From Membranipora membranacea (lineage: Eukaryota; Bryozoa; Gymnolaemata; Cheilostomatida; Membraniporidae), in the NCBI GenBank assembly GCA_914767715.1, contig OU612074.1:16480062-16544061 (forward strand): a DNA stretch of 64,000 nucleotides, in the 5' to 3' direction. Both the position numbers and the translations under genes were made by a program. Positions 1 through 64,000 of this stretch are shown here, piece by piece. Within the stretch, counting starts at the first letter, position 1, and each line of letters begins with the position of its first letter. The notes beneath the pieces are model-generated. The model saw nothing but the letters and a program-made list of their open reading frames with translations. It did not search any database and had not been told where the DNA came from.

Positions 1-3000
1 AAACTTATAGAATCTTCTCAGAATGACTTACTGGATGATGTTACCCTCACTCACCCAGACCATGAAGCACAAGATTTGGAAGTAGATGCAGAAGGTATGC
101 ATGACTCTTGCAATAAGATGAACTCATATTTTGGAACTTGGATACGTAGGATGTAGGACACGTTGTGAAAGCCTACATGAAGGGTGCATGTATTTGTAAA
201 TATTGTAGAACTCTGTTTTACTGCTGTGGTATATGTTATAATATTAGCAGTAAATTCATACTTATTACCCATACCTCATCTCACCTTAAAGTGCTTGTAA
301 AGGAACAGGGTTCTTGGTATCATTTTTGAGCTTGAAATGAGATCACACATGCATTTGCATGAAAAATAAGTCTTCAGGTTTACTTGGTCTGGTAGGTTTG
401 GGGGTTATAAGTTAACACTATTGAGTTGCCTACTCATGCACAGCCCAACTTGTCCAGGCGATTTGTAATGAGCCTATTATGGGGGAAATACAGTAATATT
501 AGTGACTATTGTGGTTAGATAACAACTTTTGCAAATACATGACAAAGTCACTCACAAGTCTGTCGATGACATAAAAGTTCAAATTCAATGAGTTGAGACC
601 GCTAATCAAAACAACCTTCATTTCTGTTATGAGCCCATGTTGAAGAAGAGATTAGAAGAGCCACTGTACCAAAGATTATAAATACTGACTGTACATTACA
701 ATCAATGACTATGACCCATTCCCTGTCCACAGCTTTTCAAGCGAGTGATTCTCATTTCATACCGCTGCGCTTGTTTGCTCTGTTTAAATAAGATTACACT
801 GGAGCAATTAATTCTACCTGCTGACAAAGCCTTGCTTATTTCAGATTTACCTAAAAATGGTCCATACAATGCTTTATGGTTAGTACCAAATCTTGCGATA
901 ATATCCAACACTAGTCCCCCCAAATAAGATCCATACTGATGAAATAACTCGACAAATTAATTTCCTAAGTGACTGATGTGTGCTTTGACATAGGTTCTCG
1001 TATGGCCTGCTGCACTCAGTCAATAATATTGATAGTCCATGTTTAGATGTGCTGAGTAATTGTGATGCACAGATGGACAAGATCTGATGTAAAATAATAT
1101 AGAAAGTTTCTCAAGGTATTCCACTGCTTACACGATTATCAATACTCCTCTCTTTAGGAGGCAGTCAAATTCATTTACATTTTTCATCACCCTGAAGTCC
1201 GAAATAACTAGATGACAATTTTATTTACTTCAATTTACTTTGTGACTTGTAAATTCCAGTTTTTGATGAAAACAACAAAGTTTACCCGAGAAAATCTTGT
1301 GAGTCCAAACATCAGAATATTTGCAAAAATTGTTGTAAAGATTCTCAAAACTTCAAATCACTCAGTATTAATCATCGCATACTTTGGATTTTAACGTCAT
1401 CCTAATGCCTGAAATGTCGAGATTTAAAAACAAATTATTTTAGATTTTTGTGCAAATTAGAAAAACATCCAGTCTACATGTGTAAATTTTGCATCTTCCA
1501 TTGAAATTCTATTGAAAGCCACTAATCATAAAGCATAACGGCTGAAGACAGAGTTTGATTGGAATGTCATATCTTAGTATTTATAATCTTCAATACAATC
1601 CATGTAGGCACGATCTCATTTATTCATCCAAAAAAAAAATAAACAAAACCTTGAAATCCTTTAGCGATGTATTGATCTGCCTTTATATTGCCAATTTCTA
1701 TCTCGAACAGTAACCATGGTTAACAGAAAATGTTGTATCTGTCAAAGCACTGTGGGTTATTTCAAGTGGCCGAAATCATACAGATTTAAACTTGAGTGGT
1801 GTGACTACCTCAGGGACATTTTCCCTATGATTATCACATGGACCCGACGTCGATTTGCTACAATTGCCTCCTGAATGATATTCAATCTCGCTGTCACTGG
1901 ATCTGTTAATCTCCCTATAATTTTCACTCTCGCTGTCGGATGAGCTAGAGTTGTAATTTTTGCTGTGCTTGATTTCGATCGTTTGCTTTGTCATTCAATT
2001 ATTAAATTTTATACACTATCCCATTTAACCAGCAAAGCCACATAACAAGGGACAGATTAACTTTGCATTGTATTCATTCATTCAATAGATAAATTCTGTG
2101 CGGTTTAATATTGTATGCAGGGAATATCAAAACCACTGTGTCATAACAAAAAGTCTTATTTACGAGATACTGTATATTCCCATTATAATCTAAGGTACTA
2201 AAAAGGTACTATTTTCTACAAGTGATCACAACTCCAAAGGAGAAAAATAGTACCTTTTTAGTACCTTCTCATCCCAACTTTGAGTGAAAATAATTCATAA
2301 CTGGGCCACAGGCTGCTTTTGGACATAGCATAATGTTCTAAACTAGACTGAGAGCTCTAGAATGATACCAAAAACCTGTTCCCTTTACAAGCACTTTAAT
2401 TCCATTGCCGTGTCTAGAATATTATGCCCTTTCAATTTTTTAGAGCTAAGGAGGGGCTCCAGTTCAGATTCACTTTCTCCAATCTCTATCCAGGTTGATA
2501 GGTCAACCAATTTTGATTCTGTACATGTGCCCCATTTTGGCCCCAAATAAGTCAGATAGGTCTGTTCACATTGAAAAGGAAGAATTTGATGTCATAAGTG
2601 GGACACTAATAAACTATGCCCTACCATTGAATTGAATTGTAGTCCATCTTTAATGCTGATATTGAGTGACTGAGGGAACGAAAGATCTTCTGATCAGTAA
2701 TTCATTGTGTTTGATATTCTAGTAATGCCTTTAAACTAACTCCCCATGCTCTGATTCCGTGATTTGACATTTGAATATTATATGGCACCATTCATCCTAT
2801 TGCTATTTCTCTCTCTATTTGCAGATGCTATTGAGGAAGGAGATTTAGAAGAAACACCTACAGATATACCCAGTCGATCTGTCAGTAAACTCTCAGACTC
2901 AGACCCAGAATACTCTCCTGATTCTGATGATCAAAAAAGGTTAGAAATTTTTATGTTTCATATACTGTATGAAATGCAAGCACACGACATTTCCATCTGT

Positions 3001-6000
3001 CATTGTTTCAGTAAAAGCAAATATTATGTTGATGAGGTATGTTTAGGCTGACACAATGCGCGTAATACAAGTCACAAACTCTAGATCTAGTAAAAATAAT
3101 CTTCCCTTTTAAATAGCGACCAGATGCCAGTTGAAGACCAAGCTGACGATGATGAATTGTCTGACCAGGAGTTTGTAGCCTCATCTGAGAGAGGACCTAA
3201 TGCTGATAACCACCAAGACAGCAAAGGAGCTAATAATGACGCTATGAAAGATGATGCTAAGAAACGAGTACTTCTAGTCGTTCTAAAAGATATCTGCCAG
3301 ACAAGCACCGGATCTTCAACTACTTCAATACCAACCACTGTACCTGAAACTGATACTTTATCAAAGTCAACGCTAGCACCAACTGCTACAGATCGATTAC
3401 CTAAAGATGGCAAAGATAACAGTGTTTCCTCTCTTGATTCCGCTATTGGGTCCTACAACCTACTGCAAACACCCGCTGCTCATCCTGTTTCTACAGTATC
3501 ATCAGCCTCCACTAACTATCTGGAACAAGATTCAAATGATGTTATCCACACTCATGCTATGAATGTATCTGAGACTGCAACTAAGGAAACCGAATCAGCT
3601 GATATGTCCGACCAGGGGACCACTCATGTGGAGCCTGATGATAGGCCGATCCGGACTCGCAAATCACCCAAGCGTTACAGAGATTTACCAAAAGATGTGC
3701 AAAGAATAGTAAAAAGTGAGTCAATTCGCATCCCATTTACTTAAAGGCTACCTAACCGCCAAAGCAAAATATAGTCTTGCAGCTAGTTCTGAAGTAGATA
3801 TGCAAGATTTTACTCTGAACAGAATTCATAGCGCTTCTTGGAATGATATTGTATAGTGTTAGAAATTGTACCCTCTTCTAATCAATAACGTATTTATGCC
3901 CATTGCTGTACAAACCCAATGAGCTACCTGTTCTATCTACTTAATTTATCTATCTATCTACTTATGTTAATGGATGATGTTTTCGATGTCTCTTGACAAG
4001 GAAAGTACATTTTTAATTTCTGTGGACAAAACTCAGGAATTAAAGTATTTGGAAGTGGGCTGGTAGAGTACAAGGCATAAATACATCATAGATGAAAAGG
4101 GGGACAATTTCTAACACTATACATAATTTTTACCTAGAAGTCATGTGAACTTTTTCAGTGTAAAAATATTGCATTACTACTGCCGGTCAAGCTGCAAGAC
4201 TTTACATTGTTTTGGTCTTTATGTAATGCTTTATGTACAATGGTTTGAAGTAGGAAGCTGTGCCTTGTACGAAGCTGGTCCTTAATTTATCACTGTCTTA
4301 TCAGTTTCATACTAAGCTGATGGTCGCTTCTGTGCTCTTATACTGTTTTACGCTCAGATAACATAGGCTTAATACTTTGCAGAAGTGCTGCGGAAAAGAA
4401 TATAATTTTTATTTTTCACATTGTCCTCATGATTTCGTGGAAATATGTCATGTCCCCTTTTTTCGATATGACAGATTTCTTCACTAAATCAGCCCAATAT
4501 ACAGTATACATATTATATAAATCATAATTGATTCAATTTTTTTCAGTCCAAGTGCTTGCTCTTTTATACGGCCCAAATACTTGGGAGATTTAGGCTTAAT
4601 TAGCATTGTTGGAATGATGTGAGCGTATCCAAAAATGATATTCCCCATTTCACTGGATGAATGAGCAAGAGATCATTTAGCTAAAAGGAACAATACACTT
4701 CTGTACAAACATAAATTTTTCTGTGCTCCATTGGCTGCCAAACAGAAGTCAGAAGTGTATTGTTCCTTGTAGAGAGAGTCTGATAAGGATTTATGTGTGT
4801 GTTCGTTCTTCTTGAAGGTTATGGAAAGGAGCCTGTCACGAAGGAACTAAAGATGAAACCTATGGTGAATCCAGTATTAACTGAAAACTCCGAACAAACC
4901 TTTACCCAACCTCACCGGTGTGTTGTAAAAGGTTGCAGTTACCAAGCCATTCACAAGGAAACTTTAGCCCTTCATATGGCTGGCCACAAGTATGGCCTAC
5001 AAGAAAACGCATGTAGCAAATGTTTCAAGGTTTTTGACTCCAGCATTAAGCTGCAGTTACACCAAGAGCTGACTTGTGCCAAGACAAGACCCTACCGGTG
5101 TGTGGTATGCAAAGTACGATTTCGTCATGAATACGCTCTTTTGAGACATAAATTAACACACGATGGTGACAAACCTTTCAAATGTACTATATGCGATTAT
5201 GAAAGCACCCAGAATTCCAATCTCACGTCTCATATGAGAAAACACAGCGGCGATAAACCGTACAAATGCCCGCTTTGCAGCTATGCGGCAGCACACAATG
5301 TAACACTGAAGGGACACACACTGAAGGAGCATGGGAAGACGCTGGAAGAGCTTAGAATCAGCAAAGTGAAGCTTCGAGAGAAAGAGAAATCACAAGCTGA
5401 AGATAAGACCCGAAAAAAGATGATATCTGAATTCGGTGACAGCAATTACATACTACCACACAGACTTCATATCAAAGACATGTTCTATACAGAAGAAGTC
5501 GATACTGATATGGAATGTTTTGCTGACCCAGAGCTAATGTTCACCACAACTCAAGAGGTAGATGATTATTTAGAGCAGCCGATAGTGGAGGCAACTTCTG
5601 ATGGTGATCCGACCAATGTGCCAGTAACTGGCAATCTTCCAATAGACATTAAGATCAGTGATCTGATGGACCTAACTTCTAATGAAGATCAGACTATGTC
5701 TCCAGCAAGTGGTGATCTTCCAGTGGACATTGGGCACAATGATCAGATGGGCCTACCTTGTTATGAAGTACTGACAATGTCGCAGGCAACTGATAATAAT
5801 CCGGCTGACATTGAGTTAGATGATCGAGTGGATGTCACTCCTAATGAGCTGGTAGGAGATCCTACGAAAGTTAAGACTGAGTCCCCGGTAGGTAGTCATC
5901 TTCCGGTAGACATTGAGATTAAGCTTGAAAGTAGCCCGCCCTTCAAACCTGTGTCACCTGTCACCGACCCAGTACCTAACCCACAAAACGCCTTTGATCA

Positions 6001-6076
6001 AAACATTGTTGAAGTGAAAACAGAACCAGGTATTGAGGATGGTGTTGTCATTGAATGGATTGGAAATAGTGTTTAA
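1..6076 (+). CDS. C2H2 zinc-finger protein, 5' end outside window
   Basis: Likely a nuclear DNA-binding transcription regulator. Exons are <1-94, 2825-2939, 3117-3715 and 4818-6076. All junctions are GT-AG, phases (1,2,1) match, and the visible part is 688 codons plus stop. The N-terminal third is acidic and Ser/Thr-rich with no domain I recognise. Exon 4 carries five fingers at about residues 300-430. The first has a C-x4-C spacing (HRCVVKGC), the second (ACSKC...) is shorter and irregular, and the last three are joined by GDKPFKC/GDKPYKC linkers close to the TGEKP type. After the fingers is an acidic region with three or four diverged repeats of about 27 residues around LPxDI, then three psi-K-x-E sites (VKTE, IKLE, VKTE) that fit the SUMO-acceptor consensus. 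The orthologue is not identifiable by eye. The open frame at base 1 and its phase-1 end show that the gene continues upstream. Confidence 0.85.
672..1590. mobile_element. nested 919-bp terminal-inverted-repeat element, copy 1
   Basis: It is bounded by the 15-bp inverted repeat AAGATTATAAATACT (672-686) and its complement (1576-1590). The interior matches 11667-12400 and 13225-13400 in reverse orientation over most of its length, so this is a dispersed family. Short - strand frames (702-923, 880-1080) look like frame-shifted pieces of one former reading frame, but I do not recognise the product. Confidence 0.6.
2190..2271. repeat. hairpin-forming inverted repeat
   Basis: Two arms containing AAGGTACTAAAAAGGTACTA and its complement flank a loop of roughly 25 bases. 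It lies inside the piggyBac-like element, near its right end. It could be a small foldback insertion or a subterminal structure of the host element. Confidence 0.6.
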
Positions 6077-8100
6077 ACAATTATCGACCTTATGAACTAT
6101 ATAACTCATGGCATAGGTTTACAATCCCACGTATTCTATATTAGTTCACTTTATCTCTTTGGTGCAGTTGACACTGAACTCAGTCGTTGTAATTAAGGTC
6201 CAAATAGAGGAAATATGTTTTTCATTTTATTTGATAGCTGACAAAACAGCAATATGCGTAAGAGTTTTCTTGCCAAAGAGACAATAGTTTCCTAGTTTAC
6301 TTACCATGTTGTATTTTCATATTTACAGTACATTTAGTATTTGACTTGAACTATAATATCAAGATAGAATCTCCCAAACAGATATATTTGTAGCTTAAAT
6401 CGAGTTTGCATTGTTTTGACGACTCAGGGTACAGTGACAGTAGGGATATTTTCAAAACAGTTCAGCTCTTACCTTAATTAACATGAAAATAGTTCAATTC
6501 AACTGGAAATCTTGTTTGGCTCATGTGTGTCAATGATTTTGTGCGAGCAGGATCAGGCATTATATTTATGTTACCTCTTGATGTGGGTGAAAATTACATA
6601 CTGATTAAAGGTTGATTAAAATCGGATGTCTTATCACTCGCCAAATCCAGAAGCACGGGCGGCGAAATTGTAGTGCCTTAATGGCAGGGCGCAATATCTG
6701 TGCCAATTAGCTCTCTGTTTGCAGGCAGGTCGGAGCACACCTGGGATCCAAACAAACCCCAGTAGTCGATGGACTCACGACCTGTGCATGTTTAAGGACG
6801 GCACTCTAACCAACTGAGCAACCTCCTACTCCTACATATTGTTACTATCCACTATAGGTAAACCTTTAACTTGGTACCCTCTGCTAATTTAGGCTGAGAA
6901 AATGATTTGTATAAACCTTGACTACAAAGACCACACTGGTCTCATGAGATTCTGGGTGCCCTCTCATAAAATTATGAGTGGATCCTGCTAATGTCATCTT
7001 GATCCGAGTCATAACTTACTTTTTATGTGAAGCAAGGCATGCAATTCAAGTATGTGTTTGAAACAAAAATATTGCCATAAATTGGAGTTGTGTCACCCTT
7101 GTCCCTGGAGTTCCTGTAGCTTATTATCATTATTTACCCTTTATTCACAAAACCTTAACCAAGTTATAATTTCGTACTAGCAACATAAAGAGATGGCCTA
7201 AGTTCAATAGATAGGCTTCAAATAGATATTGAAAAAATATCTCATTTTACAAGAAGTTTCACTTCTCCGGCCCCACATCAAAAGAAGTTTTTATGAGCGA
7301 TCGATTTTTCTGTGTCTATTTAAAAGTCAATTTTCATGCATGCATGCCATATGTACTGTCTGTTATTGGGAATGGCTTGAGTTTGGCAGGTGGACATGTT
7401 CCACAGTATCAAATAGATTAGCTTTATTTTAAGGCTAGAAAAGATAAAACATGACTCATAATGTTCAAGGAAAATGGGAATCCTGCTTTCCAGTTCCCAC
7501 TTATATTGAAATCAATGACCAATAACTTCTACCACATGATCCCTCCGCATTGCCTGGTGCAAATAAAGCTAGTCGGGGCATTAAGTGACACTGCTATCTA
7601 GGCACTGTGTAAAACTCATGACTCACCTGAACCAGGGAGTTTGGCCCCAAAATCCCTGCCCTAACCTTAGGTAACTTATTGATTGCAGTATATATTATCA
7701 AAGAGCCTCTCACGAAACGTTTAGTTATCTTTCTTGCCATAGTTACCTAACATTGATTTCTTTTCAATTTTTTAGTCTCATCATGGAGTAACTGGTTCTT
7801 GGAGTAAAAAATCCTATACTTATGTTAATCTGCATATTGAAATTTCCTCGAAGACAAACTGCAAAAATGAACATCTAAAAATTTATTTTTTGAGATTGTT
7901 GATCGAAACTGGACCCTGGTTTTATTTGGGAATATACAGTTCACTGTACCGATCATGATGTATAATCACCAACTGCTCTTGCATCTTGTTTTCATAGATA
8001 ATAGTTGAGGAGTTCTAATGTTGAAGGTGCGCCTATTTTTGTTGGCTGCTAGATAGTTTACCTACAGCTTAGGAATAACCACTAGTATCCATTTTTGCAA
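6077..8100. other. intergenic stretch with one SINE-like insert
   Basis: No coding region is supported here. The stretch holds the zinc-finger 3' flank, the tRNA-like SINE fragment described separately, and AT-rich sequence. The short frame at 7229-7432 has no flanking splice sites or domain signal. Confidence 0.5.
6650..6835 (-). repeat. tRNA-derived SINE-like fragment
   Basis: Read on the - strand it begins GGTTGCTCAGTTGGTTAGAG, which resembles a tRNA D-arm/A-box. A B-box-like GGTCGTGAGTCC follows about 40 bases later. The anticodon and acceptor stems do not fold cleanly and unrelated sequence follows the B box, so it is read as a SINE or tRNA relic rather than a functional tRNA. Confidence 0.5.
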
Positions 8101-8154
8101 GAGACCAGCCAGCTTAGTTGCTCTCCCTTTTGTTTAGTCAGCAAGAAGCTTCAG
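8100..8154 (+). promoter_or_regulatory. probable 5' noncoding exon end of the coiled-coil gene
   Basis: A strong donor (TTCAG|GTAAGT at 8154/8155) pairs with the acceptor TTGATTCTGCAG ending at 8476, just before the first ATG of the membrane protein. No TATA box or transcription start can be assigned, so the left edge is arbitrary. Confidence 0.35.
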
Positions 8155-8484
8155 GTAAGTTAACAAATTTATATCAGCCAGCACGGTATCTTCTTAGCCT
8201 GTCTGACAAGCTATGTTCCCATCAAAGCTTGACAAACAGGCTAGGTAGCTTGCATACATGTATAGTCATGTTCATGACCTGTTATCTGAGGAAAGTTTAA
8301 TGTGATTGTGTTGAAACGAGGCAGCAAAATAAGACAGATGAGTTTTGAAACTTGGGGGAGAAATGACCTGACTTGGCCTGGTGTTTTGTGATGACCCTGT
8401 TCTTGTCTCAATATGACATCCTCGCCATGCAAACAAATGTATTGTTGTGTAACTATGTCCCTTCTTGATTCTGCAGGTGGTAGA

Positions 8485-10073
8485 ATGTCAAACTTCTTGC
8501 CCTCGGTGAAAGAAATGGCATTTGGGGACATAGATGATGAGAGTCAAGCGGAAACAAACTCCCTCAATCACTCGATAGATCACAGAGAAAACGAGAAACG
8601 CCACAAGCCTAAGTGGAACATACCAACACGCAGACAGAGACTATGGCGCATTCTGAAATGCATTGCTTTTGTGGTGATTGCTGCATTGGCTCTGGTTGCC
8701 TTCTGTTTGTCTCTACATGGTGGGTACAATCTTTTTTGTGATAGGTTTCATAGGTAATTACCAGAGGCCTAGGTTTTTGAGTAGTGGGTTACAGAACAGT
8801 GTTGAATACTCATTTGATTGGGCCATTTTGTGTTAGGATTTTAATTAAGCTTTCCACAACTTTGTATGATATATTGTGCTTGATTCTGAGGTCGAGTGCC
8901 AAAGCTGCTAAATTTGTCTGGAATCCAACACGGCTAAGCAACTCGGCGGGGCAATAAATCATGTGAATTGCAAAGTGTGCAGCTGCAGACTTTTCAGGGA
9001 ATCAGTTTTTCAATTCATAGACCGATAGGTACAGAACTTTCGGTAGGAATGTTGCTCCAATCTGTATTTTTTTTGTTTTCCAGACCACATTGTTATCAGC
9101 ACTGCCTTCTTACATAATGGGCCAAAAGCCTCAAAACAGTTTTCGAGAAGCAGTATCGATGCTCTCCAGGCGCAGATAGAGAAACTTAATATGACCTTGA
9201 CACAGAGAGTGGACAATCACTACGAAGAAGGAGACGCTCATCACGAGATTCTAAACAACACCATCCATGTCAAACATTCAGACTTGGTAAATGCTGTCAA
9301 AGAGATCAAGGAAGAGTTCAACACCAATCTTTCCGAACTCAACGCCACACTCCTGTTGCAAATGGGTACTCAACACAGAGAAAGTCTCGATACCATAGCT
9401 GACCTAGACCAGTCGATGAGACAGATCCGTGCTGATGTGCAGAATAACAAAAATCAGCTCGATAGTCAACTTAGTAGTCTGCAGACCAATATCCAGTCAT
9501 TGGAGACACAACTGTCAAGGATCGATACGGCAGCTTCTCAACGGGATAGCAATAACAACAATGGCTACGATGGCAACAACAACAATGGCTACGGTGGCAA
9601 CAACAACAACAACAATGACAACAATCGAAAAAGTAAGTTCTTCAAGTCCAAATCATGTGACTGGATCCTATGATGCAAGTCAATAATACATGCACATTTT
9701 ATAAAGTCTCGCTCATCTATACTTGAAACACTGATAGCGACACATTATTATGTAAGCATTCTGGGAATCCAAGAATACTGCATTGTGGGTGCTCTGCAAT
9801 GCTCTGCAATGCTCTGCAATGCTCTGCAATGTTATATTCATCCATGGTGTATCAATATGATTCCATTTGGCATGGAAAAACATTTAAAACTGTTGCATCA
9901 CGGGGATCAATGTGAATTGCTACATAGCTTTTTGCCCAGTTCTAGTATATTTACGCGTATTCATATGTCATTCCTTTATTCTACTTTTAGAGTATAACAG
10001 CGCATCCTACAACAGGGTACTCAATCCGTGGCTGTTAGTCGTTGGAGTTTACAGCGTCATCATGATGATATAA
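8485..10073 (+). CDS. type II membrane protein with coiled-coil ectodomain and C-terminal hydrophobic tail
   Basis: Function is unknown. Exons are 8485-8719, 9084-9632 and 9991-10073; both introns are phase 1 and the total is 288 codons plus stop. Residues 1-56 are polar and basic toward the membrane (RENEKRHKPK, RRQRLWR). Residues 57-77 form a transmembrane helix. Next is an ectodomain of about 150 residues with heptad-like Leu/Ile spacing and N-glycosylation sites (NMT, NNT, NAT), then an Asn/Gly-rich linker. Exon 3 encodes small residues (NSAS), a short spacer and about 15 hydrophobic residues at the extreme C terminus, the usual shape of a GPI-attachment signal. The start could also be the internal Met at codon 11 (MAFGDIDDE), which aligns with the start of the paralogue at 13.8 kb. 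The overall order resembles vertebrate tetherin, but no sequence homology is claimed. Confidence 0.7.
9541..9625 (+). repeat. Asn/Gly codon repeat in coiled-coil gene
   Basis: Runs of AAC with GGCTAC between them encode NNNNGYDG and NNNNGYGG units. The paralogue at 13.8 kb lacks this segment. Slippage of the trinucleotide runs probably makes the length variable. Confidence 0.7.
9790..9830 (+). repeat. tandem repeat of GCTCTGCAAT
   Basis: Four perfect head-to-tail 10-bp copies lie inside the second intron of the coiled-coil gene. Confidence 0.9.
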
Positions 10074-11039
10074 ACGTAGTTCTTCTGGCAACGACTTTCT
10101 ATAGAATGCCAACGGTGGTCCTTGTACCAAAAAAATAAGATAACCTAATCTTTAAAAAAGCTCCGTTATAATTGACACCTTGTGACGCTCACCCTAAGAC
10201 ATTTTCTATTACAATGTATTATAAAGTATCTCGGAATTGTATAAGAAATCTTCTTTCCCAACTATTGCCTACCTTTTACTGTATGGTAACAATTCTTTGG
10301 ATGTCTACTTCACACTTTGCTGCACCAGGTTTAAAACATGCATACTCTACTTAGATTGCCATGATGCAACTCAACAAAAAGAACTAGATTTACCTGTTCA
10401 AATATATTTTTTTACCACATGCATGATTCATTCACCTATAGGTTACCATGTGATACCAAGTCCTCTTTCGGATCTTACTAATTTTATATCAATCGTTTCT
10501 TATCGTTTTGCTATATTGTGTTTTTTTTTCCTGTAGCATGTATTTGTTGCAGGGAGTAAGTTGAGAACAGATATATATTTTCTATTTGGTGTGCTCCATG
10601 TTTTCGAAGTGAGGGAAGGTTTTTTTAAACGGATTGTATTTTTTCCACAAAACAGTCTTTGCTGAACTGCTGAAACCATCGTTATTTGAATCAAAGTGAA
10701 AATAAATGGGATGATACACCACTCTAAGAAGGATATTAAGGTCCTTGCTTAAACTATCCGTATACTATACTATTGTAGAACATTATGTTACCCTTGAAGA
10801 GAAAAGCATTTGTGGGAGGAAAATGTTTTACCAATTTACACATACCCAGAACAGCTAAGTTTGAGGTCAACATTAAATCACCCTCCTACCTGAATCACTC
10901 CTACCTCAGGCAGCCAAAGTCTAGTGCCAGCCAGCAACAAAACGTCAGCCACTTACTTGACAAGGTATTATTTCCTCTTCTAAGGTAGTTTTGAAAGAAA
11001 CCTGCAATTCTTCATCACAATAATATGTTGCTTCATTTT

Positions 11040-11250
11040 ACCTGGCATTTCCAGGTGACGGGGAAACCCGACTGCGGGAAATTCCCAGTGGTAGGTTTCT
11101 TTGTTACTGATTTGTGGAATAGGAAGCAATGCTCGAAAAGTTTGACTGTAAACAAGTATCTGTTTTCTTACATGATTATTCACCTTTTATTTACATTTAC
11201 CACAAAACAGCGAAACAGCTTTATTTTAGTGTTTTGATTCCCAATTGCAA
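11040..11250 (+). repeat. dispersed GGGAAA-core repeat (three copies in window)
   Basis: The segment around GGGGAAACCCGACTGCGGGA recurs with clear similarity at 11470-11600 and 15335-15470, including downstream matches such as CTGATAGCCTTAG shared by the last two. No terminal repeats or coding potential were found. The family is unidentified. Confidence 0.5.
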
Positions 11251-11666
11251 AACATGTTGAATCATTACTGTCAGCACATCTCTGGGTGATTTGCAGTCCT
11301 TTGTGTGACCATAGCTATTTCAGTGAGGTGGCTGCCTCGATGTGTCCGGTTATGTTATGTTACTTCTCCTAACATATACGGGACCAGTTACATTCACCTT
11401 TAAAACATCAGTATTGAAAGCGTTTACATTCTATTTCAGCATGCATGACCTGATGTGAATGCTTCGTAATTTTTTGAAGCGGGAAACCCAACTGAGGGAA
11501 AGTTCCCTATGTACTGATAGCCTTAGAGTGAGACAATGAATCGAAAGCCTTTCTGGTTTACATAACTTGACAAAGTTTCTATTGGACACAGGCTATGCTA
11601 GGACCGTTGTTTATCAGTTGCTGTCAGATGTTTGAAAACAAAATCTTGACACGGTGACTAATATCA

Positions 11667-13400
11667 AAGATTATAAATACTAAGATATGACACTCCTATC
11701 AAACTGCGGTCTTCAGTTGAATAGGCAAGTGGCCCCATGAAAACGAGTGTTACGCTTCAATTATGAGCTTTATGATTAGTGGCTTTCAATAGAATTTCAA
11801 TAGGAAATTCAAAATTTACACAGGTAGCCTGTTTGTTTTTCATGAAAATTATGTATTTCCAAATTTCACTGAAACTTCAAATAAAATATTTTAGACCTAG
11901 ACATTTCAAGCATCTCAATGATGTAAAAATCAAAATCATGTGATGATTACTAACAAGTGATTTTGAGTTTTGAGGATTTTTTTTAGCAATCTTTACAAAC
12001 TTTAAGATGTTTTGACACACAAGACATACTCAGATAAACTGTTCTCTTTACATCAAAAACTAGTATTTGTATGTCTTAAAGTAGATCCATGTAAATAAAT
12101 GTGTTATCTAGTTATTTCAGTCTTCAGGGTGATAAAAAAATCCAAATGAATTTGACAGCCTCTTAGAGAGTAGTATTGAAATGTGTTAGCAGTGAGTGAC
12201 TTGGAGAAGCTTTCTGTTTTGTGGCATCAGGTCTTGTCCATTTGTGCACCACAGTTACTCAGCACATCTGAACATGGACTATCAATATTACCGAGTAAGT
12301 GCAGTCTATGTCAATGCACAGATCAGTTTCTTTGAAAATGAATTCAAATTTTTGAGTATCGAGTTAGTATGGATCTTACTCGAGAGGATAGCGTAGGATC
12401 TTATTGCAAGATGTGGTAAAGAACTATAAAGTACACTGTAGGATCAACTAAGTGACATTGGCCTTATCATAGCGTTTGAGGGGAAACATGACTAACGATA
12501 GTTTGACTACCAAGGGAAGGTGATATAAATGCAACTGCGGTGATCTTACCACGTACTATTTTGCCAGCGACTAAACGGCTGGTAGGTTAACTATATGACA
12601 GCTGAGACTATTGGTGGAGTTTCACTGATGTAGTTGAGTACTAGAGTATGGACCTTAGTTTTTATGTTATAACGCTAAGCTCAATCTAAAATAAAGGCCC
12701 CGTCATTCATGCAGATGGTTGGGTAATTATTGCTTAGCATATGTATAGAAGAGACATGTCCATATGGCGCTATGAACTGGACACTTTCTGGGCCGTCTCT
12801 ATAGCCACATTTACCTCTTAAATTGGAGCAAATGTTCTCAAGTAAATATCTTGTTTGATGTGATTGGTAATAATGATTATTTTCATGGTTCACAAAAAGA
12901 TTTTGTCGGAGGGGGAGGGAGAAAAGAAGGCTGTTTTTGGGCTGTTTTTATCTAGTTTTCAGATTGTGAATGACAAATTTCATAAATCTGACACCTTCCT
13001 TTGGTCAGCTTAGAATGACTGTTGGTCATAGGAAACTTTGTTTGATGTAAGGGCTATCTAGTATTGTGTGTTCCTTGTCTTACTCATCTCACAAAGCAAT
13101 TTTAGCCACTAAATCAAATATATCTGCAAAATCCATTGACTTACTACATGAATAAATGCCTAGACTGTGGCCCATATGTTCTGGTAACACATGTAAAAAA
13201 AATCAAGAGAATTGCATGAACCATTCTCAGGCAAATCTGAAATAAGTAAGGCTATGTCTGCAGAAAGAAATCATTTCTACATCGTAATCTTATATAAACA
13301 GAGCAAGCGAGCACAGCATCCTAAAAAATGACAAACACTCGTTTTCACGCTTGAATTGCTGTGGACAGGGAATGTGTTGAGTGTCACGTCGTAGTCATTG
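11667..13400. mobile_element. 919-bp element family, copy 2, interrupted
   Basis: It is the reverse-complement match of 672-1590. It starts exactly with the terminal repeat AAGATTATAAATACT (11667-11681). Homology is continuous to about 12400, breaks, and resumes at about 13225, so roughly 0.8 kb of unrelated sequence is inserted. The right terminal repeat is degraded. Confidence 0.6.
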
Positions 13401-13759
13401 CTAGTATGATTAATTGGCAACTAAAACTAAAAGGTCAATAAAGTGATCACATTCATATAAGTATCATTCCCATTTGCCTGCAGTAAAATTGTTCTGCTAT
13501 TTTTAGCCTGGTATATGTGGTATCATTAAACAGTGAGAGCGAAATTGTGTGTGTGTAAGTTTTGAGAGCGAAATTGTGTGTGTGTAAGTTTCGAGAATAT
13601 ACCGTGTGTGTTTCCTGTTCATAACTTTTGGTTCAGATTACAGTCGCTCCTTGTTAGAAACATCCTACTAACAGGTTTATTGTTGCCGTATATTTCTGCT
13701 TGTTATGTCTCATGTGACATATTGCTCAATTGCAAATTCCTCCTTTTTTATGAAAAGTT

Positions 13760-14927
13760 ATGGAATTTGTGGACATTGATGATGGGAGGCTGCCGGGAGA
13801 TGACTCTCTTGACCGCTTGTTGGATGAAGGAGAAAACGAGAAAAGATACGAGCCCAGGGGGAATTTTCTGGCGCTCAGAGACAGATTTTGGCGCTTACTA
13901 AAATTCAAATGGCACCTCCCGTCACACAGAGAGAGAAGATGGCCTGTACCTAATCCTGTTACCTATACGGCTGCTGCTGTCATTGTTCTAGTTGCCTTCT
14001 GTTTGGCTGTACAAAGTGAGTACGATATGATTCTATCAATTACGTTAACTTTTTACAGATTTTGGTTAGTCCTTTTAAAGCTTCAAAAAAGAACTGCTGC
14101 GGCGGGGATTTGAACCCGGGCCTCATTGCAGTCATTGTCACTAACCGCACTATCTACACCGCCGATCCATATCAATGTGATCTCTTATTCAAATAAAAGG
14201 AAAGCGAACGGAAGTTGACCTAAATGCTATTTCCATGTATCGATTGGCCCTAAAATTGATGTCACATCGACATATGGGAACATAGTGATTCACAGAAAAT
14301 TCTAAGTCAGTTACAGGTGTTTTGTAAGCAATATCGCCATGTTATGTTTGTTTTAAACTTTCTAGCAGACTATCAGTATGTTTTGGCCCGGACAGGTAAT
14401 AAAATATCTTGTCCGATCTTTTTAGTCTTCTTGAATGGGGTCCAGCGTACTGTGAGCATATTGTATTATCTTTCCCTCAGCTTATTACATACTTCTGGTG
14501 TGTATTTTAATGTTTTATTCCTTTCCATTATCTCCCAGACCACAGAATTATCAGCTCAGCAAGAAGTGATATTATAGCTCTCAAGATGGAGATAGATAAT
14601 CTCAACATGACTCTCTCCCAACGAGTAGACACCTTTGCTGAAGAACGAGAGGCTAATCACCAGAGACTTAGCGAAACTCTCCATTTAGATCTAATGCAAG
14701 CTGTTCAGATCATTGACAAAGAGTTTAACACCAAGCTGACAGAACTCAATACCACACTGCTTTCACAAATGGGCACCAAACACAAAGAACTAGGCGGCAA
14801 CTTAGCTGAACTAAGGCAGTCAATGAGTCAGATTTATAGCATCGCGCAGAATAACGACGATCAGCTCACAAGACAAGTGAAGGACCTACGGAGGAGTGTT
14901 GAACACCTTCAGAATAGGCTTGGTTGA
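13760..14927 (+). CDS. type II coiled-coil membrane protein, tandem paralogue
   Basis: Function is unknown. Exons are 13760-14015 and 14539-14927, joined by a phase-1 intron, 214 codons plus stop. It aligns along its length with the gene at 8485: the starts MEFVDIDDG and MAFGDIDDE match, as do GENEKRYEP and RENEKRHKP. A basic stretch precedes one transmembrane helix at about residues 66-85. The ectodomain repeats NLNMTLSQRVD against KLNMTLTQRVD, and FNTKLTELNTTLLSQMGT against FNTNLSELNATLLLQMGT. It is shorter: it lacks the Asn/Gly linker and the hydrophobic C-terminal exon, and ends in the coiled coil (HLQNRLG then stop). The acceptor before the start is TTTTTTATGAAAAG ending two bases upstream of ATG, so a 5' noncoding exon is likely. 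Confidence 0.7.
14092..14165 (-). repeat. tRNA-like SINE head or tRNA pseudogene
   Basis: On the - strand the sequence contains a perfect B-box match (GGTTCAAATCC) within CCGGGTTCAAATCCCCG, and an A-box-like TAGATAGTGCGG upstream. The CGGCGG/CCGCCG ends could pair as an acceptor stem. The anticodon arm does not pair convincingly, so a working tRNA is unlikely. It lies in the intron of the second coiled-coil gene. Confidence 0.5.
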
Positions 14928-17428
14928 TAAAATAACACATCTAGATCTGTTTCATATCTGTTTTCAATTAAAATTGCAAGTAGCAATGCGCAACAGAAAA
15001 ATGATCTATCTAAAAAGTATCCTCTCTGTGTCAATTCATCATACAGTTTTACCAGTCAATGTTAAACTTATTCCTTATTTTCTACGGAAGAACTCTCAAC
15101 ATGCAGTCATTTGTGTGCTGTTTAATTGATGTCTGGTTAACACATATTTTGTCGCTCCTTTATACTTTCTGGCATCATTATCTGATTTTGAAAGTCAGAG
15201 AGGTTAATATTCATACTTTCAGTTATTGATGCAGCCACATGTAACCTTATTTTTTTGTATGTTACGAGAACTTTCAAGTAGGGAAATAAACCTTTACCTT
15301 TCTATATCTGTAAATTGATTGATAGCTTTGACGTCAGGGGAATTTTGTGTGGTGGGAAAATTCAACTAAGGGGAAGTTACTAGGTGGTCTGATAGCCTTA
15401 GGTTCTGCAAAGGAATCATCAGTTATATTTGATTTATATGATGGGTATTTACGTTTTCGTCAAACACAGGCAATTAGCAGCAATAGTTGATTGGGAACTG
15501 GCATATGGTGGAAAACCAAATCACTTCAATAGTAGGAATGTACAATCAGTATTACTTGTTTGCAATGAGCTGTATGTTGTGGTGCTGTGCTTTTTCTGAG
15601 ACTGCCAATTGTCAATCCAACTAACGATGGCATTTTTAAACAGGAGGGAATGAATATTTGGGCATTGAATCATATGCGCTATTGCTAAATATAGAATGGA
15701 ATCAGAATTGGATGATGATCCCTTTCTCGAAGAATGGGGGAAGACCCCATTTACCATCTGAACTGATGTTAAGTTGTTGCACTAGGATGTTTTGTTCCCT
15801 TGATCATTTAAGTTGAGAAACTAATCTCTTCCCGTTCGAAAACTCTCAGATTGCAATTTAGAAGTGAACTAGGAACCACAATACCTCATACTTAAGGCTA
15901 ATTCCAAATACTATCCAAGCTGGTTTGTGTCAAGTTATTCCCCCATGCATAAAGAGGATATAACTCCCACAAATGGAAACTTGATCTAAGCTCTTCGGCC
16001 TTTTATGGGTCATCTATCTTTAGGATAAAGATGAAGTACAGCACAGTACTTGATCACATCATTCATAGTGAATAGATCAGGTTAATGATTGTTCCCATAA
16101 TGCATTGCAGGATGTTTGTGGAACTCCAAAAGAAAGCGGTTGAGCATTAGAAATCCTGACAATTCTGAGTAAATATTTTACCCTATAGAATTGTTCACAA
16201 AAGTTTGAAGTAAACCTAAAATTTGCTGACGCGAGCTCTCTTTTTAGGTCATCTATTTTAGATTAAAGGATGAGTTTACAGTAAATTCCCAATTCTCTGG
16301 GATAAATATTGTGGTATTCTAACAGGCCGGGATTCAATATACACTCTACAAGCCCTACAATCTAAGTAAACATGTTTCATCAGAGCTCGTGGTTGGTTTA
16401 AAACTACCATCACAATATTCGAATGAAATTAAAAGATATGAATCTGATCACGGTGTCACTTCTAAAACTGCTACATACCAACAGCGTCCCATAGATGGTA
16501 CATGGCCATAGCGATGTCATTGATATACAGTGTTGACTGGTTGATTCAGACTCTGTAAATCAGAACTCCTGTTAATTCAGTTAAGGAAAATTGGTCCGTT
16601 CAGCCAGATTTAAAGCATTTTAATGTCACTGAATTAAAACTCTGGTTAATTAGGACAAATTATTGTGGTCTCCAGAGGTTTGAATTAAGTGAAATGCACT
16701 GTAAATAGCAAAGTTCTATCTGTATTTTAGAAAGATACACGGTGTTAGCATGGCAAACAAATCTGCTTTGATATGCTACCATGAACTTTTACATGATCTT
16801 CCTCCTGACTGAAGTAAGAGAGACAATCGCATTTGCAAGCAAAAACATAGCCTTCGACATGCTGTCATAACTGATATACCAAAATCAAAAGTCTTAGCTG
16901 TTACTTATGTTGTTAAACATTAGGGATGATTAAAAACAGTTTTTGGATTTGGGCCCGTTGTTGATATATTTCAGATATGAAGACCTCGTAAATGAGACAC
17001 TTTATTACATGAGAAGACAACTTATATGAATAGTACATCAACCAAGCGGGAAAAACAACTAATTTTATCATCAAAATTGATATAAATACATACATATATA
17101 CATACATTTTGAAATATAGGATAATAATTTGATGTTTTGATGATTTTTCCAAGTGTTTCTCACAAGCAAAGGTTAGACTTAGATGTATAGGACGTTATTT
17201 TGGCTCTGCTGACAATGTTTTAGTATCAGAATCAATATGACATCAGTCTTGAACTCGGGTAAGATGAAAACAATTCCACAATGCATCATTGGCATGAAAT
17301 CTACCAAGAATATAACTTGTGTAATATAACTAAGTGTAATGCTATCATATGGCTCGGTCTCCAAGCAAATTCCAATGCAGTTGGGGAGCTTTTTAATGTA
17401 CAAAATATTGAAGCGATTTCATTGCTGC
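14928..17428. other. intergenic stretch with duplicated receptor flank
   Basis: No coding region is supported. It contains the third copy of the GGGAAA-core repeat (15335-15470), a duplicate of the intron sequence beside the receptor's membrane exon (16020-16300 matches 18376-18640), and the receptor 3' flank (16340-17428), copied in inverted orientation at 21.2-23.2 kb. Confidence 0.5.
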
Positions 17429-20400
17429 TTAATTGTAAAGTTCACAGAAATCACCAGTAGAAGTTCCGGGCATCTGTCCATCTGCTGCGGAGTTCACATA
17501 GACCTTGTTACCATGTGTGTTGTGCTCTACCACTGTGTCAGCATATACAGGCTGTGACATACAGGAAGTGATGTCACCCAGAGGCTCGTAAATTGAGTCA
17601 GTCGGTGTCACCGGTAATGGTGCATCCTTTCCCGCTAAAATTAGAATTTTTCAGACTTGTTATAATCAATTGGTTTCCTAGAATCAATTTGTGCTGACTT
17701 AATTACGGGCAAATGAGATCAACCTTTTTTCAATCTCAGAGTAACTGTCAAATAATTAAGTTTTTTAAGCTGTAACAGATTTATGTTCTTAAACTTTCAA
17801 GGGCGCTTGAAGTAGAATTTCGTTTTGATAATTTAGCTGGATACAATTTCCTTATAAATTTACAAATAGAAGACTTCCCAAACGTACCTGATTGGTGAGT
17901 GCTGTACCGTGGCTGAGAATATGAATAAGAGAGTTGTTTGTGTAGTTTATGGTGGTTCTCTTCAGATTTCATTCTGAGGCGGTAAAAAGAATAATGCAAC
18001 TATAAATCTGTCTCGCCAAGGTGCCGCGCAAGGCAGTTAGAAATGTGATATTGTAATATAAAGGGTCAATAACTTCAAATTGTCAAAAGATAATAAAACA
18101 CAAAGCATCCCATTTTGATACATTCATTCGCTTGAACTTTTCAGATTGACCCTCGCACCTGAGCTTTCCTGTGGGCTTATAAAGTGGTAATGTCCACAAA
18201 AGGTTTGGTTGCTGCAAAGCAATTAGAAGATTCTGCCTACCTCGTAGATTGCGGAGAATTCCGACGTGTTCTCAACATCACAATTGTAGCCAGCAACACC
18301 AAACATACCACTGTCAGGCCACCACAAACTCCTCCAATTATTGCCTTCTCTTTGCTAGAACTCCACCCGCCATCTTCTGTGAAGTACAGCACAGTACTTG
18401 TGATGACATTATTCATATTTAGATCAGATTCATGACTATCCCCAAAATGCATTACCGGTAGTTCGTGGAACTCCGAAAGAAGGCGGTTGTGCATTTAAGA
18501 TTCTGAATTCTGATTATCTTTACAATATTTTACCCTATATAATTGTTTACAAAAGTTTGAAGTGTCTTCCGTCATTTTGGGTCATCTTTTCTATTAGGTT
18601 TAAGGCTGAACTAACATTTACATTTATCAAGAAAACGTAGTGGCATTCTCAAACTTCCGGCTTCGACCATTTAACTTAACTACTGTGTCAGCAAGTCACT
18701 GTGTTTATTGATACATGTAATGTTTTGACACTCACCACTATATGTTAGGTCCGTATAACCAGCAGCTGAAAAATAAAACGCAATGCATAACAAATTTGCT
18801 GACAACACTTATAAAATCATCACCAGCCTCTTTCCTGCATACAGTTTTCTGAATAGAAATAATTTAGGTTGTTTCCCCTCTATTGGTTTTCCCCTGACAG
18901 TGCTGTAGAAGGCAGCAAACCAGTTCATTAAGAAAAAACAAACTTTGATCATAAAAAATTAAACTTGAAACACTATTCCATTAGATTTCTCTTATTGATG
19001 ACTTGACTGACTTATGTTGCAGAACTCCTAGTGGAATATTGCGCCAGAATCGCCTTCTCCTTTCCCTTCCATCATTCTCGATCTCTAGCCATCTCGCTAG
19101 CCTCCGCCCACGACTTGATGTTGTGTACCTTCATCTGTTTGAGCGCCGTTCTTCGCCAAGTCTGATTGGGTCGCCCTCTCCTTCGGGTGCCTTCAGGGGC
19201 CCATCCGAGACTGGTGTGAGGGAGAGATTCCTTCCTCCTTAGGCTGTGTCCTAGGTATCTCCATCTTCTAACATCAATGTGCTGAGAGACTGGTTTCTGC
19301 TTGCTGCGTTCACATACTTCCAAGTTGGAAGTTTTGGACCACCAATATATTTTCAATATCCGACGGCAGCAGTTCATGTGAAATACCTCCAGTTTGTCCA
19401 TATCCACTTTCGCCATTCGCCATGTTTCACATCCATAGAGGAGCACAGACACCACGTTCGAGTTGTAGAGTTTGAACTTGAGATGGTTGCTCATACTTCT
19501 TGATCTCCACACCTTGTTTAGTCTGTAAAAGGCTGTAGTTGCAGAGTTGATGCGGTTCTTGACATCTGCTGCTGCACCACCTGACGCATCAATTTTCGCA
19601 CCAAGATACAAAAAGTTATCTACAAACTCATTGATGAATGAATGTTTAATGCAATGCAACTGTGATCTAGAACATCCAAAGGAATACTTTATAGTTCAAG
19701 ATAAGACTTACTTATATAAAAGTTTAGTTTGAATCCTTGACCGGCAGTGTTCATGGTATTGGTGTGAAACCGAAAACTGATCGACCTTTCAGCTACCGGA
19801 AATCTGTAAGGTGTGTCCAAGAGTGGCTTTGATACCACGAAGTCACAAAGTTTCAGTCTCCAACTCTGTCCAACGATCCCTCCAAACTCTAACCAGTCAG
19901 ATTCACAGTTCTTATACTCCGGATTGTAGTAGAGATCAAAGCTCTCAAACATCACAGTGAGGACATGTGATGTGTTTAGCCCGAGAAAGGTAACATTTGT
20001 GTCAATACTGGGACTATAGGTAGTAGTAGGATATCCCTGATGGCTGATTATCTGTCCTGAAAATCTTTTACTGAGATAGAGTTTGCTATCGATATCTGAC
20101 ATGATGATTGGGGGATAACTTTGAACTGCATCTAAAAAATAAAAAAAATCCTTAATTGTCTTTATGAATAAAAAAATGTTAGAACTTTTACCTTGGTGCA
20201 ATCTCAATTATACAAGGTTACATTCCTGAGACTGTAGGCTGCAGCTGATACATGATAATAATTCTAGAGTTTTGTAAAAATAAAACTGTCTGACTCTAGT
20301 TTTGTTAGTAAATATTAGTTGCTATTTGTGCTACAAAAAGACATATCAATGGATGTCTCAATCGCGATGGACAGGGAAGGAGTAAATGCAGTTTGGGTCA

Positions 20401-20518
20401 CAGATAGAATGGGACATTTCCATCACATACCTGTGGCTGCCGCAATCGTACTGCTGCCCATTAAAATCGATATGATAGCTGCTAGGTGCCAAAAGTATTG
20501 TCCAGTTCTATAACACAT
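17429..20518 (-). CDS. CUB-domain transmembrane receptor with ITIM-like tail
   Basis: Probable cell-surface receptor. Six exons, listed 5' to 3' on the - strand: 20518-20431, 20131-19712, 18765-18736, 18376-18241, 17973-17888, 17634-17429. Phases match at every join and the total is 321 codons plus stop. Residues 1-28 form a signal peptide, with a hydrophobic core after a basic/polar start. Residues about 30-168 are a CUB-like domain: SGQIISHQGYP at the start, a central CESDWLEF, and FRFHTN near the end. Only part of the usual CUB disulphide set is visible. Residues 191-214 are a transmembrane helix followed by RTRRN. The cytoplasmic tail holds SIYEPL (Tyr269), which fits the ITIM pattern, QPVYADTV, and KVYVNS (Tyr299), a Y-x-N Grb2-type site. 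The ligand is unknown. Confidence 0.75.
18376..18640. repeat. receptor intron segment duplicated at 16020-16300
   Basis: The sequence starting GAAGTACAGCACAGTACTTG beside the membrane exon recurs in direct orientation at 16030, with shared blocks through ACAAAAGTTTGAAGT. The exon itself is not duplicated. This is part of the wider local duplication around this receptor. Confidence 0.6.
19010..19690 (-). mobile_element. 5'-truncated LINE (non-LTR retrotransposon) fragment
   Basis: An open frame of 195 codons (19659-19072) encodes the C-terminal part of a non-LTR reverse transcriptase. Recognisable blocks are NFLYLGAKI, SVLLYGCETW, a HMNCCRRIL block and WRYLGHSLRR. The polymerase core and endonuclease are absent, as in a 5'-truncated insertion. 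It sits in the second intron of the CUB receptor in the same orientation as the gene. The clade cannot be set by eye. Confidence 0.75.
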
Positions 20519-21232
20519 GCCTGCCTCTTGTAGAATACAATTTCTGAATGTGATAGTGGATGTTTTGCCTTGATAAGAATGATTTATTATGTCTCTGTGA
20601 CATGATCACAGAGTAAGGATATTTATCCTCACTCTGTGACATGATGCTGGCGCTGATGATGTCATTTTTAATAGATAGGGGCCCAGTCAATATCCCCTCT
20701 AGGACTGAGCCATATACAAACACCCGAAAGTTGACTTTTATATATATAAAAATAAACCATCAAAATATTTAGTTATACGTACAGCAAGCTTTTAAAGTAT
20801 ATTCTAATCTGAACTGCATACTGAACCATTTTTCTGATCAATCGCTCAGGCCTATACAATCCACATGTATATGTGTCATTATAAAGGTGTGGTCACATTC
20901 AATTTTCAGACTACCATCATAAATCTGAACGAAATTGAAAGGTATGAGTCAATTTGAGGTGTCACTTCAAATGATGAGGGTAAGATTGAATCTGCATGAT
21001 TTGACAGTGTATAGAAAAAAAACATAAATGTAAAAGTATTAGTCCAGGGGCAGACTGTTACCGCGCAATCTTGATGGTAGAAACAAACAAATACTATTTC
21101 CTGTTCCCAGCTAATCAGTCTGGGCCAAAACAGTTTACCCAGCCGAACTAAGTCATCGTGAAAAACGGATTGGGAAAGCTCCTTAAAAGCTCCATAAGGC
21201 TCCGCACAATACTTACACCGATATTTATGCAG

Positions 21233-22050
21233 CATTAAGCAGCAACAATGAAATCAATTCAATATTTTATGTACGATAAGTTGCACAATGGTGAGGAATT
21301 TGCTTGGAAACCAAGTCATTTGACAACATTTTGCTATAGCAAGTTCTTGGTTAATTCTGGGGTAATAATGCATTGTGGGATTGTTTTCGTCAAACTCGAA
21401 TTGAAAACTGATGCAATATTGATACTGATACTGATTCATTGTCAGCAGAGCCAAAATAACATATATGTCCCACCTTTGTTCGTAAGAAACACTTGGCAAA
21501 ATCATCAAAACATTATACGATTATCTTATATTTCAATGTCCTGCTGTGATGACTCATATTAGTTATCCTCTCATGTAACAAAGTGTCACAATTACCAGAT
21601 CTTCTTGTCTGAGATATATAGACAACAGCCCAAAATCCAAAGTGAAACCTATTTTTAATCTTCCTCGATGTTTGCCAACATAAAAAGAACTAAGAATTTT
21701 TAATTTCAGCATCAGTTTTGACAGCCAGCATGACTAGGGTTTTGTTATTACTAAGGTGAACAGGGCAAGCGTTGATGGTAACATATCAAGATAGATTTGT
21801 TACTCCTGCCAGCACTGTTCATCTCTCTGAAGTACAGATAGAACTGTGCTACTAATACTAATGACATTGCTCTGGTCGTGTACTGTCTTTGGGACGCTGT
21901 TTATATGTAGCATGTTTAGAAGTAACACCGCGATCTGATCATTATCTTTCAACTTTATCCGAATACCCGAATAATATGATGGTAGTTTTAAACCGACCAC
22001 ACCTCCGATGACACATGTGTACATAGAATGTAGTAGGGTTGGTCTATTTT
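21233..22050 (+). repeat. inverted copy of CUB-receptor 3' flank
   Basis: Starting at ATTAAGCAGCAACAATGAAA it matches the complement of the receptor's stop codon and 3' flank (17431 down to about 16380) over several hundred bases. The upstream edge lies close to the stop codon, so almost no coding sequence came along. Confidence 0.6.
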
Positions 22051-22325
22051 CAGTACACATCAGCCTAAGCACCTCAGATAGGTCCAAGCTATAAAGTTAA
22101 TTGTTGCAAACGGTGTGAATTGACATATAAAATATAAAATGAACAATGAACATCTATTTTATCGAAAGATATCATTTTTTTCTTGCAAATATCACTGCAG
22201 TGTTAGCATATCAAGATTGTAATTTATTTTCAAAATTAGTTTGCATGAATTATTCGGTAACACAGCTTTGGCTACACTTTTTTGATATAACTGTAGCTAT
22301 CTATAAATATTTTCACAAATATTCG

Positions 22326-23190
22326 CCTCAGCCTCTGCTTGATGTCCCGTCGCAGCCTGTATATGCTGACACAGTGGTAGGCCAAAGAACACATGGTAAT
22401 AAGGTCTATATGAAATCAGCCGCTGATGGGCAGTTACCTGAAACATCTGGTGATTTCTGTCAATCTTACAACCAATCTAGTCTAAGCCGAGACTTTTGCC
22501 CCCGACGAACGGCCCCCTTCATGAAACCTCTGTACTCCGTAAGATGAAAAAGCACCCCATTATGCAACTGCATTAAATTTCCTTGATGCATTGTGGGAAG
22601 TTTTTTATCATTCATAGTTTGAGGGTGCTGTAATGACACATGAAACAATAAAGCTGGGGTCAAATGAGGAAACAAGAGCCTGTTGGTGAGAAACGAAAAA
22701 TAATTATCTAATATTTGTTACGCTATATTTTATTTCGTATCCAACTTGGGTTACTACCTAGGTTTGTGTCAGTTATCTTCTCTTGTATCATGAGAACACA
22801 AATTCTATTACTTTGACTGTTACATCAGGGGGGTTACATCAGGGAGGGTGGGAGGTGTATCAGATGATAAAGTTTCAACTGCAGACCCTATGCCAAAGTG
22901 AAAGCTAGTTTTCAATCTTCTTTCATGTTTACCAACATAAATAGGTACTGCCACTTTTCATTTCGCTATCAGTTTAGACAGTATGACTGGGGCTATGTTG
23001 TTGCTAAGGTGATTATCTCTCTTACTTCAGCCAGAATGGGGATGATGCAAGCGTCGATGGTAACATATCAAAGCCCTGTCAACACCGAGTATTTTTCTAA
23101 AGTACAGATATAACTTTGCTATCGATATTCATGACATTGCTATGGTTGTGTGGTATCTATTGGACGCTGTTCATATGCAGCATTCGTTTT
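22326..23190 (+). pseudogene. isolated copy of the CUB-receptor tail exon and 3' flank
   Basis: A + strand frame reads QPVYADTVVG, HGNKVYMKSAADGQLP and SGDFC, matching the last exon of the CUB receptor (QPVYADTVVE, HGNKVYVNSAADGQMP, TGDFC). An acceptor-like CGCCTCAG precedes it. The ITIM-like SIYEPL is not preserved, the Y-x-N site has become YMKS, and the original stop is lost (YNQSS against YN-stop). No CUB, membrane or signal exon is found upstream on this strand, so it is read as a duplicated exon fragment. The 3' part (22560-23190) matches both 21233-22050 and the true 3' flank. Confidence 0.6.
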
Positions 23191-24637
23191 CAGTACACTG
23201 GTTTCTTATCTCTGATATTATGTTTGCATAGTTTTATCAAACAGTGTAGATCATATTTTACACTCCAACATCATTGGAAAGCATAGGCTGGTAGAGAGAA
23301 TAAATATACTTTGTTAAAATCGATATTTTCTCATTTGAATCTAAATGTTTGTCAAAGGTATAGCCATATAATAATTAAAATAGGGCTATATGTAATCCTA
23401 TATAATAGCACTGAATAGTGTTGAATATTTAATGTTTGTGTGCAGTGCAGCGTTGCGGCAGTTGAACCATTGATAGTTTGTGTGCATTGAGTTTTAATGG
23501 TCTTTTGTTTACTTATCAAAGGAACCCTTTGGTGCCTATGTGTGCTGTTGCATGGCAACCGCTAAACTGAGGTTCAATACTATATACAATAGCCATGGTC
23601 AATGCCTATCTTAAAATTTAACAAACTGAATTTTAGTTGCATGACTGATATGCACACTAGTGATTTTTAGATTTGGGATTTTTCAAAGAGAACTGCTTCG
23701 GATAGGCTTTTACCCCACACAGCACCACAGGTAAGGAATAGAAACATCTGCTTATTTGCTGTTTTCCAACCAATATTATTGTGATCGGCAAACCCATCAA
23801 CCTAGACTAAGCACTTAGCGCCTCTGCGGATACATTAGGGAAGTACCTGCAACAGACCTTAATAATCAGGCACAGTACTAAGGCTAGTCTGGTAACCAAG
23901 GGTATCATCTTTTGAATCCTATGCAGCGATATTGACAGATTTTGGAAGGTGATTATCTAATAGACAAAAGACTTATTGGGAACCTTTGTCGATGAGTCTA
24001 AACAATGTGACGCAGTGACTTTGTCAGCTAATTAACCTATCAATAATGGCATCAATAGATGCTGGCTGATGTTTGCCTCTTGCCCTCACCTTTTGTCACA
24101 ATTAAAGATATCACAAATATTGAATATCAAATATGTGGTCTTCAGTGTGTTGCCATAGAGCGTACAGAATTTGCAGCAGGATACATTACCAGTCTGTGGT
24201 GAAAACTTTTGTTTTTACCTATTGGGTCTCTTTCTTGAGTTTTTTGCTGGTGTTGCTGAGATGACTATCGAAAGTAGGTTTCTTTGTAGTCATAATTGGT
24301 AGACTCATGGTAGATTGATTATATTTTTAAAAAGTTCATGAACCTGCTGCCGCTGTGTAATTACCGGCAGCATAAATACAACGCTGTTGTAGCTTCAGAA
24401 TATTTGACCCTTTTGTAAAATGCTTCACGAATGACTTTAAAATGCAGCTGCAATCGAAGGGTCGAAGACACTTAGTTACTCTATTTTCTATAGAGATATT
24501 GACATTTCAATCTGTAGCTTCTAAAACCATTGCTCACATCTTTCTTCTTCTCATAAACAGGTGAGAGTGGGACTTCTCGACCAGCCACCACATCAAGAGG
24601 TGGTGGGGCCAAAAGTACAGCGAGCACCAGCAGCAAG

Positions 24638-27600
24638 ATGCCGCCCAAGTCAGCTAGAGGTAAGAAGGAGGACCCTCCCACTCCTATGGGACCGAATAGT
24701 CGACTGGTCGCTCTGCCAAAATTCATGAAGAAGTTTGTGTTCTTCAATGGAGTTCGACTTGACCCTGAACTAAAGAAAATCGAAGGGAAGAAGCTCGTCT
24801 TTAACTTCACAACAGCATCATTCAAGGTATGTATAAAAGTCAAATATCAACCAGGAGCAGGAGCGGTAATTATATGGCGATTTGATATTCATGGGCTACT
24901 TACTGATAGATCCGATGATGCCAAAGTAAAGTAGCTGAGAGCAGATACTGCATATGACCCCAACAAAAACCAGACATTAAATACGTTTGCCTGATGAAAC
25001 CAAGATTCATGATAGACATGCAGCAGTAAGTTCAGAAGATATTTGTCTTCTGAATTTGCGACAGCATTCAATAACCTAGAGATGTAGAGTAAACAGAGGT
25101 GGAAAGGATTGATGCAAGCTTGAGACAGTGAAATTTATGGCTAGCTAACATTTAATCAAATGTGTTCATGTGATGTGTCCGTGTTGCAATGGGTAGGGCA
25201 TGGGCCTTTCAATCGAGGGGTCTTGTGTTTGATTCTGGACCGATCACAATGATGTTAGGGAGGGCATCCGAACTCAAATGCTCCTGCGCCACATAAGGAA
25301 ACATTTCGTATACCCATACTGATACTGGAAACAGAAATCTCAATTGTAACATCAAGGATTCTCACACAATATCACTACAGCCAGCCCTTAAAAGCGTTCG
25401 GGATGGCAATCGCAGTTAACGACTGCCTACAGCTGCGGGCGCCATCCAAAACGCATTTAAGGGCTGGCTGTGGGTATCACAGGGTATCAAGACCATAAAT
25501 GGATGTGAGTTTTTCTTTAGTTTGTGTTATGAAATTGAATCGATGTCCTTGATTTAATTTCATGATATGTTTCATAATTATTGATGTATTTGAAGTCGTA
25601 TAATTCGTTTCACAGGTCATACCGGAGCACGTAGTGAAGAATGAAGAGCTGAGAGACAAGATAATAGAACTTATCTGTGACAACAACTTCATCAAGAAGA
25701 TCCCTCCGGAAATCTCAGGCTGTGAACAGATGGTAAGCATCACTAAGTCGTCAGATATGAGTTGAAAATTGGTATCCCATAATGCATTTAATATTCATAT
25801 TTATCTAATCAGTGGAAAATTTAACTGATCCTCTTAAATAATGCATTATGGCATGCAACATCATTTTCTCTTTTGAACCAAATCACATTACACATTTTAT
25901 TAGAGTTCAAAGACTTTTTATGTCTATGAGGAGAGTGTAGACCTTTCACTAATGCCCCAGGGTGTTGCATTGTGGGATACATCAAATTTTGTCTAGTAAA
26001 TTTGCTCTTCAGATGACTAGGTTTAGGTTTTGGTTTTGCGATGATGTTTGCGTGAATTAGATCTGCCAACTACTTCCTTGGACAAGTCCTAGTTTGAATT
26101 ACTGCCAGCAGGTTTGATACAATTTGACACAATATAAGAGGGTATGCTAAAAATGTAGTTCCACAACAAATTATTGTGTGTATCTAGCTTATAAACATCT
26201 TAATCTCTGGTTTGTGTTATTAGGTGCGCATCAATGTGAAGGGTAACCTGCTGAAGAAGATACCACCAGGAGTCTGCAAGCTGAAACTACTTGAAGAACT
26301 TGATGTCTCAGATAACCAGCTCAAGGTGAGTGGTGAATCCTGCTGCATTCCTATCGAAAGCAGCTCGACCAAAATTCGAAGCATGTATGAAGATTCTGGC
26401 CTTGAGAAGAAAAGTATATTCACAGGAAAATCTTTCACCATTTTGCAAAGAATTAAAATCATGAAATTTATGGCTTGCTCTCACTGACTCAACCCCATTC
26501 CTTCATTGACTTCCACCTAAATTAGCAAAGATTGATGTAGCTAACATTAAGTCACCTCCAAACTAGCTAAATTAAACTTTGTTTATCATAAAATAAATAA
26601 CAGAACTATAATGATTATAGCCTCAACACAGGGTCAGCACTGATTCTTTCCATGACTCGAGAGAAATCTAAGGGCATTGACTTGACAGAGTCAATTAACG
26701 TCAACACAGTGTGGGGAATTGGATAAATATAACAACAAAACACTCAGACAAGTTAAATAAAACCTATAATTAAATTTGTCAACTTTTCTATTCTCATTCC
26801 CTGAAACACTTGTTTGATAGTTTGCTGTTACTTGCCATTCTGACGTCATGCACTGAACCTGCTGTCTAAAGTCATTGTTCAATGAGTGAATTCTGAAGCC
26901 AACCACATAGAAATGACAGCATGACAAGGGTCCCCTGAAATTTCATATCAAATCAGTGAATACAATGGGCCGTGTTTAGTTAGTATTGTTTGAGTGTAAC
27001 GGTGTATGAGCCGATTGATTAGTATTGATTGAAAATAAACAGCTGATTAACAGCCGAGAATGCTGCCGACAGCAGACCCTTATATATCTCTCGTGTTTAG
27101 ACAAAGAAAAGTGTATATATCAATTTTAGCAATAGCACGAATTCACTTTTCTCATGTCCACGTCGAGACTGATAATTTCTTTAAAGAGGGAGTCAGGTTT
27201 AGAAATAGAACTCGCGACTCTAGGGCAAAGCTGTTAGCTGTAGCGTATTGAGTAGTCATTCATATAGCTGCAATTATCTCCCTTTGTCTGCAATTAAAGC
27301 TGACTGCTGTCAAGGGGCATATGCTACCTTTGACTCAGCGATTCCAGAAGCTTTAATAATGCTTGCAACAAACAAGACTTTGGCAAGTATTGTCCATTCG
27401 CTAAGAAAACAGCAGTGAGCTATGTTAATAGTGACAATCTTAACGAGATTACTTTCTAATCTGTTGATTAAGCTTTCTGAGTTTATGTAACTGTGAATAG
27501 AAATTCTCAAAATAAGGTTGATCTCACCAAATTTAGAAAGCTTTAGATAGTAAGGAAAATTATAATCCAGGCAAGCTGCCAATTAATAACTCATTCACTG

Positions 27601-30600
27601 GAGTCTAGGCTTTCAAAGTTACAAGGCCAGACCAGACATTTAATCAAGGCATTGCTTGGTGTACTATTAGAGTTCTTTCACACTGAGCACGTTATTCACT
27701 CCCTTTCAGTCTGTCGTGTTTTTCTCTGGTCACATCTCAAATTATGTAGTCTTCTTAGGCAGTCTCTGGGAAGTGTTAAAGTTGAACTTTGTGACTAGCT
27801 GGTATTTTGAGCGGCGATATTTTACACACACGGCTAAATATAGCTAGCCTCTATCATCTCAGTAAACATCATTTTTTGTTATCACAGCACAGTGATGTCC
27901 AGAGCAAACACTCAATAGTGAAACATTGCAAAACGGAAACAAAAAAGTTGGTTGCCAAGACCGACAATAAACCTATCAGGTTAATAATACAGCATTCTAT
28001 CACAGAATTAGTTCACATGATAGCTTCATAAGATTGAACACAATTATTTGCAATAGATTTTCATATATTTTTTATCATTCTCTTATTTAAGGCTGTACCG
28101 AAGACTCTACACAAAGCCACATCACTCGTAACATTCAGAGCATCCGGTAACAAAGTGAGAAAACTCCCACCAAAAATTGGAGAATCGAAGACTCTGAGAT
28201 ATCTCCATGTTCAGAACAATCTACTGAAGACTCTGCCTAAAACAATCTACAAAATCCCTGTGGAAGTCAACGCCAGTGATAACGCTATAAAGGAGCTTCC
28301 AAAGATAGCCCTCACCAAAAAGGTACAAACTATAGCACTCTTCGCCAACCCCCCCTACTTTCTTAATTTGAGTACTGGAACTCTGGCGGAGTTACTTGTA
28401 GTGGCATTCCGCTATTAACCACAGTCCATATGTCGAGATTTGTTAATAAAGGCATGCCATTACTTACACTCCGGGCACAATTTGAGCGCTTAAACTATTA
28501 ATTTCAGATGTATCGATGCATGATCCTGTCAATTGTTGATCTAAACCTTACTACAGAATAAATCCATCGCCATTGCAGGAAAAGAAGAAAAAAACAGAGG
28601 TTGTTGAAAGTAGTCTATGTCAGCTTGCATTTTTGCCGAATAAATTATAAAAATTCATGTATTCTCTCTCTCACTTACTTGACTGAAATTTCATATTTTG
28701 TACACACACTTTCATCCCATGTTTTATTTTTTTATGGAAGTCTGTCATGTATTGGTCTTTGAGTTTTTGTCAAAGTCTTATCGATTCTAGGTAATGAGCC
28801 CAATGGTTATGATGGATAGGTTTTAGAGTTTATGACTTGATATTAATCGGAAATACGGACAGAGAATGGTGGCAATAGTTTTGAAAGGCCACACACTAGA
28901 TGTCACGATCATTCAAAAACTACTTGTTTAATTGCTCTTAATAAATAGGCAAAGTTATTGTTTTGGCCGCACAACCCAAATGTTCCCACACATCCACTTT
29001 GCATGACGCTAACATTATCTTTGCATGATGCTTACATTATTTTTGATTTTACAGGTGAAAGAGGTACATCTGAACAAGCTGTTCTTGTCTAGGAACCAGT
29101 TACAGACTCTCCCTGAGGGGTTTGAGAACCTACAGTGTCTAACTCACCTCGACTTGTCGTATAACCAGTTTCAGGAGTTGCCTCCCACGGTTGGATTTCT
29201 AAGGTTTCTGGAGTTTCTGGACATATCACACAATGATATCGGCATAATTCCCGAAGACTTCTGCAAACTGAGTGAGTGATTGCAAATCTTCACTGGCTTT
29301 TGTTCATATATATCCAACAGATGTGCTCATGGTATACAAGCCCTCAAATTAAGTTTTGACTGTTTCCCAAACAGAGGGAGCTGCAACTGCCGGGGTCCTT
29401 ACTAGTTCATGGAGGATCTTGACTCACCTAATTTCTTCAATGTGCACTGGTGGGATGTACTAGCGGCCGAAGCAGTAGCAGTTGTGCAATACTCATATGT
29501 GTTCACAAGTATTTTTGATTGCAACTTGATCACTACCCAACAAGCTAAGACCCAGCTTGACGCTTTATTTAGGCATAGCTTGATTAGGAAATGGTTGCTA
29601 GGCCAGCAATGAAGACGGACTACTTCAATCTGATTCTCCAAGAGAAAGATGATTTATCTTCATGAAAAAAAAGAGGACAACTCCCAATAATAATTGATAA
29701 ATCACTGTTGTCTTTTTAATATTTCACAGGTAAATGCTTGGTGGAATTCTACGCTCAACAAAATAACATAGAAGAACTTCCAGAGAAGTTTTCTACGCTC
29801 AAGAAGCTCAAGGTTTTGAATATCTCAGAAAACAGGCTATGCTCACTCCCACCAAACTTCAGCGATATGAAATCCCTGGAAGACCTGAGGCTAGCCAGCA
29901 ATCAACTGACGTCAATACAGGGTAAGACGACAGCACTTATTTCTGATTCTGGTTCCCACAGTGATATTTTTATTTCCAGCCGGCTGGTTATCTCAACACA
30001 AATGTGACAACTTGATATCAATGGCAATCAATAAGGTTTTGTTTCATCGTCCTCCCGACAACGCCACCAAATACCTAAATAGAATACCTGCTGTATGAAA
30101 AGGAGAAAACCAGGCTAAGTCTTTAAACTTGACAAGAATATTGCTATTTTTTTCAGGTATCGAGTCTCTGAAGAAATGTGAACATTTAGACATCTCTACT
30201 AACCACCTGACCTTCCTACCTGAGGACATACACAGGATGACCTCACTGAAAATACTGAAAGCTGGTCATAACGAGATTGAATTTATCCCTCCGCTTCTAG
30301 GTAAGCCACCCGAGACACTTTATAAAGTCGTTAGCTCAGAATGCCTTTGCTATCTATGTCTAAAACCTTCCGGGGAGGTATTGGTATATCTTAAAACTCT
30401 TAAAACTTGTGGAGCGTGAAACTTAAATTTTCAAATTAGATTTCACCCTATTGTTGGGTTTTATCATCTATAAAACTATTTTTAAGTCTCTAAACTCATA
30501 TATTTCCCAGTATTTAGACCAGCTACCACAACCAAATTTTTGGAAATATTCTAAACTTTGGAAGATGTTGTTCATACTTTGAGATTATTGGCTCTGTCTA

Positions 30601-33600
30601 CAGGTGAATTAGCAACCTTGAAGCATGTAGATCTTTCACACAACCAACTAGTCACAGTACCAGATAACCTTGGTATAGGTCAGCTTCTTGACCATTTAAA
30701 CCTCGGACACAACAAGCTTACAGAGCTACCCTCAGATCTGAGGAAGTTCAGAACACTTGACGCTCTGGATATATCACACAACCAGATTGGAGCTATAGCT
30801 AAAGTATTCCACACTGTACTCACTCAACTAAGGGTGAGTTGATGCTCAATTGATTTCTGTTCCTTCGACTTTGCCTTTACTTCGCACCAGAAAAAGGTTA
30901 TGCAGTCAATAAGATCTTCCAGATAGCATTACTCTTGACTTCATCACTTTGAATATGCAGACAGTGCTGCCGTTTTATTTTGATATAGGCTGGTATGCAT
31001 TGCTTGTGATACTTCACAACAGATGACCCACCGAAGTGATCTCTGGCAAGGCCCATTTACCAATCGGCTACCCGCTAAATAAAACTATGTTTCTTATCTC
31101 ACAGGTGTTCAAGATTGGCAGTAACCCATTGAGTGATCTACAGATACCTAAAGGAGTCAAAGAGCTCGACGTATCCGGTACTCAGTTCTACAAGCTACAC
31201 AAGGTCATAGCTGCAGAGCTCTTCAGGATAGAAGTACTCAATATGGCTTCTATGCAACTCACAGAGGTATTTCCTTGCTTTATTCTGTAGCAATGTTACT
31301 CAGTCTGCTTGGTATTTGGTGTGAAAGTTTGGTACCAGTTTGCGCAATTTACCCCTGTCACAAGACCAGAGGAGCAAACTTGGCAAAGTGTCACTCCTAA
31401 GCCTTTTGTCTTTGTAGTACATCTTTTTGTACCATTAATTATAGATTCATGTATTTTTGTATCATAGTTTTGTTGGAATCAAGTACTTGACCATGTTTGT
31501 GTCAGAAAATGGAAGAGACTAGCAGTGTTTTGTATTTTTGGAGCAGACAACTTCAAACATGCGCAAGTTCACAACATCCTGTCCGAACTAGGAAATATCA
31601 TATCAGTTGTATTTTGTAGCTTCCTGACACATTGCTCAAGTTGAAGTTGATACACGACCTTGACCTCTCACAGAACTCTCTGACATCACTTCCTCCAGGA
31701 CTGACAAAGCTTAGAGCCATGAGGCGGCTTAACCTGTCAGAAAATCAGCTGGGTGAACTACCAGAAGACATTGGGGACTTCAGGAACCTACAGTACCTCA
31801 ACGCAGCGCATAACAGTCTTCTTAAACTACCAGAGGTACCTTCGATATTTAAGCTGGTACTAAGATTGATATGACTGAATAGGGAGTCTGATCACTTGAA
31901 TTTCTTCAGTGCACGGCAAAGGTTAAATTATGTAAAATTGGTTGAAAACAGTGACCCTATAGAATAAAGGGCGGGAGCGCGCGATCTGGTTATCAGTGAG
32001 AATGAGAATGTTGGCTATTCAAAAACTTTAAACTTCAAAATTTGATGGCTTGAGACTCTTTTTCTGCAGTGTGTTTCAATGTGTTGACAACTGTATTTTC
32101 TTTTATTTCACAGAGTCTCTTCACCTGCAAAGACTTGGAGGAGCTGCTAGTATCAAACAACCAACTTCAGGGTCTGCCCGCCAACTTTGGCAGGTGTAAC
32201 AAAATCACAACTCTGGACATCACAAGCAATAACATAACAAAGATACCCAATGATCAGATAGACGTACTAGCCTCTATCAGGAATCTACTCATCGGTGATA
32301 ATGTGATGATGAAACTACCTGATGACATATGCGTGCTCTACAGGTAAGATCGTTGGTGTAAATATAATTAGAGACAACACCCTTCTCGCTGCATTCAGAG
32401 TGGGGTATGATTTGAGTTTATAGTGTAAGATGGTTTTACCTGGCATTCAATCTAAAATTATGTCCGCCTGGTTCTGCACAAGAGGTTAGTTGGTTAAAGC
32501 ATTTAAGCTCTGCCCTAGTTATTGGAGTGGCATTTCAGATTCAACCTATGTTTTGTGTTCACCTAAAACTTTCTTGCCTTTTGTACACAGAATAGAGAAT
32601 CTGGATGCCAAGGGAAATGATCTGGTCGAGCTGCCAAAGGATATCTGGAAGATGTCAGGACTGAACAGAATCGATGTCACTGATAACCTTCTCACTGGTG
32701 AGACAACCTCACATTGTTACGTGGTTTTGGAGTAAGATACAACCCAAAGAGTACTTGGTGTTAGAAAAGTCCATTGTAATAAAGAGTATAAAAATATAAT
32801 TAGCGACTCAATTCCTTCCCTTCTGTTGAAAATGTTGAAATGTTTCCTGTTAATATTTTTTCAGAGGCATTTAGGCAATAGAAAATGAATAGTAATGTAT
32901 TGTGTCATCCTTTGTAGGTCTACCAGAGCAGATATTTAAGCTGCCAGCTATAGAGACAGTAGATGCCTCAGACAATAAGATCATGGCCTGGCCTAAGAAG
33001 ATGGACAAGCTTACAAAGAAAGCTAAAGTTAATACTGAAGGTAAGAGATTGATAATTTCTGTATTAATGCAGAATTATGGCATGCAGTCTAGTCGCTGAG
33101 ATAATACAAAATCAATGGCTAGTGATGCATGCTGGGATGTCTTTAAAAAAATCATTGGCTAGTGTTGCATGCTGGGAAATATATAACATAGGGCCAGTGG
33201 AAAAAATCTGGAAGGTATACAAACACGCTTTTGTTGTTTCAGTAACCTTAATATAAAAAAAGAGATATGGAACTTGAATTTCGCATAGCATAATATCAAA
33301 AGCATAATATTGGAAGCATAGTAATTATTGGAGTCATATTCTCTCTAGGAATGCCAAGACAACTCCTAAGTTTTCACTCATATTTGTGTTGCCAGCAGGG
33401 AGGATGGGACAGACTAATTTATATTTTGATTATTGGCAGGCAGATATCAAACATATGTTACCAAAGTTTAAGGTGTAGAGAAAATGTTCTAAGAACGCTT
33501 GATTTTAATCGGCTATCCTCTATGATAAATCAAGTATTAAAATAGTAAAGCAAAGTCCCTCTTGTTACAGGTCAGCTAACCATGAAGAGAGAGCCTCGCG

Positions 33601-33734
33601 CTCCTCCGGATCCAGAGCCAACTCCAGAGCCAAAGAAAGGAAAGAAATCACCGGCTTCAGGCAGGAAGCAGTCTCCTAAATCCAGCCCTGGGTCTGCACG
33701 TAAAGGTGCAAAGGCTCCAGCTAAACAGAAGTGA
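24638..33734 (+). CDS. large leucine-rich-repeat protein
   Basis: Probably a cytoplasmic scaffold or binding protein. Fourteen exons: 24638-24826, 25616-25732, 26224-26325, 28092-28322, 29055-29271, 29730-29921, 30157-30300, 30604-30833, 31105-31266, 31620-31835, 32114-32343, 32591-32697, 32918-33040, 33571-33734. All phases agree, 807 codons plus stop. From about residue 60 to 750 it is a run of roughly 23-residue LRRs of the LxxLDLSxNxLxxLPxx type (LTHLDLSYNQFQELP, MRRLNLSENQLGELP). There is no signal peptide, transmembrane helix or cysteine-rich LRR cap. This suggests an intracellular protein of the general LRRC40/Ras-group LRR type, but the orthologue is not assigned. The C terminus is Lys/Pro/Ser-rich and basic. 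The first exon is open upstream from 24561 (acceptor CATAAACAG), so translation may start in an earlier exon. Confidence 0.85.
25170..25370 (+). repeat. tRNA-derived SINE-like element
   Basis: The head GTGTTGCAATGGGTAGGGCA resembles an A-box region, and TGTGTTTGATTCTGG 40 bases on resembles a B box. Unrelated sequence follows. It lies in the first intron of the LRR gene, directly before the foldback element. Confidence 0.45.
25377..25475. mobile_element. foldback MITE, copy 1
   Basis: Arms of about 30 bases (ACAGCCAGCCCTTAAAAGCG... and its near-perfect complement ending GGGCTGGCTGTG) enclose a loop of about 35 bases. A related element occurs at 49315-49397, which makes this a family. Confidence 0.7.
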
Positions 33735-36519
33735 TCAGCAAGACTATATATATGGGGAAACATTTTTTTTCCGTTAATTGACACCAGGATATAGGTCTGG
33801 GATTGGCAGAGGGAAGAGGGGATCATTAAGGTAGATCGGTGCTTGTGTGATAGTTATACATGGGAAGCCAAGCTTGACTCATCAAGGTCATGTTTGGCTG
33901 ATAGATTGATCGTCAACTGACTTCCTTCCTTATCACCATAGCAAAACAAAATTATATTTTTATTGCAACTTATTACGAGCAAGGACTATTTGATATTATG
34001 TGAATTTATAGATTATGCTCAATTCTTTAGAACCAGATGTATTTATTACACATATGTGACGTCCATATTTCTTTGTAGCTTAGTTCTCTTTTCTGAAGAT
34101 GTATCAGACCTTCGACTATGCATCAGACCTTGCACCACTTATATGCATATATTCTATGCATGCTATATTCATATTTGTCTTTTTCTAAGTATTCAGCCAA
34201 TTATCAGAGATTTTTCGGCACAGAGCCATCAGGATTTTCTTTTCAGTTTAGTTTTGATAAATCTGTTCATAACATCCTGGGTCAAGTTTGTTCCCACTAT
34301 GTTGGCAAAGTTATTATGCACAAAGCATCTTGTACTAAAATTTTTTCAAGATCTCCCTGTAATCGGAGAGGGAACAAACTTGTTCCACAATATCCTCAAT
34401 ACATTTCGCTCTGATGACCTTATTGTACTCCATTTTTACTTCTTGAAAAATTGTATCTACTGATAATTCAACCAGGTGATCTAAAGAAGAAAATGAGAAC
34501 CTGTTTTTGAAATGATAGAAATTTTCCTTTACTGATCATATATAAAATAAATTATTGGCGCAGAGACATGAGTAGTAGTATGCTTTTCTGACCATCAGAA
34601 ACAAAATTATCAGGTGAGTTCCTTGTCATATCAAGTTGTTTAGCTCCTATACTAAATACTCAAAGTCACATTTGACTCAACTAGAGAAATAGTCTAACAG
34701 ATAATTTGCGAAATAATCCCGCCAGATTTGTTACAAAGTTTCAACTAGCACATATTGATACAGAATGTCTGATTGGTTTGCCCTCAATATTATTATCAAT
34801 GACTCTATCAATTTGTACTCTCTTGAGAAGTTTTCTTCTCTTTTCCCTCTATCTGCAAGATAAGTGGAACCATATCTATCCTCACCCAGGTGGTAGTCAA
34901 ATTATTAAATTGCAACCTTATATGCCTCTGCACTCAAAATCTATAATTTCATATGCTGAGTGTACAGCGGCAAGTATGAAATACAAAACAATGTGATTAC
35001 CATTGTATCGACATCGCCAGCGGAAAAAGTCGACGATGATTAAAACTCATCATAGATATAAATAAATATCCTTGAATAGCTATAGATATTATGATGGTAA
35101 TAGTCAGTTCTGGTAACTAGATAATATAAAAGGTATGAACACGCCTCTACATGTTCACTTGTCAAAAGCTACTACGTATCTGAGAGTTTGTTGTCCAATC
35201 AAGATTATTGGAGAAAGGATGGACAACTCCAAAATATCCTACTAACACAATCATGCACTCGGTATCGTTCCCATTTTATCTGAAAATCTGATGTCATAAA
35301 CTTGAAGGAATATTTACAGAGTCAGTTTTCTGCATTCTTGAAATCGCTAAGTTATTAGTAAGTACTCGTTTACTCGCCCTCTCCTACCTAAGCTAGCTGA
35401 AATTTAGTGATAGCTTGCATAAAGTCACACCTAAACTAGCTAAACTAAAACCTAGCTAATATTCACAACTGTATCATGGAGTGTGTACAGTATAAACACA
35501 GTGAAAAAGCCAACCTAGTCCGTGTACATTAGACGTATTTATCAAGCTGATCTGCCATATCAAGGTTCAACAGTGAAAAGCCAGCTATCCAGACAAATTT
35601 AGTACAGAAATCTGATAAGTCCATGGCAAGTGATAATGCTAAAAATCTGCTTGCTCATATTGATAAGCAGAGATAGTGTTAATTTATGCCATGCATGTAT
35701 TTTTTGTATCAATTCAAAATAACAGACATGGTAGTAGGATTTTTCAGGGTATCTTTGTCTTTTTTTTATTAGTTTATTGACATAATCTTCATTCGCTGTG
35801 AATGTTTTACAAAATCAGCCACCGAGAAAAAACAAAGTATGGGAAAAAGAAGTTTCAATCAAGAAGCCGAAAAAGACAATCTGAAATATTATGATTGAAT
35901 GATTTATAATTGATAATTGTGCATAAATTAAATGATATATTGTTAAAATAGATGCTATCATATTATCTACAAAAATATTTGACGTTGGTTGTAGCACAAT
36001 AAATAAAATTGTTCTAACAAAGTGGTGGACATGTCTTGTTCATAAATCAATATGGAAATTGAAGACAATAGAATTAGTTTGATCCGAATCAATTTTGCTG
36101 ACCAATTAGAACTTAGGAAAACTCTTCAATAAGAGAGGGTATTTGGTACATAATGAAGGCAGCATCATATCTGACTCAAAAAAATTGCTGTCTTATACAC
36201 TTTCATAAACTTGCTTGCTATAATATTTATTATGTGATCTGAGTACGCAAACACACACACACACGCAGACAAAGATTGTCAACTTGGAACAAAAAAAGTT
36301 AGTCAAAATTATTCAATGACGCTACAGGGAACATCCAAAATAAACTCCTAAAAAGGATAAATAAAACTGTTTCACACAGGGAAATAAAATGTTGTCTCTC
36401 ATACTTTCCTATCTATACAAGCACAACATTCTATTATGGCCTTGACCATTTTTCATATAGCTATTAGAGTGAACTGAATACTGATCTGCCTTAGTTCAAC
36501 CCCAATTCTTTAAATCGTT
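33735..36519. other. LRR 3' flank and decayed death-domain exon copy
   Basis: No intact gene is present. The relic at 34010-34900 is listed separately. A (CA)n run lies at 36250-36266. The rest is AT-rich sequence in which I see nothing assignable. Confidence 0.5.
34010..34900 (-). pseudogene. decayed copy of the death-domain terminal exon and its 3' flank
   Basis: 34700-34895 aligns with the + strand of the last exon of the death-domain gene (42740-42924), for example GAAGTTTTCTTCTCTTTTCC against GAAGTTTTCTCTTCTATTTC, but carries many substitutions and gaps. The flank 34010-34150 matches 42260-42400 (GATTATGCTCA..., CAGACCTTGCACCA). The orientation is the same as the source, and the reading frame is destroyed. 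The copy lies about 8 kb from the source with the deaminase gene in between. Confidence 0.6.
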
Positions 36520-38504
36520 TCATAAGCTCTCGCTCTCGCTCTCACTCTCGCTCTCACTCTCGCTCTCACTCTCGCTCTCTCTCTCTCTTGCTTTTTCTCT
36601 CGCTTGCTCTCTCTCTCTCGCTCTTGCTCTTGCATCCCTGCGTTTCTTACGCTTTACATACCAGGAAGGCGGTGCTGGCAGTTTAAAATAAGGATCGGAA
36701 ATCTCAGCGAAATCATGTTTGGCAAATTCGTCTGCCTTCTTCCTGGTATGCAGATATCCGTGCCTTCTTTTCTCCCCTACTTTAACTTTTTCATACTTTG
36801 CCTCGTCATAATTTACTTTCTTGGTACCTGGTCTCAACTTGTTGAGGATACTAGCCAACGACATCCAGTCTGTGACATTTCTGAAAGAATGTATATTTAT
36901 TCCGTTTGTAGCTGATAATCGCGTAAGCTCTATAGTATTTCGCCTTTGCTCTTCAAAATTGTTTTTAGAAAAATAGCTGGTGCGGCATTTCTCACAGCTC
37001 TGTCTATAACACTGATAAGGAGCAGCAGCAATTATTTCCACTATCAAATTACAACGGTAATTAGATCTAATCCATTTTTTTAACTCGATTATGTCAGAAG
37101 AACACTCATCGCATGGGGAGTTACTTAAATAAAGTTTGACCCTTAGGTTTTTTTTATCCGTTGTTATTTTCTTCAAAATAAACCGGATCACAAACTCCTC
37201 TGCATGGACCCTGCTAGTGTTTTGGAAAACAGCGAAATTGTTAGAATCTTCCAGGCAAACAGCACACCAAGTCAATGGAAGCCAGTCGGGTCCATGCACT
37301 CCACTTATCAGGAAATTATCAAACATTTCCTTGGCTGATGTTCTGAGGCCTGAAAAATAAAATTCAGTGTAAAATAAAGTGACATACGGGGTGGGGGAAA
37401 ATCAGCATATACAGGGAAGCGCTAGAGTGTACAATTTCTCGAGGTCTTTAGTATGCACCTCTTCTGCAAATAGCTTGATAGCTTGATAGTAAGGCTATAA
37501 TCGGGATAAAAATACAATCAATCACAAACAAGTGCACAGACAAAACATCTGTGTCTTTCGGAAATGTTTAGACGGATGGTGCCATGGTATATTATCTCAT
37601 CAAGTTAGGAGAGTATACGTTAGTAGAAAAAGTTGGTGTACTTTAGACTTGAAATACGTCTTTGATCAATCTCGAAACTGTATATTTAAAAACACCCTAA
37701 TCAAGCTATAGATAAAAGCTTAAAATAAACCCAAAGCTTGAAATAGGTTGAATCCATAGTAAACCTACCAAGCAAAATCAAGTTTGAGGATATTTAAAGC
37801 TCTAATCGTATTTGCAGTTAAGTTGAAAAGAGGTTCTCGCTTTAAAGATGATAACCAGGGCAGTAATCTGAGATCACAGTGTCAGCACACACAACATAAT
37901 GGATTTTTGATAATCATTTCTAAACCGAACCTTTTGTTAAAAATTTTGCAACTGACAATTTTATGAGCCTATTCCAACTTGTGAGCTCACTTCAAAGTTA
38001 TATGTATTTATTGATGACACACCAAAACTTTTTGGATTAGACATGCAGCAATTTTAGAAGAGATATGATTTAGATTTCGTGGACTACATAAAATTGCAGC
38101 AAATATCTTCCCGGTTGCAATTTGGAGACCTCACTAAAAAAATTAGGTTCGTTTTAATCTCTAACATCTATTAATTTGAATCATGTCACTGTTTAATTTG
38201 TCCAACAGTGAATCCTTCAAATTTGAAAAAATATAGTTTCAGCAACATAGGGGCAGGTGACTGGGCGCATGGCACTATGTTGAAATCCAAAAGTTGTGAT
38301 GTCAAATATATCACCCATATATTAGCTCTCAATGGATGAGCATCGAGGCAGCCTCAGACTGCAACTCATCAAAAACATTGCAATGTCAGTCATAATTCAC
38401 CAAACCATTTTAATTTGCCCTACAACAGGTCTGGTAACAACTTATAATAATGTCTTACTTGGTGGTGTTAACCCTAGAAAGTGCTTCTCGTTAAAGTCTG
38501 CCAT
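36520..38504 (-). CDS. AID/APOBEC-like cytidine deaminase
   Basis: Predicted zinc-dependent deaminase of cytidine in single-stranded DNA or RNA. Two exons, 38504-38459 and 37349-36520, phase-1 GTAAGA...CAG intron, 291 codons plus stop. Residues 64-66 are HAE and residues 94-98 are PCDEC, giving H-A-E-x27-P-C-x2-C, the zinc site and proton-shuttle Glu of the deaminase fold. The preceding YLSNSPC parallels the SWSPC block of AID/APOBECs, and downstream INIHSFRNVTDWMSL parallels the family's C-terminal strand and helix. An extra cysteine cluster (Cys129, Cys134, Cys137) sits in the loop region after the second catalytic helix. Residues 190-250 are basic. The last 45 or so are Arg/Glu and then Ser/Glu repeats encoded by a CTCGCTCTCACT microsatellite. 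The first exon rests on ATG, donor and matching phase. No signal peptide or membrane segment is seen. Which AID/APOBEC-like clade it belongs to cannot be set by eye. Confidence 0.85.
36527..36640. repeat. CTCGCTCTCACT microsatellite in coding sequence
   Basis: Pyrimidine-rich hexamer/dodecamer repeats encode the (SE)n and RE-rich end of the deaminase on the - strand. Repeat number is likely polymorphic. Changes in multiples of six keep the frame. Confidence 0.85.
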
Positions 38505-39391
38505 GTGCTAAGTCTGTTAAAGGTATTACATGATCTTCTCCTATCTCATAATGATCTGAAAATAAAGAGGTGACCAAATTGTCACACAATAATGATGTTG
38601 TCATGCTTTCATCTATATTAGACTTTCCTTTTCCATGTAATTATAGGAAAAAAGAACGCCTCGTTTGAATACCAGTTTAAGTTCCAATCAATAAAATAAT
38701 ATAGCGCTGTATTTTTCAAGCCAATTGATATGTTGGCTATCATAGTGATTGAATGATAAGCTTGAAATGTTAAAACAAGCACAATCTGTGCGCTGTACAA
38801 CCAATCACAGCAAGGAGTTGCTCCGATTTGCTTCATGTACTGCATTATTTTCAAATTTCACCCGTTTATAACACATTTCATTGCCCCATGGAGTGTAGTG
38901 CTCCTGGCAGAACTTGTCTTCAAAATGAATGAATATTGACCGAATCAATGTATTTTATGGTGGTATGCAATATGTATTACAATACACACACTTAAGCTAT
39001 AAAATCAGTGGTACTTTTGTAAGGGATAATGAAGTGGAGCTCTTACTTATTTATATTTTTTAATTCATCAATCAATCCTCCCAGCCGGCAAGGTTTAGCC
39101 AGCAACCTTCTGTAGAGGTTGCTAATGGGCAGCTTTATTGTTAGCCAATATCCTCTGACATATCCTGTCTTTTATAGCTATGCCAGAGGGAGCCAGATAT
39201 CCCCATTTCCCAGCAACAGATATAATTTGTTGTAGATGCTTCTGCTTTTATACTCTATTTTCTTGCCATTGGCGTTTGCAAAAATAAATTTTCTGGACTG
39301 ACAACACATAGCCAACACTCAAATATTAATGTATTTACCATCTATTAGTATGGCTCCAGCATGAGAACAGTTTACTCCCCATTGTTTTCGA

Positions 39392-40538
39392 CAGGGCTCT
39401 CAACCACTCAGGTTTAGCCCGAGTTACTCAGATTTTTGGGTTCAACGCAGGCTACTCAGGGGATTTTAGAATGTAAGCTAAAAACTCAGATTTTGCTCGT
39501 TGGCAGAGATGAATAATATATAAACAATGCTAAATGTTGCCTTACAATAATTTATGCCATATTATTAATGAATGATCCAGTATTAGATTCTAGTTGTGAT
39601 AAGCTATGTAAATAATACTGCACTGCCTATACTAATAAGGCCTCTCACTGCACTCACTGTAATAATACTCTCACTGCACTGCCTATTCAAGTCATTTCTA
39701 AGTCAATGATCAAACAATGATCCCAGATCCCAAGAGATTATTATGGCTAAATAGAAATTGGAATTTTATACATGTTAAAAAAGTGATTTTGCAGGTGAAC
39801 CGGATAAATCCAGGCAATGATTTCAATAGCATCACATTACATTAGTTATGCCTTTCTACCCTGGCGCCTTTAAATCAATATTTTTACAAACATATTTTAA
39901 CATCATGGGGATTCATTTTCACCTGTGGCGACGGCCTTGGTTAGTCCATATGAATTGGTTCATCTGGATCAAATCTAAAATTATTTACGATTTTATGTTT
40001 ACAAGAAATGCTTTAGGTTTTTATTGATTTACTTGCTATCACAAACATGAAATGTTGCGAGAAAAGGATGCATATACTTTGTCAATAAAGGAACTTGCTA
40101 CTAGAGTATGGAACTTGCATTTGAGGGCATCGCTCTAGAAAATTGTGTATGATGTGATCAAGGAGTTGTCTTAAACAATTAAATTAAAAACTTTCCTTAG
40201 TTATTTCTTGTCTATGGTACATATGCTCGTGTGCAGAATAGGCAGACAATAAATACATCAAGAGGGAAACTACACAACTTTTGAACATCATGAAAGCTAA
40301 TGGCTTGCAACTTAGATGCAACATTTTTTTAACAACATACATTCTTTGACTTGCTTTGCCAGTTATTCTTTGCACATAATCTTCAAATCTCAGGTGTTTC
40401 ACCCAACAATATTTCGGTGCCATCTCAGACGTACCCTCAGCTGTTTATGCTCAGGGCGTTTTACACCTTTAAAATACCACTATGCGACATGCTAATATCA
40501 AAACTCAGGTTTCGAATCCTCTCAGGCTGAGAGCCCTG
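39392..40538. repeat. inner inverted repeat CAGGGCTCTCA inside the hAT element
   Basis: CAGGGCTCTCAACC at 39392 and its near complement GGCTGAGAGCCCTG ending at 40538 face each other, each next to a CTCAGGTTT motif. This may be a second hAT-like element nested in the first, but no target duplication is visible. Confidence 0.45.
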
Positions 40539-40562
40539 CTTATCCAGGGAATAAAAAAAATT

Positions 40563-40625
40563 GAAGTGGAGCTCAGCTCCACTTCAAGAAGGGTGTTTAT
40601 AACCAAGTGGAGCTGAGCTCCACTT
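40563..40625. repeat. pair of 21-bp palindromes
   Basis: AAGTGGAGCTCAGCTCCACT and a second copy with GAGCTGAGCTC centre occur 25 bases apart at the right end of the hAT element. They probably represent stacked subterminal transposase-binding motifs. Confidence 0.6.
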
Positions 40626-42736
40626 ACTCCACTGTACAAAAGTACCACTGTATAAAATTGATATGTAAATTGCTTGATATAATAATAAGCAAGTGATGAC
40701 TTAGCATACATGACTTACCACCGGTTCCACAAGTTATGTAGATGGTGAGATCAAAACAAGTTGGCTCTGCTCTTATTATTATCCAGTAAGTCAATCGGTT
40801 GCAATGTCGATACTTGGTGGTGAAGCAACAAAATGTTTTACTGAAATGTCACTGTGCCTATACCTAAAAGCCTTCCAAATGTTCTACTGTTGAGTGAGCC
40901 AATAACTATAGTGTGTAAGGTATGCTTAGTTTTGATAATAGAAAAAACAATTAATGTATTATATAAAAAATGGCAGGTAGGGCCTGATTAAATTGATTGT
41001 TGATAAACAAAAGGGTCAATATATTCTTTGCAAAATCCAACGCTTGTAACTATTGAAACAAGATGACCATTATTGTTAAATGTTTTTGTTATAACAATAA
41101 GGAATTCACTCTGAAGTGTAACCTGAACCTAAATCTCCTAACACAAACTGATCATATCCAACTTAATTTATAAAAATTTCTGCAATAGATTTTAATGTAC
41201 ATAATGGCAACCAAAAGCACCCAGATATTCTGCTGCCATTTTGCATTGTTTCTATGGATTGAGTATTTTTATTGGAAGCTCTATCTATTGTGGCAACCTG
41301 AAAATTTTGCACTAAAAAGGATAGTTTTTTACTGTGTCGCTGCAGAGTAGTCAAATAACAAATAATTAGAGAAAGACGTGTAGTGATAGTCAGATGTGGT
41401 CTCAGTTTTTAAGTATGCTGGGTGATAAGTGAAGCTATAAATATTATCCGATGCTGCAGTGAAGGATTTAAATTTCACCTATCGAGCTCAGCAGCTCAGG
41501 TCGTCATTGTGGGTGCAGCTATTGAGCTGTCTGGATGTTGAATAGCCTCCACACCATTCAACCCAGAATGGTAGCTTGTTGAGATATTTATGGAAGATAA
41601 AATTACTTGGGATCTTTTTTAAAACTTTGTATCAGCTGCTATTGCTATATTGAATATGGTGTTTAGATCTGATACAGGACAGAACACGGCTGGTCCCAAA
41701 AATAATATCAGGTGTCGTTACTTTCAGGTTATATCGTCTCCCTTGATGATGATAATTTTGCTCATGTTTGGTTTTTTACTTTTGATATCTGGGCTGGTTT
41801 TGATGTGTACCGTTTGTCCCGTGCTGACTCACATAGGATGACCATAAATAACGGGGTGGCGTTCATGGGCAATGTGCTGGCTCTGATTACTTGGTTCAGA
41901 GCCAGCAAAATGGCAAGTAGCATTCTGTTTTCTGGTAACATAGTACCACAATTGATGATACTTAATAAAAGCGAAACATGCTGTTTATGCTCTGCCTGGT
42001 AAGAGCTAGTTCATTGTTGCAATAAAATATACAACCATTTTTCATTTGTATTGCTTCTCAACAGAGTCATCTTCTCTCTAGACATGTCCCGACAACTCCA
42101 AAACAGTTTTTTGTAACATGCGGCTTTATCAACACGTGAAATTCCATATGAACAGAACATGTTGTGCAGTTTTATCATATGATACACTCACATGTATATG
42201 TATGCAAGTTATTAACCGTTACTGACTGTGTTACAGGACTGTTTTAATAACAAATTTCAGATTATGCTCACTTCCTCAGAACCACATGTATTTCGTCATG
42301 CAGTAAAATTTTCTTTGTAGCAAAGAATTCCCACTCGAAGATGTATTTTTTTACTATTTACTTTGCATCAGACCTTGCACCATTTATATGCAGCATACAA
42401 AGTTTTGAAATGTTAGACATTTTTTGCATTTTTTACAAAATATATTATATGATCACCTGTCGTTATCCAAAAGGTTCACTGTTGAGGCACAAGCTCTTAG
42501 TGAATATCAACAATTATTATCGTAAAAATAATTTTAAAATGTCTTATGGAATTATCGATTTCTGCACAAAAACAACCAATTTCTACCAACTAAACAACCC
42601 ATGAGGTCAGGTCTGAAACAAAAGTTAAAAAAAAAAGAAGACTAAAAATAGACAGAGAAATGAGTATTTCCGGCCATCTGAATACTGGATACTGGCATAC
42701 CAGACATATGCCCTTCTTAAATCTAGCAACTCTAGC

Positions 42737-45700
42737 TCACATACGACTTTGCCTAGAAAAATAATCTAACAGATCTTTTGCTATATCTTTCCGCCGTATC
42801 TGTCTTAGAGTTTCTATTAACATGATGACATCAAATGTACCATTGGTCTGCCTCCATATTCTCATCGATTCTATAGATTGATACTTTTCTTGTGAAGTTT
42901 TCTCTTCTATTTCAGCAATATCATCTATAAGAATAGAAAAGTCTTGTTAGGTGCACTTATATTTGTCCAATCATTAGTCGACACATCAGCCAAGCTGTAA
43001 TCTGGAACAAGCTTGATACAAACTGTATTTTTTAGTGAGCCTGTGTCCTATTTGCTATCAGCTGGGTCAAACTTGATCAAGCTGTACCATGTGATCAAGA
43101 GTTTGATAACAGGGTATTGATTACTTCAGGCAGTGTAGGTTTAAAAAGGGGCTGTGTAGATTTTAGAAATAATTGAGACTATCATAATCTCTTTGGCAAG
43201 GGCTGGTTTAGTATCAATACCAATGCCAATTATTGTCACTGCAGAAATTTTGTCAAACTGTGTCAAAGATCTAAAGCCTGATCTACCCAGTTTGAATTGT
43301 TAAGAGTGCCTCATTCCCATACTAAGCTTGTCTTCTACTCTATTGCATGGGTTAGTTGGTTATCCTCAGGCTCACCCCTAGTCCTAATGGCGTCATAAGA
43401 TGAACAAAGAGAGATATACGCCCAAGGGAACTGGGGGCTGGAACAATCAACCTCGAAAGTTCCCCAGTGGGACTTGAACCCACAACTTCTTCGGCACTAA
43501 TCACCTGGCAGTTACATCACAATATGAACAACGAGTAAAGAAACACATAGCTAAACTTACCTTCAATATCCTCTTCATCTGCATCTTCAGTTTTGAGCAT
43601 TAGTTTAGTGAAGAGCTGTCTCCACTGACCAGAGTCTAGTTTGTTGGACACCATCCATGTCACCTTATGTTCACTGTCAGGGCTCAGGCTTATTCTACTA
43701 AGGTCAAGGTCCTCCAAACTCTCTGTATTACAAAAAGATTAAAGTTAGATGTGAACCACTTTTATTTAGCATGTATCCATACACAGGTAATCAACTTAGT
43801 GCACTCCTGTACAACTAAGGGGTGGGCAAGCAAGGTAATCTCTTGAGAGCTCACCTCCATTAACAGAATGGGAATGACTGAGATTCAAACCAGTAGTTTC
43901 AGATTGCAAAGCTCGAATTATAACCATTACAGCACCTTGCCACTACCTGCATTATCACTAAGAGCCGGCACATAGCTGCCTGACTTTAAACACAACCAAA
44001 TATTAGCCATCTTGGTATATTATTGATTATATTTGGATAATGTGATAACCTAACCTGTTGATGTGCTGCCCACTGAGTCCCGTTTGATTGGTTGAGGTAT
44101 GGGTATATCTACTGTCTGTGTCTCCTGGTTAGAAGTCTTCACTTTTCTGGCTGACGGCAAACTTCTGTGCGACATAGAGGTTGTGGATCGAAAGCTTCTC
44201 ATTGACCTTATAGAGTGACCTGATAATCACAAGGAAAACTTTACATGCTGGGATTTTGGTTTGTTATCGCAGTCTTCAAGTGTAAGGATACTAGATATTG
44301 AAATGACTGAGGTTCCTGCTTTACCCCCAAATATACATTGACAGTTGAACAACTGAACTTTCATTGGTCTTCATTACTACACAGTACCTGCACATATGTA
44401 ATACTTGCAGTCTTGCACAATTACACCGAATACACAACATTTAATTAAAATAGGAATAATATGATATCATTTGCAAGGTACCATAACCTCGAATGTCCAC
44501 GTCGTCAAACCCAATAGTGTGACTGATGTTTTTCTTCTGTCCAGAAAATGAGAGATACCTAAACATTTTACAGGAGTTGTCCTCTTTAATAGTCAGAGCA
44601 GACAACTCAAAACTTATTAGATGAAATTTAATACCTGCTTTGAGATAATTGTTGTTTTGGTCATGTGATATTTTACTGTACTCTTCTCTCACAGAGAGGA
44701 GCTGCTGCAGACCTGATGACGTCAGGCTCCTCATATCCTGATGTATACCTAAAAAAGAATTTGATTCGGATTTTCTACCGAGTGTTTCCCGAAATTGACA
44801 CCCAACCTGGTTGTTATGGAAGCTTCATAAAATGGCCAGCTGCTGATTTGTTTATCATTGTTTATGTGACTTGACAGAGTTGTGAGAGAAATATTGATCG
44901 TCTGAAACATCTGCCCTCTCAGATTCTGAGAGAACTACAGTAAATACTGAAAGTGAAATCAAGTTATGGAAAGTAATAGCAGGCTGAAATTCAAATGAAA
45001 TACTTACATCTCAAACTTGTAGGACTTCTGGTAGTTTCTAGGGCTTTGCTGTAAAGTTCTTGCATCGCTAATAAGTCTTCTAATTCAGTAGATGTCACAC
45101 TATAGCTTTGACTTCCTACTAAATATATAATATTAACGTGAACAGAAGGTCAACCACCCAATAAATATGGTCGACGAATTGAGCTAGTCAAGTGCATAAG
45201 TAATTATATGGAAATATGGAGAACTCATGCATCTGCTTAAGGTTTTACACGATTTTATGCTGGACCAAGCTTTGCCAATGTTATGGCCCTGATAGGCTGA
45301 TGGGCGGGAGAGAGCCAATGCAAGGTTAGATGACCCTTCCCTTAAAGTTTCAATTGATATACAGTTAATGTAGAAGTAGTTCAATTTCAATTTTATCATT
45401 TCTCAAGAGGTTAATTCAGTGACTTGGCATTAGCTCTCTTTCCCACCTAACCGCCAATCAGATCAGAGCCAACATATCGGCTTGACCATAAGGTAAGACT
45501 TACCTAAGGAACCACTATCATCATGGTCACTGACAATATTGGGTAGATTTTGAGGAGGGGAGTTGAGTTTTAGTTTTCTGCCGAGGTCAAACCTCCCAGA
45601 TTCGAATGTGTCATCTCCGAATGTGCTCTCTAGTATCTTCTTGTATTGTTCTCTAATGGCTATAAGTTCTGTTAGCTCTGTCCCTGGAAACAGTTACGGT

Positions 45701-48700
45701 GAGTTTATAATAGTGATAATGAAGAAATATACAAACAAGTTAGGCTGAACCATCACAACACATCTGTTGCATTGTAAGGTGCTGGCTAGGTCTCATAATT
45801 ATTCTAAAGTAGACTTGGTCAATATATGAGAGGGCAACATCAAACAAACATTTGATCTACTGCTACAACCGAGAACCGGGGGTCAGAAACGTGATTTATT
45901 ATCTTTGCACCAAGAATTATAGGTATGCTCTGACTCTTGAATGAAAGCGTGTTTTGCCTATGCGTGGTCTTGGTCATAGGCTAGGGGTAATTTGAGATGC
46001 ATATGGCTTCAACCACCGGTAATTTCAAGATAGCATATACACACCTTTCACACTGCACATATCCTCATCATCGATAGAATCACTCATTGCAAATGTGACG
46101 CCTCTTTCAACCTGCCAATGACCAAAATATAAACTTTCTCAGTGGAGTGCAGAAAAGTATGCAAAGGAAGAAATAAATTCTGTCATGTAATCTGCAAACT
46201 AATTATTGGAATAAAATCAACCAAGGAAATCCTTGTATGCAATTCTTTTCCAAAGGTAGACCATGCAAGATGTTTAATGCATATAAAACAATCTCACTCT
46301 CCCTAGGCATTTCCAGCAGTCATTCACCACCTACTTTTTTGATTGATGAGTTTCGAACCTCTCTTAGTTGTTCCTCGAGACTAGACATAGTTTCAGTTGT
46401 CTGTTGAGACTTGCTGACTTTGTTCTGCTCTGCGCTGCTGAGATCAGCAGGTTTTATCTGTGTAACGATCATCGCTTTACCAGCTAAAAATGGGAAAGAA
46501 AATTGATGATACTTCTCTCAACACACTAGCTTTTTGCCCAAGCTAAACAGACCTCAGATCTAAAACTAGGAGGGTTTGATTTCCCTCCTCAACAACTGGA
46601 GGAAAGGGAGGGTTGTCCAATGAGGATGGGAAGTTTTAAAGCTCAAATAATCTATATTTTTGAGAGCGCAAGGTTATTGAGATTCTGAGATATGTGAATT
46701 ATTTCTCATTGCCAAGATGATCACTTGGTCTAGCAGAAAGTATGCTAAACTAATACATGGTCAGAAATAATGACTTTATCTAAAAAGATCTACAAAAAAT
46801 ACTACTGGCAGTCTGATATTTTTGTAATTTACCATTTGGACGTGAAGACTCAAAATCATCTAGTATGAAGCGAAGCTTGTCTTCTAGTGTCGGCAGTTTC
46901 TTAAACTTATTGCTGGTTGTCAGATGTTTTGTCGCAGGATGAGTTCCAAACAGTAGATTACACTGAAAACTTGTAGCGCTTGCTGTAATCGAGAATGAAA
47001 CATTCATGGAATATTTTGTATGAAACATCATAACGAAACATGATACCATTCCTGTTGCAGTCTCATCCATGCATGAGTTCAGACAAAATATATCTAATAA
47101 AAAACCTGATGCAGCCTAAATTTCTCTCATTTGATATTTGACATTAAAAATCAGTGTAGATAAGCAAAATGTGCTTGTTCTTCTTACACACCGTAATGCC
47201 CATTACAGATTACGACATAGTAAACGGTCTCAATTAATTCTGCAACAGCGTACAATTCAATTCTATTATTAAAAACACCATCTCAACATGTCAAAATAAT
47301 CAACAAAATGTCATGGTCAAGATATCATGCTATGTCGCAACACTGAGAATGCAATGCACCATGGGTATGCACATAATGGTAAGGCAACTCTGAAAAATAT
47401 AATAGCAGAAGTTTACCAAGACATACCTGCTGGCTTAGAGGGAGCAGTTTGTGTTTGTGGAGGATTGTTTGTAGCCTTAGAGGCAGCACCATCAGATCGG
47501 GCAGCTTGTGTCTCTCTGGGTGTCTTGTGCTCCTGACCCCTGACCTTACTGCTGCCAACGCCCGCTGCCGACGGGGCAGCAGTGCTCTTCTTCTTCACTG
47601 AAGATTTTTCTGATTGTTGGCCGATCCAGAGTGCAATCTTAGTTAACCTGCAATAAAGCATGAGTAGGGGTATGGCTTGCTAACTTGTGCAAGACTGAAT
47701 GTTTTAAGCTAGCCAGCTATGCTAACAGCTAATGATAACCCAACCAACTTTTTAAATGTACTGACTGACGAATGTCAGTGACAACAATGATTTGAACATT
47801 TCAATCCTTAGAGAAAAAAAAATACATATTTTGATTTCGTTTTGCACTCCTAATAAAATATCTGACAGTTCAAATAATATGAAGGCAAGAGCTTACAAAG
47901 CACAGCAGGACCTTTTGGCATCGATGTGTCAATGTTGAGACTAGTAAAAGCACAAATGATGAATGCACTTGCCTTTCGATATCCTTGTCAAAGGTTGGGT
48001 CTCGCCTTTTGAAGTTTTCTTTTACTATTCCATAAAACCCTGGATTGGAATTCATATCTCGATGAATCATAGCCTTGAAAACAAAAGCAGCATTTAGCAC
48101 CACAGCAACAGCTATTAGGAGCTCAATAGATTTCTAGTTTTGATAGTAATTTATACTCCATTGTATAAAATATGTCAGATAATTATATCAATTGAGCTTT
48201 CACATTTAAACTACACAAACTGGAAGTGTGATCTGATTTACTGATTTATGACATTGTGTCAAGTGAGTAATTAGGACTGGAAAAGGTGATTAATAGAACT
48301 GAAACTGTATAAGTTGACCCCCAGACAAAGCCACCCAACATTTGTAACGGAACAAAGAGCACGATAGCCTTCGGTGACCTAGCCTGTCTTGACAAAACTT
48401 GTAAATGGTGACCGTTGGATGGGTGGAGAAGGGGGAGGGGGGGGGGGGTTGGAGGTAAGGGTTTGAGGGAGTGGCTCTTAATCTACTGGTAATCCACATG
48501 TGGCTCAAGGGGGACAAGCTTTTGAAAAATGTCAAGACAGCCTAACGATAACCCTACCCAAATACTAAATCAAGTTTGCTGTAGGGCTGGCCTGCAGCTG
48601 GTAGATGGAGGGGGAAGAGTTTGGGGGCTAATACAAGGTGCCTCTTATTTTACTGGTATCCCGACAGCGGCTGGAGGGGGTGGGGTGGCAGTTTCTTATG

Positions 48701-49816
48701 CAGGTAAATTAAAACAAATTGATGTTACCCAAATACCGACCTTGAATCCGGCCTTTGCCATTATTGAGGTACAATGATCCATAGCTAGTTTGGCTACTTT
48801 GGCCAGCACCATACTTTTAAACAGCTGATTCGTTAAGTTTGATCCGTTGGCGTTATGTGTGACTATCAAATCCCTCAAACTGTCTTCAGTGTCTCGTGGT
48901 ATCTGGTAAAACAATTAAACTTGAAAATCATACCTAAATAACTTGATCGTAATTACCCCAGAGTAACTTTTTCATGATGTTGCCTTTTACATTGCAGGGG
49001 TTGAAAACAAAAAATTAGCCGCGTGACAAGCCTATCCCAGTTAAAAATAAGTTGATGATTAGTAATACAAATAATTTTCTACTTAATTCAAGATAATGTT
49101 GCATCACATGAGTTTTAGCCTCATGACTGTGACACGCTTGGAAATTTTTGCATCAGGTCTCATTTTCTTGCACATTAGAATGCAAGGCCGTACCTAGTAT
49201 ACTGGGCATAACAATTCAGCCGTGTACATTTTTTATGTATGCAAAATAGGTGAAAAGAATGTCAAAAAAGTGGTTGCACCGGTGGTCTGTTTTACTGCTC
49301 ATCTGCTACAAACCACAGCCAGCCACTAAGCCCTTAGGCTTAAAGCGTTCGGGATGGAGATCGTGGCCATCCCCAACGCTTTTCAGGGCTGGCTGTGCTA
49401 CAAACTATTGTTTTGCAAAGATGTTGGTACAACATGCTGGGCTATGCTGTTATACAGTCTAAACAGCCACCGACAGACTCTTTACTTCTGCTCTGAATGT
49501 GGTGCTCTAAAAAGATTCTAGTCAACCATGGCCCATGGTCACAATCATGCCCTTTTGTTATCCCATAGCGTTGCATTCTGGGTAAAAGGTAACTGAAAAT
49601 ACTGTTGCTTACATGTTGCATCATTCTCTTTATGCAGTCCAGTTCTTTAATCCTGGCGTTGAGCTCATCAGTCAGATTCTTCCTGTCATCTCTATAGTCT
49701 AGCAGTAACTCAATATCTCTCTTAGATAAGTCTATCTGCCGCCTCTGTTTGACGTAATCCTTTACTGACTCTAAACGCTCCCAGACCTCATCTACATGCA
49801 ACGCTGTTCTAGCCAT
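42737..49816 (-). CDS. death-domain protein with coiled-coil N-terminal region
   Basis: Probable adaptor in apoptosis or innate-immune signalling. Thirteen exons, 5' to 3': 49816-49613, 48902-48741, 48073-47973, 47647-47427, 46982-46833, 46483-46335, 46111-46045, 45683-45504, 45118-45008, 44748-44635, 44219-44055, 43722-43561, 42924-42737. All phases agree, 657 codons plus stop. The N terminus is charged and helical (LLLDYRDDRKNLTDELNARI). The middle is Lys/Ser/Ala/Pro-rich linker with short coiled-coil stretches. Residues 564-652 are a death domain: conserved Trp in GQWRQLFTKL, acidic DADEEDIE, RIWRQTNGTFDVIMLIETLR and IRRKDIAKDLL. Intron 3 uses a GC donor (AAAG|GCAAGT). Exon 2 could instead end at a nearby GT a few codons further on, since the chosen donor (GTCGGT) is weak. 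The N-terminal half matches no family I know. Confidence 0.8.
43440..43515 (-). repeat. tRNA-derived SINE fragment
   Basis: On the - strand GTGGGTTCAAGTCCCAC forms a perfect T-arm with the B box GGTTCAAGTCC. No credible A box precedes it. It lies just 3' of exon 12 of the death-domain gene, in its last intron. Confidence 0.5.
43810..43940 (-). repeat. tRNA-derived SINE fragment
   Basis: On the - strand GGTGCTGTAATGGTTATAAT resembles a tRNA A-box arm and GGTTTGAATCTC a B box 35-40 bases later. The stems are imperfect. It lies in intron 11 of the death-domain gene. Confidence 0.55.
48427..48451. repeat. poly-G tract
   Basis: An almost pure run of G (about 20 bases), next to pyrimidine-poor sequence, lies in intron 2 of the death-domain gene. 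It could form a quadruplex and is prone to sequencing error. Confidence 0.7.
49315..49397. mobile_element. foldback MITE, copy 2
   Basis: It shares the AAAGCGTTCGGGATGG core and the CAGCCAGCC / GGGCTGGCTGTG arms with 25377-25475, but has a shorter loop and an extra GGCTTAA-like block. It lies in intron 1 of the death-domain gene. Confidence 0.65.
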
Positions 49817-50649
49817 TCTCCAAGTGTGCCAAGTAAGCTGGTGTCCTCAATGCAACCTCAAGTCTACCTGTTTACAACCTCAATACAACATGATTATAAC
49901 CTCATTAGTGTTGTAAAATTGCAATAAACTGGAACTCAAGGTTCATACTTCCCCAGACAACCCAATATTTAACCAGGAAAACGTAGAAGTAATAGACTTG
50001 TCAATATCTACATCTTATCAAACAAGTGGAGTATTATTCAGAAAATTTTAATGTATTATTAGTTTACATAACATGCCCAGTGAAATTTGATAAACTTTGT
50101 TTTGTTAATATTGATAAATAATACACCATAGTGTTGTAATACAAAACACAAGATTATTATATTATATTATTATATTGCAATGCACTAAGTGCCTTTTGTT
50201 TAAGTGTATGACTTACATAATTTCATTTTGGTTAATTGATCAAATACAAGTAACTTTTATTGAACAGACTGTGTTAAAACTTACTATAAAATGCTGGTGA
50301 TATCGAAAGCGCTGATGAATCAGGCTTTTTAGATAAGTGTTTTGTAGAATTCTTAGCTCGCAATGTTTAGAATAAAATACTTAGTCTGATATTTTATTAT
50401 ATTATTATTATTATATGCTCCTTAACCTAAAAATATCTTTGCTCTCAGTACAGACTGTTATCATATGAGATAAATCTGTATCTTGGTATCCGACGCTCTC
50501 CGGCTGGGGGCAAGAGTCAGATAATCTGGCAACATATGACAAGATGTTTTTCTTTGACTGAACAATCAAGTTACGCAAGTTATCTTCCCTCTACAAATTC
50601 AAAGACAACTCCGAACTTTGAAAACGACCAGAAGATAGGCATTCCAAGC

Positions 50650-50725
50650 CTCATTCTGCTGGAGTAGGTGTGTATTTGCCCACCGGCAATACAATAGTAG
50701 TGTTTTCTTTCACCAGCACCACAGA
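50650..50725 (-). pseudogene. relic of an Ig-receptor exon
   Basis: On the - strand one frame reads VKENTTIVLPVGKYTPTPAE then a stop. This aligns with VVRGNTTITIPGGLYAPTPA of the receptor copy at 55.2 kb and VVRGNTVIVIPDGRYTPSPV of the copy at 63.9 kb. The rest of the exon is not recognisable. It marks a third, dead member of the array. Confidence 0.6.
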
Positions 50726-50957
50726 AAGTAAGGATGCATAAGAAGTATGCTGAAAAAGTTTGACGCATCAAACTATTTAGTTAAACATTGAAGGCCTCGA
50801 TTGCATCTTTGTAAGTGTTTGGCTTTTGACACCATTGACACAAAATCTCGACAGCCAAACATAACGTTGCAGACAGAGAACAAATTTGCTTCCCAATTTC
50901 ATACACCAATATTAACATCAAGTAGATCTCACCATTGCAATCACTATACAACACAAT

Positions 50958-51150
50958 ACACAGACACAGACACAGACACGGACACGGACACGGACACGGA
51001 CACGGACACGGACACGGACACGGACACGGACACGGACACGGACACGGACACGGACACGGACACGGACACGGACACGGACACGGACACGGACACGGACACG
51101 GACACGGACACGGACACGGACACAGACACAGACACAGACACAGACACTGC
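50958..51150 (+). repeat. (GGACAC)n hexamer tandem array
   Basis: About 190 bp of near-perfect GGACAC units, with GACACA variants at both ends. All reading frames stay open through it, which produces long artefactual frames on both strands. Confidence 0.95.
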
Positions 51151-51699
51151 CAGGTCAAAAGCATACAATCCGACATGACGTCAGGAAAACATGGTAGAAA
51201 TCCTCGTTTTCTGGTAGCTATCAGAAAAGGAGCCTATTCTGCTTGCATGTTTGGTACAGACAGAGGAAACTGGCTGAATTGACCTTCAATATTCCCATGA
51301 TAGGCGATAAGATAAAATTCAAATATCGCATTCTCTTGTACAGAAGGTCATGCAAATATATCCCAGAAAACACAATACAATATACACCATATTATATATA
51401 AAATATTAGTATAATTATAACAGAGACTATGGATATATCTATAGTCTCTGATTATAATAAATACAGCATTGTCACATGGTGTAATCAGTGCGTTGCAAAA
51501 ATCATGCTATTCAACTTTAACGATTGGTTTTATTTTTAAAAATGTTTTCTCATTCTTACGGACAGTTTAGCGTTCAATTTGCATCATATGTCTTAATAGC
51601 TCAAATTGAATTGCCTGCTTAGTACCCAATAAAGTAGAGGCTGATCGGCACCCACATTGCTCAAAATATTTTTTAGTGGTGCAATAGAATTAGGTTGTC

Positions 51700-51770
51700 T
51701 AACTTACCTGTTTTGATGATATCATTGTTAGGGCAGGAGAAAGCAATACTAAACTGACTGCATGACTAAG
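51700..51770 (-). other. leader-like segment with conserved donor (three copies)
   Basis: On the - strand the block TTTCTCCTGCCCTAACAATG ending ATCAAAACAG|GTAAG is matched at 52240-52310 (ATCAAATCAG|GTAGG) and at 57781-57840 (ATCAATACAG|GTGAG). The last copy lies upstream of the broken receptor, where a first exon is expected. No conserved open frame starts with ATG, so these may be 5' noncoding exons. Confidence 0.35.
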
Positions 51771-52957
51771 ACTCAGAAAGTCTCATGCCATGCCAATATT
51801 TTTCAGCAACGGTTTATCAACTGTTCTGTGTTTATTGAAAAACAATTCTTATTTTTTTGCCACTTTGCGGTCAACATCATTAGTGTGACTCAGCAGGAAG
51901 AAGGAGTTCCTCAGCATGTTAGATTGAGATGAGTTGAGATCAAATGCTCACATCATATGCTGCCTCCTGATTTCTACCATTTTATCATTTTTACCTATTT
52001 AACTATACTCACAAACTGTGATCAGGTAAAGAGAGATTATCACTTTGTGCATGAAAGTTTACACTCTCCATTAACCGGTAACCGACAGATCTAAGTAGAA
52101 TTCCCGATTTTGACAGAAGTTTTGAAGTCTCAGGTCCGTGGTATCATTTTTCCAAATAGCGTAAAGTGTTTGTTTTGTACCCCATGAAGAAAAGGGGGGT
52201 CAAAATATATTATACTCAAAGCGATAAAAATCGGTTGTGTAACCTACCTGATTTGATGAGATATATGTTAGTGCAGGAGATAGCAATACTAAATTGTCTA
52301 TGTGGCTGAAACGCTGAAATATTCTAAAATCCACGGCTCGTATTTCACATTAAATTTTTATCAATAAAGAAACAGAGTAATAGTGTGTATGGAAGAATTT
52401 ACATTCCACTATCCATCCAAGCAAGAGCCAGGTTTCGAGCAAAAAATCATGTTTATTATCTCAACATGCTGCTTGATTACCACGCCACACCAAAACGTTT
52501 GATATGTTATTGAAAATTAGTCAAAACTAATCCCTGTTTATTGAAAAACAATTATCATTTTTTGCTCATTTGGTCAACATCATGAAGGTGACTCAACAGG
52601 AAGAAGGTGTTATCTAAGCATGTTAGATTGCAATGGGTTGAGATAAAATACAGACATCAAATGTTGCCTCCTGATTTTTGTAGATCTTGAGGCCAAACTG
52701 AGTCAAATTGTTCGCAATGGAAATAGTAGCATTATTATTATAGCATAGTAGACATTATATTCTAGAAGTAAACCCTGACCTTTCTAAATGGTTTGAAAGG
52801 ATTGTGTGACTCAGAATTCATCATTTAAATCACCAATGACACAGTCGCGCAATGGTTTTCTAGCATAGGGTTACAGGAAACATAAAAAGGGCAGGCCTTA
52901 TTGAAATCCCTTACGTACACACATATTAATGAAAATAGGTCTATAAGTGCACCCGAA

Positions 52958-55900
52958 TCACTTTCTCCATTCATCCAGGTAGGCATAGCTGTGAGAATCA
53001 GTTTGATGTTCAGCTAAGTTTATCGTCTCATATTCATTCTCCTGTTTGCTCTGTGATCTTGTCATTTGAAAGTCATGAGGGTCTCTGGTTGATGGGTGAT
53101 CTCTGCTATCATGCACTGAGTCGTAATATCTATCTGGTAATACAGTCATTTCATGTGCCGATATGTCTGCATCTAGAAAAAATACACATATTGCGGTAAT
53201 CATGGTTAAGAATTCCTAGATTTTGTAAACAATGTTTTGTGTGCTAAGTGATATATAGTTTGATTCATTTTGCGGTATTTGGTAAAGACATATTGTAGGT
53301 TTAGTTGGGTAATAAAACATTTGCATATTTGTAATGTTCAGGTATTCTTCTGTAAAATATGTAAATATAATGTGTGTCTTCCATCTCGTTGGTTAGTAAT
53401 TGAGCACAATGTGATGTCGTGTGGTGTGAAGCAGGGTTACTAGCTGAGAAAGCATATATTATACTGTATATGTAAGTCACCTCTTCCCGATCTGTTCTGG
53501 CTGAAATAGAAACAATCATATTACCGAATTCTCTCGCATCAACCACATAACATTAAAAAACGAGTAACTTACCAATCAAACTCAAATTAATTGATTTGAT
53601 CTCTGCAAGCTCTTTGCTAAAGCTATAACAAAAAAACACTCCTACCCCACAGTTAATTTCAAACATGCGCTGCAATTAATACAATGCATCACAAATGGAA
53701 GAATTGTTTGTGACTTAAATACCAGGCCAACTATGTTACGGAAACCATTCAGGTGAAACGAGGATACAAGAATCACTCTATTTGTCTTTATTCCCTTCTT
53801 CAAGTTACATATTCGGAGGCAAGTATTCCCTGATTTAATCTGATAATACTCACTCTGATAAGCTTGACATCTGAATTCGGTGAAGACTATCAGTTGCCTC
53901 AATTCTTTCTGGCTCTGATATACCTGTAAAATATTAATGGTGAGTATATAAACAGTATCACAACACTGTTTGAGACAACATGTTAAATGTTCACAGGAAG
54001 TCTGATGAAAGCTGTACAATAATAGTTTCTGATGGGTTATTAAATTGAGCAGACTGTTTGATGTTGGTGCAATAGATACCTACCATTCCGTTTTCTCCAA
54101 CAGCAAACACAAACCGAACAAAGAAGGATTATCATTACAAAGCCCCCGGCTGAACCTGCTTAAATCCATTCACTGATCACCATCCTCTGCCCTTGTGTAG
54201 TGGCAAGCTCTGTAGTTAGTGTGGAACAATGTTCATCTTCAACCCATTTGATTATCCATGTTATGGTCAGCATTTTACTCAAACCTAGCAAAGCAAAGGT
54301 AACTCTCCATAGTGCATTCCGATTCCAGACTCATATCGGGCCATATAATTCAAAAATGGGAGGGAGTCATCACACCCTGGCAATCGATCGTTGTCCTTTA
54401 TGATTGGAAGGGATATGGTGTGTTGAAATACTCACAGGCCATATTATAAAACATTACAACTGGCTAATAATGAAAAAATTTCAACTTAAATTGTGATTAC
54501 TGATAGGGATTTCGATATGTGCCTGAAATCATCCGGCTTTGTAACTTGACAGTTTAATAATGCGAACAAAAATGAAAACAGCAGAGTATTAAGGTAACCA
54601 TTTTTTGCTCATAATACAATACTCACCAACTTCATCAACAGTTGCCGAACACGTTATTATCTCAAATTCAGTTCCTATATCTGTATCCTGGCCATATATA
54701 AGAGTATCATTTGTAAAGGTAGTGAGATTATTTACGTGAGATGACCAGGTGTAAGTAGGAGTGGGTCTTCCCTCTATATCACACCTTAGGAACACTGGGT
54801 AACCAGGCTTTGTTTCAACATAGCGGTAATTAGGCAGATCCCAGTCATGTGCAATATCCACAAATTTCAAACGAGAATGTGTTCCTCAATATCCAAAGTG
54901 TCCACGATTATGAAAACATGCTTAGAAAATCTACCAAAATTACATTTATGATGACATCGGTTGGGAAAAAGATAATGGAAAATCCACTCAATAATCAGAT
55001 TATGACAAAATGAATTATTTTTTAAAGTAATACTTCACTTTCCATATCGGGATGTAAAAACTCACACATAGGCATGATATTCGTAGACAGCTCGACGTCA
55101 TCAAGTGATATAGACCTCCAATCAGAGTTTCCCGTGTCCACACATCTTACTTGAAATCCATTTCTGTCTGCTGGGGTCGGAGCATACAATCCACCTGGTA
55201 TCGTAATAGTAGTGTTTCCTCGCACCACTTCTGTGGCAAGACTAATAATTTAACCACAAGCAGGTCATAGGTAATCAGGACAATGCTATTAGTGCATTAC
55301 CAGAAAGGGTGGTTGATAACTAAGAATACAACTTATTGATAAGCTCGATCCACATAAAACATCAATGAGACAGAATAAGGATGCATTGCAGTAGAATGAT
55401 AGCGCCTGTGAAGATGGGGAAAACTGGAAGAGGCCCTCCCCATCTTTACAAGTGAGGATCTGTATAAAGCTGATTTTTATGGTATATTTGTTTGCATTTA
55501 TTATCTCCTGTGAAATTATTAATGCTAAAGTCAAAAGATGTGTGTGCATTGTCACTATAACATCAGAAATCAAGAGTGCGGAAAAAACTTATTCCTACTT
55601 ACTGTTTAGTTAGACTGCTTTTGGCCTCTATTTTTTGAGGATTATATTTTGGTAAAACTTGTTCAACCTGCCAACATCCATAATAGATGCACACATGCTC
55701 AGTTCAATTCCTCTTTGAACCATTCATACCGTTCAGGTTACTTCTTTGTGTCAAGCAAGACTCAATACAATAATGCTGTCCTTACCGTATATGTAATCAC
55801 TCTGATTAGATGAAGATGAGCAGTGAGCTGAGAAGGTTTGATTTTCTATGACTGGGCTGACATTTATCTCCATCATGGCATTCTGTGGTGGTTCTACAAA

Positions 55901-56566
55901 TAAAGATATGGTACACCATCACTGCTTTGCCTATTTGAGGAGCAGTAATAAAATACTCTGGCGAAAGTCCCTGCACTAAAACAACTCAACAAAAAAATAT
56001 CGCCATGACAAGAATTTAATTTTCAGAAAAGTTCATCCAAAGAAATACAACTATAAACAATTGACAGTTTTAACTTAATTGTTATCGCAGCTTTTTGAAT
56101 TGTCAGAGTTGATTCGCCATGCAGTGCTATTGAAGCAAAATATACTTATTGATTCAACATAGCGTCCTTCCATATTTTTGTAAAATCCTGAGAGTTTTAG
56201 CAGCAGATACACATGCAGTGTTATTGCAGGCACGACATGATACATGGCCGCTAGGCATCTCTTTTGTAATATCGATATTCAATGTCATAGTGTTATCCGT
56301 TTCTGGTAAATTACAGCCAACAGAATTTATTATTCGAGAAATTTTTCTAAAATCTTCACTACTGCCTTTAGTACGATGCATTCGTGTGGCAGCTCGCCAC
56401 ACATGAAATGCTGGAAGATAGTTGCAGACAATAGTGAAATATCCTAGGAAGATTTCAACTGAGTAATAGCCAGCTGGGATATGTGAGGTTTTACAAGACA
56501 TCATAAGAGGTTGACCCATGTAGTAACTGTTGCCTGTTGTGCTCATGATCTTGAATTCCACACTAT
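52958..56566 (-). pseudogene. Ig-type transmembrane receptor, broken copy
   Basis: It is homologous exon by exon to the receptor at 59320-63923. Exons 5' to 3': 56566-about 56160 (Ig-like, GQPLMMSCKTSH), 55893-55786, 55230-55066 (VVRGNTTITIP...FQVRCVDTGNS), 54857-54627 (Ig: FLRCDIEGRPTPTYTWSS), 54284-54084 (membrane), 53923-53854, 53500-53481, 53172-52958 (tail). Two clear lesions: the acceptor before the second Ig exon reads GTGG|ATATTG where the paralogue has CCAG|ATATC, and a TAA at 54162-54160 replaces the Phe codon of the paralogue just before the membrane helix. The first exon also lacks a good donor before its stop. The tail exons stay open (QENEYETINLAE, SYAYLDEWRK). It could still yield a secreted form, so the pseudogene call is likely but not certain. 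Confidence 0.7.
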
Positions 56567-56944
56567 CTGAAAAAAAGAGGAAGTCATAACAGACAGTTAA
56601 TTTTGATATATATTGAAGCATGGTCCATATGAGATTTTTCCAGCAGTTGATGGTCATAAGTTAGGTCAAGTTAGGGAAAATAAGATATAGCTGAGTCTCA
56701 ACAAAGCCTTTATAATTATCTTGGTCTTATAAATGTTTGATCTAAAGCTACGAAAGCAGGAGTCAGGTTGTGATGTATGTGTTCCTGCAAACCAATAATA
56801 ATATGAGGAAACTTTAGCCCCAAAACTAGCAACTTGATGATCACTGTTTATGCTTGATCTCATTGGAGACTTTAAGGCACCTTTATATCTCAGTCTTCGG
56901 ACAGAGACAAAAACTTGCGATTTTTTTTAACCCACATTGGTCCA

Positions 56945-57203
56945 AGTTTGGCTCGTGCTAAGTTTGGCTCGGGCTGAGTTTGGCTCGGGTTAAGTTTGGT
57001 TCAGGCTAAATTTGGCTTGGGCTAAGTTTGGCTCGGGCTAAGTTTGGCTGGGGCTAAGTTTGGCTCGGGCTAAGTTTGGCTGTCGCTAAGTTTGGCTCGG
57101 GCTAAGTTTGCCTCTGGCTAAGTTTGCCTCTGGCTAAGTTTAGCTCTGGCTAGGTTTGGCTCTGGCTAAGTTTGGCTCTGGCTAAGTTTGGCTCTGGCTC
57201 AGT
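56945..57203 (+). repeat. 16-bp minisatellite, consensus CTCGGGCTAAGTTTGG
   Basis: About 16 head-to-tail copies. The left part is diverged; the right part shifts to a CTCTGGCTAAGTTTGG variant. It lies upstream of the broken receptor's first recognised exon. Confidence 0.9.
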
Positions 57204-59319
57204 TGTCGCGCTTCCATACAGACATACATTTTTTGAGATAAAGGTCAAAATTGGCGGTACAAGACTATAATAAGATGTTTGTTACAATTGAAGTTCTGAT
57301 GATTTGTTTTTATTTTTACCTGCGTGATTCAACGGCCAAGTCGGGAACTATCTACTCATCATGATACAATAAAGTTCACTGAGTCCATCATGATCACCGC
57401 ATATGACGCAATGACACACTGTGTGTGCATAATGCAAACTAACTGGAGAAAATATTATATATCCATAGTTTATTCACACAAGGAAGTCAAGGTTACACGA
57501 CAAAAGTTATTGCTACTCGTTGCCAACATGGACACCATCGCATTCTTCTATACAACTGAAAATACAAAAAAAAAAGATAACTATTTGATATGTTTGAGTG
57601 GTAGCATCGGATACAGTCATGCCGTTGAGGGTTATTCAGCTTATATTGTGCGAATAGGGATCTAAGAAGCTTGAGTAGATCTATAAAACTGTAGAGTTTA
57701 TATCCAAAATATCTTAAAAATTCAACAAGACTCATTTTTTAACCCTTATTTGAACTTGGTACACAACTTGTATAGCTCACCTGTATTGATGATGTCTTTG
57801 TTAAGTCAGCTGGGGTATGACTAATTTACTGACTACGTGAATACAGCACAGAAATAGTCTAAAATCAGCTGCATGTCTCTAACATGATATTATATAAAAG
57901 ATTAAACAGTGACAGTGAGCATGTGAAGAAGGGGTATTTGAATATGAATGTTACATTTTTTGTACAATGTGAAAATCAAGGACTAGGTTATGATATAAAA
58001 TGTATGTTTGGAGTCACTGCATGCTGATTTATAACCACACAAAGCGATTTTGTGTCATTGGCAAAAAATGGAAGTTGCTATTTGCTAATTGCGAAATGAT
58101 TGTCTTGAATTTATTGCCAGTTTGCGGTCAGAAATATGAGGTTGATCATCACAAACACAAACACTGACATTGCTCTTGATAATATCTGCCTATCTAATTA
58201 AAATCTGCAGATTAAAGAAAATTCCATGCTGTGATCATAAAGAGCTCTGGTTGTCAGCATTCAAACCCTAGTGCATATTGTTCACTATGGAGGGCTGCAG
58301 CCTGGGCACCCTGGCTTATCATGTCTTAGCCTTGCTTTCCAATTGATTTGGTTAACAACTGCTACTTGTGTTTTGATCTAAATGCTTACTGCGCCTGAAT
58401 ACCAGTGTGATGTGATGAAGGTTAACTCTAGAATTTCGCTTTTTTTATGCAGTTTGTCTCAAAAAATTGGAGAGCATATTGATGATTGTGTGATCACTGC
58501 ATACTGATTGCTCACCGCCTCCCAAAGACAATTGTGGTAATTTACAAAAAAAAAAGGTTTATTGGTTTCAATTGCACAGTGATTTCATTTTTTGCCTGTC
58601 TTTGATTGTAATCACAAAACAATAGGTACAGATGATATATACAATGTCCAGAATTTTAGAATGAGATATATGGTAGAATAAATATCGGCTTCAAACACCT
58701 ATTGGCGCACATACTCGATCATAAAACTAGAAATTAGACAAAAGTGAGTCAACTGCCAAAGCTAATGCCAATTAGTTGAGAACCAATAACTTGAATGCGT
58801 GTGGTTGATCTCAAAACAATAAAATCACAGCCTGCTGTTTGCTAGCCACACTGAAATATTTGATCTTATTGACAATTAGTACAAACTATTATCCGTTATT
58901 GTAAAACAATTTTCATTTATTGCCATTTTGCAGTCAACAGCAATAATTTGACTCAGCAGGAAGGTATTCTCTCAGCATGTGAGACTGAGATGGGTTGAGA
59001 TAAAATGCGGACATCAAATTCTGCTGTCTATGGCTTTCTCCAGATCTTTTAGATAAATTGAGACCAAATTGTAGCAGTAATACACAGTGAAACTAGTGCT
59101 ATTAGCTTGCGGCGGTTATATTATAAAAGTTAAACAAACCTTTCTAGATGGTTTGAAAATATGCTGACTCATTATGCATCATTTTAATCACCTAAGTTGC
59201 AGGTGCGCAATAATTGTCTGAAATAGGGTTTAGTTATAGGAAACTGAAAAATGCAGGTTCTAACAAACTCCCTTGCGAACACAAATATCTATGAAAGTAA
59301 GCCTATAAATAGTTCTAAT
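57204..59319. other. spacer between tandem receptors
   Basis: It holds the third leader-like segment (57781-57840) and a 3' flank copy (58960-59319) matching 52600-52957. No exon is supported. Frames at 57324-57735 have no domain signal. Confidence 0.45.
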
Positions 59320-62300
59320 TCATTTTCTCCGCTCATTCAGGTAGGCATAGTTGTGAGCCTCATTGAGAAGTTCGGCTAAGTTAATCACCTCATATTCATT
59401 CTCCTGGTTTCTCTGTGGCCTTGACAGTTGAAGGTCATGAGGGTCTCTGGTTGATGGATAATTCCGGCTGTCATACACTGAGTCATAAGATCTATCTGGT
59501 AATACAGTCATTTCTTGCGTTGATATGTCTGCATCTAGAAAAAATACAAATGATTGTGGTAATCATGGAAAGGAATTCCAAGATTTTCCAAAGAATTTTT
59601 TGATGTACTGAGTGATATTCATATTGGATCCTTTGTATCATCTCGTATTTAGTACAGACATATTGTAGGTGTAGTTGGGTTATACAAACTGTTGCTTGTT
59701 TGTTCAGTTCAGGTGTTAATCTATGATATTTTTGTGTCTTCTGTTAATATTTGTGTGTAATACGACGTCTGTGACAAGCAGGGTACCAGCAAAGACAGCT
59801 CATTTTATACATTTTTTAATGTGAAGGTCACCTTCTCCCGATCTGTTATGGCTAAAAAAGAAAATGAATTATGATTGAATTTAATTACATCGATAACATG
59901 ATCAAAGTGTCAAAATTAAACATTATTAAATGTAATAATTAATTTAAGAAAAATGAGATTTTCAATTAAAACATTGAAACTTTAGTATGGTGAACTTATC
60001 GGTTGAAGAGGTAATCTTCTTCATAATGATGATGCCCCTCCTATCACACGTTGCAAATTTCTAATCATATTCAATCATGTGTAATGGCTAGGACAACCAC
60101 AGAAAAGAGACTCACTTTGTTGAATCTAAGATCCTATTTTGATCAAGAATGCTGGTTGGTCCATTCCTCCCTGCTACAAACGTATCTGTAAAATATGATT
60201 GGTGAATATGTAAACAATAAGAGGCAATGTATTACTGCTTAGTACATCATGCAAAATGTCCCAAATGCCATCTCTTTGAGCCTCTGAATGCTCATTGCCA
60301 AGAAGTGACTTAACAGCATAATGGTTGTCAGAGTTGGAACCTCAATAACATTTATCCACCAATTTCAGAATCATATTTTGGGAGTTATTGGAAATAATGT
60401 GTGAGAAAATTTTTGGTGAGGTGGAGATAATTTCGGAATTCAATTCTATCCATGAACCACAAGTAATCTTTTGATGAAAGGAGTAGGACACTTTTTAAGC
60501 TAGGGAGAGTTTCAAGCTAAAGGTCTAGTTGAAAAGCTTGAATAAATGCCATAATATGAAAATGATTTTGCTTTTTTATGCAAACTGTCATGTGACCCCG
60601 AGGTAATACCTACAGTTAACCTTATCTGTGTAAGATGTGGAAAATATAGGTATAGGGGGATGCCAATCAGGAAGGGGTTCCAGGGGCTGCCTAGGCCACC
60701 TTCGGGGGCCGGGGCGGAGCCAGAGCCCTGTGGTGATTACAAATGGAAATGCATCATTTTTAGCCATATTTTGGGAAACACTCGTCATGATACATAGGGC
60801 GATGCATCCCTTAGACAAAAAAGGAAGAGGGACACCGTCTCCTTGCATCCCTCCTAAATTCTAACACTGGACCCAAAAAGTCTGTTTAAACACATGAGTT
60901 CGATACAATTAAGCCTACCATTTTGTTTTCTCCAACAGCAAACAGAAACCGAAACCAGGAACACTATCACTATAAATCCTCCACCAGAACTGGCAAAAAC
61001 CCATACTGGGGTAGTAGTGACCTCAAACAGTGGTATCATTTCCGGCTCTTCATCAACCACAGTGATGATCCATGTTATAGAAAGTGGGGGCATCAAGCCT
61101 ATCCAAACAAAAACAAAGATTATTATTCAGCTGTACATTCAAACAATTACCTCATATGGTAGGCTGAGAATTTGAAGATGAGAATGATGAGTGATCATGG
61201 TTTTCTTCGTTTAGAGCAGGTATGTTGCGTCTAAACATACTTTCAGAACTCATATCGACCAAACTGTAGCAAAGTTACTGGTCAATCTTAATCTGATAGA
61301 TGATCTAATAAAAAAAGACACTTGTCGGGGGACTAGAGCCCTTCTGATACTAACCAAAAACTTCAGCAGTTGCCGAACACGTTATCTCAACTACAGGGCC
61401 TAATTCTGTATCAAATCCAAGAATTAGAGTGTCATTAAAGATGGTGGTTAGGTCGGATGAGTTAGATGACCATGTATAATTTGGAGTTGCTCTCCCCTCT
61501 ATATCACAGGTGAGAGTAACAGGTTTAGCCAGTTTCACTTCCAGGAAGCGAAGACAAGGCAGGTCCCAGTTATGAGTGATATCTGGAATTGAATTGAAAC
61601 AGAAAATGGTTATCACTGTGAAAAGAGTGCATTCATTCATACAACCATCGCTACTGAATTCATTTTCATGATGATGCTTGAGACCACTGCACCATATCCT
61701 TTCCTAGATTATAAATTATTTCCATAACACATTGATCCATGCTAGACAATTTAGGATCACAAAATCCTGAGATGCAGTGTCCCTTCACAAAGGATTGCAT
61801 AGTTAAGACTTTGAACACACTGAAGTCACACCCTTGCTTCAAAACCAACCCAATATTATCAGCCCACTAGAAATGGTCTGAGATAAATTCATAGATCCAC
61901 AGGAGAAAGTGCAGAAGTTCCCTCAAAGTGGCTTGACGGGTATATAAGGCCCAGTCAACGTAAAGCGATCACCCAGCCATATCAAATTCAAATAGGCTTA
62001 GCAGCATTCAAATTCCTCCTGCTTTTTTTGGGAATATGATGAACAGTCTCGACCTTATTGAGATGAAAATTGCATGGACTGATGCAAATTTTTCATACAT
62101 ACATCCCTATATAAATCTTATTCCAAAACTTTCCTTAGAAAGTGGTGAAAATGCATCAGCTTTGACTCATAATTGCACAGCCACAGAGATTTCAAATTAC
62201 CCGCCCCACATTTTACTGGTTCTTATTGGTCGATTTTGAAATATGATTGACAGATTTATATAGTGCCTTGAATTTTTGTCAAGTACCTGGTTACGGTTGC

Positions 62301-63923
62301 TGTCAATAATTTTGTAATCAATATGCTTATATGCTATTAAAATCCTCAATCAAGTTTACATCGAAATGGGATAAAATACTTAGAGTTTTTGAGGGTTGTA
62401 ATTACCAAAACTCTATGTTTCATAGGGATTAGTATCTAAAGTAGAAAGGATTCCAGTGAAAACTAGTATGATGATGTCATGTATTAGTATATATGGAGAA
62501 CAGTCACCTCATTAATAATTGGTGGTCCTGAAAAAGGGCATTGGGTTTAGGGCTAGTCATTTTGGTTGTCACACATTGTCACCCATGAATACTGGACATA
62601 TGGAGGAATGCATGACCAAACTTTTTTATACTAATTAGCCGCAGCAATTTTTATGCAACTTTATTTTTGACCTGTAACTTCCATGACCGTTACAGGTGGT
62701 GAGGAATTCCCTTCGACTGCAATAGAGCAACAACTATGTATATACTGTACACCAAATTTTTGCACAAAACTAGAAAGTGCGTTTCAACATCTCTCTGGGG
62801 TGTGGGTGTAACTGGCCAAACAAAATTACCTTTTCGGCAACACTCACAATCAACCGGAGGTTGGCCATGGCCTGATTATCGCACACTTTCACACCACAGC
62901 CGACATGATTTCCCTTCAGATATTCTCTGTATCATGGAAACCCTCAGACTTTTGCATTTATCTTCATCTGCCCATAGGCCTCTAATGTAACACATACCAT
63001 TAAAAATTTGTACCGCAAATTGTCCGTAACAAGTTTTTATCTAGAGGAAGGTAATGCAGCAGTAACTCTCTTATTCGCTTTCATTTCTGCAAGATTATTT
63101 TTATTATCATTGTATCAAAGATTAATACAATTATACCTCTAAGATAGTTAGAACTAGTTTACACTATTCACTGTACAGGTCCGTAGTTCTAGGTGAGGCA
63201 CAAAGGCACTGCCTCCCCTAGAAAGTTAAATACAGTGGCCTAAAAACACTCTAATTCAATAATCCATGTCAGAATCAGCTCCTCTGGGATTTCCAGTTGC
63301 TTATTACATGACTTAAATTTCTCGGGGAGGAGGTTACTGGTGATGCATTGGACTCGCCTCGAACCTTTTATACAGTGGAATAGCAGAATACAAATAATCC
63401 TTGTTTGTACACAAAGTCAAATGTATTCATCAGCTGATGTGAAGTGTCACTTCCTTTCAACATCAAACACACATTGCAGTCGCTGCAAAGCTGCAAGGGC
63501 ACCGGTGTTGCTCAATTTCTTGCATAACACACTTGAGCACTTGAAAAAACACATGGAACATGCAAGCTCGATTTCTGCAAAACTCAAATGTAACGTGGAC
63601 TGGGCTAAAAGAGGCGGAACTAGGCGTGACATTACACTCATTATCCAATGGTCTTGCTGTCAATAGCAAAAACTAATTATGATTAATCCCCGTGCACCCC
63701 CTTTAAGTATTTTACATAAATTATCTGGCTTGAATTGTAGAATCAAGAAATAACTTACACCTAGGCAGGATATCTGTCGACAGCTCAATGTCAGCTAGAG
63801 ATATTGTCCTCCAGTTAGGATTACCAGTGTCTACACATCTTACTTGAAATCCACCTCTGTCTACTGGACTTGGTGTGTATCTTCCATCTGGTATCACAAT
63901 AACGGTATTTCCTCTCACCACTT
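59320..63923 (-). CDS. Ig-type transmembrane receptor with tyrosine-motif tail, 5' end outside window
   Basis: Probable cell-surface signalling receptor. Exons 5' to 3': 63923-63759, 61582-61355, 61098-60919, 60185-60116, 59851-59832 (20 bases), 59534-59320. All joins keep frame. The first visible exon encodes a beta-rich module (VVRGNTVIVIPDGRYTPSP, FQVRCVDTGN). The second is an Ig-like domain: LTCDIEGRATPNYTWSS with the first Cys and Trp, and VEITCSATAE with the second Cys. The third has a juxtamembrane stretch, then about 22 hydrophobic residues ending CCWRKQNG. The cytoplasmic tail carries YDSVYDS, NEYEVINL (Y-x-x-I) and YAYLNE (Y-x-N), plausible SH2-binding sites. No strict ITIM is seen. 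The phase-1 acceptor at 63923 shows that more ectodomain and the signal peptide lie beyond the window. Confidence 0.75.
60650..60740. repeat. GC-rich island in receptor intron
   Basis: A short block (GGGGCTGCCTAGGCC, CGGGGGCCGGGG) stands out against AT-rich flanks, in the intron after the membrane exon. It may be part of an inserted repeat. No coding or tRNA signal is seen. Confidence 0.35.
61583..63758. other. large receptor intron
   Basis: About 2.2 kb separate the two ectodomain exons. I see no further exon: frames at 62736-62990 and 63340-63666 lack domain or splice support. The corresponding intron in the broken copy is only about 0.2 kb, so this intron has expanded. Confidence 0.45.
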
Positions 63924-64000
63924 CTGTGGGAAAAGCAAGAGTCAAGGCACAATATATGCAGCTCACAGGCATTCAAGTTGAAGTAAGTTTTGCTGAAACA

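What the first reader, a model, noticed from the sequence alone, without database searches (positions are those of the whole stretch)
36520..38504. AID/APOBEC-like deaminase in an invertebrate-type locus
The protein has H-A-E-x27-P-C-x2-C with the family-type YLSNSPC block and the C-terminal IHSFRNVTDWMSL element, so it fits AID/APOBEC better than generic cytidine deaminases. AID/APOBEC-like enzymes outside vertebrates are known, but are patchy and mostly uncharacterised. A two-exon gene with a phase-matched 15-codon first exon can be proposed here.
Basis: partly seen in the sequence, partly recalled or inferred. Interest (0 to 1): 0.9.

Follow-up and report, generated by a model that had tools for sequence, protein, structure and literature searches.

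The report
Bryozoan APOBEC-like DNA/RNA deaminase gene
This is a gene for an AID/APOBEC-type enzyme, the kind vertebrates use to mutate viruses and antibody genes, found in a sea-mat bryozoan where it belongs to a large gene family that looks like an innate defence arsenal.

The parts
38459..38504 (-). proposed coding exon 1 (15 codons plus 1 base)
   Evidence: best donor of 96 phase-compatible candidates; short candidate first exons before a phase-1 intron in C10 paralogs; no transcript data
37350..38458 (-). proposed phase-1 intron, 1109 bases
   Evidence: donor CAA|GTAAGA, acceptor TTTTTCAG|GC
36520..37349 (-). exon 2: AID/APOBEC-like deaminase domain, conserved C-terminal helix, low-complexity tail and stop
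   Evidence: AATAAA 289 nt after the stop
37294..37296 (-). loop-1 His (H18 of the modelled domain), invariant in A1; candidate second-metal ligand
   Evidence: alignment A1; Ile in L024, which also lacks the loop-7 CxxC
37198..37206 (-). catalytic H-A-E
37102..37116 (-). zinc-binding P-C-x2-C
36985..37017 (-). loop 7 Y-x-C-x4-C-x2-C (Y111, C113, C118, C121); candidate second-metal ligands
   Evidence: Y111, C118 and C121 invariant in A1; C113 and C118 follow beta4, C121 is in a short helix before the main alpha4 in the model
36709..36750 (-). conserved C-terminal block HTRxxADxFAxxDF
   Evidence: alignment A1; helix 202-216 in the model
36526..36630 (-). hexamer/18-mer microsatellite that codes for the RARERE..SESESE tail; no such tail in the paralog ORFs read

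Best explanation
The gene encodes an intracellular zinc-dependent polynucleotide cytidine deaminase of the AID/APOBEC superfamily in the bryozoan Membranipora membranacea. SHOWN by computation: superfamily membership, intact HAE..PCxxC site, AID/APOBEC fold, membership in a multi-locus family, and co-occurrence of a loop-1 His with a loop-7 CxxC. INFERRED: zinc held by H48, C79 and C82 activates water, with E50 as proton shuttle, to turn C into U in single-stranded nucleic acid. INFERRED: H18, C118, C121 and probably C113 bind a second metal that staples loops 1 and 7, which flank the substrate groove in solved APOBECs (recalled), and so fixes target choice. INFERRED: like sea urchin and Lingula relatives, it acts as an innate mutator of viral or retroelement nucleic acid, and the family diversifies under conflict.
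Against: No activity, transcript or localisation data. Of ten members in A1, three have lost catalytic residues, so the family is not uniformly catalytic. No strand-skewed signature in 62 pairs among 30 reverse-transcriptase loci, although those were the best-scoring copies. The second metal site rests on co-conservation only; model coordinates could not be read, and L024 has another His-Gly 14 residues before the lost position, so it is not free of nearby histidine. The dN/dS excess is significant only for the pair that includes L011, which carries a stop; the L014/L016 interval (0.81-1.84) includes 1. Intracellular location rests on first exons that are themselves unproven.
Confidence: 0.66

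Rival explanations
1. AID/APOBEC fold but no polynucleotide mutator activity: an APOBEC2/APOBEC4-like protein that binds nucleic acid or protein partners without deaminating DNA.
For: Three of ten aligned family members have lost the catalytic residues yet keep the loop-1 His and loop-7 CxxC; APOBEC2 and APOBEC4 models also match members; the authors of PMC5956068 call several SpAIDLs and LaAIDL2 inactive in their assays.
Against: The window copy keeps all six HAE/PCxxC positions, with profile and fold support for a complete catalytic core.
Confidence: 0.18
2. A secreted SNAD-type deaminase: an unseen signal-peptide exon replaces the proposed exon 1.
For: SNAD4 Pfam match 35.4 bits; a phase-1 intron at the N-terminus suits a signal-peptide exon; one hydrophobic candidate exon at 41923-41833 in the window with donor score 6.7; hydrophobic candidates also in five of the eight paralogs scanned (L010, L011, L012, L013b, L016), and those of L010 and L012 resemble each other; 3 of 10 members (L012, L013a, L016) have more N-glycosylation sequons than shuffles at p<0.05.
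Against: The mutually similar short exons of L009-L012 and the top-donor candidate of L016 are not hydrophobic; the hydrophobic candidates of L010 and L012 have weaker donors (2.3-6.3) than the short non-hydrophobic exon they share (8.2); sequons are not enriched in the window copy (2 observed, 1.88 expected).
Confidence: 0.1
3. A decaying or unexpressed gene copy.
For: No transcript was seen; L011 has an in-frame stop and L017 looks degraded; the C-terminus runs into a microsatellite.
Against: Intact 293-codon frame with conserved catalytic, core and C-terminal helix residues at 36-41% identity to the C10 paralogs, a divergence at which I would expect an unselected frame to be broken.
Confidence: 0.05
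4. Another deaminase family (tRNA-adenosine, free nucleoside, dCMP or bacterial toxin-type).
For: dCMP_cyt_deam_1 scores 24.2 bits, just under its cut-off of 25, and 27.3, above it, for paralog L009.
Against: Four AID/APOBEC models lie above cut-off, PDB profile hits are AID/APOBEC only, the fold rows shown are AID/APOBEC only.
Confidence: 0.01

Closest known systems
SpAIDL (sea urchin) and LaAIDL (Lingula) AID/APOBEC-like deaminases, Liu et al. 2018 (PMC5956068)
   Same: Invertebrate AID/APOBEC-like proteins with H[AVS]E-x24-36-PCxxC and, for the sea urchin ones, an APOBEC_N domain; the sea urchin family has nine loci, five of them frame-shifted in the reference genome; Lingula is also a lophotrochozoan
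NAD1 (Pfam PF18778, Novel AID APOBEC clade 1)
   Same: Best Pfam match of the window copy (39.2 bits) and of 7 of 10 paralogs scanned, up to 72 bits for L024
   Different: NAD1 is described from ray-finned fish, coelacanth, amphibians, lizards and marsupials (PMC8201067, passage); no tree was made
SNAD4 (Pfam PF18750)
   Same: 35.4 bits, above cut-off
   Different: SNADs carry signal peptides and SNAD4 is described from sponges only (PMC11004436, passages); no well-supported signal peptide here
Vertebrate AID and APOBEC3 proteins
   Different: 12-20% identity in the structure alignments shown; SNSPC or NYSPC in place of the SWSPC of the aligned APOBEC3s; cysteine-bearing loop 7; extra conserved C-terminal block and low-complexity tail

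Membership tests
AID/APOBEC superfamily | HxE-x24-36-PCxxC zinc and catalytic motif | tested here: met
   HAE-x27-PCDEC at 37102-37206
AID/APOBEC superfamily | significant match to APOBEC_N (PF08210) and related models | tested here: met
   36.5 bits against cut-off 25; NAD1, SNAD4 and APOBEC2 also above cut-off
AID/APOBEC superfamily | AID/APOBEC fold | tested here: met
AID/APOBEC superfamily | C-to-U deamination of polynucleotides | not testable with these tools
   needs a mutator or biochemical assay
NAD1 clade | Pfam PF18778 above cut-off | tested here: met
   39.2 bits against cut-off 27, but APOBEC_N and SNAD4 score nearly as well
NAD1 clade | groups with NAD1 in a tree | not tested
   no NAD1 sequences were available
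SNAD (secreted) clade | N-terminal signal peptide | tested here: inconclusive
   favoured exon 1 is not hydrophobic; alternative hydrophobic exon at 41923-41833
tRNA-adenosine / free-nucleoside deaminases | best profile hit to those families | tested here: not met
   PF00383 24.2 bits, below its cut-off of 25 and below four AID/APOBEC models; none among 46 PDB hits
tRNA-adenosine / free-nucleoside deaminases | closest fold in the structure comparison | tested here: inconclusive
   not among the 50 rows shown, but only 50 entries are shown

The most novel reading that the evidence does not exclude
Bryozoans carry a distinct AID/APOBEC subfamily with a second, structural or regulatory metal site made by a loop-1 histidine and loop-7 cysteines. 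The site is kept more strictly than the catalytic site, because members that have lost the catalytic residues keep it. Target recognition or partner binding through a metal-stapled loop 1/loop 7 would then be the family's core function, with deamination optional, inside a diversifying innate immune repertoire.
Probability: 0.35. Interest if true: 0.7.

Novelty: new member of a known kind. Interest (0 to 1): 0.52.

Why it matters
It adds a bryozoan to the animals with multi-locus AID/APOBEC-like deaminase families; a search of the held library for bryozoa with APOBEC gave 5 papers, none about bryozoan deaminases as far as titles and abstract openings show. The mix of catalytically intact and dead members that share a conserved loop-1/loop-7 motif gives a direct way to test whether substrate or partner recognition, not deamination, is what selection keeps. 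It bears on how mutation-based immunity arose before vertebrate adaptive immunity.

Tried and rejected
Death-domain fusion: same-strand exons at 43738-43560 and 42925-42740 encode a Death domain when joined (29.6 bits). The phase-1 donor I saw at its end is weak (about 1.9 bits by hand calculation with the matrix) and a stop follows its last helix, so I read it as a separate upstream gene. An earlier script used the wrong phase; one search corrects it.

Shared first exons: found for L009-L012 only. L014, a close relative of L016, showed no match to the Q-rich candidate of L016 in the 4.7 kb held, and L013b and L018 showed no shared exon.

Retroelement hypermutation: 30 of 150 scored reverse-transcriptase matches (5868 first-look candidates) were fetched, 62 pairs passed the filters, 48 had at least 10 transitions, and none had a G/A versus C/T skew at p<0.01, the lowest p among the rows printed being 0.0118. 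Summed over these non-independent pairs C/T exceeded A/G (456 to 376), the opposite of the expected direction. The copies were the best-scoring ones, so hypermutated copies would be missed.

Homologues in the large protein set: none for the single sequence (E<=0.001, E<=10). Four for the profile: P0002 and P0003 nearly identical by eye to L013b and L018, P0004 and P0005 related to L018. A genome search with APOBEC_N gave 12 matches, no locus beyond the 16. NCBIfam gave no match. Rfam and tRNA scans of the window gave none. The 2018 PNAS survey of metazoan AID/APOBECs is not held; that it reports metal-binding inserts in substrate-facing loops is my recall of its abstract. A tree against known clades was not made for want of reference sequences. 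Geometry of H18, C113, C118 and C121 could not be measured because model coordinates are not given. PF00115, PF18774, PF17919 and P0004 genome searches did not complete.

Full report
WHAT WAS CHECKED. The minus-strand frame 36520-37401 is open for 293 codons and carries HAE-x27-PCDEC. In 40 Markov copies of the window the longest frame was 210 codons and the catalytic pattern never appeared, so this is not chance. The proposed first exon (38504-38459, MADFNEKHFLGLTPP plus one base) fits the phase of exon 2 and has the best donor of 96 candidates in 6 kb. An AATAAA lies 289 nt after the stop.

WHERE IT IS. The window is G000:C10:16480062-16544061 in a 339,339,785-base genome of 18 contigs. Contig C10 is 24,422,204 bases and C5 29,963,023. 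These equal the N90 and N50 scaffold lengths of the Membranipora membranacea assembly tzMemMemb1.1, whose chromosome 10 is 24.42 Mb (PMC10290214, section 5 read). The paper gives 339,374,674 bases in 21 scaffolds, slightly more than is held here. C18 is 14,741 bases, matching the 14.7 kb mitochondrial genome. The animal is a bryozoan.

THE FAMILY. A protein search of the genome gave 12 loci and NAD1 gave 4 more, so at least 16; APOBEC_N added none. A further N-terminal half exon lies in L017. Four paralogs lie on the same chromosome at 19.25-19.43 Mb, others on C2, C4, C5, C6 and C7. In 9 of 9 loci whose acceptor I picked out (window, L009-L012, L013b, L014, L016, L018) it is in phase 1 just before the deaminase exon (frames); the C5 group also seems to have an intron inside the core. 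L009-L012 share a short candidate first exon: L009, L010 and L012 begin MxSxSTIM, while L011 lacks that ATG and would start at a later one. L016 has a short Q-rich candidate. These are not signal peptides, but hydrophobic alternatives exist in the window and five paralogs, so secretion is not excluded. Of the ten rows of alignment A1, five keep all six motif positions (window, L009, L012, L014, L016), L010 has HME, L013a has HVE with SCxxC, and L013b, L015 and L018 have lost catalytic residues. Outside A1, L011 has HAE..PCxxC but an in-frame stop, L024 has HAE with six residues between the two cysteines, L025 has HAE..PCDRC, L026 has HTE, and L017 looks degraded. For L027 only the C-terminal half was found.

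THE LOOP-1/LOOP-7 MOTIF. In A1 the invariant positions are H18, Y111, C118 and C121. H18 lies between alpha1 and beta1; C113 and C118 follow beta4, and C121 sits in a short helix before the main alpha4, in the places of loops 1 and 7 in APOBECs. Among 14 tabulated loci, 12 have both the His and the CxxC. The two exceptions are L011 (stop-bearing; His and CxxH) and L024, which has Ile for the His and lacks the cysteine stretch. L024 does have another His-Gly 14 residues earlier. Two of the 16 loci were left out of that table: L017 (His present, C-x-C; degraded) and L027 (CxxC present, N-terminal exon not found). L024, without the motif, is the member scanned that best matches the general NAD1 model (72 bits; next L016 at 59.0). 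Shared presence and joint absence suggest one metal site built from both loops; its geometry was not measured. Where C113 is lost in A1 (L015, L018), a His follows it.

EVOLUTION. dN/dS is 1.77 (bootstrap 1.07-3.45) for L009/L011, but L011 has a stop; it is 1.19 (0.81-1.84) for L014/L016, both open. For the window against L009, L010 and L012 (37-41% identity) silent sites are too diverged to compute dS. The tail of the window protein is coded by a microsatellite; no such tail was seen in the paralog ORFs.

HOW IT LIKELY WORKS. By established AID/APOBEC chemistry, H48, C79 and C82 hold zinc and E50 moves protons for hydrolytic deamination of C to U. Loops 1 and 7 line the substrate groove in solved APOBECs (recalled), so a metal joining them would set sequence preference. 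Lingula and sea urchin relatives act on DNA in bacterial assays and are enriched in microbe-exposed tissues (PMC5956068, abstract and sections 6, 9 and 10 read). The simplest role is therefore an innate mutator against foreign nucleic acid. A first test for hypermutated retroelements was negative but used only the best-scoring copies.

KNOWN VERSUS NEW. Invertebrate AID/APOBECs are published. NAD1 is described from vertebrates and SNAD4 from sponges (passages). I found no paper on bryozoan AID/APOBECs in the held library (5 papers hold both terms; titles and abstract openings seen only). I file this as a new member of a known kind, with a possible new structural variant.

Noticed in passing
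42740-43738 (-): Two exons that join in phase to a Death domain (Pfam 29.6 bits), about 4 kb upstream of the proposed deaminase exon 1 on the same strand; likely the 3' end of a separate gene.
   Followed up: partly
52961-55249 and 59323-63972 (-): Two tandem gene fragments with Ig-like segments (below Pfam cut-offs), a membrane-like stretch in one (sub-threshold Orthoreo_P10 match, 21.1 bits), and tails with tyrosine motifs such as YETINL and YAYL; they look like duplicated Ig-superfamily receptors, about 14-25 kb upstream of the proposed deaminase exon 1. No link to it was tested.
   Followed up: partly
8395-9670 and 13754-14924 (+): Tandemly duplicated ORF pairs with a membrane-like segment followed by a coiled-coil-like exon; of the four, only 14511-14924 passes a Pfam cut-off (HEF_HK, 25.8 bits against 24.1).
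   Followed up: no
39804-40238: A repeat about 83% identical to sequence upstream of paralogs L010 and L012, in the opposite orientation.
   Followed up: no
4787-6073 (+): C2H2 zinc-finger ORF, 429 codons.
   Followed up: no
19075-19695 (-): LINE-like fragment (DUF6451, 35.6 bits; LINE is my reading).
   Followed up: no
50784-51233: Long simple-repeat array open in several frames.
   Followed up: no
P0004, P0005: Public contig proteins related to catalytically dead L018 that also keep the HG and CxxC motifs; whether from this species is unknown because the check did not complete.
   Followed up: partly
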